From: Eucommia ulmoides
Taxonomy: Eukaryota; Streptophyta; Magnoliopsida; Garryales; Eucommiaceae
Reading direction: 5' to 3'
NCBI GenBank assembly: GCA_016647705.1
Contig: CM028329.1
Location: 61,645,231-61,709,230, forward strand
DNA: 64,000 bases
Shown: piece after piece, positions 1-64,000 of the stretch
Position numbering within the stretch: position 1 is the first letter of the stretch
How the letters are laid out: every line of letters starts with the position of its first letter
Made by a program: the position numbers and the translations under genes
Notes under the pieces: model-generated
What the model was told of the DNA's origin: nothing
Seen by the model: the letters and a program-made list of their open reading frames with translations, nothing else
Databases searched by the model: none

Positions 1-916
1 CATTTATTTAAGGAATTTAGAACAAGTGATTGCATGAATTTGCTCTTTAGGATGACAAGTAAAAGGAAAAGAGAAGCATCATAACAATTCTAAGGGTCAA
101 GATGCATGGAAGCACGACTACACCTACCTAATAGAGTTCCACACTACCTAATAGAGTTCCACCCCAAATTGAATGATTTTTAAAAATAGTGTGTGTTTCA
201 ATTCAAAAGAGGAGACCCAGAAAACAAAGGAAGTAGGTGAGGCAGGGGTCCTTTAAGATGGCACCTACAAGCCCTTTAACCCCAAAAAACAAGCATTGAT
301 TACTCCAACAATCTAAAAACAAAATGAAATAGTCATTCCAGAAAACATAGAAGCCTTCCCAATTGGCTAGCAAAGCCTGTATCAACAACAACTAATTTCT
401 AATCTCCCATCAAGCATCACGCATGCAGAAGTAAATGGAAAGTGATGTGCATCTGAAAAATTGAAACATGTGAACAGGAATTTCGAACTGATGCAAGAAG
501 GATCTTTCAACGCATACCAATGATTCTATATTGAAACTAGAAACCATGAGAAAACAAACATTAAAACAGGGAAAACTAATAAAAACTAAACCACATCCAA
601 ACAAGTTATGGAATCTCAGATTCATATCATAAAAGAATCAGGATGAAATAAAACATGCAAACCGGATCACAGTAAACCGTGTATGAAAAACAGAGAGATT
701 ACCAACAGATAAAATTATGAATATGAACAAAGAAAAAAGAACAAGACTTCAACAGATAAATTGAAATTCAAAAAATAAAATATGAATCCATAACATAAAC
801 AATCGTAGTTTCTTCTACTATTCCATTGAAAACAAGCAAAAATTTCAGATTTCGAAATAGAAAAACATATATATGAAGAAACTCTAAACCCTAAACTATA
901 GATTCGAAGAACATAC
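1..916 (-). other. Probable first intron of a minus-strand gene that leaves the window on the left
   Basis: This stretch is T-rich on the minus strand, as plant introns are. It begins at a good donor site (GTATGTTC on the minus strand, just below 917) and shows no convincing coding exon. Short open frames at 203-391 and 410-625 on the minus strand look like chance frames in intron sequence. No acceptor was assigned. Inferred from composition and one donor only. Confidence 0.35.
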
Positions 917-1100
917 CTCGTCGCTGCCGCTGTCGCTCCTCTTCTAAGCTCGTCGCCGCTGCTGCCGCTCCTTTTCTAAGCTCTCCGCCGCCGCTCCTCT
1001 TCAAAGCTCGCCGGCGTCGCCCCTCTTCTCAGATCGCGCCGCTTCTCTGCACAGCGACGAAACGAAATGGATCGATCGAATGAACGATGATCAGCAGAAG
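917..1100 (-). other. GC-rich 5' leader exon (non-coding) of a minus-strand gene
   Basis: On the minus strand, a GC-rich block rises abruptly out of AT-rich DNA and ends in CGACGAG|GTATGTTC, a strong plant donor. It contains no ATG on that strand, so it looks like an untranslated leader exon whose coding exons lie left of the window. It holds three imperfect direct repeats of about 33 bp, each built on GAGCTTAGAAGAGGAGCGGC followed by AGC/GGC runs. The transcription start is not resolved but should lie near 1080-1130. The gene cannot be named. Confidence 0.45.
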
Positions 1101-1369
1101 AGCCCTAGTTCCCTAAGGGCAAAACGGTCAATTCCACTTTTTTTTTAATTTAAAAAATGCTGAGCGCAATCTGTAAAAAAAAATAAGCAAGGGGGATTTA
1201 CTGAATTTTTAACTTAATATTTCACTTAATTTTTAAGCAAACTTAATTAATTAAGTAATTTTTATTATACTTGTCAAACACACTTAATTCATTAAGCACT
1301 TAATTTAATCAGTTTTAAGTACTTAATTTTTTTATTAAACAAGCCCTAAATCAGTCAAATAGTTGATAA

Positions 1370-1861
1370 ATAAGTTCCTGTTTGATAACGCAATTAAGCA
1401 CTTAAAACTGAATACATTAAGTACTTTTCAAATTAAGTTCGTTTGATAATAAAATTAAACAATCACTTAAAAAATAGGCCTCACTTAAGAAATTGTTCAA
1501 ATTTTAAGTGACGTGTGATTCACTTAATTTTTTAGAACTTATCACTTAATACCATAGAATATTTAATTATCACAACCGGCATTTTACACCAATACTATAA
1601 AATCTGACAAAAAAATAATACACAAAAAATTATAAATGGAGAAAATACTAAATTGAGAAAAAAATAGCGAGAGAAAGTTATAGAGAGAGAATATTTTAGA
1701 AAAACAAAATTGTAAAAATTATTTTAGGAACAAAAACTTGTACAAAGATAATTTTTTTGAAGTTAAAAGTATTAAAAAATTAAAAACTTAATATATTCAG
1801 CACTTAATAAATTCAGCACTTACAATTTTCAACACTTAAAAATTAACCGTTATTGCCCTAA
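1370..1861. mobile_element. MITE-like repeat rich in CACTTAA/TTAAGTG words
   Basis: The left side begins CCTGTTTGATAACG followed by ATTAAGCACTTAAAAC. The right side ends in CCGTTATTGCCCTA after several AATTCAGCACTTA words, which is roughly the inverted counterpart. A closely related inverted arm ends just upstream at about 1348 (AAACAAGCCCTAA). Two related elements may therefore face each other across about 25 bp. The tip pattern GGGC-TGTTTGATAAC is common in plant non-autonomous DNA transposons. No coding capacity. The rest of 1101-2130 is AT-rich with nothing else recognisable. Confidence 0.3.
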
Positions 1862-2135
1862 GACTTCATCTTGTAAATATATATCATGATTTATTGATAT
1901 AATTGATCCATTTGCAGCTGTAATCCACTGCTTTTTAAAAAGAAAAAGAAAACTCAAAGATCATGTAATATATGCCAACTACCAAGTGAAGCCATCCCTC
2001 TCAACTTCATGCCTGCAGTCCTATTCATGCCTTCATGGTAGCATTGATGCAGGTTTGGTGAAAACAGTTACCGCACAGTAAATTTTATAATTACTTGCCA
2101 AAAAAGAGTGCCCATTCTACTACTAGTCTCTCATT

Positions 2136-2143
2136 TATATATT
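2136..2143 (+). promoter_or_regulatory. TATA box of the ABCG transporter gene
   Basis: TATATATT lies about 80 bp upstream of the ATG at 2221, a usual distance for a plant core promoter with a short leader. No other TATA-like word lies as close. Confidence 0.5.
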
Positions 2144-2220
2144 GCACATCTGAACTCTGAGGCTGTGCTCCTCTCCTTTACTATCCTTTGCCTTCTAACT
2201 GTCTGAGGTCAACAGTAAGA

Positions 2221-2477
2221 ATGGAGATAGAAATGGCAACAGAGGAGGAAAGTGCTTGTGGAGTGGACCTTGAAAATGGGGTGATATCCAACGATTGGAA
2301 GGAAGGTGCCGCTCACTTGGTGTGGGAAGATCTAACGGTTGTGCTTCCAAAATTTGGAAATGGACGCACAAGGAGGTTGCTAAATGGGCTCACTGGTTAT
2401 GCTCAGCCTGGTAGAATCATGGCTATTATGGGTCCTTCTGGCTCTGGGAAGTCCACCCTTCTTGATTCACTAGCAGG

Positions 2478-2525
<48 letters not shown>

Positions 2526-5500
2526 GTAGAGCATAATTTGTTCAGAGGAAACAGGAACGTTTGGGCATCCATGCATCTTAGTTCAGTTTCTTTGGTACAG
2601 TGTATTTCTGACACTACCAAATCTTCTGCAAATACCACTGTCAAGAGGTGGAATACAAAATTAAATAAGGTCATGTCCGTCCTTGCATGGCAAACAAATT
2701 TCGAGGGTACAATAATGTTACATTTACTATCAATAAATCAGAGGGCGAGTGTTGGGTACAATGGTAAGGTTGTTCCATTGTAACCTAGAGGTCCTAAGTT
2801 CAAATCTTGAAAACACTCTCTCTGACTCTCCCCCAGACACCACAATGGCAAGAGCCTTCGTGCACTTTTTTTTACTATTAGTAATTCACTTTTCATTTTT
2901 ACCCTATTATTTTGAGGCATGGAGTGGGTAGTAACAGTTAACTTGGTATGTGTAATAAGGCCACAGCTCATTCAATACAAGTGACTAACTGACTTCCCGT
3001 CTCATGAAAATACAATTTTCATGCTAGAAGTTGGTTGGGCACACACAATTTTACCATATTTTTGCTTTTGGTCTAGATTTTACCCAAGTGGTCCGACTCT
3101 TCTCCGGACCAGGCGCATAACGGGAGTTTCGTAGCACCGGCTGCCCTTTTTTTATTAGCAATAAATTGGACTTACATTACAGGTAGACTCTCTGGAAATG
3201 TTATCATGACTGGGAATGTTCTCCTCAATGGGAAGAAGAAGAGGCTTGACTATGGTGTTGCTGTAAGTAATCACATATAGACAGTAAACCATACATCGGG
3301 TGCCTTGAGATTGAATCTAGTAGAAAATAGATGCTTCATGCAAGAGTAATAGCAAGAAGCAATATTTCACAGAACCATACTATCAACCCATTCCTAAGAC
3401 CCAAAACCATTATTTCACTTTGGTCCCTATAGTTTCAATAGAACGCAAGGGGATTTCCATGCTCTCCCTGTGCCCTTTACAAATTTTCTATAAGAAAAAC
3501 CTGTACATATGTATATAATGTTATATCTAAAAAAAAAAATATTATGTTATATCTAAATTTTTGACTTCTAAGTATTTGGGTAGGAAGGAAGGAGAATGGG
3601 AGAAGGGAAAGGAGGAGGCTGAAAATGTCCATAAAGCCCCTTAAAACCAAACACATGCACGGACTGACTATTTTTTGATCAAAATTGTAATGGGGATAAT
3701 GACTTAGACTATAGTAGGATGACTACAAAACTTTAAGGCGTTGTATGTTCAAAATGAGACCATAGGGACCAAAGAGAGATTTTGGTCAAGCTTCAAGTGT
3801 CAAAATATGAAAAAGAAAGTAATCAATGAAGCCAAACTAGTTAGGGAAATTGATGAGATTTATAACACAGAAATTACCGATTCTTCTGCCAAATTTTTTA
3901 CCATTTTGCTAATATCAGGCTTATGTCACACAAGAGGATGTATTGCTAGGAACTCTTACAGTGAGAGAAACTATCACCTACTCAGCCAATCTGAGGCTTC
4001 CAACTACCATGAACAAAGAAGAGGTAAAGCTAATCATAGAGGGAACGATTATGGAAATGGGTCTCCAAGATTGTGCTGATCGGGTGATTGGAAACTGGCA
4101 TTTAAGAGGTGTGAGTGGTGGGGAAAAGAAGAGATTAAGCATTGCGCTTGAAATCCTTACTAGACCTCGTCTCTTGTTTCTTGATGAGCCTACCAGTGGC
4201 CTCGACAGTGCCTCGGCTTTCTTTGTGATTCAAGTTCTAAGGAACGTGGCTTGTGGTGGAAGAACAGTCATCTCCTCTATTCACCAGCCCAGCAGTGAAG
4301 TATTTGCACTGTTTGATGATCTTTTCCTACTATCTGGTGGTGAAACAGTTTTTTTTGGGGAAGCAAAGATGGCTGTCGAGGTATGCCATAATATTTTATA
4401 CTCCTATTAATGTACTCTAGTTGTTAACAGATGAAATGCTTATAACACAACTAGCTAGCATTTTCAAATTTTGGTTTTGATGCTAATTTTACTTTAATCT
4501 ATATATTTTACAGTTCTTCGCTGATGTGGGATTTCCATGTCCAAGCAGAAGAAATCCCTCTGAGCACTTTCTTCGTTGTATTAATTCAGACTTCGATGAC
4601 GTCAATGCAGCTTTAATGGGATCTCATAAATTACAGGTACTCATTTAGTTGTCGATTTCAAATAGTTTCTGTTTTAAATATAGAACAGTTTCTCAAAAAA
4701 AATTATTCCATTTCAGGTTATTGGGAAGTCTTTCGCTCCTATAATGAATATGGATACCACAGAAATCAAAGCAAAGCTTGTGGAAAAGTATGGATGCTCA
4801 AAGTATGCAACAAGAGCTAAAGGCTGGATTCGAGAAATCTCAACCATTGTAAGCCTTTATATACAACAAATAAAGTGTTCTCCTTTTCAACTTCTTTTTC
4901 ATCTTTTCATTTTTCAGTTTTTCGCCTAGTTCCAATATCCTAGTGATTTTGAGCTGCAATACAATTCACCAGCAGTTTTTTCTCTTTGTGGGTAAAATAT
5001 ATTATCAAGTGTATAACTCAATTTACACTAAAATATTTGGAACTATTGACATTGAAAATTTGACCTTCAAGAAAAAGAGAAAGAAAAACTTCGTTTTTCC
5101 CCAATTTTACATGCTTGGCACCCGATCAAATTTACCTGAAATTGTTAATGTGCATCAAATCATGCTGTTTTCTTGCTTAGTTGAACTTCGAATAAAGAAA
5201 CAGATGGGAAAATGAATTCAAATAAAAATTGCACAAGGATAAGTTTTTGGTGAGGTAGAATTTAAGAATCAATGACACTTAAATATCAATGATTGAAAAT
5301 CTTTAAATTAGTAATATGTTGCAGGAAGGACTTACCATGGAATTCAGGAGTGGAAGCCAGGCAAGATGGTGCAATCAACTCTTAACATTGACGAAGAGAT
5401 CCTTTGTGAACATGTCCAGAGACCTTGGATACTACTGGTTAAGAATAACAGTCTATATAGCTGTATCGATATGTGTAGGTACCATCTTTTTCGATGTGGG

Positions 5501-6767
5501 AACAAACTATAATGCCATCTTTGCACGTGGAGCTTGTACAGGATTTATTTCTGGTTTTATGACATTCATGTCCATCGGCGGCTTCCCATCTTTCATAGAA
5601 GAAATGAAGGTAAATAGCCTCTATTTGGAGGATACTACTTATCCTAATGTAAACCTTCAATGTGTTCAGCTCCAATGTTATGTTCCTTGTCTGAAACAGA
5701 TTTTCCAGAGAGAAAGGCTCAATGGGTATTATGGCGTGGGAGTGTTTACTGTCTCAAACTTCATCTCCTCTTTCCCTTTCTTGGTCGTGATGTCGTTGGG
5801 CACTTCAACAATCACTTATCACATGGTGAAATTCCGACCTGGTCTATCGCACTTCATGTACTTCTGGCTTGATCTTTTGAGCTCTATTGCTGCTGTTGAG
5901 AGCTGCATGATGGTTGTGGCTTCGCTTGTTCCTAATTTCTTGATGGGAATCATAGTTGGGGCTGCAACTATTGTAAGAAACTTCATACTTCGATGACCTT
6001 TTTTTCCCTTCCAATTCCTATTCCTTCTGAATCGGCAATAAAATACTGGTGCATGCAGGGAATCATGATGATGACAGCAGGGTTCTTTCGCTTCCTGCCT
6101 GATCTTCCCAAGTTTTTCTGGAGGTACCCGCTTTCGTATATCAATTACATGACATGGGGCTTGCAGGTAATTTTACCTGAATAAAGGCATTTTGCATGTG
6201 TTACATACGTGATTTCGAAATGTTTTTAAAAGTCCAAAGACCAATAACATCAGACTTCAAATGAATGTTATGCTGGCGACCTTAAAACTATTATGGATAC
6301 AGAATTGAGATTCTAATAACTATAAAAGGAATTCTAAACGGACAGAATAATCTGAATTTTTGGAACTCCACTCAACTCAATGCAATCTTCTTTCTTCTTT
6401 TAAATGTCAGGGTGCATACAAGAATGACATGATCGGGCTCGAATTTGATCCCATGGAGCCAGGTGGCATTAAAGTAAAAGGAGAGATTATCCTAGAGACC
6501 ATGCTTGGATTTTCGTTGCATCACTCTAAATGGTGGGATTTGGCTGCAGTTATGGTCATTCTTACATTCTATAGAGTTCTTTTCTTCACGATTCTCAAGT
6601 TCAAGGAGAGATCTTCACCAGTTTTACGAAGAATTTATGAGAAGAGAAATCTGCAACGTCTCATGAAGAGACCTTCTTTCAGGAAGATACCACCTTTTCC
6701 TTCAAAGAGGCACCAACCTAATCATTCATTATCTTCTCAAGAAGGTCTTACTTCTCCACTTCATTAG
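2221..6767 (+). CDS. ABCG half-size transporter of the ABCG12/13/15 clade (cuticular lipid exporter type)
   Basis: Exons: 2221-2476, 3183-3262, 3919-4380, 4514-4636, 4717-4848, 5325-5609, 5700-5972, 6059-6166, 6411-6767. All joins are GT-AG and in phase, giving 691 aa, the usual length of the clade. The nucleotide-binding domain is N-terminal: Walker [10 protein letters not shown] at 71-79, signature VSGGEKKR at 177-184, Walker B RLLFLDE at 196-202, switch histidine in SSIHQPS near 234. An ABC2-type membrane domain follows from about residue 360 ([22 protein letters not shown]). The C terminus ...[11 protein letters not shown] is a hallmark of Arabidopsis ABCG12/ABCG15. Known members (ABCG12 is CER5) export wax or cutin precursors at the plasma membrane of epidermal cells. 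That role is inferred from family. A second ATG lies at 2233; 2221 is the upstream-most in-frame ATG. No defect is seen, so the gene looks functional. Confidence 0.93.
2478..2522 (+). repeat. (CT)n(CA)n compound microsatellite at the donor of ABCG intron 1
   Basis: Intron 1 begins GTCTCTCTCT and runs straight into about 20 bases of CT and about 24 bases of CA. The donor is therefore GTCTCT rather than the preferred GTAAGT, and the repeat forms positions +3 onward of the intron. Confidence 0.9.
2748..2873 (+). mobile_element. Au-type SINE (degenerate) in ABCG intron 1
   Basis: The sequence contains an internal promoter-like stretch (ACAATGGTAAGGTTGTTCC, then CTAGAGGTCCTAAGTTCAAA as a B-box). 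AAACACTCTCTCTGACTC follows, then GCAAGAGCCTTCGTGCAC and a T-run. This order (TGGTAAGGTTG, AGAGGTC-GGTTCAAATC, AAACAGCCTCT, GGGAGC-TTGTGCACC, T-run) matches the widespread plant Au SINE. The element is in sense orientation and degenerate. Confidence 0.6.
3091..3155 (+). mobile_element. 3' fragment of a second Au-type SINE in ABCG intron 1
   Basis: CTCTTCTCCGGACCAGGCGC, ATAACGGGAGTTTCGTAGCA and CCGGCTGCCCTTTTTTT in succession correspond to the 3' end of Au SINEs (CCCGGACC-GCGCATAGCGGGAGC-T-GTGCACCGGGCTGCCC then T-run). Only the 3' part is clear. It ends about 30 bp before the exon 2 acceptor. Confidence 0.55.
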
Positions 6768-6919
6768 AGGTAGCAAAGCAAATGAATACATACTTGGCCG
6801 AAATTTTCAGTTGCCGCTGATAATTTTATATGGACTACACATTACAAGCTATCAGGAAAAAAAATGAAAGCCAGTTCTAATATCAGGTTAATCACCGTGT
6901 CGATTTCGCTCTTTTTTTT

Positions 6920-7435
6920 TCAACAGTAAAGGAAATGGATTGCTACACTTGGTTCTCTATGTATAATATTTGAACTCCAAACTTTTGCTTCTATTTGGTT
7001 GGGATCCTTCATATACTCTATTTCAGGCTCAGGAGCATGGCATATGATCTTTTTCTTCTCCAGAAAGTGACCCCAGCCAGACTCAAAAATGGAATTTAAA
7101 GTAAAACTAGATTGTATATTAGAAGTTCCTAATCGGAAAATTATAGAGGGGATAACCTGAAATTAATCGCGGACTCTCTCTAAGAAAACGCTAAACGATG
7201 CCGCCATAAACTTTTAGTTAGAATGCAGCAAACTCTAGTGCATCTCATTATTGACTAAATAAGGAAAAATAATACGAACGAGCAAAATAGGAAAAATGAA
7301 GCACAGATAAGCAGAAGATTATGATTACACCTTCTAATGATTGCAGGATCTTCGAGCAAATTTGGCGGAGGAGGTAGTTTCGGCTCCTCCTTAACGAGTT
7401 CTTCGCCGTCGTTATCGTCGGTTTCGGAATCTTTT
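6920..7435 (-). CDS. Unrecognised small minus-strand gene, two 3' exons resolved
   Basis: Two exons are supported on the minus strand. The first, about 7435-7331, reads KLAKDSETDDNDGEELVKEE then PKLPPPPNLLEDPAIIR and ends at AG|GTGTAA. The second, about 7106-6920, reads SIFESGWGHFLEKKKIICHA and APEPEIEYMKDPNQIEAKVW, ending HFLYC-stop. The two can be joined in phase using acceptor CTAG at 7107-7110. Composition is protein-like: acidic, then proline-rich, then a mixed C-terminal part. Upstream exons are unresolved. An ATG with an open frame (MTPDTMLYPPFSKK) near 7747 and TATAAAAAG near 7815 may be the 5' end. I do not recognise the family. The stop lies 152 bp from the ABCG stop, so the genes converge tail to tail. 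Confidence 0.4.
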
Positions 7436-7856
7436 GCTAATTTCCGTATGCATCTAACATTTCATAGTCTGATTAGTATCCGAATGCAAAGAATCCATCC
7501 ATGGTTTCGGTTTCAGTATCGGATGTCCAGGTGGCGGTAGTGACAGTGACGAGTGTGGTGGTGCCTCGAATTGGATCATCGACGGCTATTGGCCGTGGAA
7601 TCATCGTCATCTTCTTCGTCGTCTCTACAGGTGGAAGAAAGGTAAGGTTCGAATTTGTTAATCATTTGTGATTAGCGAAGCAATGAGATCACCATGAAAA
7701 AGGCTGATTTCTTGGAAAAAGGCGGGTAAAGCATGGTATCCGGCGTCATGGTCGGCGGCGGAGATTCCTCAATGTCAGGTGCTAGAAACAAAGATCACCC
7801 ACAACATAACACTTTTTATACACAATTTTTCATGGTACAATCCCGAGATAATTATT

Positions 7857-8432
7857 TAAGTAGCGTTTGATAATCGTTTCTATTTCTAATTTAGCAATGA
7901 GATGAGAATAGGATGAAAATTTTGTTTCCTTCTTGGGAGTAGAATCGCGTTTGGTAACGATAATTTTTTTTTTTTTTTTTTGGGAAGAGAATCGCATTTG
8001 GTAACGATTTTATCCTAAAATCAAACTTATTTATTTTTTGAGAATTTTTTTTTTTTGGCCGACGGCGACCGGAGGGTGGGTGACGGTGGCCGCGACGGCG
8101 GGTCTGTGACGGCGACGGTGACTGGCGGGTGGGTGACGGCGGCAAACGGTTGGAGGTGGCTGGCGACGGTCGCCGGAGATGACCGTCGGATGGTGGCGGG
8201 GGGCGGCGGCGGCGGATGAATAGTAACAGATATTGGGAATGGAATGGAAATAATGAGAAACAACTTTTTTTTGTTTCTCATTTCTTAAGAAAAAAATGGA
8301 CACAATTCCCAAATTAGAATGGAATAGGAACGAGAACAAAAATTACCAAACGCTATTTTTAAACAGAATTCTCAAAAATCTGGGAATAGAATAAGAATTT
8401 TTGGAATTAAAACAGTTACCAAACGGGGCCTA
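7857..8432. mobile_element. Non-autonomous TIR element carrying a GC-rich insert
   Basis: The left end contains TAGCGTTTGATAATCG, then a second word CGTTTGGTAACGATA. The right end contains, in reverse complement, CCCCGTTTGGTAACTG and TAGCGTTTGGTAATTTT. These GTTTGGTAAC words face each other as imperfect terminal inverted repeats. Between them, 8055-8220 is a strikingly GC-rich GGCGACGGTGG-type block with no matching composition nearby. It resembles a fragment of host coding or leader DNA carried by the element. No open frame with a recognisable product was found on either strand. Confidence 0.4.
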
Positions 8433-8454
8433 ACCCCCCATAGATTTCAGATAT

Positions 8455-9125
8455 CGCATTTTAAAGTAGGGCCAACTCTCTTAATTTACCTTTAATTTAA
8501 AAAAAAAAAAAAACTAAAAACATAAATAATTTATATTTTAATCCTATCTATTAAAAAAAAAAGTAAAAGTTCAATACACGCGTTAATTTATGTTTTGGCC
8601 CCATCTATTAAAAAAATGTAAAAGTTCAATACACACATCTGCACTTGCGTAGTTATATGTAACTATTTTGTATGTAAATTTTTATTAAATATAACAAATA
8701 TTACTGTATTTTATAACATATAACTAATTTGTGTGTAAAAATTTGTTATATATAACAAAAATTACACAAAATACATGTAATTAATTATATATAACTAAAT
8801 TTACACAAATATATAGAACTAATTTTTTTGTGTAATATTTGTTAAATGTCACAAATATACATGTAATGTGTAATTAATATTATATAAGTATATGTAATTA
8901 AAATTACATAGATTTACGTAATATATGTTAATTATTAAATTGTAACTAATAATAGTTATATGTAACTAATATTCACGAATTTACTCACCAAAGTTCTCTC
9001 TACAATCCCTGCAATGCCTGCACACGCGAGACTAAAATTCAAGTACAACCCAACTTAAGAGACTAAATCAAAATTTATGTCTTAAATGAGATTTTTTTTT
9101 TTTTTAAATTAGGTCTATTATTTAA
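8455..9125. repeat. AT-rich interspersed repeat with TTATATGTAACT/TTACATGTAACT words, copy 1
   Basis: The stretch is built from repeated TATGTAACTA, TGTGTAAAAATTTGTTA and TATAACAAA words. It ends with ACTCACCAAAGTTCTCTCTA, a CAATCCCTGCAATG region and GACTAAATCAAAATTTATGTC. The same order recurs at 19225-19985, and shorter versions occur at 10370-10830, 26930-27165 and 58180-58440. The type is unknown. No terminal repeats or coding region could be defined. Confidence 0.35.
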
Positions 9126-11149
9126 GATTAATGACCAATTATCCCTTTAAAGTATTGAGCCTTTTTAGAAAATCCAGATTTTATGGAGCCCCCAATATTA
9201 GGTTTCTCTCTCTCTCTCTCCCTCTTTTTTCTTTTCGTAATTCGCAATTTTATAATTCAATATTCATCCAATTCACTTGGTACAGGAATTTTTTGAGAAA
9301 TTTAATAATTCTATCAAAATTCATTGTACGCCATAAAAATTACTGTAACTTTTTGCATGAAAAAATTAAATTTTGGACTTTTGAAAATAAAATCATTGTA
9401 ATGCGTGGATTATATTGACTAAAATTTTAAATTCGTAAACTGTTGACTAAAAAATCTTAAGAATTATACTATACGTTTTGATTAACTTTTTTTTAGGCTT
9501 AATCGCCTTTTATCCCCTCTATATTCTAATTTTATTTTTTTTTAACTTTTCTACTTTAAAAATTTACACGTCATTCTCTTTTATTATGGATTAAAGGGAG
9601 AAACTCATATTTTGTTGAGAAAAAAAATTATAAAATAATTTTATTTTATTTTTGAATTTAAATTCAATGTTCAATTGTAATTAAAGGAAAAACTAATATT
9701 TTTTTTCTTTAGCTCTTTTGTCTCTCCTTCTATTTTTTTTTTTTAATTAAAAACAACATAAAATGAAAATTAAAATAGAGACAATTTTGTTCATTTCATG
9801 TAAATTTGTTTTTTTTTTATTGTTCCATTAAGTTAAACAAGAAAGTACAATTTTAATATATTATAAACAAAAGGCATAATTACCGGCCAATCCCAAGTGT
9901 GGCCTGAAACTACCAATAAAGCACATTTCTCTTTTCTTGTACCGGTAACTCTTATGCCGACAATTTCTTGCATCATGCAGTCCCTTTTTCAAAAACGGGC
10001 AGCGACGAGATTACCGAAATGCCCCGCCCGTGATTTCGCGTGAGTATCGCCTTGTCGCTGCCACTGTCAAGATTCGACGCACTTCCACCGTAGCCGTCTA
10101 GATCTGATGTCTTTCCCATCGTCACCAACACTTTCTCCATTGTCACCGTCCAGATCCAGCTTCTCCACCACCTTCGCAACTCAGATCTGAACATTTCAAT
10201 GGATGCCGTCACCTTATTTATGCTCTGTTTCAATCTGGTGAGATTTTTTTTTATTTTAGAGAGAAAAAAAATGATGAAGTGGGAATTAAAGCCTTCGGAG
10301 TTCTTTTTTTACTATTTACACATTACACCCAACAATATTATATTTATCCCCTTAAACTATTTGGAGTTCATTTTTTACTATTTATATATTGCACCCTACA
10401 ATGTTATATGTAATATCCCCTTGAAATATAGTGAGAAAAATGTGAGTACATGATAATATGAATCTGTGTTAATGAGAGAAATTGAAAATCAGATTAATAT
10501 TACAAGTAACATCCTCTTAAATATAAATGTTACATGTATGTTAATGAGAGAAATTGAAAATCGCATTAATATTACATGTAATATCCTCTGAAATATAGAT
10601 ATTACATGTACCATTTACATAAAAATATGTTTTGCAAGTAATATCAACTTGGAAAATATGTTTTGATATAGATGTTACATGTAACATCAATTGAAAATAT
10701 GTTTTAAAAAAATAATTGATTATAGATGTTACATGTAATATCTATTGAAAATATTTTTTAAAAATTTGTCAATATTAGACAGTGTTACATTATTACATTT
10801 GATGTTACATATAACATCCACGCATAATACAATTCACAAGTCCAAAAAATATGATTAGCATATCGTAAAAAATAGGACATTTTACTGATTAATACAATGT
10901 AAAAATATTAAATTTACGATATCAGAAACTATAAAAAAATTCATGTGTTTTGATTTTAGCATTGAAAGTTACACAGGAGGAGTATTTTCGTCACAGAAAT
11001 AGCAAAAGGACTGTTCGGTGTATGGAAAGAAGAGTGGGTTGAATTTGTATTTTCTGACGCTTTTTAGGGCCTCTTGGTCACCACCCCTAAATAAAATGGG
11101 GTAAAATGTAAGTTTTTAAAGTAAAGGAGAAAAATTGAAACAAACTATA
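9126..11149. other. AT-rich intergenic DNA without a recognisable gene
   Basis: Frames here are short and driven by A/T runs. A GC-richer island at 9985-10200 (GCAGCGACGAGATTACCG, CATCGTCACCAACACTTTC) may be a displaced gene or leader fragment, but it has no good splice sites. From 10370 to 10830, TTACATGTAACATC words recur about every 60-70 bp. Confidence 0.4.
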
Positions 11150-11285
11150 ATATCATGTCTGGTTGGAGGTAATGGATTCAAATTCTAACGGAATAAAATC
11201 AAAATTTAAATAAACGTCAATTCAAAATTTAATTTCATTCTATCAGAATGCGATTCCATTATCTTCAATCGTAAATATAATAAAT
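11150..11285. mobile_element. Short palindromic MITE-like element
   Basis: The left arm GGTTGGAGGTAATGGATTC and the right arm, read in reverse (GATTGAAGATAATGGAATC), form an imperfect inverted repeat. AAATCAAAATTTAAAT lies at the centre. The length of about 130 bp and lack of coding content fit a foldback MITE. Confidence 0.4.
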
Positions 11286-11844
11286 ATAACAAAGCAAAAG
11301 GCAATTTACCTTTTTTTAAAAGAAAAAAAAGATATATATATATATATATATATATACACTTTTTAAGGAAATGAAAATGAAAAATAAAAGAATGGTGGAA
11401 TGGACAACTATGTTGATTAATTTAAATATTATAATTCTATGGATTAATGGATAAGTGGGAGCACAATTTGAAATAAAATATTACTATTTCATTTATAGTG
11501 AAAATTAGACCACATTTTATTTACTTTTCCGTTGGTCAAAACAAATGGATGAATGGGAAATGTTTGACTTGCATGGGTCTTTTTTCATTATTATTACTTT
11601 TTGTTTTATTTTATTTTAAGGACAAGGTTAACTTACAACGGCTGTACAACTCACAAGTTTGCTTTTGATGTATATAAAACTTCCGCCCCTAACTGATTTA
11701 GGTATAAAATCCTAAACGGGTCGGATTCGACATATGGACTCCGAATTGGAGTCAGGTAAACCCGCCTATTAAGTGGGATGAGACATTATAAGCCCATGTT
11801 CAAATACTGATTTGGTGATCTTGATGAGCACATAAGCAGCCATT

Positions 11845-12330
11845 TGATAAGACCCATATTTGGGTATGTGTAAGCCCAAGGTGTCAAAAGTCAAAGAAGA
11901 AACAAGTCAGCTCAGAATTTCGGTCTTTATCTGTGTACGTTAGAATGAGTCTGAATTGACTGTAACAACACGTGAGTAATGAGAACCGTTACAGAGATTC
12001 TCCCATAATTACAGGGATAATGGCTATTATAAGTAACGACAGGGAGATACGAGCAACTGAATGATCTTTCCATTCATACGGTAACAGGCTGATCACCATA
12101 TAAAAAGGATAGAAGGTAACTAGTAAAGGGGTCTCTGAATGAAGTGTGCAAATTATTCTCACTATATCTAGATTAACTTATTCTCACGTCGGAGGTTATT
12201 TAACTGACACCACACCAGTGTCCCCATTAGAATTCACGATTTTGCAGGTCAAGAAGGAAGACGAAAGGTTTTTTTGGCACGTACAGAGTTTGACACGTGA
12301 TAGAGAATTTTTGGCAATATCAGCTTTAAA
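11845..12330 (+). mobile_element. LTR-like remnant of a Ty3-type retrotransposon
   Basis: The stretch contains an LTR-style promoter (CACCATATAAAAAGGATAG). Downstream lies TAACTTATTCTCACGTCGGA followed by GACACCACACCAG, a word order typical of plant Ty3 LTR leaders. It is a fossil: no internal coding region follows and neither end is sharply defined. Flanks 11286-11844 and 12331-13109 hold only AT-rich DNA. Confidence 0.45.
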
Positions 12331-13109
12331 GAAGTCGCAAGGTTTTAGATGAACTTTTAATTTTTCGAGAAAAATTTGTAACCTGTAACTTATAATTTTT
12401 TAGATGAACTTGTAACTTTTTTAAGACAAACTTGTAACTTGCACGCTATATCCAATATAGCTGCTGTATTGTAGAAGGGTCCTTATTTTAATTTTAAGTA
12501 CATTGACGAAAACAAAATAAATAACGAAAAATAATCAAAATCTTCTATTTTTTTTTTTTTTTTTCTCTCAATTAGGATAAATTCTGTTAGATTTTTAAGT
12601 TAATTCCATCTTCAATTTATTTATTGTCAAGAAAATTAACATATTTATTCTTCTCTCTCGATGTGAATTTAGTTATTCATCTAGAGAAATATTTTGCAAC
12701 ATTCAACCCAAGATTTGAAAGTAACGTATCTCAAGGCAGTCTTCTAAGATAAGAGTCGTTGTTTCAACAATAATACAAGGGAAATCCCTACCTAAGACAA
12801 TACTGATGTCAGTGTGGATACTCCTCAAGTCGACTTCTAGACCCGTAACTGAAGGAAATTTGCCTAAATTGCCCGCACAGGTGATCTGGAATTAGACAAC
12901 TAATTTCTCATTTTTTCTCTCGGTATTATGTTTGTAAAAAACTGTCATGGGTGGATTTTGTATTATTATTATTTTTTTAGTTGAATTTTACGGTAAAATA
13001 TGTCTAGATCAATTTATACATATCTCGACTAATCACTTTCTCGGCGCGATTTTAAGGGCGCATTCCTCCAATAATGTAATATTTTTGCAAGTATATATAT
13101 ATATACTAA

Positions 13110-13287
13110 CATGAGTTGGTATAAGCGGAAGGGGGTTTGGGTTCCCTAAACAATCATCCCGGGATCGAACCTTGAAGATTGTATATGGAAAGTGTTTTGT
13201 TGGGAGATGTTTCCGCTTCTGGTGCCTGACAGTATCTTGGGAGATTAGTCTCCGTCGACCGTGGTGTGCGGGTATCTTGGGAAATCG

Positions 13288-13317
<30 letters not shown>
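13110..13317 (+). mobile_element. tRNA-related SINE with a 30-nt poly(A) tail just upstream of the NAD kinase promoter
   Basis: CATGAGTTGGTATAAGCGGA (A-box like) is followed about 45 bp later by CCGGGATCGAACCTTGA (B-box like). About 120 bp of body follows, then an uninterrupted A-run at 13288-13317. (TA)n tracts flank both sides (13091-13105 and 13323-13346), which is a plausible target-site context. The 3' end lies about 100 bp upstream of the TATA box of the next gene. Confidence 0.6.
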
Positions 13318-13319
<2 letters not shown>

Positions 13320-13417
13320 AAAAATATATATATATATATATATATATGAGAGTTGACCACGGAGAACATGGTGTGATGTATGTACTGACATAATGAATCA
13401 CTAGGATATAATAGCGT

Positions 13418-13426
13418 GTATATATA
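13418..13426 (+). promoter_or_regulatory. TATA box of the NAD kinase gene
   Basis: GTATATATAGC lies about 190 bp upstream of the ATG at 13616. The intervening leader is pyrimidine-rich with a (CT)n tract at about 13585-13602, a common feature of plant 5' leaders. Confidence 0.5.
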
Positions 13427-13615
13427 GCTACTACTGCTTCTTCACCAGTTCCTTCTCTTCCATCTCTCCCACGCGTCTCCAAGGACCCACCTACGTATCC
13501 TCTCTCCTCTCCTCTCTCACACTGTTCTCAACTAACGTCTCCCTGCCATTTGCTTAACCTGTGAGACAATCCCTGCGCTGATTCCTCTCTCTCTCTCTCT
13601 CTATCTAGAACAGCC

Positions 13616-16600
13616 ATGGCCCCAAGCAAGTTCAATTCCAAGGTAAGAGCTCTCTCTCTCTACCCCTCTCTCTCTCTATATGCCATATGTATTCGTACGT
13701 AGAACAGCCGAGTTCAGCTTTAATGAGATTCTACGGTCGTTTAGTTCAAAATTTTCCTTTGGATTGTTCACACTTCGTTGAAATTAGGGTTTGACTCTAT
13801 TCCGATCTTTGTGGAGCTGTTTACTGTTCACTACTTCTGAATTATTGACTGTTTAGCTGCGAAATTGCTGCTGGTAGCAATTCAAATTTTGCTATTTGAT
13901 CGTTTATCGGACTGTTTGTGTATTAATGTCAGATTTGGTTGACATTGATTTTAGATTTTGGTTTATTTAATGCACTAGGGTGTAATAAAATGGAAAGATT
14001 TTGGTTTATTAATGAAGAACATTGATCATGAGTTTTGTTGGAGCTCCATTGATCATGGATCTTCAAGTCCCAAATGCAAATTTGAATCAAACTTTGGTCC
14101 TTTAAATATGTAAAAAACTTATTTTTGTCCTTAACTGTTGGGTTTATTCCACGTTGGATGGATATGGAAGGGGTTGGTGGTCAGATCATAAGTGTACTAG
14201 AAAACCTTACCTCATGAGCTAGTTTTTTGGGTTGAGAGAGGCCCAAGACTACCCTACACTGGTATTAGAGCCCAGGTTACAACAACTCTGGCCTAATAGT
14301 CACAAAGGGAAAGATTGGTCGAGGGTTAGCCGACCAAAGACCCGGCCGGTGTATGAGAGGGAGATTGTTGAGTTTATCCCATATTGAATTTGGAAGAGGC
14401 TGGTGGTCAGGTTATAAGTGTGAGAGAAAACCTCACTTCATGATACAACTTTTGGGGCTGAGAGAAATTCAAGATCACCTTACATTAATAGACATGGAAA
14501 AAGGATTATGTTGATATGGGGAATTGGTAAGTTATTTATGCCTTTGTGTTGCTTAAGGAAACAAAAACTATTCCGAGATCATACTGTATGTAGTTATACA
14601 ACCGACTAAGATGTTTCCTTTGAGCAGGTCAGTGCAGGTGTTTCGGGTCAGGAAAACGGCTTTATCGATTCATTCTCTCTTTCAAACACCGAGAAAGTGG
14701 TTGAAGAGCTCATTCAACAGCCTCTTCTACAGGGAAGCGATGAACATCTCATAGAGTTCTCAGAGGCAATGAGAAGTACAGTAACAGTTTTGAATCCTTG
14801 CATTTTTGTTCCAATGTTTAGTAGAACTGTTTTTGCTGCATTTAGACGTTAGTATCTTGCTATCTTACGTTGTTGTTTTTCAAACTCGTTTTGGCAGCTG
14901 TTGCGAAGGCGTTGAGAAGAGTTGCTGAGGGTAAGGCTTCTGCTCAAGCCGAGGCTGCTGAATGGAAGCGTAAATATGAACTGGAGAGAGCACGGAACCT
15001 TCCGTTGGAACACGAAGGTTTGTAAGAATCAATTGATTGTATCTTATTGAACGGATTCATCGAGTTTTCTTAGTTTCAATTAAATTTTCTGACATGAAAT
15101 TCAGAAGAGTTGTTTGAAGAGCACAACGATGATTTGAGTGAGGAGAAAGAGGAAAATGCGGAAGGTCAACCCGTGGTGATGGATGATGCTTCTGAGCAAT
15201 CCGAGAGGTGCTGTGGTAAGAACGGGATTTGCTCTCATAATGTTCTTCGGGATGGAGAGCCTGAATCAAATACAAGTTCTGCTCCAAATAAAGTTGTCCG
15301 AAAGGTAGTCTAAGGAATACAACCTAAGCTACTAAATTAATTTTCTTTCCTTTTTTATTTTTATTTTTTCATTTTCTATGGATCGTTTTTAACGTTATAC
15401 AGGCGTCATTCAAACTATCTTGGTATTGCAATGGTGCAAAAAGCGATCAACACAAACATGACATTGTCTCTTTCGAGAAGGGAAATATTACAACTGCAGA
15501 GCGCAGCAGCAAACAGGTAGCTTTTTCTTATTATTACATAGTCGCCGCTTTATTCTATGGGCATTGTCAAGAGGTTTCAACTTAAAACCATATGGTGTTA
15601 AGTGAAATAACTTCTTTTAGACTGCTTTGGGAAGCTTCACAAATTCGATGTGGGATTCTAACTCCCGCCTTCACGTGCAACCCTGCTTTGCACGTGATGC
15701 ATCACACAATAGAAAAAATACGACAAACATTCAAACAATCGAAGACAAATAAACGAGACTTCCCAAATTTAGCTCTGATACCATATTAGGAGGTTCCAAC
15801 TTAATTCCATATGGTGTTAAGTGGAGTAACTTCTTTCATATATAGACTACTTTGGGAGGCCTCAAATTCGATGTGGGATTCTAACAGGCACGATTACTTG
15901 ACCTTGTCCGAATTTTGTTTCAAACAATTTCACAGGTTCCTCCGTATTTCTATTCTATAAATCAAGGCATATTTTACATTTGAGACATTTATTACTATTG
16001 GATGGTTGAAGACATTTTCACCGTTAATTAATATTTTATTGAAAAAAATAAATAACAAACTCTCAACAAAATATATATTTTTATAATTAATATATTTGAA
16101 GAAACTATAGGATATTCAATATTAAGATATTGAATTAAAATTAGTGCATTTAGTCAGAGGGTATACACTAGTCGCTAATAGAAGATCGTTTTTTACATCA
16201 GATATCTTTGAAGTGGGAATCTTCCCCACAGACTGTTCTTATTTTGACGAAACCAAATTCAACTTCTGTTCGGATCCTATGTGCCGAAATGGTCAGGTAT
16301 GATTTTGAAAACATCATGAGATTTACTAGGTCTAATTTTGTTGTCAAACGGGGCTGAATCCTAGTATTGTACAAGGATGAATTTGTTTTGTTTGTTTTAT
16401 TATTCCCAGGTGGTTGAAAGAGCAGAAAAAGTTGAACATTTTTGTGGAACCGCGAGTAAGAACCGAGCTTCTAACAGAGTCGCCAAATTACAACTTTGTA
16501 CAAAGCTGGAAAGATGGTAATTAAATTGAGACTTCTTTCGGTCTGAAAAAATTTAAATCGTATCCATCTGTTAGTTATTTCTGTTGATCATCTCGGTTAA

Positions 16601-18692
16601 TTTACTGCCAAGATTTATGTCTAATTTATTTATTTATTTTTTAAAGATAAAGAAATGTTGCGCCTGCACACAAAAGTCGACCTTATAGTAACTCTTGGTG
16701 GCGATGGAACTGTCCTATGGGTATGTTGATCAAATTCGCGTTTTTTATTTTATTTTATTTTTTTAAAAAATAAGAAAAGAAAAATCTAGATTTTTTTTTT
16801 TGGAATGATTATAATTCATATATATATATACACACACACACTTGTAATTATTATTATTTTTTTCACCTTTCTTTCAATTGCAGGCGGCATCAATGTTCAA
16901 AGGACCTGTTCCTCCTGTTGTCCCATTTTCTTTAGGTTCTCTGGGTTTTATGACCCCATTCCGTATCCTTCTCTGATTTGACATTTTAAATTGTTGAATT
17001 TGAATATATACACACACACACATATATAGCAAATTCTCTTTACGATAAACGAGACAAGTAGATTTGCCTTCAATTTGGTAGGTTAGTTATTGCTTCCTAT
17101 AACTATAACATTACTGTCTTTATAAAGTGATTGTCTTAATTGATTTCCATGGATTTAGGATATATTTTACATTTGAGATATTTTCACCCATTCCATGGTT
17201 GGAAATATTTTCAACCGTTGTTTGAACCGATTATCGTTCCAGATTAATTTATTGAATTAAAATCTATATAGTCTTATTCTATTAATATTTAGTCATGACA
17301 TATTTTACATTTGAGACTTTTTTTTTTTTTTTTATCATTGGATGGTTCGTGGAAATCGTTGATTTAGATTTAGACATTTTTTACTGTAGTATGCACATTA
17401 AAGTGTATATACACGCACACATACATACATGTACATATACATATACACATGTATGTATCTGGTTCAGTTGGGATCTTTAACACTTTTCAGACAGCGAACA
17501 CTACAGGGAATGTCTGAATTCAATCTTCCGTGGTCCGATCAGCATCACGCTGAGGCACCGACTGCAGTGCCATGTCATTCGGGAGGCAGCTAAGAACGAA
17601 TACGAGACCGAAGAACCGGTGCTCGTTTTAAATGAGGTTACGATCGATCGTGGGATTTCGTCATTCCTTACAAATCTGGAATGTTATTGCGACAACTCGT
17701 TTGTCACCTGTGTACAAGGTGATGGTCTGATCTTGTCCACAACTTCTGGAAGCACTGCTTATTCTCTTGCTGCCGGAGGCTCAATGGTCCATCCACAGGT
17801 ATATATAATAGTGCCCTGTTTGATTAGTGGTTTTTCTGTTCCTGAGATCAGAAAAAAAATATCTGTTTAATTCCAATTTTTTGTAACAATTTCATGGAGT
17901 AGAATAGGATTTTTCCCAGATTTCTGTTTCTGCTTCATTTCTGAGAACAAAAACATATATTTGAGAACAGAAACGCTAAACAAAGGCACATCTTTTATTC
18001 GTTTTTGTTCTGCCTTAACTAGGGGCCATTCGTTTAGTTTTTCTGTTCCCAGAAATTTTGGAACAGAAAAGAACTGTTTTTGTTCTGATCTTAGATTTTA
18101 AAATGAATGTCAGGGACAAGATAAAATAGTTCCTGTTAAGAGTAATTGAGAGAATATAGGTACCGATATATGGAAGCCTACAAAATACAAACATATACAA
18201 TGGTACCATATTACATATATTAACTGCGCCCACTTTGGGAACAAAAAGAAAGAACAGAAATTTGGGAACAGAAACACTAAACAACGCCACCCAGGGGATC
18301 ACCTGCTATGCTCATGATCTTTGTCCTGAAATTGTACAAAAAAATAGTATCTTTGTTCATCGATATTTTGGTCTGAGTTTCAGGTTCCGGGCATACTTTT
18401 TACACCGATTTGCCCTCACTCATTGTCCTTCCGGCCGCTAATATTGCCGGAACACGTCACGATTCGAGTTCAAGCACCTTTCAACAGCCGCAGTCACGCC
18501 TGGGTATCCTTTGACGGCAAGGACCGGAAACAGCTAGCACCCGGAGATGCCCTCGTCTGCAGCATGGCCCCTTGGCCGGTTCCGACAGCTTGCCAGGTGG
18601 ATTCCACCGGCGATTTCTTGCGCAGCATCCACGACGGCTTGCACTGGAATTTGAGAAAAACCCAGTCCTTCGATGGCCCTCGTGATACATGA
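13616..18692 (+). CDS. NADK1: NAD kinase, NADK1-type (cytosolic)
   Basis: Exons: 13616-13642, 14628-14775, 14898-15017, 15105-15304, 15403-15516, 16202-16296, 16410-16516, 16647-16720, 16884-16962, 17491-17798, 18384-18692. All joins are GT-AG and in phase, giving 526 aa (Arabidopsis NADK1 is about 524). The enzyme phosphorylates NAD(H) to NADP(H) using ATP. Visible motifs: a plant-type N-terminal helix ([20 protein letters not shown]), GGDGT at about 288-292, [18 protein letters not shown], the [14 protein letters not shown] loop, and the C terminus [13 protein letters not shown] shared with Arabidopsis NADK1. No chloroplast transit peptide or calmodulin-binding extension is apparent, so NADK2 is excluded. 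A polyadenylation-like AATAAA lies at 18732. No defect is seen. Introns 1, 5 and 10 carry transposons. Confidence 0.94.
14136..14484 (+). mobile_element. TRIM element (miniature LTR element) in NAD kinase intron 1
   Basis: Two direct repeats of about 120 bp (14136-14258 and 14366-14484) start TGTTG-GTTTAT and end near TACA. Immediately after the first is TGGTATTAGAGC, the initiator-methionine tRNA primer site typical of TRIMs. A purine tract (GAGAGGGAGA) precedes the second. The internal region is only about 107 bp and non-coding. Flanking TTAAC/TTAAT may be an aged target duplication. It is a fossil in sense orientation; LTR divergence suggests it is old. Confidence 0.75.
15570..15886 (-). 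mobile_element. Second TRIM element, antisense, in NAD kinase intron 5
   Basis: On the minus strand, direct repeats of about 95-100 bp (15886-15788 and about 15662-15570) begin TGTTAGAATCCCACATCGAA, a classic plant TRIM LTR start. The primer site TGGTATCAGAGC follows the upstream LTR at about 15785-15772. Internal DNA is about 125 bp and has no coding capacity. It is a fossil of a different TRIM family from the one in intron 1. Confidence 0.75.
17811..17990. mobile_element. MITE A in NAD kinase intron 10
   Basis: The left tip GTGCCCTGTTTGATTAGTGG faces the right tip AACGCTAAACAAAGGCACA as an inverted repeat. The interior is rich in TTTCTGTTCC and GAGAACAGAAAC words. It belongs to the same sequence family as MITE B next door and as the large array at 37-43 kb. 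Confidence 0.6.
18022..18292. mobile_element. MITE B in NAD kinase intron 10
   Basis: The left end GGGGCCATTCGTTTAGTTTT then TCTGTTCCCAGAAATTT pairs with the right end AAATTTGGGAACAGAAACAC then TAAACAACGCCACCC, about 45 bp of imperfect inverted repeat. It starts 31 bp after MITE A. No coding potential. Confidence 0.65.
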
Positions 18693-19224
18693 TTTTTTAA
18701 TTTTTTTTTTTTTTTTTAAAATTTATGATGAAATAAACCTAGTTGTTTAGGGCAGTGTTTGGTTGTAATAACTTGAAAATCAAGTTTTTTTTTTCTCTGC
18801 CCTTAAAATTTGTGGTTGGTGTAATATCGTAATTGGCTGTAGATAGAAAGATGATAAGATGGTGTGTTTGTATTAGGAACGCCAGACCTGTGAGAGTAAT
18901 AATAGAAAAGTATACTTCTCTCTCTAGATAGTTTGTCATCGACGTGTGATTTTCGATTAAGACATTTTTTTAACAACGATTCAGACTTTTTATCCACTTT
19001 ATACACTTTGTTTTGTTCACTACTTAAGCTAATCGTTTGTTTTCTCAAGCAAGCTCCTACTGTTGAAGAGACTGAATGGAGACTGACAGACTGATTGTTT
19101 GGTTGCGGATCCTACTGTTTAACTCAAATTTGACTCACACTTTTGTCAAACTCCCTTGTCCCTTAATCAACATTCTTCAGATGAATCGTTGTTAGGAAAA
19201 AAAAATAGGGATAATAGGTGGGAG

Positions 19225-19985
19225 TTTCTATATTTAGGCTCTAATTGGTCAAAATTCTTAGAGGCGTTAATTTTTTTTTATTTAGTCCCATATATTTTAA
19301 AAAGGTAGAAGTCTTGCACATATATTTGTCACGCGTCAGTTACATGTAACTATTTTCTGTGTAATATTACTGTATTAGTTGCAAGTAATAATATATATAT
19401 TTTTTTTATTTTTTTTTTAAGTGTAACAATTTTGTGTGTAAAAAATTTGTTTAATGTCACAAAATATATATAATTAGTTAAAGGTAATTAATTATATATA
19501 ATTTTTTAGTTATGCTTCTGATATGTAATTAAAAAACTTGATATTTTTCAGTTATATGTGCCAATAATGTGTAATTTTTTAGTTATCTCTAATATGTAAC
19601 CAAAAAGTTTGATTTTTTCAGTTACATGTCTCTGATATGTAATTAAAAAATTTGATATTTTTTCACGTCACAAAATATTATACATATATATGTAATTGTA
19701 ACATGTAACTAAAGTACATGTAACCAAAAATACCTAAATATGTGTGAAAAATAACAATTATGAAATTGTAACTAACATTAGTTACATGTAACAGAATTCA
19801 CTATAAAAATCCAATGTACTCACTAAGGGTTCCCTATAATTCTTACAATTTTTCTACAATTACTGTAATGTGGGACTAAAACACAACTGAAATCTAATTT
19901 AAAGAATTAAATCAAAACCTAATAATACAAAAAGACTTTTCATCAATTAGACTTTAAAAATGAGACTTTTCACCAATTTTCCCAA
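19225..19985. repeat. AT-rich interspersed repeat with TTACATGTAACT words, copy 2
   Basis: The word order matches 8455-9125: GTTACATGTAACTATTT near the start, many TGTGTAA / ATATGTAATTAA words, TACTCACTAAGGGTTCCCTA, and GGGACTAAAACACAACTGAA near the end. The flanking 18740-19224 and 19986-20614 are AT-rich and show no gene. 18693-18737 holds the NAD kinase 3' end. Confidence 0.35.
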
Positions 19986-20614
19986 AAAAATATTTCGTGA
20001 TGATAAAAATATCTTCAGTAAAAAGTCACGTGCTGAACGTGGTCTATTTTCCATCCAAAATCATTGAACAACGTTCTAATTTTGCAAAATTGAAACAAAT
20101 ATAAAATTTAATTGACCAAATGTATAATTCGGCAAATATCAGAATCTACATAGACGACCACCCCATACTTTAGGGATCAAAATATAATTCTCCCTATCTT
20201 AGTTTATTAATCAAGACCTAAATGATTTTTTTTTTTTTAAAAAATTGAATTAACCGGGTCAACCCTATATATTTGGTTACCCATTTTTTTAATCCAACAT
20301 TAACATTTTTAATTTTGCCTGATTGAACCAATTATAAAACTTTAGGGGTACTAAACGTGCAATTTATCAAACTTCAGGGTCCATATAGACACTCACCCCA
20401 TACTTTAGGGACCAAAAATGTAATTTTTCGCTATACGATGGGTCAACACCAATAAACAGCAAGGGACGGCTGGCTTTGGTCAATAAAATATTATTTGTCA
20501 GGTTTGAAAAATTCGTGGGCCGTCGATTTTGAATCTGTATTAATCAAGCAAGCCTCTGTATATTGTTAATATTATATTGGATGCTGAGGTGTAAGTTTTG
20601 AATATATATATATA

Positions 20615-20800
20615 TTTTTTTTTTATACCCACGAGTATCCTAAGGCTCACACAGGGTGTGAGACTAATCTTATTTGAGGTGCGTAGCTGCCGCTCTCAAT
20701 AAGTGCTTTTCCACATGCTTCAATCACTGGCCGTATAAAAGTCCCTCAACTGCTTTAACTCAAGCGGGTCTTACTATTTGAGCTACACTATGTTGGTATG
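20615..20800 (-). mobile_element. SINE-like element on the minus strand
   Basis: Read on the minus strand, it starts near CATAGTGTAGCTCAAATAGT, an A-box-like pattern, then AAGACCCGCTTGAG. It ends GGTATAAAAAAAAAATATAT, an A-rich tail. The B-box is not convincing, so the assignment is tentative. Confidence 0.35.
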
Positions 20801-21079
20801 TATAGATGTTTCATCTTAATTCATGATTTATTAATTATGGGAAAATTATATTTTTGGTCCCTAAAGTATAGGGTGAGTGTGCCAAATTGCACATTTAATC
20901 TCTCGAGTTTCGTGTTTGTTTTAATTTCAGAAAATAAAAAACGTGGTTGATGATTTTGGATGAAAAATGTGTTGTGCTTAGCACACGGGTTTCGAATGGG
21001 AGTATTCTCGTCATTTTATCACTCCATTAAATCTAATACATTTTCTAGTTTAATGTATATGTAGACGCTCAGTATGGGA

Positions 21080-21590
21080 ATATTATATTTACGGTTCCTA
21101 AAGTATAGTGGGGGTGTCGATGTAGATCTTGAAATATATCAAATTGCACATTTAAACTCTCGAGTCCATATTTATTTCAATCTCCTAAAATTAAAAACGT
21201 TGTCGACGATTCAAAATGAAAATGTGTTATCTCAGCATGCGACCTTCAAATATGGACAATTTCGTCATTTTATCATTTCACTAAACCGAATACATTTTTT
21301 CCCTAACTACGATTCGAGTCTCTCTCTCTCTCTTATTCTTCAGGCGAATCGTTGTTTAGGAAATGTTAAGGGAAAACGTTTAGGTTTAGGGGAATGATGA
21401 AATGATAAAAATATTTCAAGTAGAAAGCCACATGCTGAGCGTAACCTATTTTACATATTTTCTATCCAAAATCATTAACGTCGTTTTAAATTTTGCGGGA
21501 TCGAAACAAATGTGAAACCTGAGGGACTAAATGAACGATTAGATAAATCTGAGGCTCGATATGGACATCTATAATTTTCCTATTAATTAT
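21080..21590. mobile_element. Long foldback element (about 230-bp arms)
   Basis: The left arm (21080-21310: TTTAAACTCTCGAGTCCATA, AAAATTAAAAACGTTGTCGA, CATTTTATCATTTCACTAAA) is the inverted counterpart of the right arm (21350-21590: AATGATGAAATGATAAAAAT, CATTAACGTCGTTTTAAATT, GTGAAACCTGAGGGACTAAA). The loop contains a CTCTCTCTCTC tract. Half-copies of the family lie at about 20840-21050 and 19990-20180. No coding region. Confidence 0.65.
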
Positions 21591-21775
21591 CCTTAAAAAC
21601 AATTAATAAAACTCCAAATTATATTGACCTGGACAAGCAAATTATAGGATGCATCTCAAATAATGATAATTAATTTTGGACAAAACAATAATAAAAACAA
21701 GGGAAGTGGCAGACTAATTCAATTAAATTAAAATAACATTAATTATTACAAGTCAATTATATATATATATATATA

Positions 21776-23852
21776 CTAGCATATAACCCGTGCCCGAAGG
21801 CACGGACGGAAATAAATAACCTAATATTTAGGCAATTAAGCAAAAAAATCAACAGACTCATCACTAAAATATCATTAAAGAATGTACTGCAAGTACCCAC
21901 AACCACAAACATCAACAAAAGTAATGAATTTTAATTGTTAACATGTGTTGTTAAAATATCTCTCAATAAAGCTGTGTCTGAAACAAATAACAATAATTTA
22001 ATTACCTCATAATATCCCAACCTGAAGGCATGAGCGTAAAAAAGAAAATCGAACCTAAAAATATTGATATAATTTTCTCTATTTGTACAACATTCTACAC
22101 CTATTTTTTTAAAAACATCAACAATAATTAAAATTTAAATATCATCACCAACAAACCTATAATCGCGAGATAGAAAAGAGAGAGAGATGTACCTGCGAGG
22201 AGCGGTGATTTCTATATAATAGTTAGATAACAAAAATTAAAGCAATTATGGTAAAATAGGAAAGAAAATGATAATTAAGAGCAATTGGGATGATTTTTGC
22301 GAAAATGATAATTAAGAGCAATTAAAACAATTATGGTAAAATAGGAAAAATAAATAAATTATAGCAATTATGGTAAAATAGGAAAAAAAATAAAATTGAA
22401 TGTTTAAAAAATATTTTCTTTAAAGCCAAAATGTCCAAATATATTTAACCTTATTTTCTTTTCGGTAAACCCAATTTCCTTTCATGGTTATTAATTAATG
22501 TTGCCAAAATGTTCTACTCAGTATTTGTTTGTCCTAATCAGCAAATTTGTTTGTCTTAATCATATTTTTGTTTATCTTAGTCATAAATTTGTCATAATCA
22601 ACAAAAACCGTCATATTTTATATAATAGATAGATAAAAAAAATTAAAACAATTATGGTAAGATAGAAAAAAAATTGATAATTAAGAGCAATTGGGATGAT
22701 TTTTGCCAAAATGATAATTAAGAACAATTAAAACAATTGATAATTAAGAGCAATTAAAGCAATTATGGTAAAATCGGAAAAAAAATTATAGCAATTATGG
22801 TAAAATAAGAAAAAAAATAAAATTGAATGTTTAGGGAATGTTTAAAAAATATTTTCTTTAAAGCCAAAATGTCTAAATATATTTAACCTTATTTTCTTTT
22901 CGACAAACCCAATTTTCTTTCATGGTTCTTAATTAATGTCGTCAAAATATTCTAATCAGCATTTGTTTGTCCTAGTCAGTAAATTTGTTTGTCCTAATCA
23001 TATTTTTGTTTGTTTTACTCATAAGTTTGTCATAATCAGCAAAAACCGCCATATTTTATATAATAGATAGATAAAAGAAAATTAAAGCAATTATGGTAAA
23101 ATAGGAAATAAATTGATAATTAAGAGCAATTTGGGATGATTTTTGCCAAAATGATAATTAAGAACAATTAAACAATTGATAATTAAGAGCAATTAAAGCA
23201 ATTATGGTAAAATCGGAAAAACAATTATAGCAATTATGGTAAAATAAGAAAAAAAATAAAATTGAATGTTTAAAAAATATTTTCTTTAAAGCCAAAATGT
23301 CTAAATATATTTAATCTTATTTTCTTTTCGACAAACCCAATTTCCTTTTATGGTCCTTAATTAATATCGCCAAAATGTTCTAGTCAGCATTTTTTTATCC
23401 TAGTCAGTAAATTTGTTTGTCCTAATCATATTTTTGTTTATCTTAATCATAAGTTTGTCATAGTCAGCAAAAACTGCCATGTTTTATATAATAGATAGAT
23501 AAAAAACAAATTAAAGCAATTATGGTAAAATATGAAAGAAATTGATAATTAAGAGCAATTTGGGATGATTTTTGCCAAAATGATAATTAAGAGCAATTAA
23601 AACAATTATGGTAAAATAGGAAAAAAAATAAAATTGAATGTTTAGGGAATGTTTAAAAAGCTAAAATATTCAAATATATTTAATCTTATTTCCTTTTCGG
23701 CAAACCCAATTTCCTTTCATGATCCTTAATTAATGTCGCCAAAATGTCCTAGTTAGCATTTGTTTATCTTAGTCAGCAAATTTATTTGTCCTAATCATAT
23801 TTTTATTTGTCCTAATCATAAATTTGTTCTAGTCAGTAAAAACCGTCATATT

Positions 23853-23888
<36 letters not shown>

Positions 23889-23890
23889 GA
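21776..23890 (-). mobile_element. Non-autonomous Helitron with tandem internal units
   Basis: On the minus strand the 3' terminus is a hairpin (CCGTGCC-TTCG-GGCACGG) followed by GTTATATGCTAG, the canonical Helitron CTAG end at 21776-21779. It is almost identical to the end of the large Helitron at 29612. Upstream are tandem units starting near 22212, 22618, 23056 and 23485. Each opens with TATCTATCTATTATATAAAA on the minus strand, resembling a Helitron 5' end. The outermost boundary near 23890 is blurred by a (TA)n tract. No Rep or helicase coding. Confidence 0.65.
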
Positions 23891-23984
23891 GAGAGATTGA
23901 TCTAGATAGAGGGAGATTGAAATTCAGTGAAGTTATTGCTTGGTGGTGTTTTATTTATTTTAAGTGCAGTTGAAAATACTATTA

Positions 23985-24310
23985 AAGATTTTGGATGAAA
24001 ATAGATTGTGCTGAACACGTAATCTTTTAATGAGATTATTTTTATCATTTTACTAAATTTAAAATGTTTTTTTACCTAACAACGATTTGTCTGAGAAATG
24101 ACAGAGACACGCCTGAATCGTTGTTACGAAAACGTTGTAGGAAATATTTTATGTTTAGTAGAATGATAAAATACTAAAAATATTTCTTTTGAGATAGCTA
24201 CGTGCTGAGCACAAACTATTTACAACGTTTTCAATTTTTCCATATTGAAACAAATCCGAAGCTCGTGGGGTTAAATGTATAATTTGATATACTTTAGGGA
24301 CCAAAAACAC
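23985..24310. mobile_element. Foldback element related to the one at 21080-21590
   Basis: The left arm GATTTTGGATGAAAATAGAT ... TCATTTTACTAAATTTAAAA and the right arm AGTAGAATGATAAAATACTA ... CTACGTGCTGAGCACAAACT are inverted counterparts. AACAACGATT and AATCGTTGTT lie near the loop. The element ends about 150 bp before the glycosyltransferase promoter. Confidence 0.55.
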
Positions 24311-24466
24311 AATTTTCTTTTTATATATTCTTGGGTTTTGACTATAAAACAAGTAAGTAGGGGTAGAAAGTGTAATTTATTATTTTCATAATCTGTTTAA
24401 CATTGACTAAGTGAGGGTAGAAAGTGTAGTTTTTTATTATCGTAATCAGTTTTAAGATTGACTATC

Positions 24467-24474
24467 TATATAAA
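24467..24474 (+). promoter_or_regulatory. TATA box of glycosyltransferase copy 1, at the duplication edge
   Basis: TATATAAA lies 60 bp upstream of the ATG. Similarity to the other gene copies starts at about ATCTATATAAA (24464) and continues downstream. Upstream of this point the copies are unrelated. Confidence 0.7.
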
Positions 24475-24527
24475 AAAAGACTTTTGCATCTGGTTTAATT
24501 CAATCTCTTCTACTCTATCCCACCAAA

Positions 24528-27500
24528 ATGCGATCTCTATTTTCTGCTCGCAATTCCGCCATTTCCACCCACCAAAACCTTGAATCCAATGAAAAATCCA
24601 CCTCTGTTCTTGGCACACTCTGCAAAACAATTCTAATTTCAGGTTTCGCCCTCTATTTTCTCTCTATTATCCTTTTCAGCCCCCCAAATTGTTTTCCTTC
24701 AAAGTTGTTCTTCTCCCCTCCAAAACCCGAACCGTGGCTACCTTCATTTCACGATGATGAAAACGAAGAATTCCGTCTTCTGAATTCAACCGATACTCCG
24801 ACTAACATAACCCACCTCGTGTTTGGTCTCCTCGGGTCGAACGAGGCCTGGAAACACAGAAAAGCTTACACGGAGTCATGGTGGAGGCCGAACAGAACCC
24901 GGGGCATTCTCTACTTAGACGAACCCCCTTCACCGGAACTCCTCCCATGGCCGAAGTCTTCTCCTCCTTACAGGGTATCAGACGATATCAGAGCCCTTCT
25001 GGAGGAAACAAAACATGTCGCGCCGATCATGGTGAGGATGGTGCATGCGATAATGGAGTTGTACAGGGATCACGACAGGGAGGGGGTGAGGTGGTACGTT
25101 ATGGGGGACGATGACTCGTTGTTCTTCGTGGAGAATTGGGTTCGGGTTTTGTCTGGGTATGATCATAACAAGTTTGTTTATATCGGCGGGCAGTCGGAGG
25201 CGATTTTGTCTGGTGTTTATTATTCGTTTGATATGGGGTTTGGAGGAGCTGGGTTTGCTTTGAGTTATCCTTTGGTGAAGGCCATGGCGAAAGATTTGGA
25301 GAACTGTTTTAGGAGGTATCCTTATCTGAGAAGCGCAGACCATATCACCATGACTTGTATTGCTGATCTTGGAGTTCCGTTCACTTCCAACAGGGGCATT
25401 CATCAGGTATTTACTCTCTCTCTCTACAATTCTCTCTCTCTCCAGCTCTACAATTCTCTCTCTCTCTCTCAAATTTACACTTTTCACCCTTTAAATTTGA
25501 TCATATTTTTTGTTTTCTGTTATCTTTAATCCGTCGCACTTCAAACCATGTATGTTTTAGAACGTTTCTAAAATTGTCCTTCTGTCAATTTTAGAATGTT
25601 TCTAAAATGTTTCTAAAATTGTCCTCCTGTCAATTTTTTTTCTCGGTAAATTGGGTGAAAAATGACCACGTGCAGTGCACATAACCAAATTTAACGGTAA
25701 AATAGGTAAATTATTATTATTTTTTATATATTTTTTAAGGATAAAATATGTAAATCAAATCAAATTAAAAAAAAATAAAAATAAAAATTGAATCACCTAT
25801 TTTTTCTTTAAATTTGGTCAAGTCAATGACTATTTCCCATCAAATTCAACCGGAATAACAATTTTGAAAAACGTTGTAAAACATATATAGGGTTTAAAGT
25901 GCGACGGATTAAAATTAACTAACAAGATAAAAATACGGTCAAATCTAAGCGTTCGAAAGTGTAATTTTTTTTATTCTTAAAAATGGTGGTTCTTGCGTAG
26001 TGATTGAGAAAGTTTCAAACTTTCAAGGGGCTTAAAATGCAATTTTAATCTCTCTAGGTTGGAATATGCTCCAAAACTATAAATGTTACTTGTTCTTTTT
26101 TGTTTAACTTATTGATAAAATAGTGGAATTCAACTCCATGATTTAGGATTAATTGCCTTAATTGCATTTTACTTCATTATACTTTTTAAACCTACTCCTA
26201 ACAAAGTGCAAAATTAACATTCTATTGGAAAAATAAGAAAGACTTATTTGCCCTCTATTCTGAATCATGGAGACGTGCATGATTTCTGGCATCTCATGTA
26301 CCTCGCTACTATTGGGCTAAAGCAACCAAATCCATTCCGTTTTGGGGTCGATAGCTCTGGTCGAGAGGGAGGTAGAATGAATTCCTTATTTGAATGGATG
26401 TCGGCCTTCTAGAAGCAACTAGTCGCTTCCCGAATGCCTCTTTACTGTAGCCATGCTTTGAAAGCTACATCTAAGCTTTTAGAGCGAAAATAATTGTTCT
26501 TTAATTTCTACTGATGCAAACCCTTTAGGTTCTTGTCTGGTTACATCTAAGCTTATCTACATTGACGCAAACCCAACAAGGAAAAAAATCCAATAGTATA
26601 ATAAATGTCAAGAAAGCGGAGAAAATAAAATTTATTGTATAATGTCAATTTGTTAATATAAATTTAAATGAATGCATTAATGTCTTGTAGATGAATATAT
26701 TTTATTAAAGTAAATTATTTGTTTTGTTTTTTATATATATAAATACTATTGTAAACCTTAAAAAAAAAAGGGGGCATTTTTGTCCAATCACATTTTATTT
26801 AAAAATATTATTTGCGTTTTTGGAAACATGAGACTTACTATTTTTGTTAAGTTTACTTAGATTTTGTTAGTTTCTCACTTAATTACAAGTATAGGGGAGT
26901 TATGTGTAATTTTTAAAAACACTTGCGTTGCACTCTCACAGTTCTATATATTCAACTTATATATAAAATATTTATGAGATGTAATAATTATTATACAACT
27001 AAATATAATATAATTACATGTAATTTGTAATTGTAAGTAATATTACACAAGTACATATAACTAATATTATACAGGCGTAAGAACATGCATAACTAAGTTA
27101 TGCATACACAAATAAAAATCAAATTAAGAGATTAAATCAAAATTTATGCTGTAAATGGACTAACAACATATTGCATCCGTTATTGAAGACTATTCACCGA
27201 TTAATTATTGTAGATCGATCTCCGCGGCGACATATCCGGTTTCCTGTCGGCGCATCCACAATTTCCGGTACTCTCTCTCCACCACTTCGACGCCATCGAA
27301 CCCATCTTCCCCAACAAGGAGAGAGCACAATCCTTGAACCACCTGATGAAAGCCGGTGAAGCCGATCAGTCTCGTCTGCTGCAACAAACGGTCTGCTACC
27401 ACCGGCAAAGCAACTGGTCTTTCTCCGTTTCGTGGGGATATTCTGTTCATTTGTACGAGAAAGTCATTCCCCGGAGTTTTCTTAAGATACCCCTAGAGAC

Positions 27501-28474
27501 GTTTAAGCCATGGCTCGAAGCGCAGAAGCCGTACTACATTTTCAACACGCGGCCCCTCTCCGGCGACTCCTGTGACACCCCGCATGTTTTCTTCTTTGAT
27601 TCCATCGGGAGAAACGGGAAGGACGGGATTGTTACGAGGTATGTCCGATCGTCGGATCGAGGATTGCCTCCTTGCTCGTCTACCGGATACCAGTCGCCAT
27701 CGGCGGATGTTGTTTCGAGAATTGAGGTGTTTACGCCGGCGAAGAAACACAAGGAGGTGCGTTTCAAGTATTTTTTTTTGGAAAAATTATATATATATAT
27801 ATTTGTTGTGGATTTATCACACTTTTTGTCGTTTAAATTTTAAATTTATTTTAATCGGATAAAATTTAAAAAATTTATAAGTGATTTTAGATGAAAATTT
27901 GGTTATGCTGAACCAATAGTCTTTGAATGAAGATATTTTTATTATTTTATTAAATTTAAAACGTTTTCGGCTAAATTTTTCCTCACAACAATTCATTTCT
28001 AGAATAAGAGAAAAGAGTATGAATCCTATGTTAAATTTAACAGAATAATGAAATAACGAAAATATATACACTATGTGTTATCCAAGAAGTGTTAGTCCGG
28101 TTGGTTAGGAGAAGTGTCTCGTTTTCTTGTCAACCAGGGTTCGATTCTCCTGAGAAGTACTTCAAAAATTAAAATCTTCAATTTAATCTTGAATGTACCA
28201 GGTTGATGTGAGACAATGTACTCTTAAGATCGCTATTCGTAAATTGGTTCAAACACACTTTATCGTAAAAACAAAACTGAAAAAAAGAAGATCACGTACG
28301 TAGTGATTATAATTCATTTTTTGTTTAAAATCATTAAGAACGTTTTTAATTTTATGTTCAACTATGTTATGACAGGTGGGCAAAAGTGAATGTTGTGACG
28401 TGGTAAGCTTGAGTGGTCGGAAAGTGGCAAAGGTCAAATTCAGAGCTTGCATGGAAGACGAGGTTATTGCTTAA
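24528..28474 (+). CDS. DUF604 / Fringe-like glycosyltransferase, copy 1
   Basis: Exons 24528-25406, 27214-27756 and 28376-28474 join in phase with GT-AG sites to give 506 aa. A short cytosolic tail is followed by one membrane anchor at about residues 34-51 (TILISGFALYFLSIILFS), as in a type II Golgi enzyme. THLVFGL and the motif MGDDDS (GDDD at 193-196) are the metal/nucleotide-sugar DxD site of Fringe-like transferases. GGAGFALS and a Cys-containing CIADLGVPF segment follow. Exon 2 carries HPQFPVLSLHHFD and the DUF604 region (VCYHRQSNWSFSVSWGYSV). Exon 3 carries the short Cys tail KSECCDVV. The family is plant-specific with poorly known acceptors, so substrate is not assigned. Copy 1 differs from copy 3 at eight residues in the first 80 and at several later ones. 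Intron 1 (1.8 kb) and intron 2 (619 bp) contain foldback and SINE insertions. Confidence 0.9.
25471..25972. mobile_element. Foldback element in intron 1 of glycosyltransferase copy 1
   Basis: The left end AAATTTACACTTTTCACCCT ... TTAATCCGTCGCACTTCAAA is inverted at the right end as TTTAAAGTGCGACGGATTAA ... CGAAAGTGTAATTTTT. Arms are about 150-200 bp with AAACGTTGT / GTTTCTAAAATTG words between. Present at the same place in the other copies, so it predates the duplication. The rest of the intron (25973-27213) includes a TTACATGTAATT repeat at 26930-27165 and no coding sequence. Confidence 0.6.
27880..28075. mobile_element. Foldback fragment in intron 2 of glycosyltransferase copy 1
   Basis: GATTTTAGATGAAAATTTGG ... 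TATTTTATTAAATTTAAAAC followed by CACAACAATTCATTTCTAGA and then TAAATTTAACAGAATAATGA repeats the pattern of the elements at 21080 and 23985. The right arm seems truncated at the SINE that follows. Confidence 0.4.
28084..28290 (+). mobile_element. tRNA-derived SINE in intron 2 of glycosyltransferase copy 1
   Basis: GTTAGTCCGGTTGGTTAGGA (A-box region) and CAACCAGGGTTCGATTCTCC (B-box, matching GGTTCGANNCC) are spaced about 35 bp apart. A body of about 130 bp and an A-rich end (AAAACTGAAAAAAAG) follow. Sense orientation. Confidence 0.7.
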
Positions 28475-28716
28475 GGCTCTGTTTGGATTCACAAAAAAGG
28501 AAAAAATGGATAAATAGAGACAAGTGTGATATTTCTTCTAGAAAATTAACTTTAGAATCCAATGCAACCAAAGAGGTTGTCTCTTGTAAAAAGAAAAAAA
28601 AAAAAGTAAAAGACACAATTTTTTTTTATAGTAAATTTTGGTTTTAATTTTTCTTTTTTTTTGGTAGAAATGAAAATAAAAAAACAGAAACAACAAAACA
28701 GAAAGACACAGGATTA

Positions 28717-29200
28717 TCAATCCGGGCACAATTCGAATACTCTCTTATCCATCTCTTGAAAAATGATGTCTTCCATATCCGTAATTGGCGTCTCAAGAAT
28801 CTGAAGATTGTAATTTTCCTGTGCTCCTCTCTTGGCCAGAATATCAGCACATCTATTAGTTTCCCAAGGAATGAATTGGAGAGTGTAATTATTATTAGTG
28901 AGTAGACTCCTACACTCCTCAATCAGCTCCTTAAATTTATGATTTTCCGGACAAGGGTTTTGGATCAAGGAAACAGCATCTGCTGAGTCTGTCTCTACTT
29001 GTACTCTCGGATAATCTCTATCAGCTGAAATCTTGATTCCCATAATAAAACCATGAACTCCGCTTCTAAAGCTGTGCAACTATCAATACAACCATAAAAA
29101 CCAAATTGCCACGAACCCATGTTGTCCCTTAATAAACCACCAAAACCATTTTTTCCAGGATCACTCTTAGTGTTCAAGATAAAAACTCATCACCACCTGA
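28717..29200 (-). pseudogene. RNase H-like (RVT_3) fragment, LINE-derived
   Basis: Two overlapping frames on the minus strand read NTKSDPGKNGFGGLLRDNMG ... CTALEAEF and then VQVETDSADAVSLIQNPCPE ... FIPWETNRCADILAKRG. This is the RNase H-like domain found at the C terminus of plant L1-type LINE ORF2. The usual domain is a single frame; here a shift near 29000-29080 splits it. No reverse transcriptase lies upstream, so it is a stranded fragment. It is followed by the solo LTR at 29270. Confidence 0.6.
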
Positions 29201-29269
29201 AACATTTATTGTTTTGTTATTTATAACATCACTTGGGTTAGATTAGTTACAGAAAATTAAGGATTTAAT

Positions 29270-29611
29270 TGTAATACTCCAAAAATTTTATATTTTTGAA
29301 AATATTACTTTATATAAAAGTTTAATGTTTTTGGGGTTGTTTTCGAATCTATGGTACAAATAATATTTAATTTCTTGAGTTAAATGTTTATTTCAAAACT
29401 GATTTTAAAAGTTTTGGGACTATTATGTTATTTAAAATATATTTTTAAGAATTTTAGAATATAATTAACATTTTCTTATTTTAAAAACTACCTCAACGTA
29501 AATAAATAAATATGTAAATAAATCAAGCCAAAATGGTTTCCTTCCTTAGGAAAGAAACCATATTGGCCATATATATATATATAAGTGTAAGTGGTGTGGT
29601 ATATATATATA
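29270..29611. mobile_element. Solo LTR, left part (interrupted by the Helitron)
   Basis: The LTR begins TGTAATACTCCAAAAATTTT, preceded by the 5-bp target duplication TTAAT (29265-29269). It resumes at 43907 on the far side of the Helitron and ends ...GTCGTTACA at 45198, followed by TTAAT. TG...CA ends and a matching 5-bp duplication with no internal region identify a solo LTR of about 1.63 kb, probably Ty3 type. It is a fossil. Confidence 0.75.
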
Positions 29612-29731
29612 CTAGCGTATAACCCGTGCCTGAAGGTACGGGCATAAAACATACATCATCTATTTGAACAATTATATCAATTTATTTTATTATTCAACTT
29701 TAAAATGTTGCATTAACAGAAACAATTATAG

Positions 29732-31482
29732 TTACAATAATACTTCAGGATAAACAATATTTGTCGTGGATAGAGATCCATATTCGGGAAGAAGTACACT
29801 TAATCGATCAAATGATGTACACCTTGATAAGGCCACATATAGTTGACCGTGACTAAAAACCGGTGTAGTCAAATCAACTCCAACAAATTTCACTGATTGT
29901 CCTTGTGATTTATTTATCATCATAGCATACGCCAAACGAATTGGAAACTGGCGCCTTGTCATTTGAAAAGGAAATTTAGAAGACGATGGCGTCAAGGATA
30001 TTCTCGGAATGAACGCCAAATTTTCTGCTTTATCCCCTGTCAATATTCGAGCTTCTATTACACGTAAAGAACACCTGACAACCATTAATCGTGTGCCATT
30101 ACAAAGTCCATCACTTGGTGCGATATTTCTCAACAACATAACTGGACATCCAATTTTCAAATCTAATTTGAACGGAGGTAATCCTGGAGGATCTAAGGAA
30201 TTCAAGTACTCGTTAGGATAACGATTTGTAATTTGACAATCGGCTCCATCATCTTCAGACATTTTATCTGCGGCCAGATATGTGATCATTTCTTCGGGAA
30301 AAATATTTAAAGCAGTCGAATTAATAGCACTAACATCGTCATTTCTTGCAGAAACAATAGAACGTTCAGTTAGAAATGTAGGGGTAACAACACTGGGTGT
30401 GCCTAGATGTGGATAAACTGAAAATATTAGTTCAACCACATTACGACACTTGTGTATGGTTGACGGCAATTGTACGATTTCATGCGGATCACTGTCAACC
30501 TATTTAAAGAAAAAATAAATGTAAATGAATAATTTAGTATCAAAGCATATATAAGTAATCTATTACAAAATGCTAAAATATATTTAAATGAAATATTACC
30601 TGAAGTAAATATCTCGAAAACTCTGCATTTTCAATGTTCCTACTATTGAGGCGCATGTTTAAATTCAAAGTTAAGACATGTATATCATTCCAAAGGTATG
30701 AACGTCTCAACGATGGTGCCACAATTTGTTGACGGACACCTTTAGGTATAACAGGTAGAGTTTGCCGAAAGTCTCCTCCAAGAACGACCGTGATACCCCC
30801 TAATGGATTTGGATTACTGCAAATATCTCGTAGCGTGCGATCCACAGACTCAACGCAGTACTTATGTTGCATCGGTTTCATCCCAAATGATTAACTTTGT
30901 CTCTCTAAACAATTCGGCATGCAACGATTATTTACTGAAATGACAAATTGAATTATCAAGAATATCTAAAGGGATGCGAAATGTGGAATGTGCAGTTCGA
31001 CCTCCTTCAAGTAGTAGCGATGCAATACCGGACGATGCCACAGTAATGACAATATGACTGTTACTACGACATTTTGCTGCTATGGTATTATATAGAAACG
31101 TTTTTCCCGTACCAGCACCACCATTCAAAAAAAATATTTTTCCTAAATTTCCGAACACTGATGAAGTGATTGATTCGTATGCAACACGTTGGTCTTCATT
31201 GAGACGATCAATATTACACTGCACATTCCTTTGTTGTGCTTCACTTTGCATTTGACGATATTCCCATATCAATCTATTTCCAACTACCATATTCCAATTC
31301 TGGACAGGTTGTGGAATCGAAGGAAAATCTACTAAGCTCTTGCCCGATTCTTGAAGTAATTGATTCAAAAGGTACAGACCGTAGTCTTTAATCTGTGCCT
31401 CGCTTGGGACGGGTATCGAAAACAACGTGCGAACTTTATGTGAGAGATCATCACATATATGCATCCAAAATTGATCCCACAA
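29732..31482 (-). pseudogene. Helitron Pif1-like helicase domain, copy 1
   Basis: Minus-strand blocks 31482-30928, 30881-30573 and 30469-29732 carry helicase motifs in order. These are [12 protein letters not shown], Walker A GGAGTGKT (about 31122-31099), LIIWDE near 30890 (motif II), [14 protein letters not shown] (motif III), [14 protein letters not shown] and [12 protein letters not shown] (motifs V-VI). It would unwind donor DNA during rolling-circle transposition. A 100-bp GT-AG intron (30599-30500, ending TTTAAATAG|GTTGACAG) lies between the second and third blocks. At least one stop, between ICHFSK and SLHAELF, interrupts the frame and is shared with copy 2. Confidence 0.85.
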
Positions 31483-31584
31483 TTCACATGGATTTAAAGG
31501 GGAGCATTGTGTAAGAATGACACAAAATAATCTTCTCAGTTGATATCCAGTACTTATAATAGACGCTTCTTGAAGACATTGTAA

Positions 31585-34166
31585 TCATTCATTATCATCT
31601 TCCAATAGCCTTCTTGCTACACATGCGGCTTTGAACGTCGCATGTTCAACATTGTTTACAATGCGTAGACACCTAAACGATTGCGGCCCTTTAACTACAG
31701 TCAATAGTAGACGCAGATAAAATCGTTCACCCGAATTGGGAGGCGCAAAATACATTCTGCCGATGGCAAATCCCCTCTGTCGTGGCTTCCAAAATATTTC
31801 AGTTTTATTCCAAACAAAATGCTGGGGAAACTCTTGATAAATATACACACGTGCAGAAGCATGTGCATCACAATATGAAAAAAATTCTGTTAGAGTCAAC
31901 TTTTGTGACTGAGCTCGAGAAATGATAGACTGTATTGTTTCAGTAGGATTGAAGACAACCTGATGCATTCCAGGCAAATGGAGCGCCAATTGAACAACTG
32001 TTGGATTTTCATCGTGCAAAGAAAAACTCAACAATCGCCAGGCTGCCTCAAGGGGTCCAATGTATCTTGCATCAAGATATTGCTTGATCTCATCCATCAT
32101 TCCTAAAATCAATGTCGTCATATCACCTCCTTTATAGATATACTTGTGGATATATTTGACGCACCTAATCCCAGCGCATACTTCAACATTAATATAACAG
32201 TCGAACATCTTGGAAAAGTACGGATTGTATGGGACGACGTCTTTATTATCAACTTGTTGCCCCCTCACGGTATAAACTTTGCCATTATCATGATGACGGT
32301 AAATGGGATATCCATCTGAATCCATCGTTGTATACTCCGCGAAATCTCATAGATACCTCTTAGTGCATCTGCCGTTCTCCATGCACGGGGCTTGACAATT
32401 TCGAGCACCACATGGTCCGTGAACCATGCATTTTTTTATAGTCTCGAAAAGTTCTGGCTCTTCATTTGGATCTGGAAATTCAGCACAAACTATTCTGTCT
32501 ACTTGGTCGCACATTCGAATTTTATTTTGATTATCAAGAAATATCAATAAGTGCATGTGCGGCAGACCTCTTTTCTAGTACTCAATTGTAAAAACATGGG
32601 CAACTTTTTTTCCAAATACTCGAGTGCTTTCAATCTCTTTCATTAGAGCAATTCTTTTTAACTCGAAAACGCGAGCAATTAAGTCTGGACGGTCAGTTGG
32701 TTGTTGATGAGGCAATAAAATTTCAGTGATTTCTGTCCAAGTTGGATTCGCAGTCATGGTAAGAAACACATCAGGGTGATGATGGTACCGGATTATGGCC
32801 ATTGAATCTTGGAAGATTTCAAACATATGTCTTGGACTACCAGTAAAAGATGATGGCAAAATCATTCGTTGGCCTATTTGATTAGGTTCCATCCCATCTA
32901 ATGCCACATCAGTAAGACTTTGATAGAGTTCACTACGAAGATTTGGTTGATGTTGCCTAAAGTAATTCAACCTATTTTGCTCGGTCGCAGCCCAAGCATC
33001 TACCAAGAACTCTTGAAATAATTTTCCTCCCCTTAGAATTGTCGAATACTCTGTCGGCCTTTCAAAAATACAGTAGCTATAAAATTGCATTTGAGTTAGT
33101 CGAGCATTTGTGTGTCGACCGTGAATCACATCCCACTGTCTAAATTCAAGCTCCCATCCAAGCTCACCAAAAGGGAACAACAAAACGTAATGTAATGGTA
33201 GATAAGCAGGATGGCATTCATTGATTTTTATTAGTTCATTTCCCCCCTTAAATGTATAACAATATCTCTCATCGCGCTAGTTTCGGTTCCATCCCTCGGT
33301 AATATGACGGCCACGTCATCAGTTGTCGGTAAATTATATCGCCGACGATCGGTAGATGCTGTGTAGTGAAGAAAAGCAAGCAACGTTTGTTGTTCCAAAT
33401 CCAATTGATTTAAAATCGCAAACACTTGACAAAATTTATCTACGAATGCATTATGTTGCAACAATGTATCTTGAATAGTTTGCAAAACATCTGTTCTCAA
33501 ATGAGGATTTCTACGTCTTCTCACGCCAAAAGCGAAATCAGGATCGTAGATGTACAACTGAGAATAAATGGCATCTTGTCCCGGTTCTGGGATTAATGTT
33601 CCTGTCCGATGACACAACTCTCCATGTATAGTAAACGTTGTTGGGCCTCTTCCGGAAAGCAGCCTTATATCCAAGTTGGCACCGAGGCTTGTAAAAGCAT
33701 TGCTTGCATTGTACTCTCTAGCATAACGTCGGAATGATTTTGATCTATCATCATTACCATTATATAACGCTTTAATTTGCAGAGAAGGTGTGAGAAGTAA
33801 TGGAAGCCTAACTTTCCCTTGTAAGCAACATGTACCAAAGAGAGGACGTCGTTCGGATGATCTTGTTAATCTCTCATCCATCCAGTGTAACGCAGAATAA
33901 TGAGGGCACATGACATTCATTCTACCAAGCGAGTGTCGATTTTCACTTGTATGAACATCACGGTCGGCAGTTGGATTGTTCAACTCGTCAATATCTTGAT
34001 TATCGTAAAACTTATCATTGGTAGTATTTGGCGGCCTACATTTGATAAATAACAAAATTATTATGTAGATTCTAACAACATATTTGTGAATGCCGTATTT
34101 AATTAGATGAATAAGATAAAAAAGAAACTCACCATCTACTCCCAGAAGGTAGATTTGTTTCTTCAA
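31585..34166 (-). pseudogene. Helitron Rep (HUH nuclease) domain, copy 1
   Basis: From 34166 downward: CPHYSALHWMDERL, GTCCLQGKVRLPLLL and QLYIYDPDFAF. Block 33183-32575 is the Helitron-like N domain (SYCIFERPTEYSTILRGG, GSPRHMFEIFQDSMAIIRYH). The HUH motif PHMHLLIFL lies at about 32562-32533 (H-M-H at 32559-32551). The two-tyrosine motif VKYIHKYIYKGGD lies near 32165-32120. These residues nick and join single strands in Y2-type Rep proteins. Copy 1 has a stop just before the HUH motif and another after LLEDDNE. Copy 2 reads through both. Both copies share a stop after CTKRYL, so the lineage was inactive before duplication. Confidence 0.85.
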
Positions 34167-34383
34167 CTACTACGGTCGAGCTTTCATTAAGGTTCGTGGA
34201 AACAAAAGCTTCTTGGTTACCGCACGCAGAAGGGCATGCATCGTCAATTATACCAAGAGAATGAGGAATCAAATTTGTAACCATCCCATCGTCAATAGAT
34301 GAATTTCCTGCATGTTCAATATCTTGATTCTCGGCAAGGTGTTGATTTGTTGAAGCTGACCTATAGTTGGAAAATATTAAATT

Positions 34384-35545
34384 TTACACATCAAACACTT
34401 TTAAACATTTAATACTTAATAACATAAATAATGGATTAGTATAATACCTTATACAAGGCAATACAATTGGTTCCTCAACTTCAGGCGTTGAGCATTCATT
34501 CGGAGTTACGGTAACAAATGTTTCAGTAAGATTACGTGGAAAAGGCAAATTTGGTTCAACAATAGAATTCATTTGATTAGCCATGGACGATGGAGTAGTG
34601 CGATCCCTAAAGAGGTCCACAATTCCAGGGGTACATGGACTCGTAATCACCGATGGCCCACATGATTGTATAATCATTCTCTGTTGTAGTAGAGGCTGAG
34701 ATGATTCTTCAAGTAGTCTTCTATTCATTTCTAAATGTTGACTATTCTGAATATTTTGTTGACCGGATCTCTCTCGTTCTCTTCGTTCTCGTTGAGCTAG
34801 AATACGTTTCGATATGCCGTTGTTGTTGGGTGCTATACATTTAGGAAGTGTAATTATTTGCTCAACGTCCAACGTTGAGCGACTGTTGGGTATTGTAGAC
34901 ACAAACATTTCAATAAGATTTGGTGGGGATGTCAAATTAGCCTCAAAAGTAGAATCCATTTCGTTTTCCATTACTGGAGAAGAAACTTGATCACTGAGAA
35001 TTATAGGGGTATATTGACTTGTGCTTGATGATGACACAGAGACTGTTGTAACCATTCTTCGCTTCGGCGTAGGCTCTAATGATTCTCCAAAAAATGGTTG
35101 ACCTCCTTCCAGGCATTTACGATTATCTTTATTGAAGCGATCACACCGCTCTCGATCAACTCTTTCCCGTTCTCTTCATTCTCGTTGAGCTAGAGCCCGT
35201 TTCGATACATCATTCTTGTTGAATGTTATATATTCAGAAGGTATAATTGTTTGTTCAACCCCCGTTGAGCGACTGTTAGGTGTTGTGGACACAAACGACT
35301 GACCTCCTTCCATAGGGCTATCACATATCTCCCGATCAGCTCTCTCCCGTTCTCTTCATTCTAGTTGAGCCACAGAATGTCTTGACATATCGTTTGTGCT
35401 AGATGTTCTGGCAATGTTACCTGTGCGGGATCTTCCACCTTCTTGACATTCTAGAATCGGACGACTAAACCTCTCTCGTTCCCTTTGCATTCGTTGGGAT
35501 AGAGCAGATTTTGATATGACGTTATCGTTGAATACCTAGAGATAA
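34384..35545 (-). pseudogene. Low-complexity N-terminal region of the Helitron protein, with internal repeats
   Basis: The longest open part (35055-34384) contains SKRILAQRERRERERSGQQN and two or three similar arginine/glutamate blocks. Each is paired with a Ser/Thr/Pro segment of the form STPEVEEPIVLP / STLDVEQIITLP. Equivalent QRE-RERE blocks recur to about 35540 with stops between them. Plant Helitron Rep proteins often start with such R/E-rich repeats. The region 35546-36480 shows nothing recognisable. Confidence 0.5.
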
Positions 35546-36489
35546 CATGAGGTTGAATATTTAATTTTCTAGATCGAATAAATGAAAAAGAACAGTAGAG
35601 GACAGTGTGACAGAGTACGAACTAAAATTAGTACTAAATGAAACCATAAATAACATGTAATAAATTACGATATAAATAAGAATACAGATAATTTAATATC
35701 ACCACAAAGGCAAGAGTATAAATACAAAATCAGATTAGATAAATAACTATACATTTGAAATCACAGCTAAATATGTTCTTATCATGTTTATTTTCAGGTT
35801 AAGGTTTTTTCAAAATTTAAGTATAAACCTAATATGGACACAAATAGTTATAATTATTTAATACGTTTAATAGATTAAATATGTGATTATTGTTGAATGA
35901 TAAAACAGTGATAATTAAAACTAAAAAATAATTAACCTTACTAATTAGACACATACCACATTGCTACTGATGTTCCCCTTTTCACTTTTCGTAACATTTG
36001 AGGTAAAGCACACTTTCTCTTTCCCTCTACTATTTGAAGTAGAATTTTTATTTGACTTGTCATCCATTGCCAATTTTTTTTCCTTGAAAAAATAAAAATA
36101 AAAATTCAATGCAAAATAAATGATAAACTAAAATTATATTATGAGCTTAAAAAATAAATTGTAAGATTTACATATTAATTAACGATTAACAAAAGCAAGA
36201 GAAGAATAAAGACAAAAGCATATATAATATTAAATCCATCACATTAAGACAACTTTTGTTAAATATAACAAAGTAAAACAATCAATCACATTACAAAATA
36301 CAAAATGTATATCATGAATACAAAATACATTCAAAATATATTTTCAACAACCGAAGAGAAAAAAAAGACTTGACGTGGTAACCCTACAAAAGGAAAAGAA
36401 AGAAAAAAAATATATTAGATATAAAATATACAAAATGTATATCAAGAATACAAATTACATTAAAAATTATTTATACCTTAAAAAACAGT

Positions 36490-37014
36490 TTACGGCATAA
36501 CTTCATTACTTTGGCTACCAATTTGTAACTGAACCTCGTATTTCTCCAGTGCCTTTAAGCCAATCTGGTCGTCCTCGATGCTCTCTAACAAAGTTCCTAA
36601 TGCTCTTAGGTCTAAGAGTTCTTTCTTTAAGGCTCTATGAACTCTAACTCTAGGCCAAGATTTCGGTAGAGTACGCACTATTACATACACCAACACTGCC
36701 CAATTTGGTTGAAAACCCTTACGTCTTAGGTGGTAGTACATGCGCTCTTTTCTAAGTACATGCATTCTAACACTCTCTTTTTCATTCATTTTTCCTCTTT
36801 CAAATTCTCTCCATAATGGATGTACATCTCGTTCAGCCTCTTCTAAAAATTGTACAAATTCAAAGGCAGTAAGAGGCCGATGATTTTCAAATATATTCTT
36901 TGTCGCCACATCCCAATTTGATGGTAAACCATCAACAATTTGGTTCATTATGTCTCTCTCACTAATTTTGTACCTATAATTCTGCAAAATTCTAGCACTT
37001 GAAATTTTATTCAT
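36490..37014 (-). mobile_element. Gag-like (UBN2-type) fossil inside the Helitron
   Basis: The minus-strand frame contains IMNQIVDGLPSNWDVATK and EFVQFLEEAERD, and later a second similar pattern, RTLPKSWPRVRVH. These resemble the UBN2 segment of plant LTR-element Gag. No protease, integrase or LTR accompanies it. It is a detached LTR-element remnant embedded in or captured by the Helitron. Function in the Helitron is unknown. Confidence 0.45.
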
Positions 37015-37139
37015 CCCTTATTCTCTAACGGGACAACTTTGTAAATAAAGTTTCTCGTAAAAGAATTGTTTTTCCTTACGCAACTTTAACCTAGTACTCA
37101 TTCTCAATACGATAGTGGGTCGTACCATATTGCCTGAGA

Positions 37140-38080
37140 TTGAAGGACATAAATAACACATAAGGCAAACACTAAACTAAAACACTTAACAAACGTTAAA
37201 CAGAAAAAAAATAGAATAAATTTCAGGAACCAAAAAATAATATGTCTCGATAGTGTTCCCTATTTCTTTTTAAGCGTTTCTGTTTTAAGAAAAAACCTAA
37301 GCAAACACTAAACATAAACAACAAACAAAAACACTAAACCAAAATAGAAACACTAAATTGAAACATAAATTAAGAACACAATGACCACAGTTTACTAATT
37401 CTCTTCATAGAGTGTTTATGTTCTAAGAAGAAACTAAACTAAAATACTTAACAAATGATAAACAGGAAAAAAAAAATAGAACAAATTTCAGGAACCAAAA
37501 AATAATATGTTTCGATAGTGTTCCCTATTTCTTTTTAAGCGTTTCTGTTCTAAGAAAAAACCTAAGCAAACACTAAACATAAACAACAAACAAAAACACT
37601 AAACCAAAATAGAAACACTAAATTGAAACATAAATTAAGAACACAATGAACACAGTTTACTAATTCTCTTCATAGAGTGTTTATGTTCTAAGAAGAAACT
37701 AAACTAAAACACTTAACAAATGCTAAACAGGAAAAAAAAAATAGAACAAATTTCAGGAACCAAAAAATAATATGTTTCGATAGTGTTCCCTATTTCTTTT
37801 TAAGCGTTTCTGTTCTAAGAAAAAACCTAAGTAAACACTAAACATAAACAACAAACAAAAACACTAAACCAAAATAGAAACACTAAATTGAAACATAAAT
37901 TAAGAACACAATGAACACAGTTTACTAATTCTCTTCATAGAGTGTTTATGTTCTAAGAAGAAACTAAACTAAAACACTTAACAAATGCTAAACCGGGAAA
38001 AAAAAAATAGAACAAATTTCAGGAACCAAAAAATAATTTGTTTCGATAGTGTTCCCTATTTCTTTTTAAGCGTTTCTGTT
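37140..38080. repeat. Tandem array with ~265-bp period (MITE-derived), 3-4 units
   Basis: The anchor GGAACCAAAAAATAATATGT occurs near 37226, 37491, 37756 and 38021 (period about 265 bp). Each unit carries GTTCCCTATTTCTTTTTAAG, CGTTTCTGTTCTAAG, AAACACTAAACATAAACAAC and GTTTACTAATTCTCTTCATA. A further degenerate unit lies at 38345-38620 (anchor near 38490). Units are almost identical, so expansion is recent. No genuine coding. Confidence 0.85.
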
Positions 38081-39349
38081 ATAACGCACTTTGCGAATTG
38101 AATGCGTTCTTACCTATAACACATCGAAAGTTTTTTTCTTCTTCAAAAAACCTTGTTGCAACCAAACAGAACATGAACAGAAACAAAAAACAGGAACAAA
38201 AACAAAAACAGCAGGAACAGAAACAGAAACAGGAAACAAAAACAGAAAACAGGAACAGGAACCGAAACAGCGAACGGAACAGAAACAACAGGAACACAGT
38301 TTTTTTTTTTAAATCCTCACATATAATAATCACAGTTTTTGTTCGAAAAATAGAAACACTAAATTGAAACATAAATTAAGAACACAATGAACACAGTTTA
38401 CTAATTCTCTTCATAGAGTGTTTATGTTCTAAGAAGAAACTAAACTAAAACACTTAACAAATGCTAAACAGAAAAAAAAAATAGAACAAATTTTAGGAAC
38501 CAAAAAATAATATGTTTCTATAGTGTTCCCTATTTCTTTTTAAGCGTTTCTGTTCTAAGAAAAACCAAACGCTAAACAGAAACAACAAACAAAAACACTA
38601 AACAAAAATAGAAACACTAAATTGAAACATAAATGAACACAATGGATGACTGAACTGAAACTGAATGTGAACAAAGCAACGAACCTGGTGAGCTAAATCA
38701 AAATAACGTCAGCAGCTTTTGGTGTCTTGTTAATGTTCTAACGCACTTTGCGAATTGAATGCGTTCTTACCTATAACACATTGAAAGGTTTTTTTTTTCT
38801 TCAAAAAACCTTGTTGCAACCAAACAGAACATGAACAGAAACAAAAAAAGAGGAACAAAACAAAAACAGCAGGAACAGAAACAGAAACAAGAAACAGAAA
38901 CAGAAAACAGGAACAGGAACCGAAACAGCGAACGGAACAGAAACAGGAATTGGTCATTGTTTGGTGTTCAATCTTGTAATGGTCTGATTAAGGTGTAATT
39001 TGAAAGTAGCTTTTTGTCAGTTTTGGATATAGTTTTTAGGGTAAATTGCACTTTTGGTCATCTAATTTGCACGTTTTTATGTGGCTAAATCATACTTTGC
39101 ACCCCTAATGTTTGGGCACAGTCTTAGTTTACCCCCCTGATGTTATAGGCCCCATTTGGTTATTGTTTGTGTTCCCTGATTCTTGTTTACCCCCCCTGAT
39201 GTTATAGGCCCCCTGATGTTATAGGCCCCATTTGGGTTTAATGTACATAAACACGTTTAATAGTTATTTGGGATTATTTCTTGAATTACTTGAGAATCGG
39301 AGAAACAAAAAAATGTTGATTCCTCTTTGCTCCTACAAAATTATTCTCA
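38081..39349. repeat. AACAGAAACAGGAAC-rich segments and TGATGTTATAGGCCCC repeats
   Basis: Two similar blocks (about 38090-38310 and 38745-38950) begin AACGCACTTTGCGAATTGAA and contain long AACAGAAACAGGAAC runs. They differ in what follows. Between 39130 and 39235 the word TGATGTTATAGGCCCC occurs three times. The long lysine/glutamine-rich open frames here are by-products of the sequence bias. Confidence 0.7.
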
Positions 39350-41310
39350 TACCATCCCGTCGATCACTATCACCACCACCATTACCACCCGTTGACCACC
39401 GTCATCCCGTTGGCCACCACCACCCACCGACCACCATACATTTAAAGGAAAAAAAAAGAACAAATGTCGCAACCAAACAGGTTTCTTGTTTTTGTTCTTA
39501 TAAATGAAAAGAAACAACGGTCATTATCAAACATGAACAGAAACAAAAAACAGGAACAAAAACAGAAACAGCAGGAACAGAAACAGAAACAGAAACATGA
39601 AACAAAAACAAAAACAATTCATAAACAGAAACAGAAACCGAAACCAAATGCTACCTTGTGAGGAGTGTTGAGATCAAATTGCTTGTATTTCGGTGACGCA
39701 TTTGGTTAGTGTGAACTGTTTCTTCTCCCAGAAAACTTTGTTCTGTTCCCAGAAAACTTTGTTTCTGTTCTGTTTCTGTTATGATTTATAAATTCTGTTT
39801 TAGTGTTTCTGTTCCTAAACATGGTGAAAATCTGAGATATAAAATAAAATATTTTTATTTTCCAATTTTCACCACCACCATCACCACCCGCTGACCACCG
39901 TCATCCCGTTGGCCACCACCACCCACCGACCACCATACATTTAAAGGAAAAAAAAAAAAAGAACAAATGTCGCAACCAAACAGATTTCTTGTTTTTGTTC
40001 TTATAAATGAAAAGAAACAATGGTCATTATCAAACATGAACAGAAACAAAAATAGAAACAGCAGGAACAGAAACAGAAACAGGAAACAGAAACAAAAACA
40101 ATTCATAAATAGAAATAGAAACAGAAACCGAAACCAAATGCTACCATGCGAGGAGCGTTGAGATCAAATTGTTTGTAATTAGGTGACGCATTTGGTTAGT
40201 GTTAACTGTTTCTGCTCCCAGAAAACTTTGTTTCTGTTCTGTTTCTGTTCTGATTTATAAATTCTGTTTTAGTGTTTCTGTTCCTAAACATGGTGAAAAT
40301 CTGAGATATAAAATAAAATATTTTTTATTTTTTATTTTTCAATTTTCACCACCACCATCACCACCCGCTGACCACGGTCATCCCGTTGGCCACCACCACC
40401 CACCGACCACCATACATTTAAAGGAAAAAAAAAAAAGAACAAATGCCGCAATCAAACAGGTTTCTTGTTTTTGTTCTTATAAATGAAAAGAAACAATGGT
40501 CATTATCAAACATGAACAGAAACAAAAAACAGGAACAAAAACAGAAACAGCAGGAACAGAAACAGAAACAGAAACAGGAAACAGAAACAAAAACAATTCA
40601 TAAACAGAAACAGAAACCGAAACCAAATGCTACCTTGCGAGGAGCGTTGAGATCAAATTGTTTGTATTTAGGTGACGCATTTGGTTAGTGTTAACTGTTT
40701 TTGCTCCCAGAAAACTTTGTTTCTGTTATGTTTCTGTTATGATTTATAAATTCTGTTTTAGTGTTTCTGTTCCTAAACAAGGTGAAAATCTGAGATATAA
40801 AATAAAACATTTTTTATTTTTATTTTCCAATTTTCACCACCACCATCACCACCCGCTGACCACCGTTATCCCGTTGGCCACCACCACCCACCGACCACCA
40901 TACATTTAAAGGAAAAAAAGAAGAAGAACAAATGCCGCAACCAAACATGTTTCTTGTTTTTGTTCTTATAAATGAAAAGAAACAATGGTCATTATCAAAC
41001 ATGAACAGAAACAAAAAACAGAAACAAAAACAGAAACAGTAGGAACAGAAACAGAAACAGGAAACAAAAACAGAAACAATTCATAAACAGAAATAGAAAC
41101 AGAAACCGAAACCAAATGCTACCTTGCGAGGAGCGTTGAGATCAAATTGTTTGTATTTAGGTGACGCATTTGGTTAGTGTTAACTGTTTCTGCTCCTAGA
41201 AAACTTTGTTTCTGTTCTGATTTATAAATTCTGTTTTAGTGTTTCTGTTCCTAAATATGGTGAAAATCTAAGATATAAAATAAAACATTTTTTATTTTTT
41301 ATTTTTCAAT
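39350..41310. repeat. Tandem array with ~490-bp period of MITE-like units, 4 units
   Basis: The anchor CCCGTTGGCCACCACCACCC occurs near 39407, 39906, 40382 and 40870 (spacing 499, 476, 488). Each unit contains an element bounded by AGGTGACGCATTTGGTTAGT and, inverted, GAAACCGAAACCAAATGCTACCT (given as two words: GAAACCGAAACC, AAATGCTACCT). A conserved spacer TTGCGAGGAGCGTTGAGATC joins adjacent elements. The tips match those of MITEs A and B in the NAD kinase intron. Confidence 0.8.
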
Positions 41311-43329
41311 TTTCGTTCTAAGAATTAAGGGGGGGAAAAACTAACCAAACGCCACCTGAAGCCTATGTTTTAGTGTTGCTGTCAGATTTTAAAAAGCAAA
41401 ACACTGGGAACAGTAAAGAACTGTTCCTAGATTTCCATTTCAAGTTTTCTGGAAACAAAACCATATAGGAAAATTTCAGGAACCAAAAAAAAAAAAAAAA
41501 CACTTAACAAATGCTAAACAGAAAGAAAAAAAAAAAAAAAACAAACAAATTTCAGGAACCAAAAAATAACACATCAAAAGGTTTTTTTTTTCAAAAAACC
41601 TTGTTGCAACCAAACAGAACATGAACAGAAACAAAAAAACAGGAACAAAAATAGAAACAAATGAATAGAGATAGGAGAGTACCTATGAATGGAGATGATG
41701 AAGCTTTGGGCGGCTGACGACCATCCAAATACGACCGTCGGCAACCTTCACCGTCCAAGCCCTTGACTGAAACAGAAACAAAAAACAATTCATAAACAGA
41801 AACAGAAATAGAAACAGAAACCGAAACCAAATGCTACCTTGCGAGGAGCGTTGAGATCAAATTGTTTGTATTTAGGTGACGCATTTGGTTAGTGTTAACT
41901 GTTTCTACTCCCAGAAAACTTTAAATAGAGAGAAAATTTTGTTTTAGTGTTTCTGTTCCTAAACATGATGGAAATGAACAAAAATATGGGAAGAAAAAAG
42001 CAAAACACTGGGAACAGTAAAGAACTGTTCCTAGATTTCCATTTCAAGTTTTCTGGGAACAAAACCATATAGGCAAGTGAAAAAATAGAATAAATTTCAG
42101 GAAAAAAAACCTAAGCAAACACTAAACACTAAACACTATACACTAAACATAAACAACAAACAAAAACACTAAACCAAAACATGAACAGAAACAAAAAACA
42201 GAGACAATTCATAAACAGAAACAGAAACAGAAACCGAAACCAAATGCTACCTTGCGAGGAGCGTTACGATCAAATTGTTTGTATTTAGGTGACGCATTTG
42301 GTTAGTGTTAACTGTTTCTGCTCCCAGAAAACTTTGAATAGAGAGAAAAAACGAAAACAAACCAAATTAGTTTCTGTTCTAATTTATAAATTTTGTTTTA
42401 GTGTTTCTGTTCCTAGATTTCCATATCAAGTTTTCTGGGAACAAAACCATTTCAAGTTTTCAAGAACAAACGTTAAACAGAACATAAACAATGAACACAG
42501 AACATGAATACAATGAACACAGAACATGAACAGAAACCAAACAGAACATGAACAGAAACAAAAAACAGGAACAAAAACAGAATGCTACCTTGCGAGGAGA
42601 TGATGAAGCTATCTTCACCGTCCAAGCCCTTGACTGAAACAGAAACCGAAACCAAAACAATGAACACAGAACATGAACACAATAAACACAATCCAAATTA
42701 GTTTATGTTCTGATTTATAAATTCTGTTTTAGTGTTTTTGTTCCTAAACATGGTGGAAATGAACAAAAATATGAGAAAGAAAAAAGCAAAACACTGGGAA
42801 CAGTAAAGAACTGTTCCTAGATTTCCATTTCAAGTTTTCTGGGAACAAAACCATATAGGAAGTGAAAAAATAAAATAAATTTTCATTTCAAGTTTTCAAG
42901 AACAAACGTTAAACAGAAAAAAAATAGAATAAATTTCAGGAAAAAAACCTAAGCAACACTAAACACTAAGCATAAACAACAAACAAAAACACTAAACCAA
43001 ACATGAACAGAAACAAAAAAACAGAAACAATTCATAAACAGAAACATGAACATAACAATGAACACAATGACACAGAACATGAACAGAACATGAATAGAAA
43101 CCAAACAGAACATGACAGAAACAAAAAACAGGAACAAAAACAGAATGCTACCTTGCGAGGAGATGATGAAGCTACCTTCACCGTCCAAGCCCTTGACTGA
43201 AACAGAAACCGAAACCAAAACCACAGAACATGAACAGAACATGAACAGAAACAAAAAACAGGAACAAAAACAGAATGCTACCTTGCGAGGAGATGATGAA
43301 GCTATCTTCACCGTCCAAGCCCTTGACTG
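41311..43329. repeat. Degenerate MITE pieces alternating with a repeated host-like segment
   Basis: Fragments of the same MITE family continue. Interspersed are four copies of a segment containing CACCGTCCAAGCCCTTGACT (near 41750, 42620, 43185 and 43315), preceded by GATGATGAAGCT. On the minus strand this reads VKGLDGEG followed in the last three by SFIISSQG. The copy near 41690-41770 is the longest (VKGLDGEGCRRSYLDGRQPP) and ends near a GT donor. Confidence 0.6.
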
Positions 43330-43640
43330 AAACAGAAACCGAGACCAAAACCAAATCGACCTTGCGATGGTTTATAGATGCGAGGAGCGATTCCATTAGG
43401 GCAGAGAGGATTCGATAGGCACAGATTAGGGTACGACAAACAGAAATCTAATTCGATAGGCACAGTGAGGGAGATGATGGTGAGGAACGACACGGTTACG
43501 AAGATTAGGGAGGCGACGAAGAAGAAGAAGCACTCGGATTAGGGCACGGAGAAGCGGCGGACGACAGCTACAGGTCTATCAGAGTAGGGAGGCGACGGCG
43601 ACTGCTTGACGGTAAGGATCTCTGGCCTTTTTTTTTTTTT
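43330..43640 (-). other. GC-rich leader/first-exon-like fragment near the Helitron 5' end
   Basis: On the minus strand this reads like a plant 5' leader: CTGTCGTCCGCCGCTTCTCC, GCTTCTTCTTCTTCGTCGCC, then CCTAATGGAATCGCTCCTCG with an ATG opening MESLLASI. Composition differs sharply from the surrounding array. Together with the repeated VKGLDGEG segment it may be a captured piece of a host gene in the same orientation as Rep. The gene is not identified. Confidence 0.4.
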
Positions 43641-43906
43641 TGATAAATTGACAGTAAGGCTCTCTGCCTTTTGTATATTGTGTGTATATTGTGTATGTGT
43701 CTATCAGAGTAGGGAGGCGACTGGACTGCTTAGGCTCTCTGCCATTTTCTCTTGTCTTTTCTCTTATCTATATGTGTATATTGTGTATATTATATTATAG
43801 ATATAGATTATATATAGATGTTGTATATATCAAAAGACATCTAACGGTTACGAATATCCAGAGACATCCAACGGCCCTGGATGTAAATGAGCTGATTTAT
43901 AATAGA

Positions 43907-45198
43907 TAAGTGCAAGTGGTGTGGCATGTTGCTTGTGTTGAGATAATATAATATATAATAATAATAATAATATTAGTGATGTGTTGAGATAATATAATAA
44001 TAATAATAATATTAGTGACAACAACATATTACTTAGAGATAGAGAAAGGGAGAAGGATCGGGGAGCAGACGGGCTTAGGGATAGAGAAACGGATAAGGAT
44101 CAGGGAGCATACGGTTGGTCATGAATTAAAAAAATAAAAAAAAAAATAATAATATAATAATAATAATATAATAAAAACAAACCTCTCTTTTTCATCTCAA
44201 AACAATTATAGTTATTTATTTATTTATAATAGGTTTTGAGTGTTTTTAGTGGTCCGATTTCAGTTCGGATTTTGGTTTCCGATTCCGGTTCAGATTTCAG
44301 GTAGAATTTCTAACTCTTTAATACATATATTTAATTTTTTATTATGTGATTTATGTTATTATTGTCGTTGAATTTTAACTGTTAAATAATTATGATTATA
44401 TTAAAATTATGTGAAAATCATGTTAACGTGTTTTATTTGTCGCATTAATTAAATGCACGTATGAGAGGGATTGGAGTTCTACTGAGCGTTGATTCATGAT
44501 CCCACAGTTTTGATTGCAAGACCGGTGAAAGTGGAACTACCCATGAAATTTTATTTTGAATTACCATTTAATTTGTAATAAAATTAATATAAGCGTTAAT
44601 ATTTGTAATGGGTTAACATTTATAATAACCATGAATACCTTTGGGATGGTTTTTGATTTCCTTCCAAATTGAAAAGGCGAACTTGGTTACTGTTTGGAGA
44701 ATTATATTGGAATTGGAATTGGAATTTATAAATTCGATAATTATAATTATCCTCGCCGCATTGTAAATTAAATATTTTATAAAACGAATTATTGTTTACT
44801 TATCGTCGTCGCATTATAAAAATTCTCAAATTTATCACATAATTGACTATTCGATTTTAGTCGATAATTATAACTGAATTGTATTTGTAAATTATTATTT
44901 TATTGTCATCGTATTGTAAAATTTAAACCGATAATTATAATTGTATATTAAATTACAAATTTAAACGTTAGTATTAAATTGACCGGCGCCAATAATTTAT
45001 TTGTGTATTTAAAATAATGCGATGACAAGAATTTCAGCTGAATTTCTAATTAAATTGTAATAGTTGAATTTATACTTGTCGCCGACGCATTTTAAAATTT
45101 ATCAGATTTCACAGAATGAAATTTTGGTCAATCAACTTTAGTGTTAATTCTCCAAGAGGAGAAATTGCGTGACGATTCTGGAAAACCAGGTCGTTACA
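43907..45198. mobile_element. Solo LTR, right part
   Basis: This continues the LTR that begins at 29270. It contains ATA/ATT microsatellites (43950-44010, 44140-44170) and two related words GGAGAAGGATCGGGGAGCAG and GGATAAGGATCAGGGAGCAT. It ends GTCGTTACA at 45198, followed by TTAAT (45199-45203), which matches the left target duplication. Confidence 0.75.
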
Positions 45199-45436
45199 TT
45201 AATCACTGATCAACGGCTCAATCCAGTACATGGCGAATGAATAGACGCATTACAACAGTTTAGAATTATCTCTGATAAATAAGTAATTTCCTTTGGTCCG
45301 AAATTATTTTTGTTGAAGGTTCAACGAACCAATTGATACATAAAAGTTACAATTTAGTTCAAATGGAGAACCTAATTAAGTCATACTAAACCTAATTAAG
45401 TCATACTAAACCTAATTTAGGTAATGGATGATCATC

Positions 45437-45444
45437 TATATAAA
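45437..45444 (+). promoter_or_regulatory. TATA box of glycosyltransferase copy 2
   Basis: TATATAAA lies 61 bp upstream of the ATG at 45498. The 230 bp upstream (45204-45430) is unrelated to the DNA upstream of copy 1 and contains three AACCTAATT-AGTCATACTA-like direct repeats at about 45370-45420. Confidence 0.65.
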
Positions 45445-45497
45445 AAAAAACTTTTGCTTCTGGTTTAATTCAATCTGTTCTACTCTATCCCACCAAA

Positions 45498-46373
45498 ATG
45501 CGATCTCTATTTTCTGCTCCCAATTCCGCCATTTCCACCCATCAAAACCTTGAATACAATGAAAAATCCACCTCTGTTCTTGGCACACTCTGCAAAACAA
45601 TTCTAATTTCAGGTTTCGCCCTCTATTTTCTCTGTATTTTCCTTTTCAGCACCTCAAATTGTTTTCCTTCAAAGTTGTTCTTCTCCCCTTCAAAACCCGA
45701 ACCATGGATGCCTTCATTTCACGATGATGAAAACGAAGAATTCCGTCTTCTGAATTCAACCGATACTCCGACTAACATAACCCACCTCGTGTTCGGTCTC
45801 CTCGGGTCGAACGAGGCCTGGAAACACAGAAAAGCTTACACGGAGTCATGGTGGAGGCCGAACAGAACCCGGGGCATTCTCTACTTAGACGAACCCCCTT
45901 CACCGGAACTCCTCCCATGGCCGAAATCTTCCTCCTTACAGGGTATCAGACGATATCAGAGCCCTTCTGGAGGAAACAAAACATGTCGCGCCGATCATGG
46001 TGAGGATGGTGAATGCGATAATGGAGTTGTACAGGGATCACGACAGGGAGGGGGTGAGGTGGTACGTTATGGGGGACGATGACTCGTTGTTCTTCGTGGA
46101 GAATTGGGTTCGGGTTTTGTTGGGTATGATCATAACAAGTTTGTTTATATCGGCGGGCAGTCGGAGGCGATTTTGTCTGGTGTTTATTATTCGTTTGATA
46201 TGGGGTTTGGAGGAGCTGGGTTTGCTTTGAGTTATCCTTTGGTGAAAGCCATGGCGAAAGATTTGGAGAACTGTTTTAGGAGGTATCCTTATTTGAGAAG
46301 CGCAGACCTGATCACCATGACTTGTATTGCTGATCTTGGAGTTCCGTTTACTTCCAACAGGGGCATTCATCAG
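45498..46373 (+). CDS. DUF604 glycosyltransferase exon 1, copy 2 (same sequence as copy 3; frame broken by small indels)
   Basis: The exon begins MRSLFSAPNSAISTHQ and ends GIHQ|GTATTTAC as in the other copies. It is 876 bp instead of 879. Two bases are missing near 45930 (TCTTCC against TCTTCTCC in copy 3) and one near 46122 (TTTTGTTGGG against TTTTGTCTGGG), so the part between is out of frame. Otherwise it matches copy 3 throughout. Intron 1 follows to the N gap; exons 2 and 3 are absent. It is probably the same locus as copy 3, read from a poorly polished contig end. Confidence 0.65.
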
Positions 46374-46390
46374 GTATTTACTCTCTCTCT

Positions 46391-46853
46391 CATTTACACT
46401 TTTGACCCTTTAAATTTGATCATATTTTTATTGTCGGTTATCTTTAATCCGTCGCATTTCAAACCAAGTATGTTTGAGAACGTTTCTAAAATTGTCCTCC
46501 TGTCAATTTATTTTTTGGGTAAATTGGGTGAAAAATGATCACGTGCAATGCACATAACCAAATTTGACGGTAAAATAGGTAAAAATTTTTTTTATATATA
46601 TATTTTTAAGGATAAAATATGTAAATCAAATCAAATTAAAAAAAAATAAAAATAAAATTGAATCACCTATTTTTTCTTTAAATTTGGTCAAGTCAATGAC
46701 TATTTCCCATCAAATTCAACAGGAAAAACTAACGGAACAACAATTTTGAAAAACGTTGTAAAACATATATAGGGTTTAAAGTGCGACGGATTAAAATTAA
46801 CTAACAAGATAAAAATACGGTCAAATCTAAGCGTTCGAAAGTGTAATTTTTTT
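46391..46853. mobile_element. Foldback element in intron 1, copy 2
   Basis: This is the same element and position as at 25471-25972, with arms CATTTACACTTTTGACCC and CGAAAGTGTAATTTTT. The remaining 46854-47234 is intron sequence up to the gap, including AGTTTGAAGAAGTCTAATGG that copy 1 lacks. Confidence 0.55.
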
Positions 46854-47234
46854 TATTCTTAAAAATGGTGGTTCTTGCGTAGTGATTGAGAAAGTTTCAA
46901 ACTTTCAAGGGGCTTAAAATGCAATTTTAATCTCTCTAGGTTGGAATATGCTCCAACTATAAATGTTACTTGTTCTTTTTTGTTTAACTTATTGATAAAA
47001 TAGTGGAATTCAACTATTTTATTATCATAAGTTTGAAGAAGTCTAATGGGGGGCGGCTAAGCTATTTTTTTCAATGAAGGGTAAAAATGGTATTTGAATC
47101 ATTGAACACTTCTTTGAAATTAGGATTAATTGCCTTAATTGCATTTACTTCATTATACTTTTTAAACCTACTCCTAACAAAGTGCAAAATTAACATTCTA
47201 TTGGAAAAATGAGAAAGACTTATTTGCCCTCTAT

Positions 47235-47334
47235 NNNNNNNNNNNNNNNNNNNNNNNNNNNNNNNNNNNNNNNNNNNNNNNNNNNNNNNNNNNNNNNNNN
47301 NNNNNNNNNNNNNNNNNNNNNNNNNNNNNNNNNN
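47235..47334. other. Assembly gap of exactly 100 N
   Basis: A run of 100 N is the customary placeholder for a join of unknown size. Sequence before it ends in intron 1 of the glycosyltransferase gene. Sequence after it starts inside the Helitron. Confidence 0.99.
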
Positions 47335-50300
47335 TAGTACTCATTCTCAATACGATAGTGGGTCGTACCATATTGCCTGAGATTGAAGGACATAAATAAC
47401 ACATAAGGCAACACTAAACTAAAACACTTAACAAACGTTAAACAGAAAAAAAATAGAATAAATTTCAGGAACCAAAAAATAATATGTCTCGATAGTGTTC
47501 CCTATTTCTTTTTAAGCGTTTCTGTTTTAAGAAAAAACCTAAGCAAACACTAAACATAAACAACAAACAAAAACACTAAACCAAAATAGAAACACTAAAT
47601 TGAAACATAAATTAAGAACACAATGACCACAGTTTACTAATTCTCTTCATAGAGTGTTATGTTCTAAGAAGAAACTAAACTAAAATACTTAACAAATGAT
47701 AAACAGGAAAAAAAAATAGAACAAATTTCAGGAACCAAAAAATAATATGTTTCGATAGTGTTCCCTATTTCTTTTTAAGCGTTTCTGTTCTAAGAAAAAA
47801 CCTAAGCAAACACTAAACATAAACAACAAAACAAAAACACTAAACCAAAATAGAAACACTAAATTGAAACATAAATTAAGAACACAATGAACACAGTTTA
47901 CTAATTCTCTTCATAGAGTGTTTATGTTCTAAGAAGAAACTAAACTAAAACACTTAACAAATGCTAAACAGGAAAAAAAAATAGAACAAATTTCAGGAAC
48001 CAAAAATTAATATGTTTCGATCGTGTTCCCTATTTCTTTTCAGCGTTTCTTGTTCTAAGAAAAAACCTAAGTAAACCACTAAACATAAACAAACAAACAA
48101 AAACACTAAACCAAAATAGAAACACTAAATTGAAACATAAATTAAGAACACAATGAACACAGTTTACTAATTCTCTTCATAGAGTGTTTATGTTCTAAGA
48201 AGAAACTAAACTAAAACACTTAACAAATGCTAAACCGGGAAGAAAAAAAAATAGAACAAATTTCAGGAACCAAAAATAATTTGTTTCGATAGTGTTCCCC
48301 TATTTCTTTTTAAGCGTTTCTGTTATAACGCACTTTGCGAATTGAATGCGTTCTTACCTATAACACATCGAAAGTTTTTTTCTTCTTCAAAAAACCTTGT
48401 TGCAAACCAAACAGAACATGAACAGAAACAAAAAAACAGGAACAAAAACAAAAACAGCAGGAACAGAAACAGAAACAGGAAACAAAACAGAAAACAGGAA
48501 CAGGAACCGAAAACGCGAACGGAACAGAAACAACAGGAACACAGTTTTTTTTTTTAAATCCTCACATATAATAATCACAGTTTTTGTTCGAAAATAGAAA
48601 CACTAAATTGAAACATAAATTAAGAACACAATGAACACAGTTTACTAATTTCTCTTCATAGAGTGTTTATGTTCTAAGAAGAAACTAAACTAAAACACTT
48701 AACAAATGCTAACAGAAAAAAAAAATAGAACAAATTTTAGGAACCAAAAAAATATGTTTCTATAGTGTTCCCTATTTCTTTTTAAGCGTTTCTGTTCTAA
48801 GAAAACCAAACGCTAAACAGAAACAACAAACAAAAACACTAAACAAAATAGAAACACTAAATTGAAACATAAATGAACACAATGGATGACTGAACTGAAA
48901 CTGAATGTGAACAAAGCAACGAACCTGGTGAGCTAAATCAAAATAACGTCAGCAGCTTTTGGTGTCTTGTTAATGTTCTAACGCACTTTGCGAATTGAAT
49001 GCGTTCTTACCTATAACACATTGAAAGGTTTTTTTTTTCTTCAAAAAACCTTGTTGCAACCAAACAGAACATGAACAGAAACAAAAAAAGAGGAACAAAA
49101 ACAAAAACAGCAGGAACAGAAACAGAAACAAGAAACAGAAACAGAAAACAGGAACAGGAACCGAAACAGCGAACGGAACAGAAACAGGAATTGGTCATTG
49201 TTTGGTGTTCAATCTTGTAATGGTCTGATTAAGGTGTAATTTGAAAGTAGCTTTTTGTCAGTTTTGGATATAGTTTTTAGGGTAAATTGCACTTTTGGTC
49301 ATCTAATTTGCACGTTTTTATGTGGCTAAATCATACTTTGCACCCCTAATGTTTGGGCACAGTCTTAGTTTACCCCCCTGATGTTATAGGCCCCATTTGG
49401 TTATTGTTTGTGTTCCCTGATTCTTGTTTACCCCCCCTGATGTTATAGGCCCCCTGATGTTATAGGCCCCATTTGGGTTTAATGTACATAAACACGTTTA
49501 ATAGTTATTTGGGATTATTTCTTGAATTACTTGAGAATCGGAGAAACAAAAAAATGTTGATTCCTCTTTGCTCCTACAAAATTATTCTCATACCATCCCG
49601 TCGATCACTATCACCACCACCATTACCACCCGTTGACCACCGTCATCCCGTTGGCCACCACCACCCACCGACCACCATACATTTAAAGGAAAAAAAAAAG
49701 AACAAATGTCGCAACCAAACAGGTTTCTTGTTTTTGTTCTTATAAATGAAAAGAAACAACGGTCATTATCAAACATGAACAGAAACAAAAAACAGGAACA
49801 AAAACAGAAACAGCAGGAACAGAAACAGAAACAGAAACATGAAACAAAAACAAAAACAATTCATAAACAGAAACAGAAACCGAAACCAAATGCTACCTTG
49901 TGAGGAGTGTTGAGATCAAATTGCTTGTATTTCGGTGACGCATTTGGTTAGTGTGAACTGTTTCTTCTCCCAGAAAACTTTGTTCTGTTCCCAGAAAACT
50001 TTGTTTCTGTTCTGTTTCTGTTATGATTTATAAATTCTGTTTTAGTGTTTCTGTTCCTAAACATGGTGAAAATCTGAGATATAAAATAAAATATTTTTTA
50101 TTTTCCAATTTTCACCACCACCATCACCACCCGCTGACCACCGTCATCCCGTTGGCCACCACCACCCACCGACCACCATACATTTAAAGGAAAAAAAAAA
50201 AAAAGAACAAATGTCGCAACCAAACAGATTTCTTGTTTTTGTTCTTATAAATGAAAAGAAACAATGGTCATTATCAAACATGAACAGAAACAAAAATAGA

Positions 50301-53300
50301 AACAGCAGGAACAGAAACAGAAACAGGAAACAGAAACAAAAACAATTCATAAATAGAAATAGAAACAGAAACCGAAACCAAATGCTACCATGCGAGGAGC
50401 GTGAGATCAAATTGTTTGTAATTAGGTGACGCATTTGGTTAGTGTTAACTGTTTCTGCTCCCAGAAAACTTTGTTTCTGTTCTGTTTCTGTTCTGATTTA
50501 TAAATTCTGTTTTAGTGTTTCTGTTCCTAAACATGGTGAAAATCTGAGATATAAAATAAAATATTTTTTATTTTTTATTTTTCAATTTTCACCACCACCA
50601 TCACCACCCGCTGACCACGGTCATCCCGTTGGCCACCACCACCCACCGACCACCATACATTTAAAGGAAAAAAAAAAAAGAACAAATGCCGCAATCAAAC
50701 AGGTTTCTTGTTTTTGTTCTTATAAATGAAAAGAAACAATGGTCATTATCAAACATGAACAGAAACAAAAAACAGGAACAAAAACAGAAACAGCAGGAAC
50801 AGAAACAGAAACAGAAACAGGAAACAGAAACAAAAACAATTCATAAACAGAAACAGAAACCGAAACCAAATGCTACCTTGCGAGGAGCGTTGAGATCAAA
50901 TTGTTTGTATTTAGGTGACGCATTTGGTTAGTGTTAACTGTTTTTGCTCCCAGAAAACTTTGTTTCTGTTATGTTTCTGTTATGATTTATAAATTCTGTT
51001 TTAGTGTTTCTGTTCCTAAACAAGGTGAAAATCTGAGATATAAAATAAAACATTTTTTATTTTTTATTTTCCAATTTTCACCACCACCATCACCACCCGC
51101 TGACCACCGTTATCCCGTTGGCCACCACCACCCACCGACCACCATACATTTAAAGGAAAAAAAGAAGAAGAACAAATGCCGCAACCAAACATGTTTCTTG
51201 TTTTTGTTCTTATAAATGAAAAGAAACAATGGTCATTATCAAACATGAACAGAAACAAAAAACAGAAACAAAAACAGAAACAGTAGGAACAGAAACAGAA
51301 ACAGGAAACAAAAACAGAAACAATTCATAAACAGAAATAGAAACAGAAACCGAAACCAAATGCTACCTTGCGAGGAGCGTTGAGATCAAATTGTTTGTAT
51401 TTAGGTGACGCATTTGGTTAGTGTTAACTGTTTCTGCTCCTAGAAAACTTTGTTTCTGTTCTGATTTATAAATTCTGTTTTAGTGTTTCTGTTCCTAAAT
51501 ATGGTGAAAATCTAAGATATAAAATAAAACATTTTTTATTTTTATTTTTCAATTTCGTTCTAAGAATTAAGGGGGGGAAAAACTAACCAAACGCCACCTG
51601 AAGCCTATGTTTTAGTGTTGCTGTCAGATTTTAAAAAGCAAAACACTGGGAACAGTAAAGAACTGTTCCTAGATTTCCATTTCAAGTTTTCTGGAAACAA
51701 AACCATATAGGAAAATTTCAGGAACCAAAAAAAAAAAAAAAACACTTAACAAATGCTAAACAGAAAGAAAAAAAAAAAAAAAACAAACAAATTTCAGGAA
51801 CCAAAAATAACACATCAAAAGGTTTTTTTTTTCAAAAAACCTTGTTGCAACCAACAGAACATGAACAGAAACAAAAAAAACAGGAACAAAATAGAAACAA
51901 ATGAATAGAGATAGGAGAGTACCTATGAATGGAGATGATGAAGCTTTGGGCGGCTGACGACCATCCAAATACGACCGTCGGCAACCTTCACCGTCCAAGC
52001 CCTTGACTGAAACAGAAACAAAAACAATTCATAAACAGAAACAGAAATAGAAACAGAAACCGAAACCAAATGCTACCTTGCGAGGAGCGTTGAGATCAAA
52101 TTGTTTGTATTTAGGTGACGCATTTGGTTAGTGTTAACTGTTTCTACTCCCAGAAAACTTTAAATAGAGAGAAAATTTTTGTTTTAGTGTTTCTGTTCCT
52201 AAACATGATGGAAATGAACAAAAATATGGGGAAGAAAAAAGCAAAACACTGGGAACAGTAAAGAACTGTTCCTAGATTTCCATTTCAAGTTTTCTGGGAA
52301 CAAAACCATATAGGCAAGTGAAAAAATAGAATAAATTTCAGGAAAAAAAACCTAAGCAAACACTAAACACTAAACACTATACACTAAACATAAACAACAA
52401 ACAAAAACACTAAACCAAAACATGAACAGAAACAAAAAACAGAGACAATTCATAAACAGAAACAGAAACAGAAACCGAAACCAAATGCTACCTTGCGAGG
52501 AGCGTTACGATCAAATTGTTTGTATTTAGGTGACGCATTGGTTAGTGTTAACTGTTTCTGCTCCCAGAAAACTTTGAATAGAGAGAAAAAACGAAAACAA
52601 ACCAAATTAGTTTCTGTTCTAATTTATAAATTTTGTTTTAGTGTTTCTGTTCCTAGATTTCCATATCAAGTTTTCTGGGAACAAAACCATTTCAAGTTTT
52701 CAAGAACAAACGTTAAACAGAACATAAACAATGAACACAGAACATGAATACAATGAACACAGAACATGAACAGAAACCAAACAGAACATGAACAGAAACA
52801 AAAACAGGAACAAAAACAGAATGCTACCTTGCGAGGAGATGATGAAGCTATCTTCACCGTCCAAGCCCTTGACTGAAACAGAAACCGAAACCAAAACAAT
52901 GAACACAGAACATGAACACAATAAACACAATCCAAATTAGTTTATGTTCTGATTTATAAATTCTGTTTTAGTGTTTTTGTTCCTAAACATGGTGGAAATG
53001 AACAAAAATATGAGAAAGAAAAAAGCAAAACACTGGGAACAGTAAAGAACTGTTCCTAGATTTCCATTTCAAGTTTTCTGGGAACAAAACCATATAGGAA
53101 AGTGAAAAAATAAAATAAATTTTCATTTCAAGTTTTCAAGAACAAACGTTAAACAGAAAAAAAATAGAATAAATTTCAGGAAAAAAACCTAAGCAAACAC
53201 TAAACACTAAGCATAAACAACAAACAAAAACACTAAACCAAAACATGAACAGAAACAAAAAAACAGAAACAATTCATAAACAGAAACATGAACATAAACA

Positions 53301-54160
53301 ATGAACACAATGAACACAGAACATGAACAGAACATGAATAGAAACCAAACAGAACATGAACAGAAACAAAAAACAGGAACAAAAACAGAATGCTACCTTG
53401 CGAGGAGATGATGAAGCTACCTTCACCGTCCAAGCCCTTGACTGAAACAGAAACCGAAACCAAAACCACAGAACATGAACAGAACATGAACAGAAACAAA
53501 AAACAGGAACAAAAACAGAATGCTACCTTGCGAGGAGATGATGAAGCTATCTTCACCGTCCAAGCCCTTGACTGAAACAGAAACCGAGACCAAAACCAAA
53601 TGCTACCTTGCGAGGGTTTTATAGATGCGAGGAGCGATTCCATTAGGGCAGAGAGGATTCGATAGGCACAGATTAGGGTACGACAAACAGAAATCTAATT
53701 CGATAGGCACAGTGAGGGAGATGATGGTGAGGAACGACACGGTTACGAAGATTAGGGAGGCGACGAAGAAGAAGAAGAGCACTCGGATTAGGGCACGGAG
53801 AAGCGGCGGACGACAGCTACAGGTCTATCAGAGTAGGGAGGCGACGGCGACTGCTTGACGGTAAGGATCTCTGGCCTTTTTTTTTTTTTTTGATAAATTG
53901 ACAGTAAGGCTCTCTGCCTTTTGTATATTGTGTGTATATTGTGTATGTGTCTATCAGAGTAGGGAGGCGACTGGACTGCTTAGGCTCTCTGCCATTTTCT
54001 CTTGTCTTTTCTCTTATCTATATGTGTGTATATTGTGTATATTATATTATAGATATAGATTATATATAGATGTTGTATATATCAAAAGACATCTAACGGT
54101 TACGAATATCCAGAGACATCCAACGGCCCTGGATGTAAATGAGCTGATTTATTATATAGA
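47335..54160 (-). mobile_element. Helitron 5' half, second representation (equals 37092-43906)
   Basis: The sequence follows 37092-43906 in order: the 265-bp array (anchor near 47475, 47735, 48000), the ~490-bp array (about 49593-51560), the VKGLDGEG segments, the leader-like block (53620-53870), and the Helitron 5' end TCTATATAATAAATCAGC at 54160. The stretches I compared differ almost only by one- or two-base indels, concentrated in the first 1.5 kb after the gap. Confidence 0.8.
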
Positions 54161-54398
54161 TAAGTGCAAGTGGTGTGGCATGTTGCTTGTGTTGAGATAA
54201 TATAATAATAATAATAATAATAATAATATTAGTGATGTGTTGAGATAATATAATAATAATAATAATATTAGTGACAACAACATATTACTTAGAGATAGAG
54301 AAAGGGAGAAGGATCGGGGAGCAGACGGGCTTAGGGATAGAGAAACGGATAAGGATCAGGGAGCATACGGTTGGTCATGAATTAAAAAAAATAAAAAA

Positions 54399-54433
<35 letters not shown>

Positions 54434-55461
54434 CAAACCTCTCTTTTTCATCTCAAAACAATTATAGTTATTTATTTATTTATAATAGGTTTTGAGTGTT
54501 TTTAGTGGTCCGATTTCAGTTCGGATTTTGGTTTCCGATTCCGGTTCAGATTTCAGGTAGAATTTCTAACTCTTTAATACATATATTTAATTTTTCTATT
54601 ATGTGATTTATGTTATTATTGTCGTTGAATTTTAACTGTTAAATAATTATGATTATATTAAAATTATGTGAAAATCATGTTAACGTGTTTTATTTGTCGC
54701 ATTAATTAAATGCACGTATGAGAGGGATTGGAGTTCTACTGAGCGTTGATTCATGATCCCACAGTTTTGATTGCAAGACCGGTGAAAGTGGAACTACCCA
54801 TGAAATTTTATTTTGAATTACCATTTAATTTGTAATAAAATTAATATAAGCGTTAATATTTGTAATGGGTTAACATTTATAATAACCATGAATACCTTTG
54901 GGATGGTTTTTGATTTCCTTCCAAATTGAAAAGGCGAACTTGGTTACTGTTTGGAGAATTATATTGGAATTGGAATTGGAATTTATAAATTCGATAATTA
55001 TAATTATCCTCGCCGCATTGTAAATTAAATATTTTTATAAAACGAATTATTGTTTACTTATCGTCGTCGCATTATAAAAATTCTCAAATTTATCACATAA
55101 TATATTGACTATTCGATTTTAGTCGATAATTATAACTGAATTGTATTTGTAAATTATTATTTTATTGTCATCGTATTGTAAAATTTAAACCGATAATTAT
55201 AATTGTATATTAAATTACAAATTTAAACGTTAGTATTAAATTGACCGGCGCCAATAATTTATTTGTGTATTTAAAAATAATGCGATGACAAGAATTTCAG
55301 CTGAATTTCTAATTAAATTGTAATAGTTGAATTTATACTTGTCGCCGACGCATTTTAAAATTTATCAGATTTCACAGAATGAAATTTTGGTCAATCAACT
55401 TTAGTGTTAATTCTCCAAGAGGAGAAATTGCGTGACGATTCTGGAAAACCAGGTCGTTACA
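54161..55461. mobile_element. Solo LTR right part, second representation (equals 43907-45198)
   Basis: It matches 43907-45198, ends GTCGTTACA at 55461 and is followed by TTAAT (55462-55466). Microsatellite lengths differ slightly. Confidence 0.7.
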
Positions 55462-55699
55462 TTAATCACTGATCAACGGCTCAATCCAGTACATGGCGAA
55501 TGAATAGACGCATTACAACAGTTTAGAATTATCTCTGATAAATAAGTAATTTCCTTTGGTCCGAAATTATTTTTGTTGAAGGTTCAACGAACCAATTGAT
55601 ACATAAAAGTTACAATTTAGTTCAAATGGAGAACCTAATTAAGTCATACTAAACCTAATTAAGTCATACTAAACCTAATTTAGGTAATGGATGATCATC

Positions 55700-55707
55700 T
55701 ATATAAA
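55700..55707 (+). promoter_or_regulatory. TATA box of glycosyltransferase copy 3
   Basis: TATATAAA lies 62 bp upstream of the ATG at 55762, in the same upstream context as copy 2. Confidence 0.65.
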
Positions 55708-55761
55708 AAAAAAACTTTTGCTTCTGGTTTAATTCAATCTGTTCTACTCTATCCCACCAAA

Positions 55762-58700
55762 ATGCGATCTCTATTTTCTGCTCCCAATTCCGCCATTTCC
55801 ACCCATCAAAACCTTGAATACAATGAAAAATCCACCTCTGTTCTTGGCACACTCTGCAAAACAATTCTAATTTCAGGTTTCGCCCTCTATTTTCTCTGTA
55901 TTTTCCTTTTCAGCACCTCAAATTGTTTTCCTTCAAAGTTGTTCTTCTCCCCTTCAAAACCCGAACCATGGATGCCTTCATTTCACGATGATGAAAACGA
56001 AGAATTCCGTCTTCTGAATTCAACCGATACTCCGACTAACATAACCCACCTCGTGTTCGGTCTCCTCGGGTCGAACGAGGCCTGGAAACACAGAAAAGCT
56101 TACACGGAGTCATGGTGGAGGCCGAACAGAACCCGGGGCATTCTCTACTTAGACGAACCCCCTTCACCGGAACTCCTCCCATGGCCGAAATCTTCTCCTC
56201 CTTACAGGGTATCAGACGATATCAGAGCCCTTCTGGAGGAAACAAAACATGTCGCGCCGATCATGGTGAGGATGGTGAATGCGATAATGGAGTTGTACAG
56301 GGATCACGACAGGGAGGGGGTGAGGTGGTACGTTATGGGGGACGATGACTCGTTGTTCTTCGTGGAGAATTGGGTTCGGGTTTTGTCTGGGTATGATCAT
56401 AACAAGTTTGTTTATATCGGCGGGCAGTCGGAGGCGATTTTGTCTGGTGTTTATTATTCGTTTGATATGGGGTTTGGAGGAGCTGGGTTTGCTTTGAGTT
56501 ATCCTTTGGTGAAAGCCATGGCGAAAGATTTGGAGAACTGTTTTAGGAGGTATCCTTATTTGAGAAGCGCAGACCTGATCACCATGACTTGTATTGCTGA
56601 TCTTGGAGTTCCGTTTACTTCCAACAGGGGCATTCATCAGGTATTTACTCTCTCTCTCATTTACACTTTTGACCCTTTAAATTTGATCATATTTTTTATT
56701 GTCGGTTATCTTTAATCCGTCGCATTTCAAACCAAGTATGTTTGAGAACGTTTCTAAAATTGTCCTCCTGTCAATTTATTTTTTTGGGTAAATTGGGTGA
56801 AAAATGATCACGTGCAATGCACATAACCAAATTTGACGGTAAAATAGGTAAATTAATTTTTTTTATATATATATATTTTTTAAGGATAAAATATGTAAAT
56901 CAAATCAAATTAAAAAAAAATAAAAATAAAAATTGAATCACCTATTTTTTCTTTAAATTTGGTCAAGTCAATGACTATTTCCCATCAAATTCAACAGGAA
57001 AAACTAACGGAACAACAATTTTGAAAAACGTTGTAAAACATATATAGGGTTTAAAGTGCGACGGATTAAAATTAACTAACAAGATAAAAATACGGTCAAA
57101 TCTAAGCGTTCGAAAGTGTAATTTTTTTATTCTTAAAAATGGTGGTTCTTGCGTAGTGATTGAGAAAGTTTCAAACTTTCAAGGGGCTTAAAATGCAATT
57201 TTAATCTCTCTAGGTTGGAATATGCTCCAACTATAAATGTTACTTGTTCTTTTTTGTTTAACTTATTGATAAAATAGTGGAATTCAACTATTTTATTATC
57301 ATAAGTTTGAAGAAGTCTAATGGGGGGCGGCTAAGCTATTTTTTTCAATGAAGGGTAAAAATGGTATTTTGAATCATTGAACACTTCTTTGAAATTAGGA
57401 TTAATTGCCTTAATTGCATTTTACTTCATTATACTTTTTAAACCTACTCCTAACAAAGTGCAAAATTAACATTCTATTGGAAAAATGAGAAAGACTTATT
57501 TGCCCTCTATTCTGAATCATGGAGACGTGCATGATTTCTGGCATCTCATGTACCTCGCTACTATTGGGCTAAAGCAACCAAATCCATTCCGTTTTGGGGT
57601 CGATAGCTCTGGTCGAGAGGGAGGTAGAATGGATTCCTTATTTGAATGGATGTCGGCCTTCTAGAAGCAACTAGTCGCTTCACGAATGCCTCTTTACTGT
57701 AGCCATGCTTTGAAAGCTACATGTAAGCTTTTAGAGCAAAAATAATTGTTCTTTAATTTCTACTGATGCAGACCCTTTAGGTTATTGTCTGGTTACATCT
57801 AAGCTTATCTACACTGACGCAAACCCAACAAGGAAAGAAATCCAATAGTATAATAAATGTCAAGAAAGCGGAGAAAATAAAATTTATTGTATAATGTCAA
57901 TTTGTTAATATAAATTTAAATGAATGCATTAATGTCTTGTAGATGAATATATTTTATTAAAGTAAATTATTTGTTTTGTTTTTTATATATATAAATACTA
58001 TTGTAAACCTTAAAAAAAAAAAGGGGCATTTTTGTCCAATCACATTTTATTTAAAAATATTATTTGCGTTTTTGGAAACATGAGACTTACTATTTTTGTT
58101 AAGTTTACTTAGATTTTGTTAGTTTCTCACTTAATTACAAGTATAGGGGAGTTATGTGTAATTTTTAAAAACACTTGCGTTGCACTCTTCTATATATTCA
58201 ACTTATATATAAAATTCTATATATTCAACTTATATATAAAATATTTATTAGATGTAATAATTATTATACAAATAAATATAATATAATTACATGTAATTTG
58301 TAATTGTAAGTAATATTACACAGGTACATGTAACTAATATTATACAGGCGTAAGAACATGCATAACTAAGTTATGCATACACAAATAAAAATCAAATTAA
58401 GAGATTAAATCAAAATTTATGCTGTAAATGGACTAACAACATATTGCATCCGTTATTGAAGACTATTCACCGATTAATTATTGTAGATCGATCTCCGCGG
58501 CGACATATCCGGTTTCCTGTCGGCGCATCCACAATTTCCGGTACTCTCTCTCCACCACTTCGACGCCATCGAACCCATCTTCCCCAACAAGGAGAGAGCA
58601 CAATCCTTGAACCACCTGATGAAAGCCGGTGAAGCCGATCAGTCTCGTCTGCTGCAACAAACGGTCTGCTACCACCGGCAAAGCAACTGGTCTTTCTCCG

Positions 58701-59753
58701 TTTCGTGGGGATATTCTGTTCATTTGTACGAGAAAGTCATTCCCCGGAGTTTTCTTAAGATACCCCTAGAGACGTTTAAGCCATGGCTCGAAGCGCAGAA
58801 GCCGTACTACATTTTCAACACGCGGCCCCTCTCCGGCGACTCCTGTGACACCCCGCATGTTTTCTTCTTTGATTCCATCGGGAGAAACGGGAAGGACGGG
58901 ATTGTTACGAGGTATGTCCGATCGTCGGATCGAGGATTGCCTCCTTGCTCGTCTATCGGATACCAGTCGCCATCGGCGGATGTTGTTTCGAGAATTGAGG
59001 TGTTTACGCCGGCGAAGAAACACAAAGAGGTGCGTTTCAAGTATTTTTTTTTGGAAAAATTATATATATATATATATATATTTGTTGTGGATTTATCACA
59101 CTTTTTGTCGTTTAAATTTTAAATTTATTTTAATCGGATAAAATTTAAAAAATTTATAAGTGATTTTAGATGAAAATTTGGTTATGCTGAACCAGTAGTC
59201 TTTGAATGAATATATTTTTATTATTTTATTAAATTTAAAACGTTTTCGGCTAAATTTTTCCTCACAACAATTCATTTCTAGAATAAGAGAAAAGAGTATG
59301 AATCCTATGTTAAATTTAACAGAATAATGAAATAACGAAAATATATACACTATGTGTTATCCAAGAAGTATTAGTCCGGTTGGTTAGGAGAAGTGTCTCA
59401 TTTTCTTGTCAACCAGGGTTCGATTCTCCTGAGAAGTACTTCAAAAATTAAAATCTTCAATTTAATCTTGAATGTACCAGGTTGATGTGAGACAATGTAC
59501 TCTTAAGATCGCTATTCGTAAATTGGTTCAAACACACTTTATCGTAAAAACAAAACTGAAAAAAAGAAGATCATGTACGTACTCATTATAATTCATTTTC
59601 TGTTTAAAATCATTAATAACGTTTTTAATTTTATGTTCAACTGTGTTATGACAGGTGGGCAAAAGTGAATGTTGTGACGTGGTAAGCTTGAGTGGTCGGA
59701 AAGTGGCAAAGGTCAAATTCAGAGCTTGCATGGAAGACGAGGTTATTGCTTAA
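55762..59753 (+). CDS. DUF604 / Fringe-like glycosyltransferase, copy 3 (complete)
   Basis: Exons 55762-56640, 58487-59029 and 59655-59753 have the same lengths and phases as copy 1 and give 506 aa. The ATG at 55762 is preferred over an upstream in-frame ATG at 55687, because the latter lies before the TATA box and copy 1 has no equivalent. The membrane anchor at about 34-51, MGDDDS and the DUF604 part are intact. Differences from copy 1 include R8P, S20Y, S46C, I48F, P52T, P53S, P65S and L71M, and His to Asn in RMV(H/N)AIMEL. None touches the DxD site. Intron 1 holds the foldback element at 56659-57127 and intron 2 the foldback fragment and SINE at about 59153-59570. Likely functional; acceptor substrate unknown. 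Confidence 0.9.
56659..57127. mobile_element. Foldback element in intron 1, copy 3
   Basis: This is the orthologous copy of the element at 25471-25972, with the same arms. The remainder of the intron (57128-58486) parallels copy 1, plus the segment around 57300-57400 that copy 1 lacks. A local TATATTCAACTTATATATAAA duplication lies near 58190-58235 (words TATATTCAACT and TATATATAAA). Confidence 0.55.
59363..59570 (+). mobile_element. tRNA-derived SINE in intron 2, copy 3
   Basis: This is the same SINE as at 28084-28290, with A-box TAGTCCGGTTGGTTAGGA and B-box CAGGGTTCGATTCTCC intact. It predates the duplication. Confidence 0.7.
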
Positions 59754-59997
59754 GGCTCTGTTTGGATTCACAAAAAAGGAAAAAATGGATAAATAGAGAC
59801 AAGTGTGATATTTCTTCTAGAAAATTAACTTTAGAATCCAATGCAACCAAAGAGGTTGTCTCTTGTAAAAAGAAAAAAAAAAAAAGTAAAAGACACAATT
59901 TTTTTTTATAGTAAATTTTGGTTTTAATTTTTCTTTTTTTTTTTTGGTAGAAATGAAAATAAAAAAACAGAAACAACAAAACAGAAAGACACAGGAT

Positions 59998-60480
59998 TAT
60001 CAATCCGGGCACAATTCGAATACTCTCTTATCCATCTCTTGAAAAATGATGTCTTCCATATCCGTAATTGGCGTCTCAAGAATCTGAAGATTGTAATTTT
60101 CCTGTGCTTCTCTCTTGGCTAGAATATCAGCACATCTATTAGTTTCCCAAGGAATGAATTGGAAAGTGTAATTATTATTAGTGAGTAGACTCCTACACTC
60201 CTCAATCATCTCCTTAAATTTATGATTTTCCGGACAAGGGTTTTGGATCAAGGAAACAGCATCTGCTGAGTCTGTCTCTACTTGTACTCTCGGATAATCT
60301 CTATCAGCTGAAATCTTGATTCCCATAATAAGACCCTGAACTCCGCTTCTAAAGCTGTGCAACTATCAATACAACCATAAAAACCAAATTGCTACGAACC
60401 CATGTTGTCCCTTAATAAACCACCAAAACCATTTTTTTCCAGGATCACTCTTAGTGTTCAAGATAAAAACTCATCACCAC
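59998..60480 (-). pseudogene. RNase H-like (RVT_3) fragment, second copy
   Basis: This is the counterpart of 28717-29200, with VQVETDSADAVSLIQNPC and FIPWETNRCADILAKRE. The N-terminal part is additionally interrupted (a stop replaces the Trp codon in the GSWQFGFYG part). LINE-derived fragment; no reverse transcriptase nearby. Confidence 0.55.
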
Positions 60481-60553
60481 CTGAAACATTTATTGTTTTG
60501 TTATTTATTACATCACTTGGGTTAGATTAGTTACAGAAAATTAAGGATTTAAT

Positions 60554-60899
60554 TGTAATACTCCAAAAATTTTATATTTTTGAAAACATTACTTTATATA
60601 AAAATTTAATATTTTTGGGGTTGTTTTCGAATCTATGGTACAAATAATATTTGATGAATTTCTTGAGTTAAATGTTTATTTCAAAACTGATTTTAAAAGT
60701 TTTGGGACTATTATGTTATTTAAAATATATTTTTAAGAATTTTAGAATATAATTAACATTTTCTTATTTTAAAAACTACCTCAACGTAAATAAATAAATA
60801 TGTAAATAAATCAAGCCAAAATGGTTTCCCTCCTTAGGAAAGAAACCATATTGGCCATATATATATATAAGTGTAAGTGGTGTGGTATATATATATATA
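60554..60899. mobile_element. Solo LTR left part, second genomic copy
   Basis: It starts TGTAATACTCCAAAAATTTT after TTAAT (60549-60553), as at 29270, and is cut at 60900 by the same Helitron junction. Several substitutions separate it from 29270-29611, so this is a true duplicate. Confidence 0.7.
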
Positions 60900-61019
60900 C
60901 TAGCGTATAACCCGTGCCTGAAGGTACGGGCATAAAACATACATCATCTATTTGAACAATTATATCAATTTATTTTATTATTCAACTTTAAAATGTTGCA
61001 TCAATAGAAACAATTACAG

Positions 61020-62752
61020 TTACAATAATACTTCAGGATAAACAATATTTGTCGTGGATAGAGATCCATATTCGGGAAGAAGTACACTTAATCGATCAAA
61101 TGATGTACACCTTGATAAGGCCACATATAGTTGACCGTGACTAAAAACCAGTGTAGTCAAATCAACTCCAACAAATTTCACTGATTGTCCTTGTGATTTA
61201 TTTATCGTCATAGCATACGCCAAACGAATTGGAAACTGGCGCCTTGTCGTTTGAAAAGGAAATTCAGAAGACGATGGCGTCAAGAATATTCTCGGAATGA
61301 ACGCCAAATTTTTTGCTTTATCCCCTGTCAATATTCGAGCTTTTATTACACGTAAAAAACACCTGACAACCATTAATCGTGTGCCATTACAAAGTCCATC
61401 ACTTGGTGCGATATTTCTCAACAACATAACTGGACATCCAATTTTCAAATCTAATTTGAACGGAGGTAATCCTGGAGGATCTAAGGAATTCAAGTACTCG
61501 TTAGGATAACGATTTGTAATTTCACGATTAGCTCCATCATCTTCAGACATTTTATTTGCGGCCAGATATGTGATCATTTCTTCGGGAAAAATATTTAAAG
61601 CAGTTGAATTAATAGCACTAACATTGTCATTTCTTGCAGAAAGAATAGAACGTTCAGCTAGAAATGTAGGGGTAACAACACTGGGTGTGCCTAGATGTGG
61701 ATAAACTGAAAATATTAATTCAACCACATTACGACACTTGTGTATGGTTGACGGCAACTGTACGATTTCATGCGGATCACTGTCAACCTATTTAAAGAAA
61801 AAATAAATGTAAATGAATAATTTAGTATCAAAGCATATATAAGTAATCTATTACAAAATGCTAAAATATATTTAAATGAAATATTACCTGAAGTAAATAT
61901 CTCGAAAACTCTGCATTTTCAATGTTCCTACTATTTAGGCGCATGTTTAAATTCAAAGTTAAGACATGTATATCATTCCAAAGGTACGAACGTCTCAACG
62001 ATGGTGCCACAATTTGTTGACGGACACCTTTAGGTATAACAGGTAGAATTTGCCGAAAGTCTCCTCCAAGAACGACCGTGATACCCCCGAATGGATTTGG
62101 ATTACTGCAAATATCTCGTAGCGTGCGATCCACAGACTCAACGCAGTACTTATGTTGCATCGGTTTCATCCCAAATGATTAACTTTGTCTCTCTAAACAA
62201 TTCGGCATGCAACGATTATTTACTGAAATGACAAATTGAATTATCAAGAATATCTAAAGGGATGCGAAATGTGGAATGTGCAGTTCGATCTCCTTCAAGT
62301 AGTAGCGATGCAATACCGGACGATGCCACAGTAATGACAATATGACTGTTACTACGACATTTTGCTGCTATGGTATTATATAGAAACGTTTTTCCCGTAC
62401 CAGCACCACCATTCAAAAAAAATATTTTTCCTAAATTTCCGAACACTGATGAAGTGATTGATTCGTATGCAACACGTTGGTCTTCATTGAGACGATCAAT
62501 ATTACACTGCACATTCCTTTGTTGTGCTTCACTTTGCATTTGACGATATTCCCATATCAATCTATTTCCAACTACCATATTCCAATTCTGGACAGGTTGT
62601 GGAATCGAAGGAAAATCTACTAAGCTCTTGCCCGATTTTTGAAGTAATTGATTCAAAAGGTACAGACCGTAGTCTTTAATCTGTGCCTCGCTTGGGACGG
62701 GTATCGAAAACAACGTGCGAACTTTATATGAGAGATCATCACATATATGCAT
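61020..62752 (-). pseudogene. Helitron Pif1-like helicase domain, copy 2
   Basis: Blocks 62752-62216, 62169-61861 and 61757-61020 carry the same helicase motifs as copy 1 ([48 protein letters not shown]). The 100-bp intron is at 61887-61788. The break between ICHFSK and SLHAELF is shared with copy 1. A stop just upstream of [11 protein letters not shown] is private to this copy. Confidence 0.85.
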
Positions 62753-62764
62753 CCAAAACTGATC

Positions 62765-64000
62765 TCATAATTCACATGGATTTAAAGGGGAGCATTGTGT
62801 AAGAATGACACAAAATAATTTTCTCAGTTGATATCCAGTACTCATAATAGACGCCTCTTGAAGACATTGTATCCATTCATTATCATCTTCCAATAGCCTT
62901 CTTGCTACACATGCGGCTTTGAACGTCGCATGTTCAACATTGTTTACAATGCGTAGACACCTAAACGATTGCGGCCCTTTGACTACAGTCAATAGTAAAC
63001 GCAGATAAAATCGTTCACCCGAATTGGGAGGCGCAAAATACATTCTGCCAATGGCAAATCCCCTTTGTCGTGGCTTCCAAAATATTTCAGTTTTATTCCA
63101 AACAAAATGCTGGGGAAACTCTTGATAAGTATACACACGTGCAAAAGCATGTGCATCACAATATGAAAAAAATTCTGTTAGAGTCAACTTTTGTGACTGA
63201 GCTCGAGAAATGATAGACTGTATTGTTTCAGTAGGATTGAAGACAACCTGATGCATTCCAGGCAAATGGAGCGTCAATCGAACAACTGTTGGATTCTCAT
63301 CGTGCAAAGAAAAACTCAACAATCGCCAGGCTGCCTCAGGGGGTCCAATGTATCTTGCATCAAGATATTGCTTGATCTCATCTATCATTCCTAAAATCAA
63401 TGTCGTCATATCACCTCCTTTATAGATATACTTGTGGATATATTCGACGCACCTAATCCCAACGCATACTTCAACATTAATATAACAGTCGAACATCTTG
63501 GAAAGGTACGGATTGTATGGGACGACGTCTTTATTATCAACTTGTTGCCCCCTCACGGTATAAACTTTGCCATTATCACGACGACGGTAAATGGGATATC
63601 CATATGAATCCATCGTTGTATACTCCGCGAAATCTCATAGATACCTCTTAGTGCATCTGCCGTTCTTCATGCACGGGGCTTGACAATTTCGAGCACCACA
63701 TGGTCCGTGAACCATGCATTTTTTTATAGTCTCGAAAAGTTCTGGCTCTTCATTTGGATCTGGAAATTCAGCACAAACTATTCTGTCTACTTGGTCGCAC
63801 GTTCGAATTTTATTTTGATTATCAAGAAATATCAATAAGTGCATGTGCGGCAGACCTCTTTTCTGGTACTCAATTGTAAAAACATAGGCAACTTTTTTTC
63901 CAAATACTCGAGTGCTTTCAATCTCTTTCATTAGAGCAATTCTTTTTAACTCGAAAACGCGAGCAATTAAGTCTGGACGGTCAGTTGGTTGTTGATGAGG
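62765..64000 (-). pseudogene. Helitron Rep (HUH) domain, copy 2, truncated by the window edge
   Basis: Block 63613-62765 reads from MDSYGYPIYR through VEYIHKYIYKGGD to CSPLNPCEL without a stop. Block 63931-63635 reads VFTIEYQKRGLPHMHLLIFL, so the HUH motif (H-M-H at 63847-63839) is in frame with the upstream domain, unlike copy 1. The stop after CTKRYL is shared with copy 1. Confidence 0.85.

What the first reader, a model, noticed from the sequence alone, without database searches (positions are those of the whole stretch)
37092..57510. The 100-N gap hides a missed ~10.1-kb contig overlap, so part of the window is represented twice
47335-57510 repeats 37092-47234 base for base in order. The first base after the gap matches 37092, and the last base before the gap matches 57510. 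Lengths are 10143 and 10176 bp. In the stretches I compared by eye the differences are one- or two-base indels, mostly in homopolymers and microsatellites and densest just after the gap. By contrast, copy 1 versus copy 3 of the glycosyltransferase and the two Helitron 3' halves carry many substitutions. A tandem array cut by a gap would also align end to end, so the near absence of substitutions is the deciding point. The true locus then holds two units about 21 kb apart, not three.
Basis: partly seen in the sequence, partly recalled or inferred. Interest (0 to 1): 0.8.

Follow-up and report, generated by a model that had tools for sequence, protein, structure and literature searches.

The report
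Missed contig overlap fakes a duplication
A 10-kb stretch of a plant-like chromosome is written twice on either side of an assembly gap, most likely because two overlapping pieces were laid end to end instead of merged, so one copy of a sugar-transferase-like gene in a real tandem array is probably not there.

Summary
37092-47234 (A) and 47335-57510 (B) align from gap edge to gap edge with 6 substitutions and 73 small indels. The window lies in a real ~20-kb tandem array of at least six units plus a partial one, where one gap-free neighbouring pair of similar phase has 0 substitutions in 8,815 bp. Few substitutions alone therefore cannot tell an overlap from a young duplicate. Better evidence: unplaced contig C374 (20,980 bp) runs from unit 1 (27923) through one copy of A/B into the right contig (59201); its left flank is unit-1 type at 155 of 160 diagnostic sites, 5 unread. 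In a three-way vote each contig tends to be the odd one out near its own end (0 of 20,000 shuffles as extreme). Two frame-shifting indels in A's DUF604 gene are absent from B and C374. Array spacing becomes regular once A and B are merged. Best reading: a known artefact, a 'homotype false duplication' at a contig boundary. A hidden unit identical to unit 1 in its tail is the main rival; reads would settle it.

The parts
37092..47234 (+). Copy A: end of the left contig (tail of unit 1 plus the first 1.8 kb of unit 2)
   Evidence: End-to-end match to copy B, 6 substitutions and 73 indels in 10,117 aligned
47235..47334 (.). 100-N scaffold gap
   Evidence: Only N run in the window and in the 184,770-bp stretch examined
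47335..57510 (+). Copy B: start of the right contig, the same DNA as copy A by the best reading
27923..37091 (+). Left flank matched by unplaced contig C374 (reverse complement) before it enters the A/B stretch
   Evidence: C374 is unit-1 type at 155 of 160 diagnostic sites, 5 unread; 35300-36450 (1,151 bp) is present letter for letter
57511..59201 (+). Right flank matched by C374 after a single copy of the A/B stretch
   Evidence: C374 1-11842 = 59201-47335 at 99.18%; C374's head is U2 type at 44 of 53 sites, 2 U1 type, 7 unread
24464..45433 (+). Unit 1 of the tandem array (20,970 bp)
   Evidence: Unit heads located
45444..46538 (+). DUF604/Fringe-like gene exon 1 in copy A, frame shifted between two indels (45930, 46121)
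   Evidence: Two ORF pieces; tblastn; B and C374 agree against A at both indels
55684..56715 (+). The same exon in copy B, frame open (343 aa)
24474..25529 (+). DUF604/Fringe-like exon 1 of unit 1, frame open (351 aa)

Best explanation
Copies A and B are the same stretch of chromosome. The left contig ran about 10.1 kb past the point where the right contig began, a length in the range of long reads. The assembler did not merge the two ends, probably because the ~20-kb tandem array made a branch in its graph there, and scaffolding then set them side by side with a 100-N spacer. Shown: the end-to-end match; differences almost all 1-2 base indels, with each contig tending to be odd near its own end; a third contig that passes once through the stretch from unit 1 into unit 2; regular array spacing after merging. 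Inferred: the read-length origin of the overlap, the graph branch, and that C374 is a by-product of the same tangle (exactly one period long, perhaps closed or trimmed as a circle by mistake).
For: Dovetail from gap edge to gap edge. A/B 6 substitutions and 73 indels against 174 and 23 for U1 vs U2 in 10,921 aligned. C374 runs 27923-47234 then 57511-59201 with one copy of the stretch. It is U1 type at 155 of 160 sites left of the stretch (5 unread) and at 152 of 154 in the unit-1 tail (1 U2 type, 1 unread), and U2 type at 44 of 53 in the head (2 U1 type, 7 unread). A type-1 tail probe matches at 99-100% in three places, A, B and C374; other units are at 88-94% (40 of 4,684 first-look candidates scored). 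Three-way vote: 23 of 24 events in 37092-39119 have B odd; 13 of 17 in 43180-45199 have A odd. Mean distance of an odd event to its own contig's end is 3,317 bp against 5,465 in shuffles, 0 of 20,000 as small (95 of 99 events). Five of the 6 A/B substitutions are settled by C374 against the contig whose end is nearer, the sixth is a microsatellite where all three differ. Both frame-shifting indels in exon 1 have A odd, B and C374 agreeing. Spacing: merged 20,970; others 19,676, 19,698, 19,441, 19,620, 20,158. No U2-type head was seen running on into a U1-type middle inside a contig.
Against: A gap-free neighbour pair in the same array has no substitutions over 8,815 bp, and U2 and U3 none over 14,276 clean sites of phases 29600-45433, so near-identical real neighbours exist here. 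A high ratio of indels to substitutions is not special to A/B either: U3tail+U4head vs U4tail+U5head has 25 substitutions and 149 indels without a gap. C374 is itself an extra contig and could be part of a hidden unit. Two of 53 head sites in C374 are U1 type. The middle of the overlap gives a mixed vote (14 A, 8 B, 8 C374 of 30). No read depth was available.
Confidence: 0.87

Rival explanations
1. Hidden unit: A and B belong to two different array units, and the gap hides about 10.8 kb of a further unit (U2-type head, U1-type middle and tail) with a tail identical to that of unit 1. C374 would be that unit, cut open.
For: The array is real, and neighbours U2/U3 are free of substitutions over long stretches. 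C374 has exactly one period and its ends abut at phase 27922/27923, as a graph loop over a repeated unit would.
Against: The switch from U2-type to U1-type in C374 falls at its own two ends, between 27683 and 27932 on base differences, and by eye right of a TA repeat near 27780 that has the U2-like length (sequences printed), not inside the contig. A probe across that phase found C374 only as two end pieces, and no other full-length match outside the C5 array (40 of 2,189 candidates scored). The A/B differences behave like contig-end errors, though that alone cannot exclude an identical unit.
Confidence: 0.09
2. Heterotype duplication: A and B are the two parental alleles of the same place.
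For: Also gives a gap between near-identical stretches.
Against: Only 6 substitutions in 10,117; 5 of the 6 lie at events where C374 sides against the contig whose end is nearer (3 B odd, 2 A odd), the sixth (44144) in a microsatellite where all three differ. C374 vs U1 has 0 substitutions over 6,607 clean sites of phases 32700-39370.
Confidence: 0.03
3. Extrachromosomal circle: C374 is a real circle cut out by recombination between units 1 and 2 at phase ~27.9 kb; A/B still overlap.
For: Length is exactly one period, with U2-type head and U1-type middle meeting at the ends.
Against: The contig would have to be cut open within ~250 bp of the crossover by chance; its indel differences from U1 rise towards its left end, as for a linear piece (17 and 22 events in 27923-29600 and 29600-32700 against 3 and 1 in 32700-34400 and 34400-37092), and it is the odd one in 17 of 28 events of 45200-47234, towards its right end.
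Confidence: 0.01

Closest known systems
[quoted passage not shown] 2021, PMC8081667, passages read)
   Same: [quoted passage not shown] differing consensus quality
   Different: Here it sits inside a real tandem array with near-identical neighbours, and a third contig repeats the locus; read coverage and k-mers could not be checked
False gene gains from duplication errors (Ko et al. 2022, PMC9516828, passages read)
   Same: A gap between the two copies and a falsely gained, partly broken gene copy
   Different: Their main source is heterotype; here no haplotype-like substitutions were found
Tandemly arrayed gene family (here a DUF604 / Fringe-like gene array)
   Same: The real background: units of 19.4-21.0 kb in head-to-tail order
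   Different: The A/B pair is at 10.26 kb and does not follow the period

Membership tests
Homotype false duplication at a contig boundary | Copies lie at the two ends flanking a gap and dovetail to the gap edges | tested here: met
Homotype false duplication at a contig boundary | No haplotype-like sequence differences between the copies | tested here: met
   6 substitutions in 10,117; 5 settled by a third contig in the end-error zones, 1 in a microsatellite. Judged without reads
Homotype false duplication at a contig boundary | Differing consensus quality (errors at contig ends) | tested here: met
   frame-shifting indels in A against B and C374
Homotype false duplication at a contig boundary | Length about that of a (corrected) read | tested here: inconclusive
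   10.1 kb is plausible; read lengths unknown
Homotype false duplication at a contig boundary | Low read coverage / k-mer copy number above expectation | not testable with these tools
   No reads held
True tandem duplicate (hidden unit) | A U2-type head continuing into a U1-type middle somewhere in the assembly | tested here: not met
   Seen only as the two abutting ends of C374, not inside a contig (with 40 of 2,189 candidates scored). The gap itself could hide it
True tandem duplicate (hidden unit) | Spacing equal to the array period | tested here: inconclusive
   10.26 kb as written; an unknown gap length could restore the period
Heterotype (allelic) duplication | Substitutions at heterozygous sites across the copies | tested here: not met

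The most novel reading that the evidence does not exclude
A and B are two real units whose 10-kb stretches are identical, the gap hides about 10.8 kb of a recombinant unit (U2-type head joined to a U1-type middle), and C374 is that unit or a circle released by recombination between units 1 and 2: an array caught in the act of growing or shedding a unit.
Probability: 0.1. Interest if true: 0.35.

Novelty: already known. Interest (0 to 1): 0.15.

Why it matters
Anyone counting these glycosyltransferase-like genes, dating the duplications, or calling copy-number variants here would count one extra, frame-shifted copy and a false 10-kb 'recent duplication'. It also shows a limit of a rule of thumb: in a young tandem array, lack of substitutions does not separate a missed overlap from a true duplicate, while an odd-one-out vote with a third contig and typing at diagnostic sites help.

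Tried and rejected
Substitution count as sole criterion: rejected, because the gap-free U2/U3 pair is also substitution-free over long stretches. The vote alone: it shows that the differences are mostly contig-end errors, but cannot by itself exclude an identical hidden unit. Direction of indels: in the first half 20 lack in B and 18 in A, in the second half 4 and 31 (Fisher p = 0.00019); consistent with missing bases at each contig's end but weaker than the vote. Heterotype reading: rejected for lack of haplotype-like substitutions. Broken reading frame as a mark of A alone: rejected, because exon 1 is also in pieces in C374 and in unit 5; what remains is that A's two shifts are absent from B and C374. 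Search for a paper on this assembly by its size ('946.67 Mb'): 0 occurrences in the five papers listed; the species was not identified. Literature searches were seen as listings with abstract starts only; two papers were read as passages.

Rows dropped before counts: one search printed matches of 150 bp or more; one search used length cut-offs of 1,500, 300 and 1,000 bp and 85% identity; one search left out columns within 6 of a gap and pairs with 200 or fewer sites; one search printed phases 25000-33500 only; searches left out columns within 3 of a gap in U1 or U2; one search left out 4 'all differ' events of 99. The whole-genome probes scored 40 candidates of 2,183, 4,684, 2,189 and 274.

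Full report
WHAT WAS CLAIMED.

OBSERVATION. It holds to the base. The only N run is 47235-47334, and the match runs from 37092 and the first base after the gap to the last base before the gap and 57510. Anchored global alignment gives 10,117 aligned pairs, 6 substitutions and 73 indel events of 85 bases; 71 of 73 are of 1-2 bases, 51 of 73 in short-repeat context by a simple rule. Other aligners write some paired indels as mismatches and give 10 (BLAST), 13 (three-way, clean sites) or 26 (MAFFT) substitutions.

SURROUNDINGS. The window is C5:61645231-61709230 of a 947-Mb assembly in 391 contigs. A 1-kb probe from the stretch, fetched neighbours and self-comparison show a real tandem array going on well past the window: unit heads at 24464, 45434 (A) or 55697 (B), 75373, 95071, 114512, 134132 and 154290 in window-based coordinates, the last unit partial, with a weaker copy beyond (exons at 163188 and 165031). 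Intervals are 20,970 (U1 to A), 10,263 (A to B, gap included), then 19,676, 19,698, 19,441, 19,620 and 20,158. Only A to B breaks the period. The gene is DUF604/Fringe-like by Pfam in unit 1 and in B/unit 2 (PF04646, PF02434; the ORF piece of A gave no family); matches to its two exons recur in units 3 to 7. Unit 1 holds Helitron domains (PF14214, PIF1), and units 2 to 6 align to that part of unit 1.

Nine pairs were compared. In the gap-free right contig, similar phases of neighbouring units, U2tail+U3head against U3tail+U4head, have 0 substitutions in 8,815 aligned and 18 indels. The next pairs have 25 in 8,455 with 149 indels, 67 in 8,550 with 162, and 116 in 8,076 with 49; A and B against U2tail+U3head have 147 in 8,255 and 150 in 8,276; U1 against U2 (26143-37091) 174 in 10,921 with 23 indels; U2 against U3 for the same phase 12 in 10,963 with 13. 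Over phases 29600-45433, U2 and U3 have 0 in 14,276 clean sites (sum of eight segments). So a pair of separately assembled, gap-free units can be as free of substitutions as A and B, and a pair can be rich in indels without a gap.

WHAT DECIDES. (1) Contig C374, unplaced, 20,980 bp, reverse strand. Its positions 1673-20980 match 47234-27923 (99.28%) and 1-11842 match 59201-47335 (99.18%). So it starts in unit 1, passes once through the A/B stretch and goes on into the right contig. Typing at sites that separate U1 from U2: left flank 155 of 160 U1 type, 5 unread; tail 152 of 154 U1 type, 1 U2 type, 1 unread; head 44 of 53 U2 type, 2 U1 type, 7 unread. B's tail is U1 type at 153 of 154, A's head U2 type at 38 of 38. 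The 1,151 bp of 35300-36450 are in C374 letter for letter; with that probe C374 and the left contig are at 100%, and the other scored places at 97% or less (40 of 274 candidates scored). The type-1 tail is found at 99-100% in A, B and C374; the other units are at 88-94% (40 of 4,684 scored). (2) Three-way vote of A, B and C374 on 99 events: in 37092-39119, 23 of 24 have B odd and 1 A odd; in 39120-43179 it is mixed, 14 A, 8 B and 8 C374 of 30; in 43180-45199, 13 of 17 have A odd (2 C374 odd, 2 all differ); in 45200-47234, near C374's own end too, 17 of 28 have C374 odd, 7 A odd, 2 B odd, 2 all differ. Mean distance to the odd contig's own end is 3,317 bp, with shuffled labels 5,465 (sd 312), 0 of 20,000 as small. 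The differences look like contig-end errors. (3) Two of A's indels, at 45930 and 46121, shift a frame that is open in U1 and B; at both, B and C374 agree against A. C374 and unit 5 have broken frames of their own.

THE RIVAL THAT REMAINS. If a hidden unit had a U2-type head and U1-type middle and tail, A, B and C374 would look the same. Such a unit needs a junction from U2-type head to U1-type middle. I saw it inside no contig: the switch in C374 lies at its two ends, between 27683 and 27932 on base differences, and a probe across that phase finds C374 only as two end pieces and full-length matches only in the C5 array (40 of 2,189 candidates scored). C374 is exactly one period long with abutting ends; a mistaken circular closing or trimming of a piece running from unit 1 to unit 2 explains this, because units 1 and 2 are ~98% alike there. 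That is inference; a true loop or an excised circle is not excluded, and the gap itself could hide the junction. I put the missed overlap at 0.87 and the hidden unit at 0.09.

KNOWN KIND. Rhie et al. 2021 (PMC8081667; [quoted passage not shown] Ko et al. 2022 (PMC9516828; passages) list gaps between copies among the marks of false duplications. This case meets the sequence-level marks; coverage and k-mers could not be tested. It is an ordinary artefact, in an array that makes it easy to misjudge.

Noticed in passing
Window-based 104000-119500 (about C5:61749200-61764700; L013-L015): Unit 4 from phase ~33500 to its end and the head of unit 5 up to phase ~29400 carry many more indels against U3 than the other units (for example 23 and 28 events in the bins at 35464 and 42464 of U4, against 1-9 in U2, U5 and U6), and the U5 exon 1 matches only in pieces. 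No N lies there. It may be an unmarked join or poorly polished filler.
   Followed up: partly
Window 24464-64000 and C5 onward to about 61810800: A tandem array of at least six ~20-kb units plus a partial one with a DUF604/Fringe-like gene and Helitron sequence; U2 and U3 are nearly identical except in their first 5 kb.
   Followed up: partly
C374:1-20980 (L022-L024): Unplaced contig exactly one array period long with abutting ends, most likely a redundant copy of this locus.
   Followed up: yes
39370-41314: 489-bp minisatellite in about four copies in the unit-1 tail; the stretch that aligns cleanly with U2-U5 there is only 391-452 bp, so those units seem to hold fewer copies.
   Followed up: no
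2161-6767 and 17481-17867: Upstream genes: ABC transporter exons (PF00005, PF01061) and an NAD kinase C-terminal exon (PF20143).
   Followed up: no
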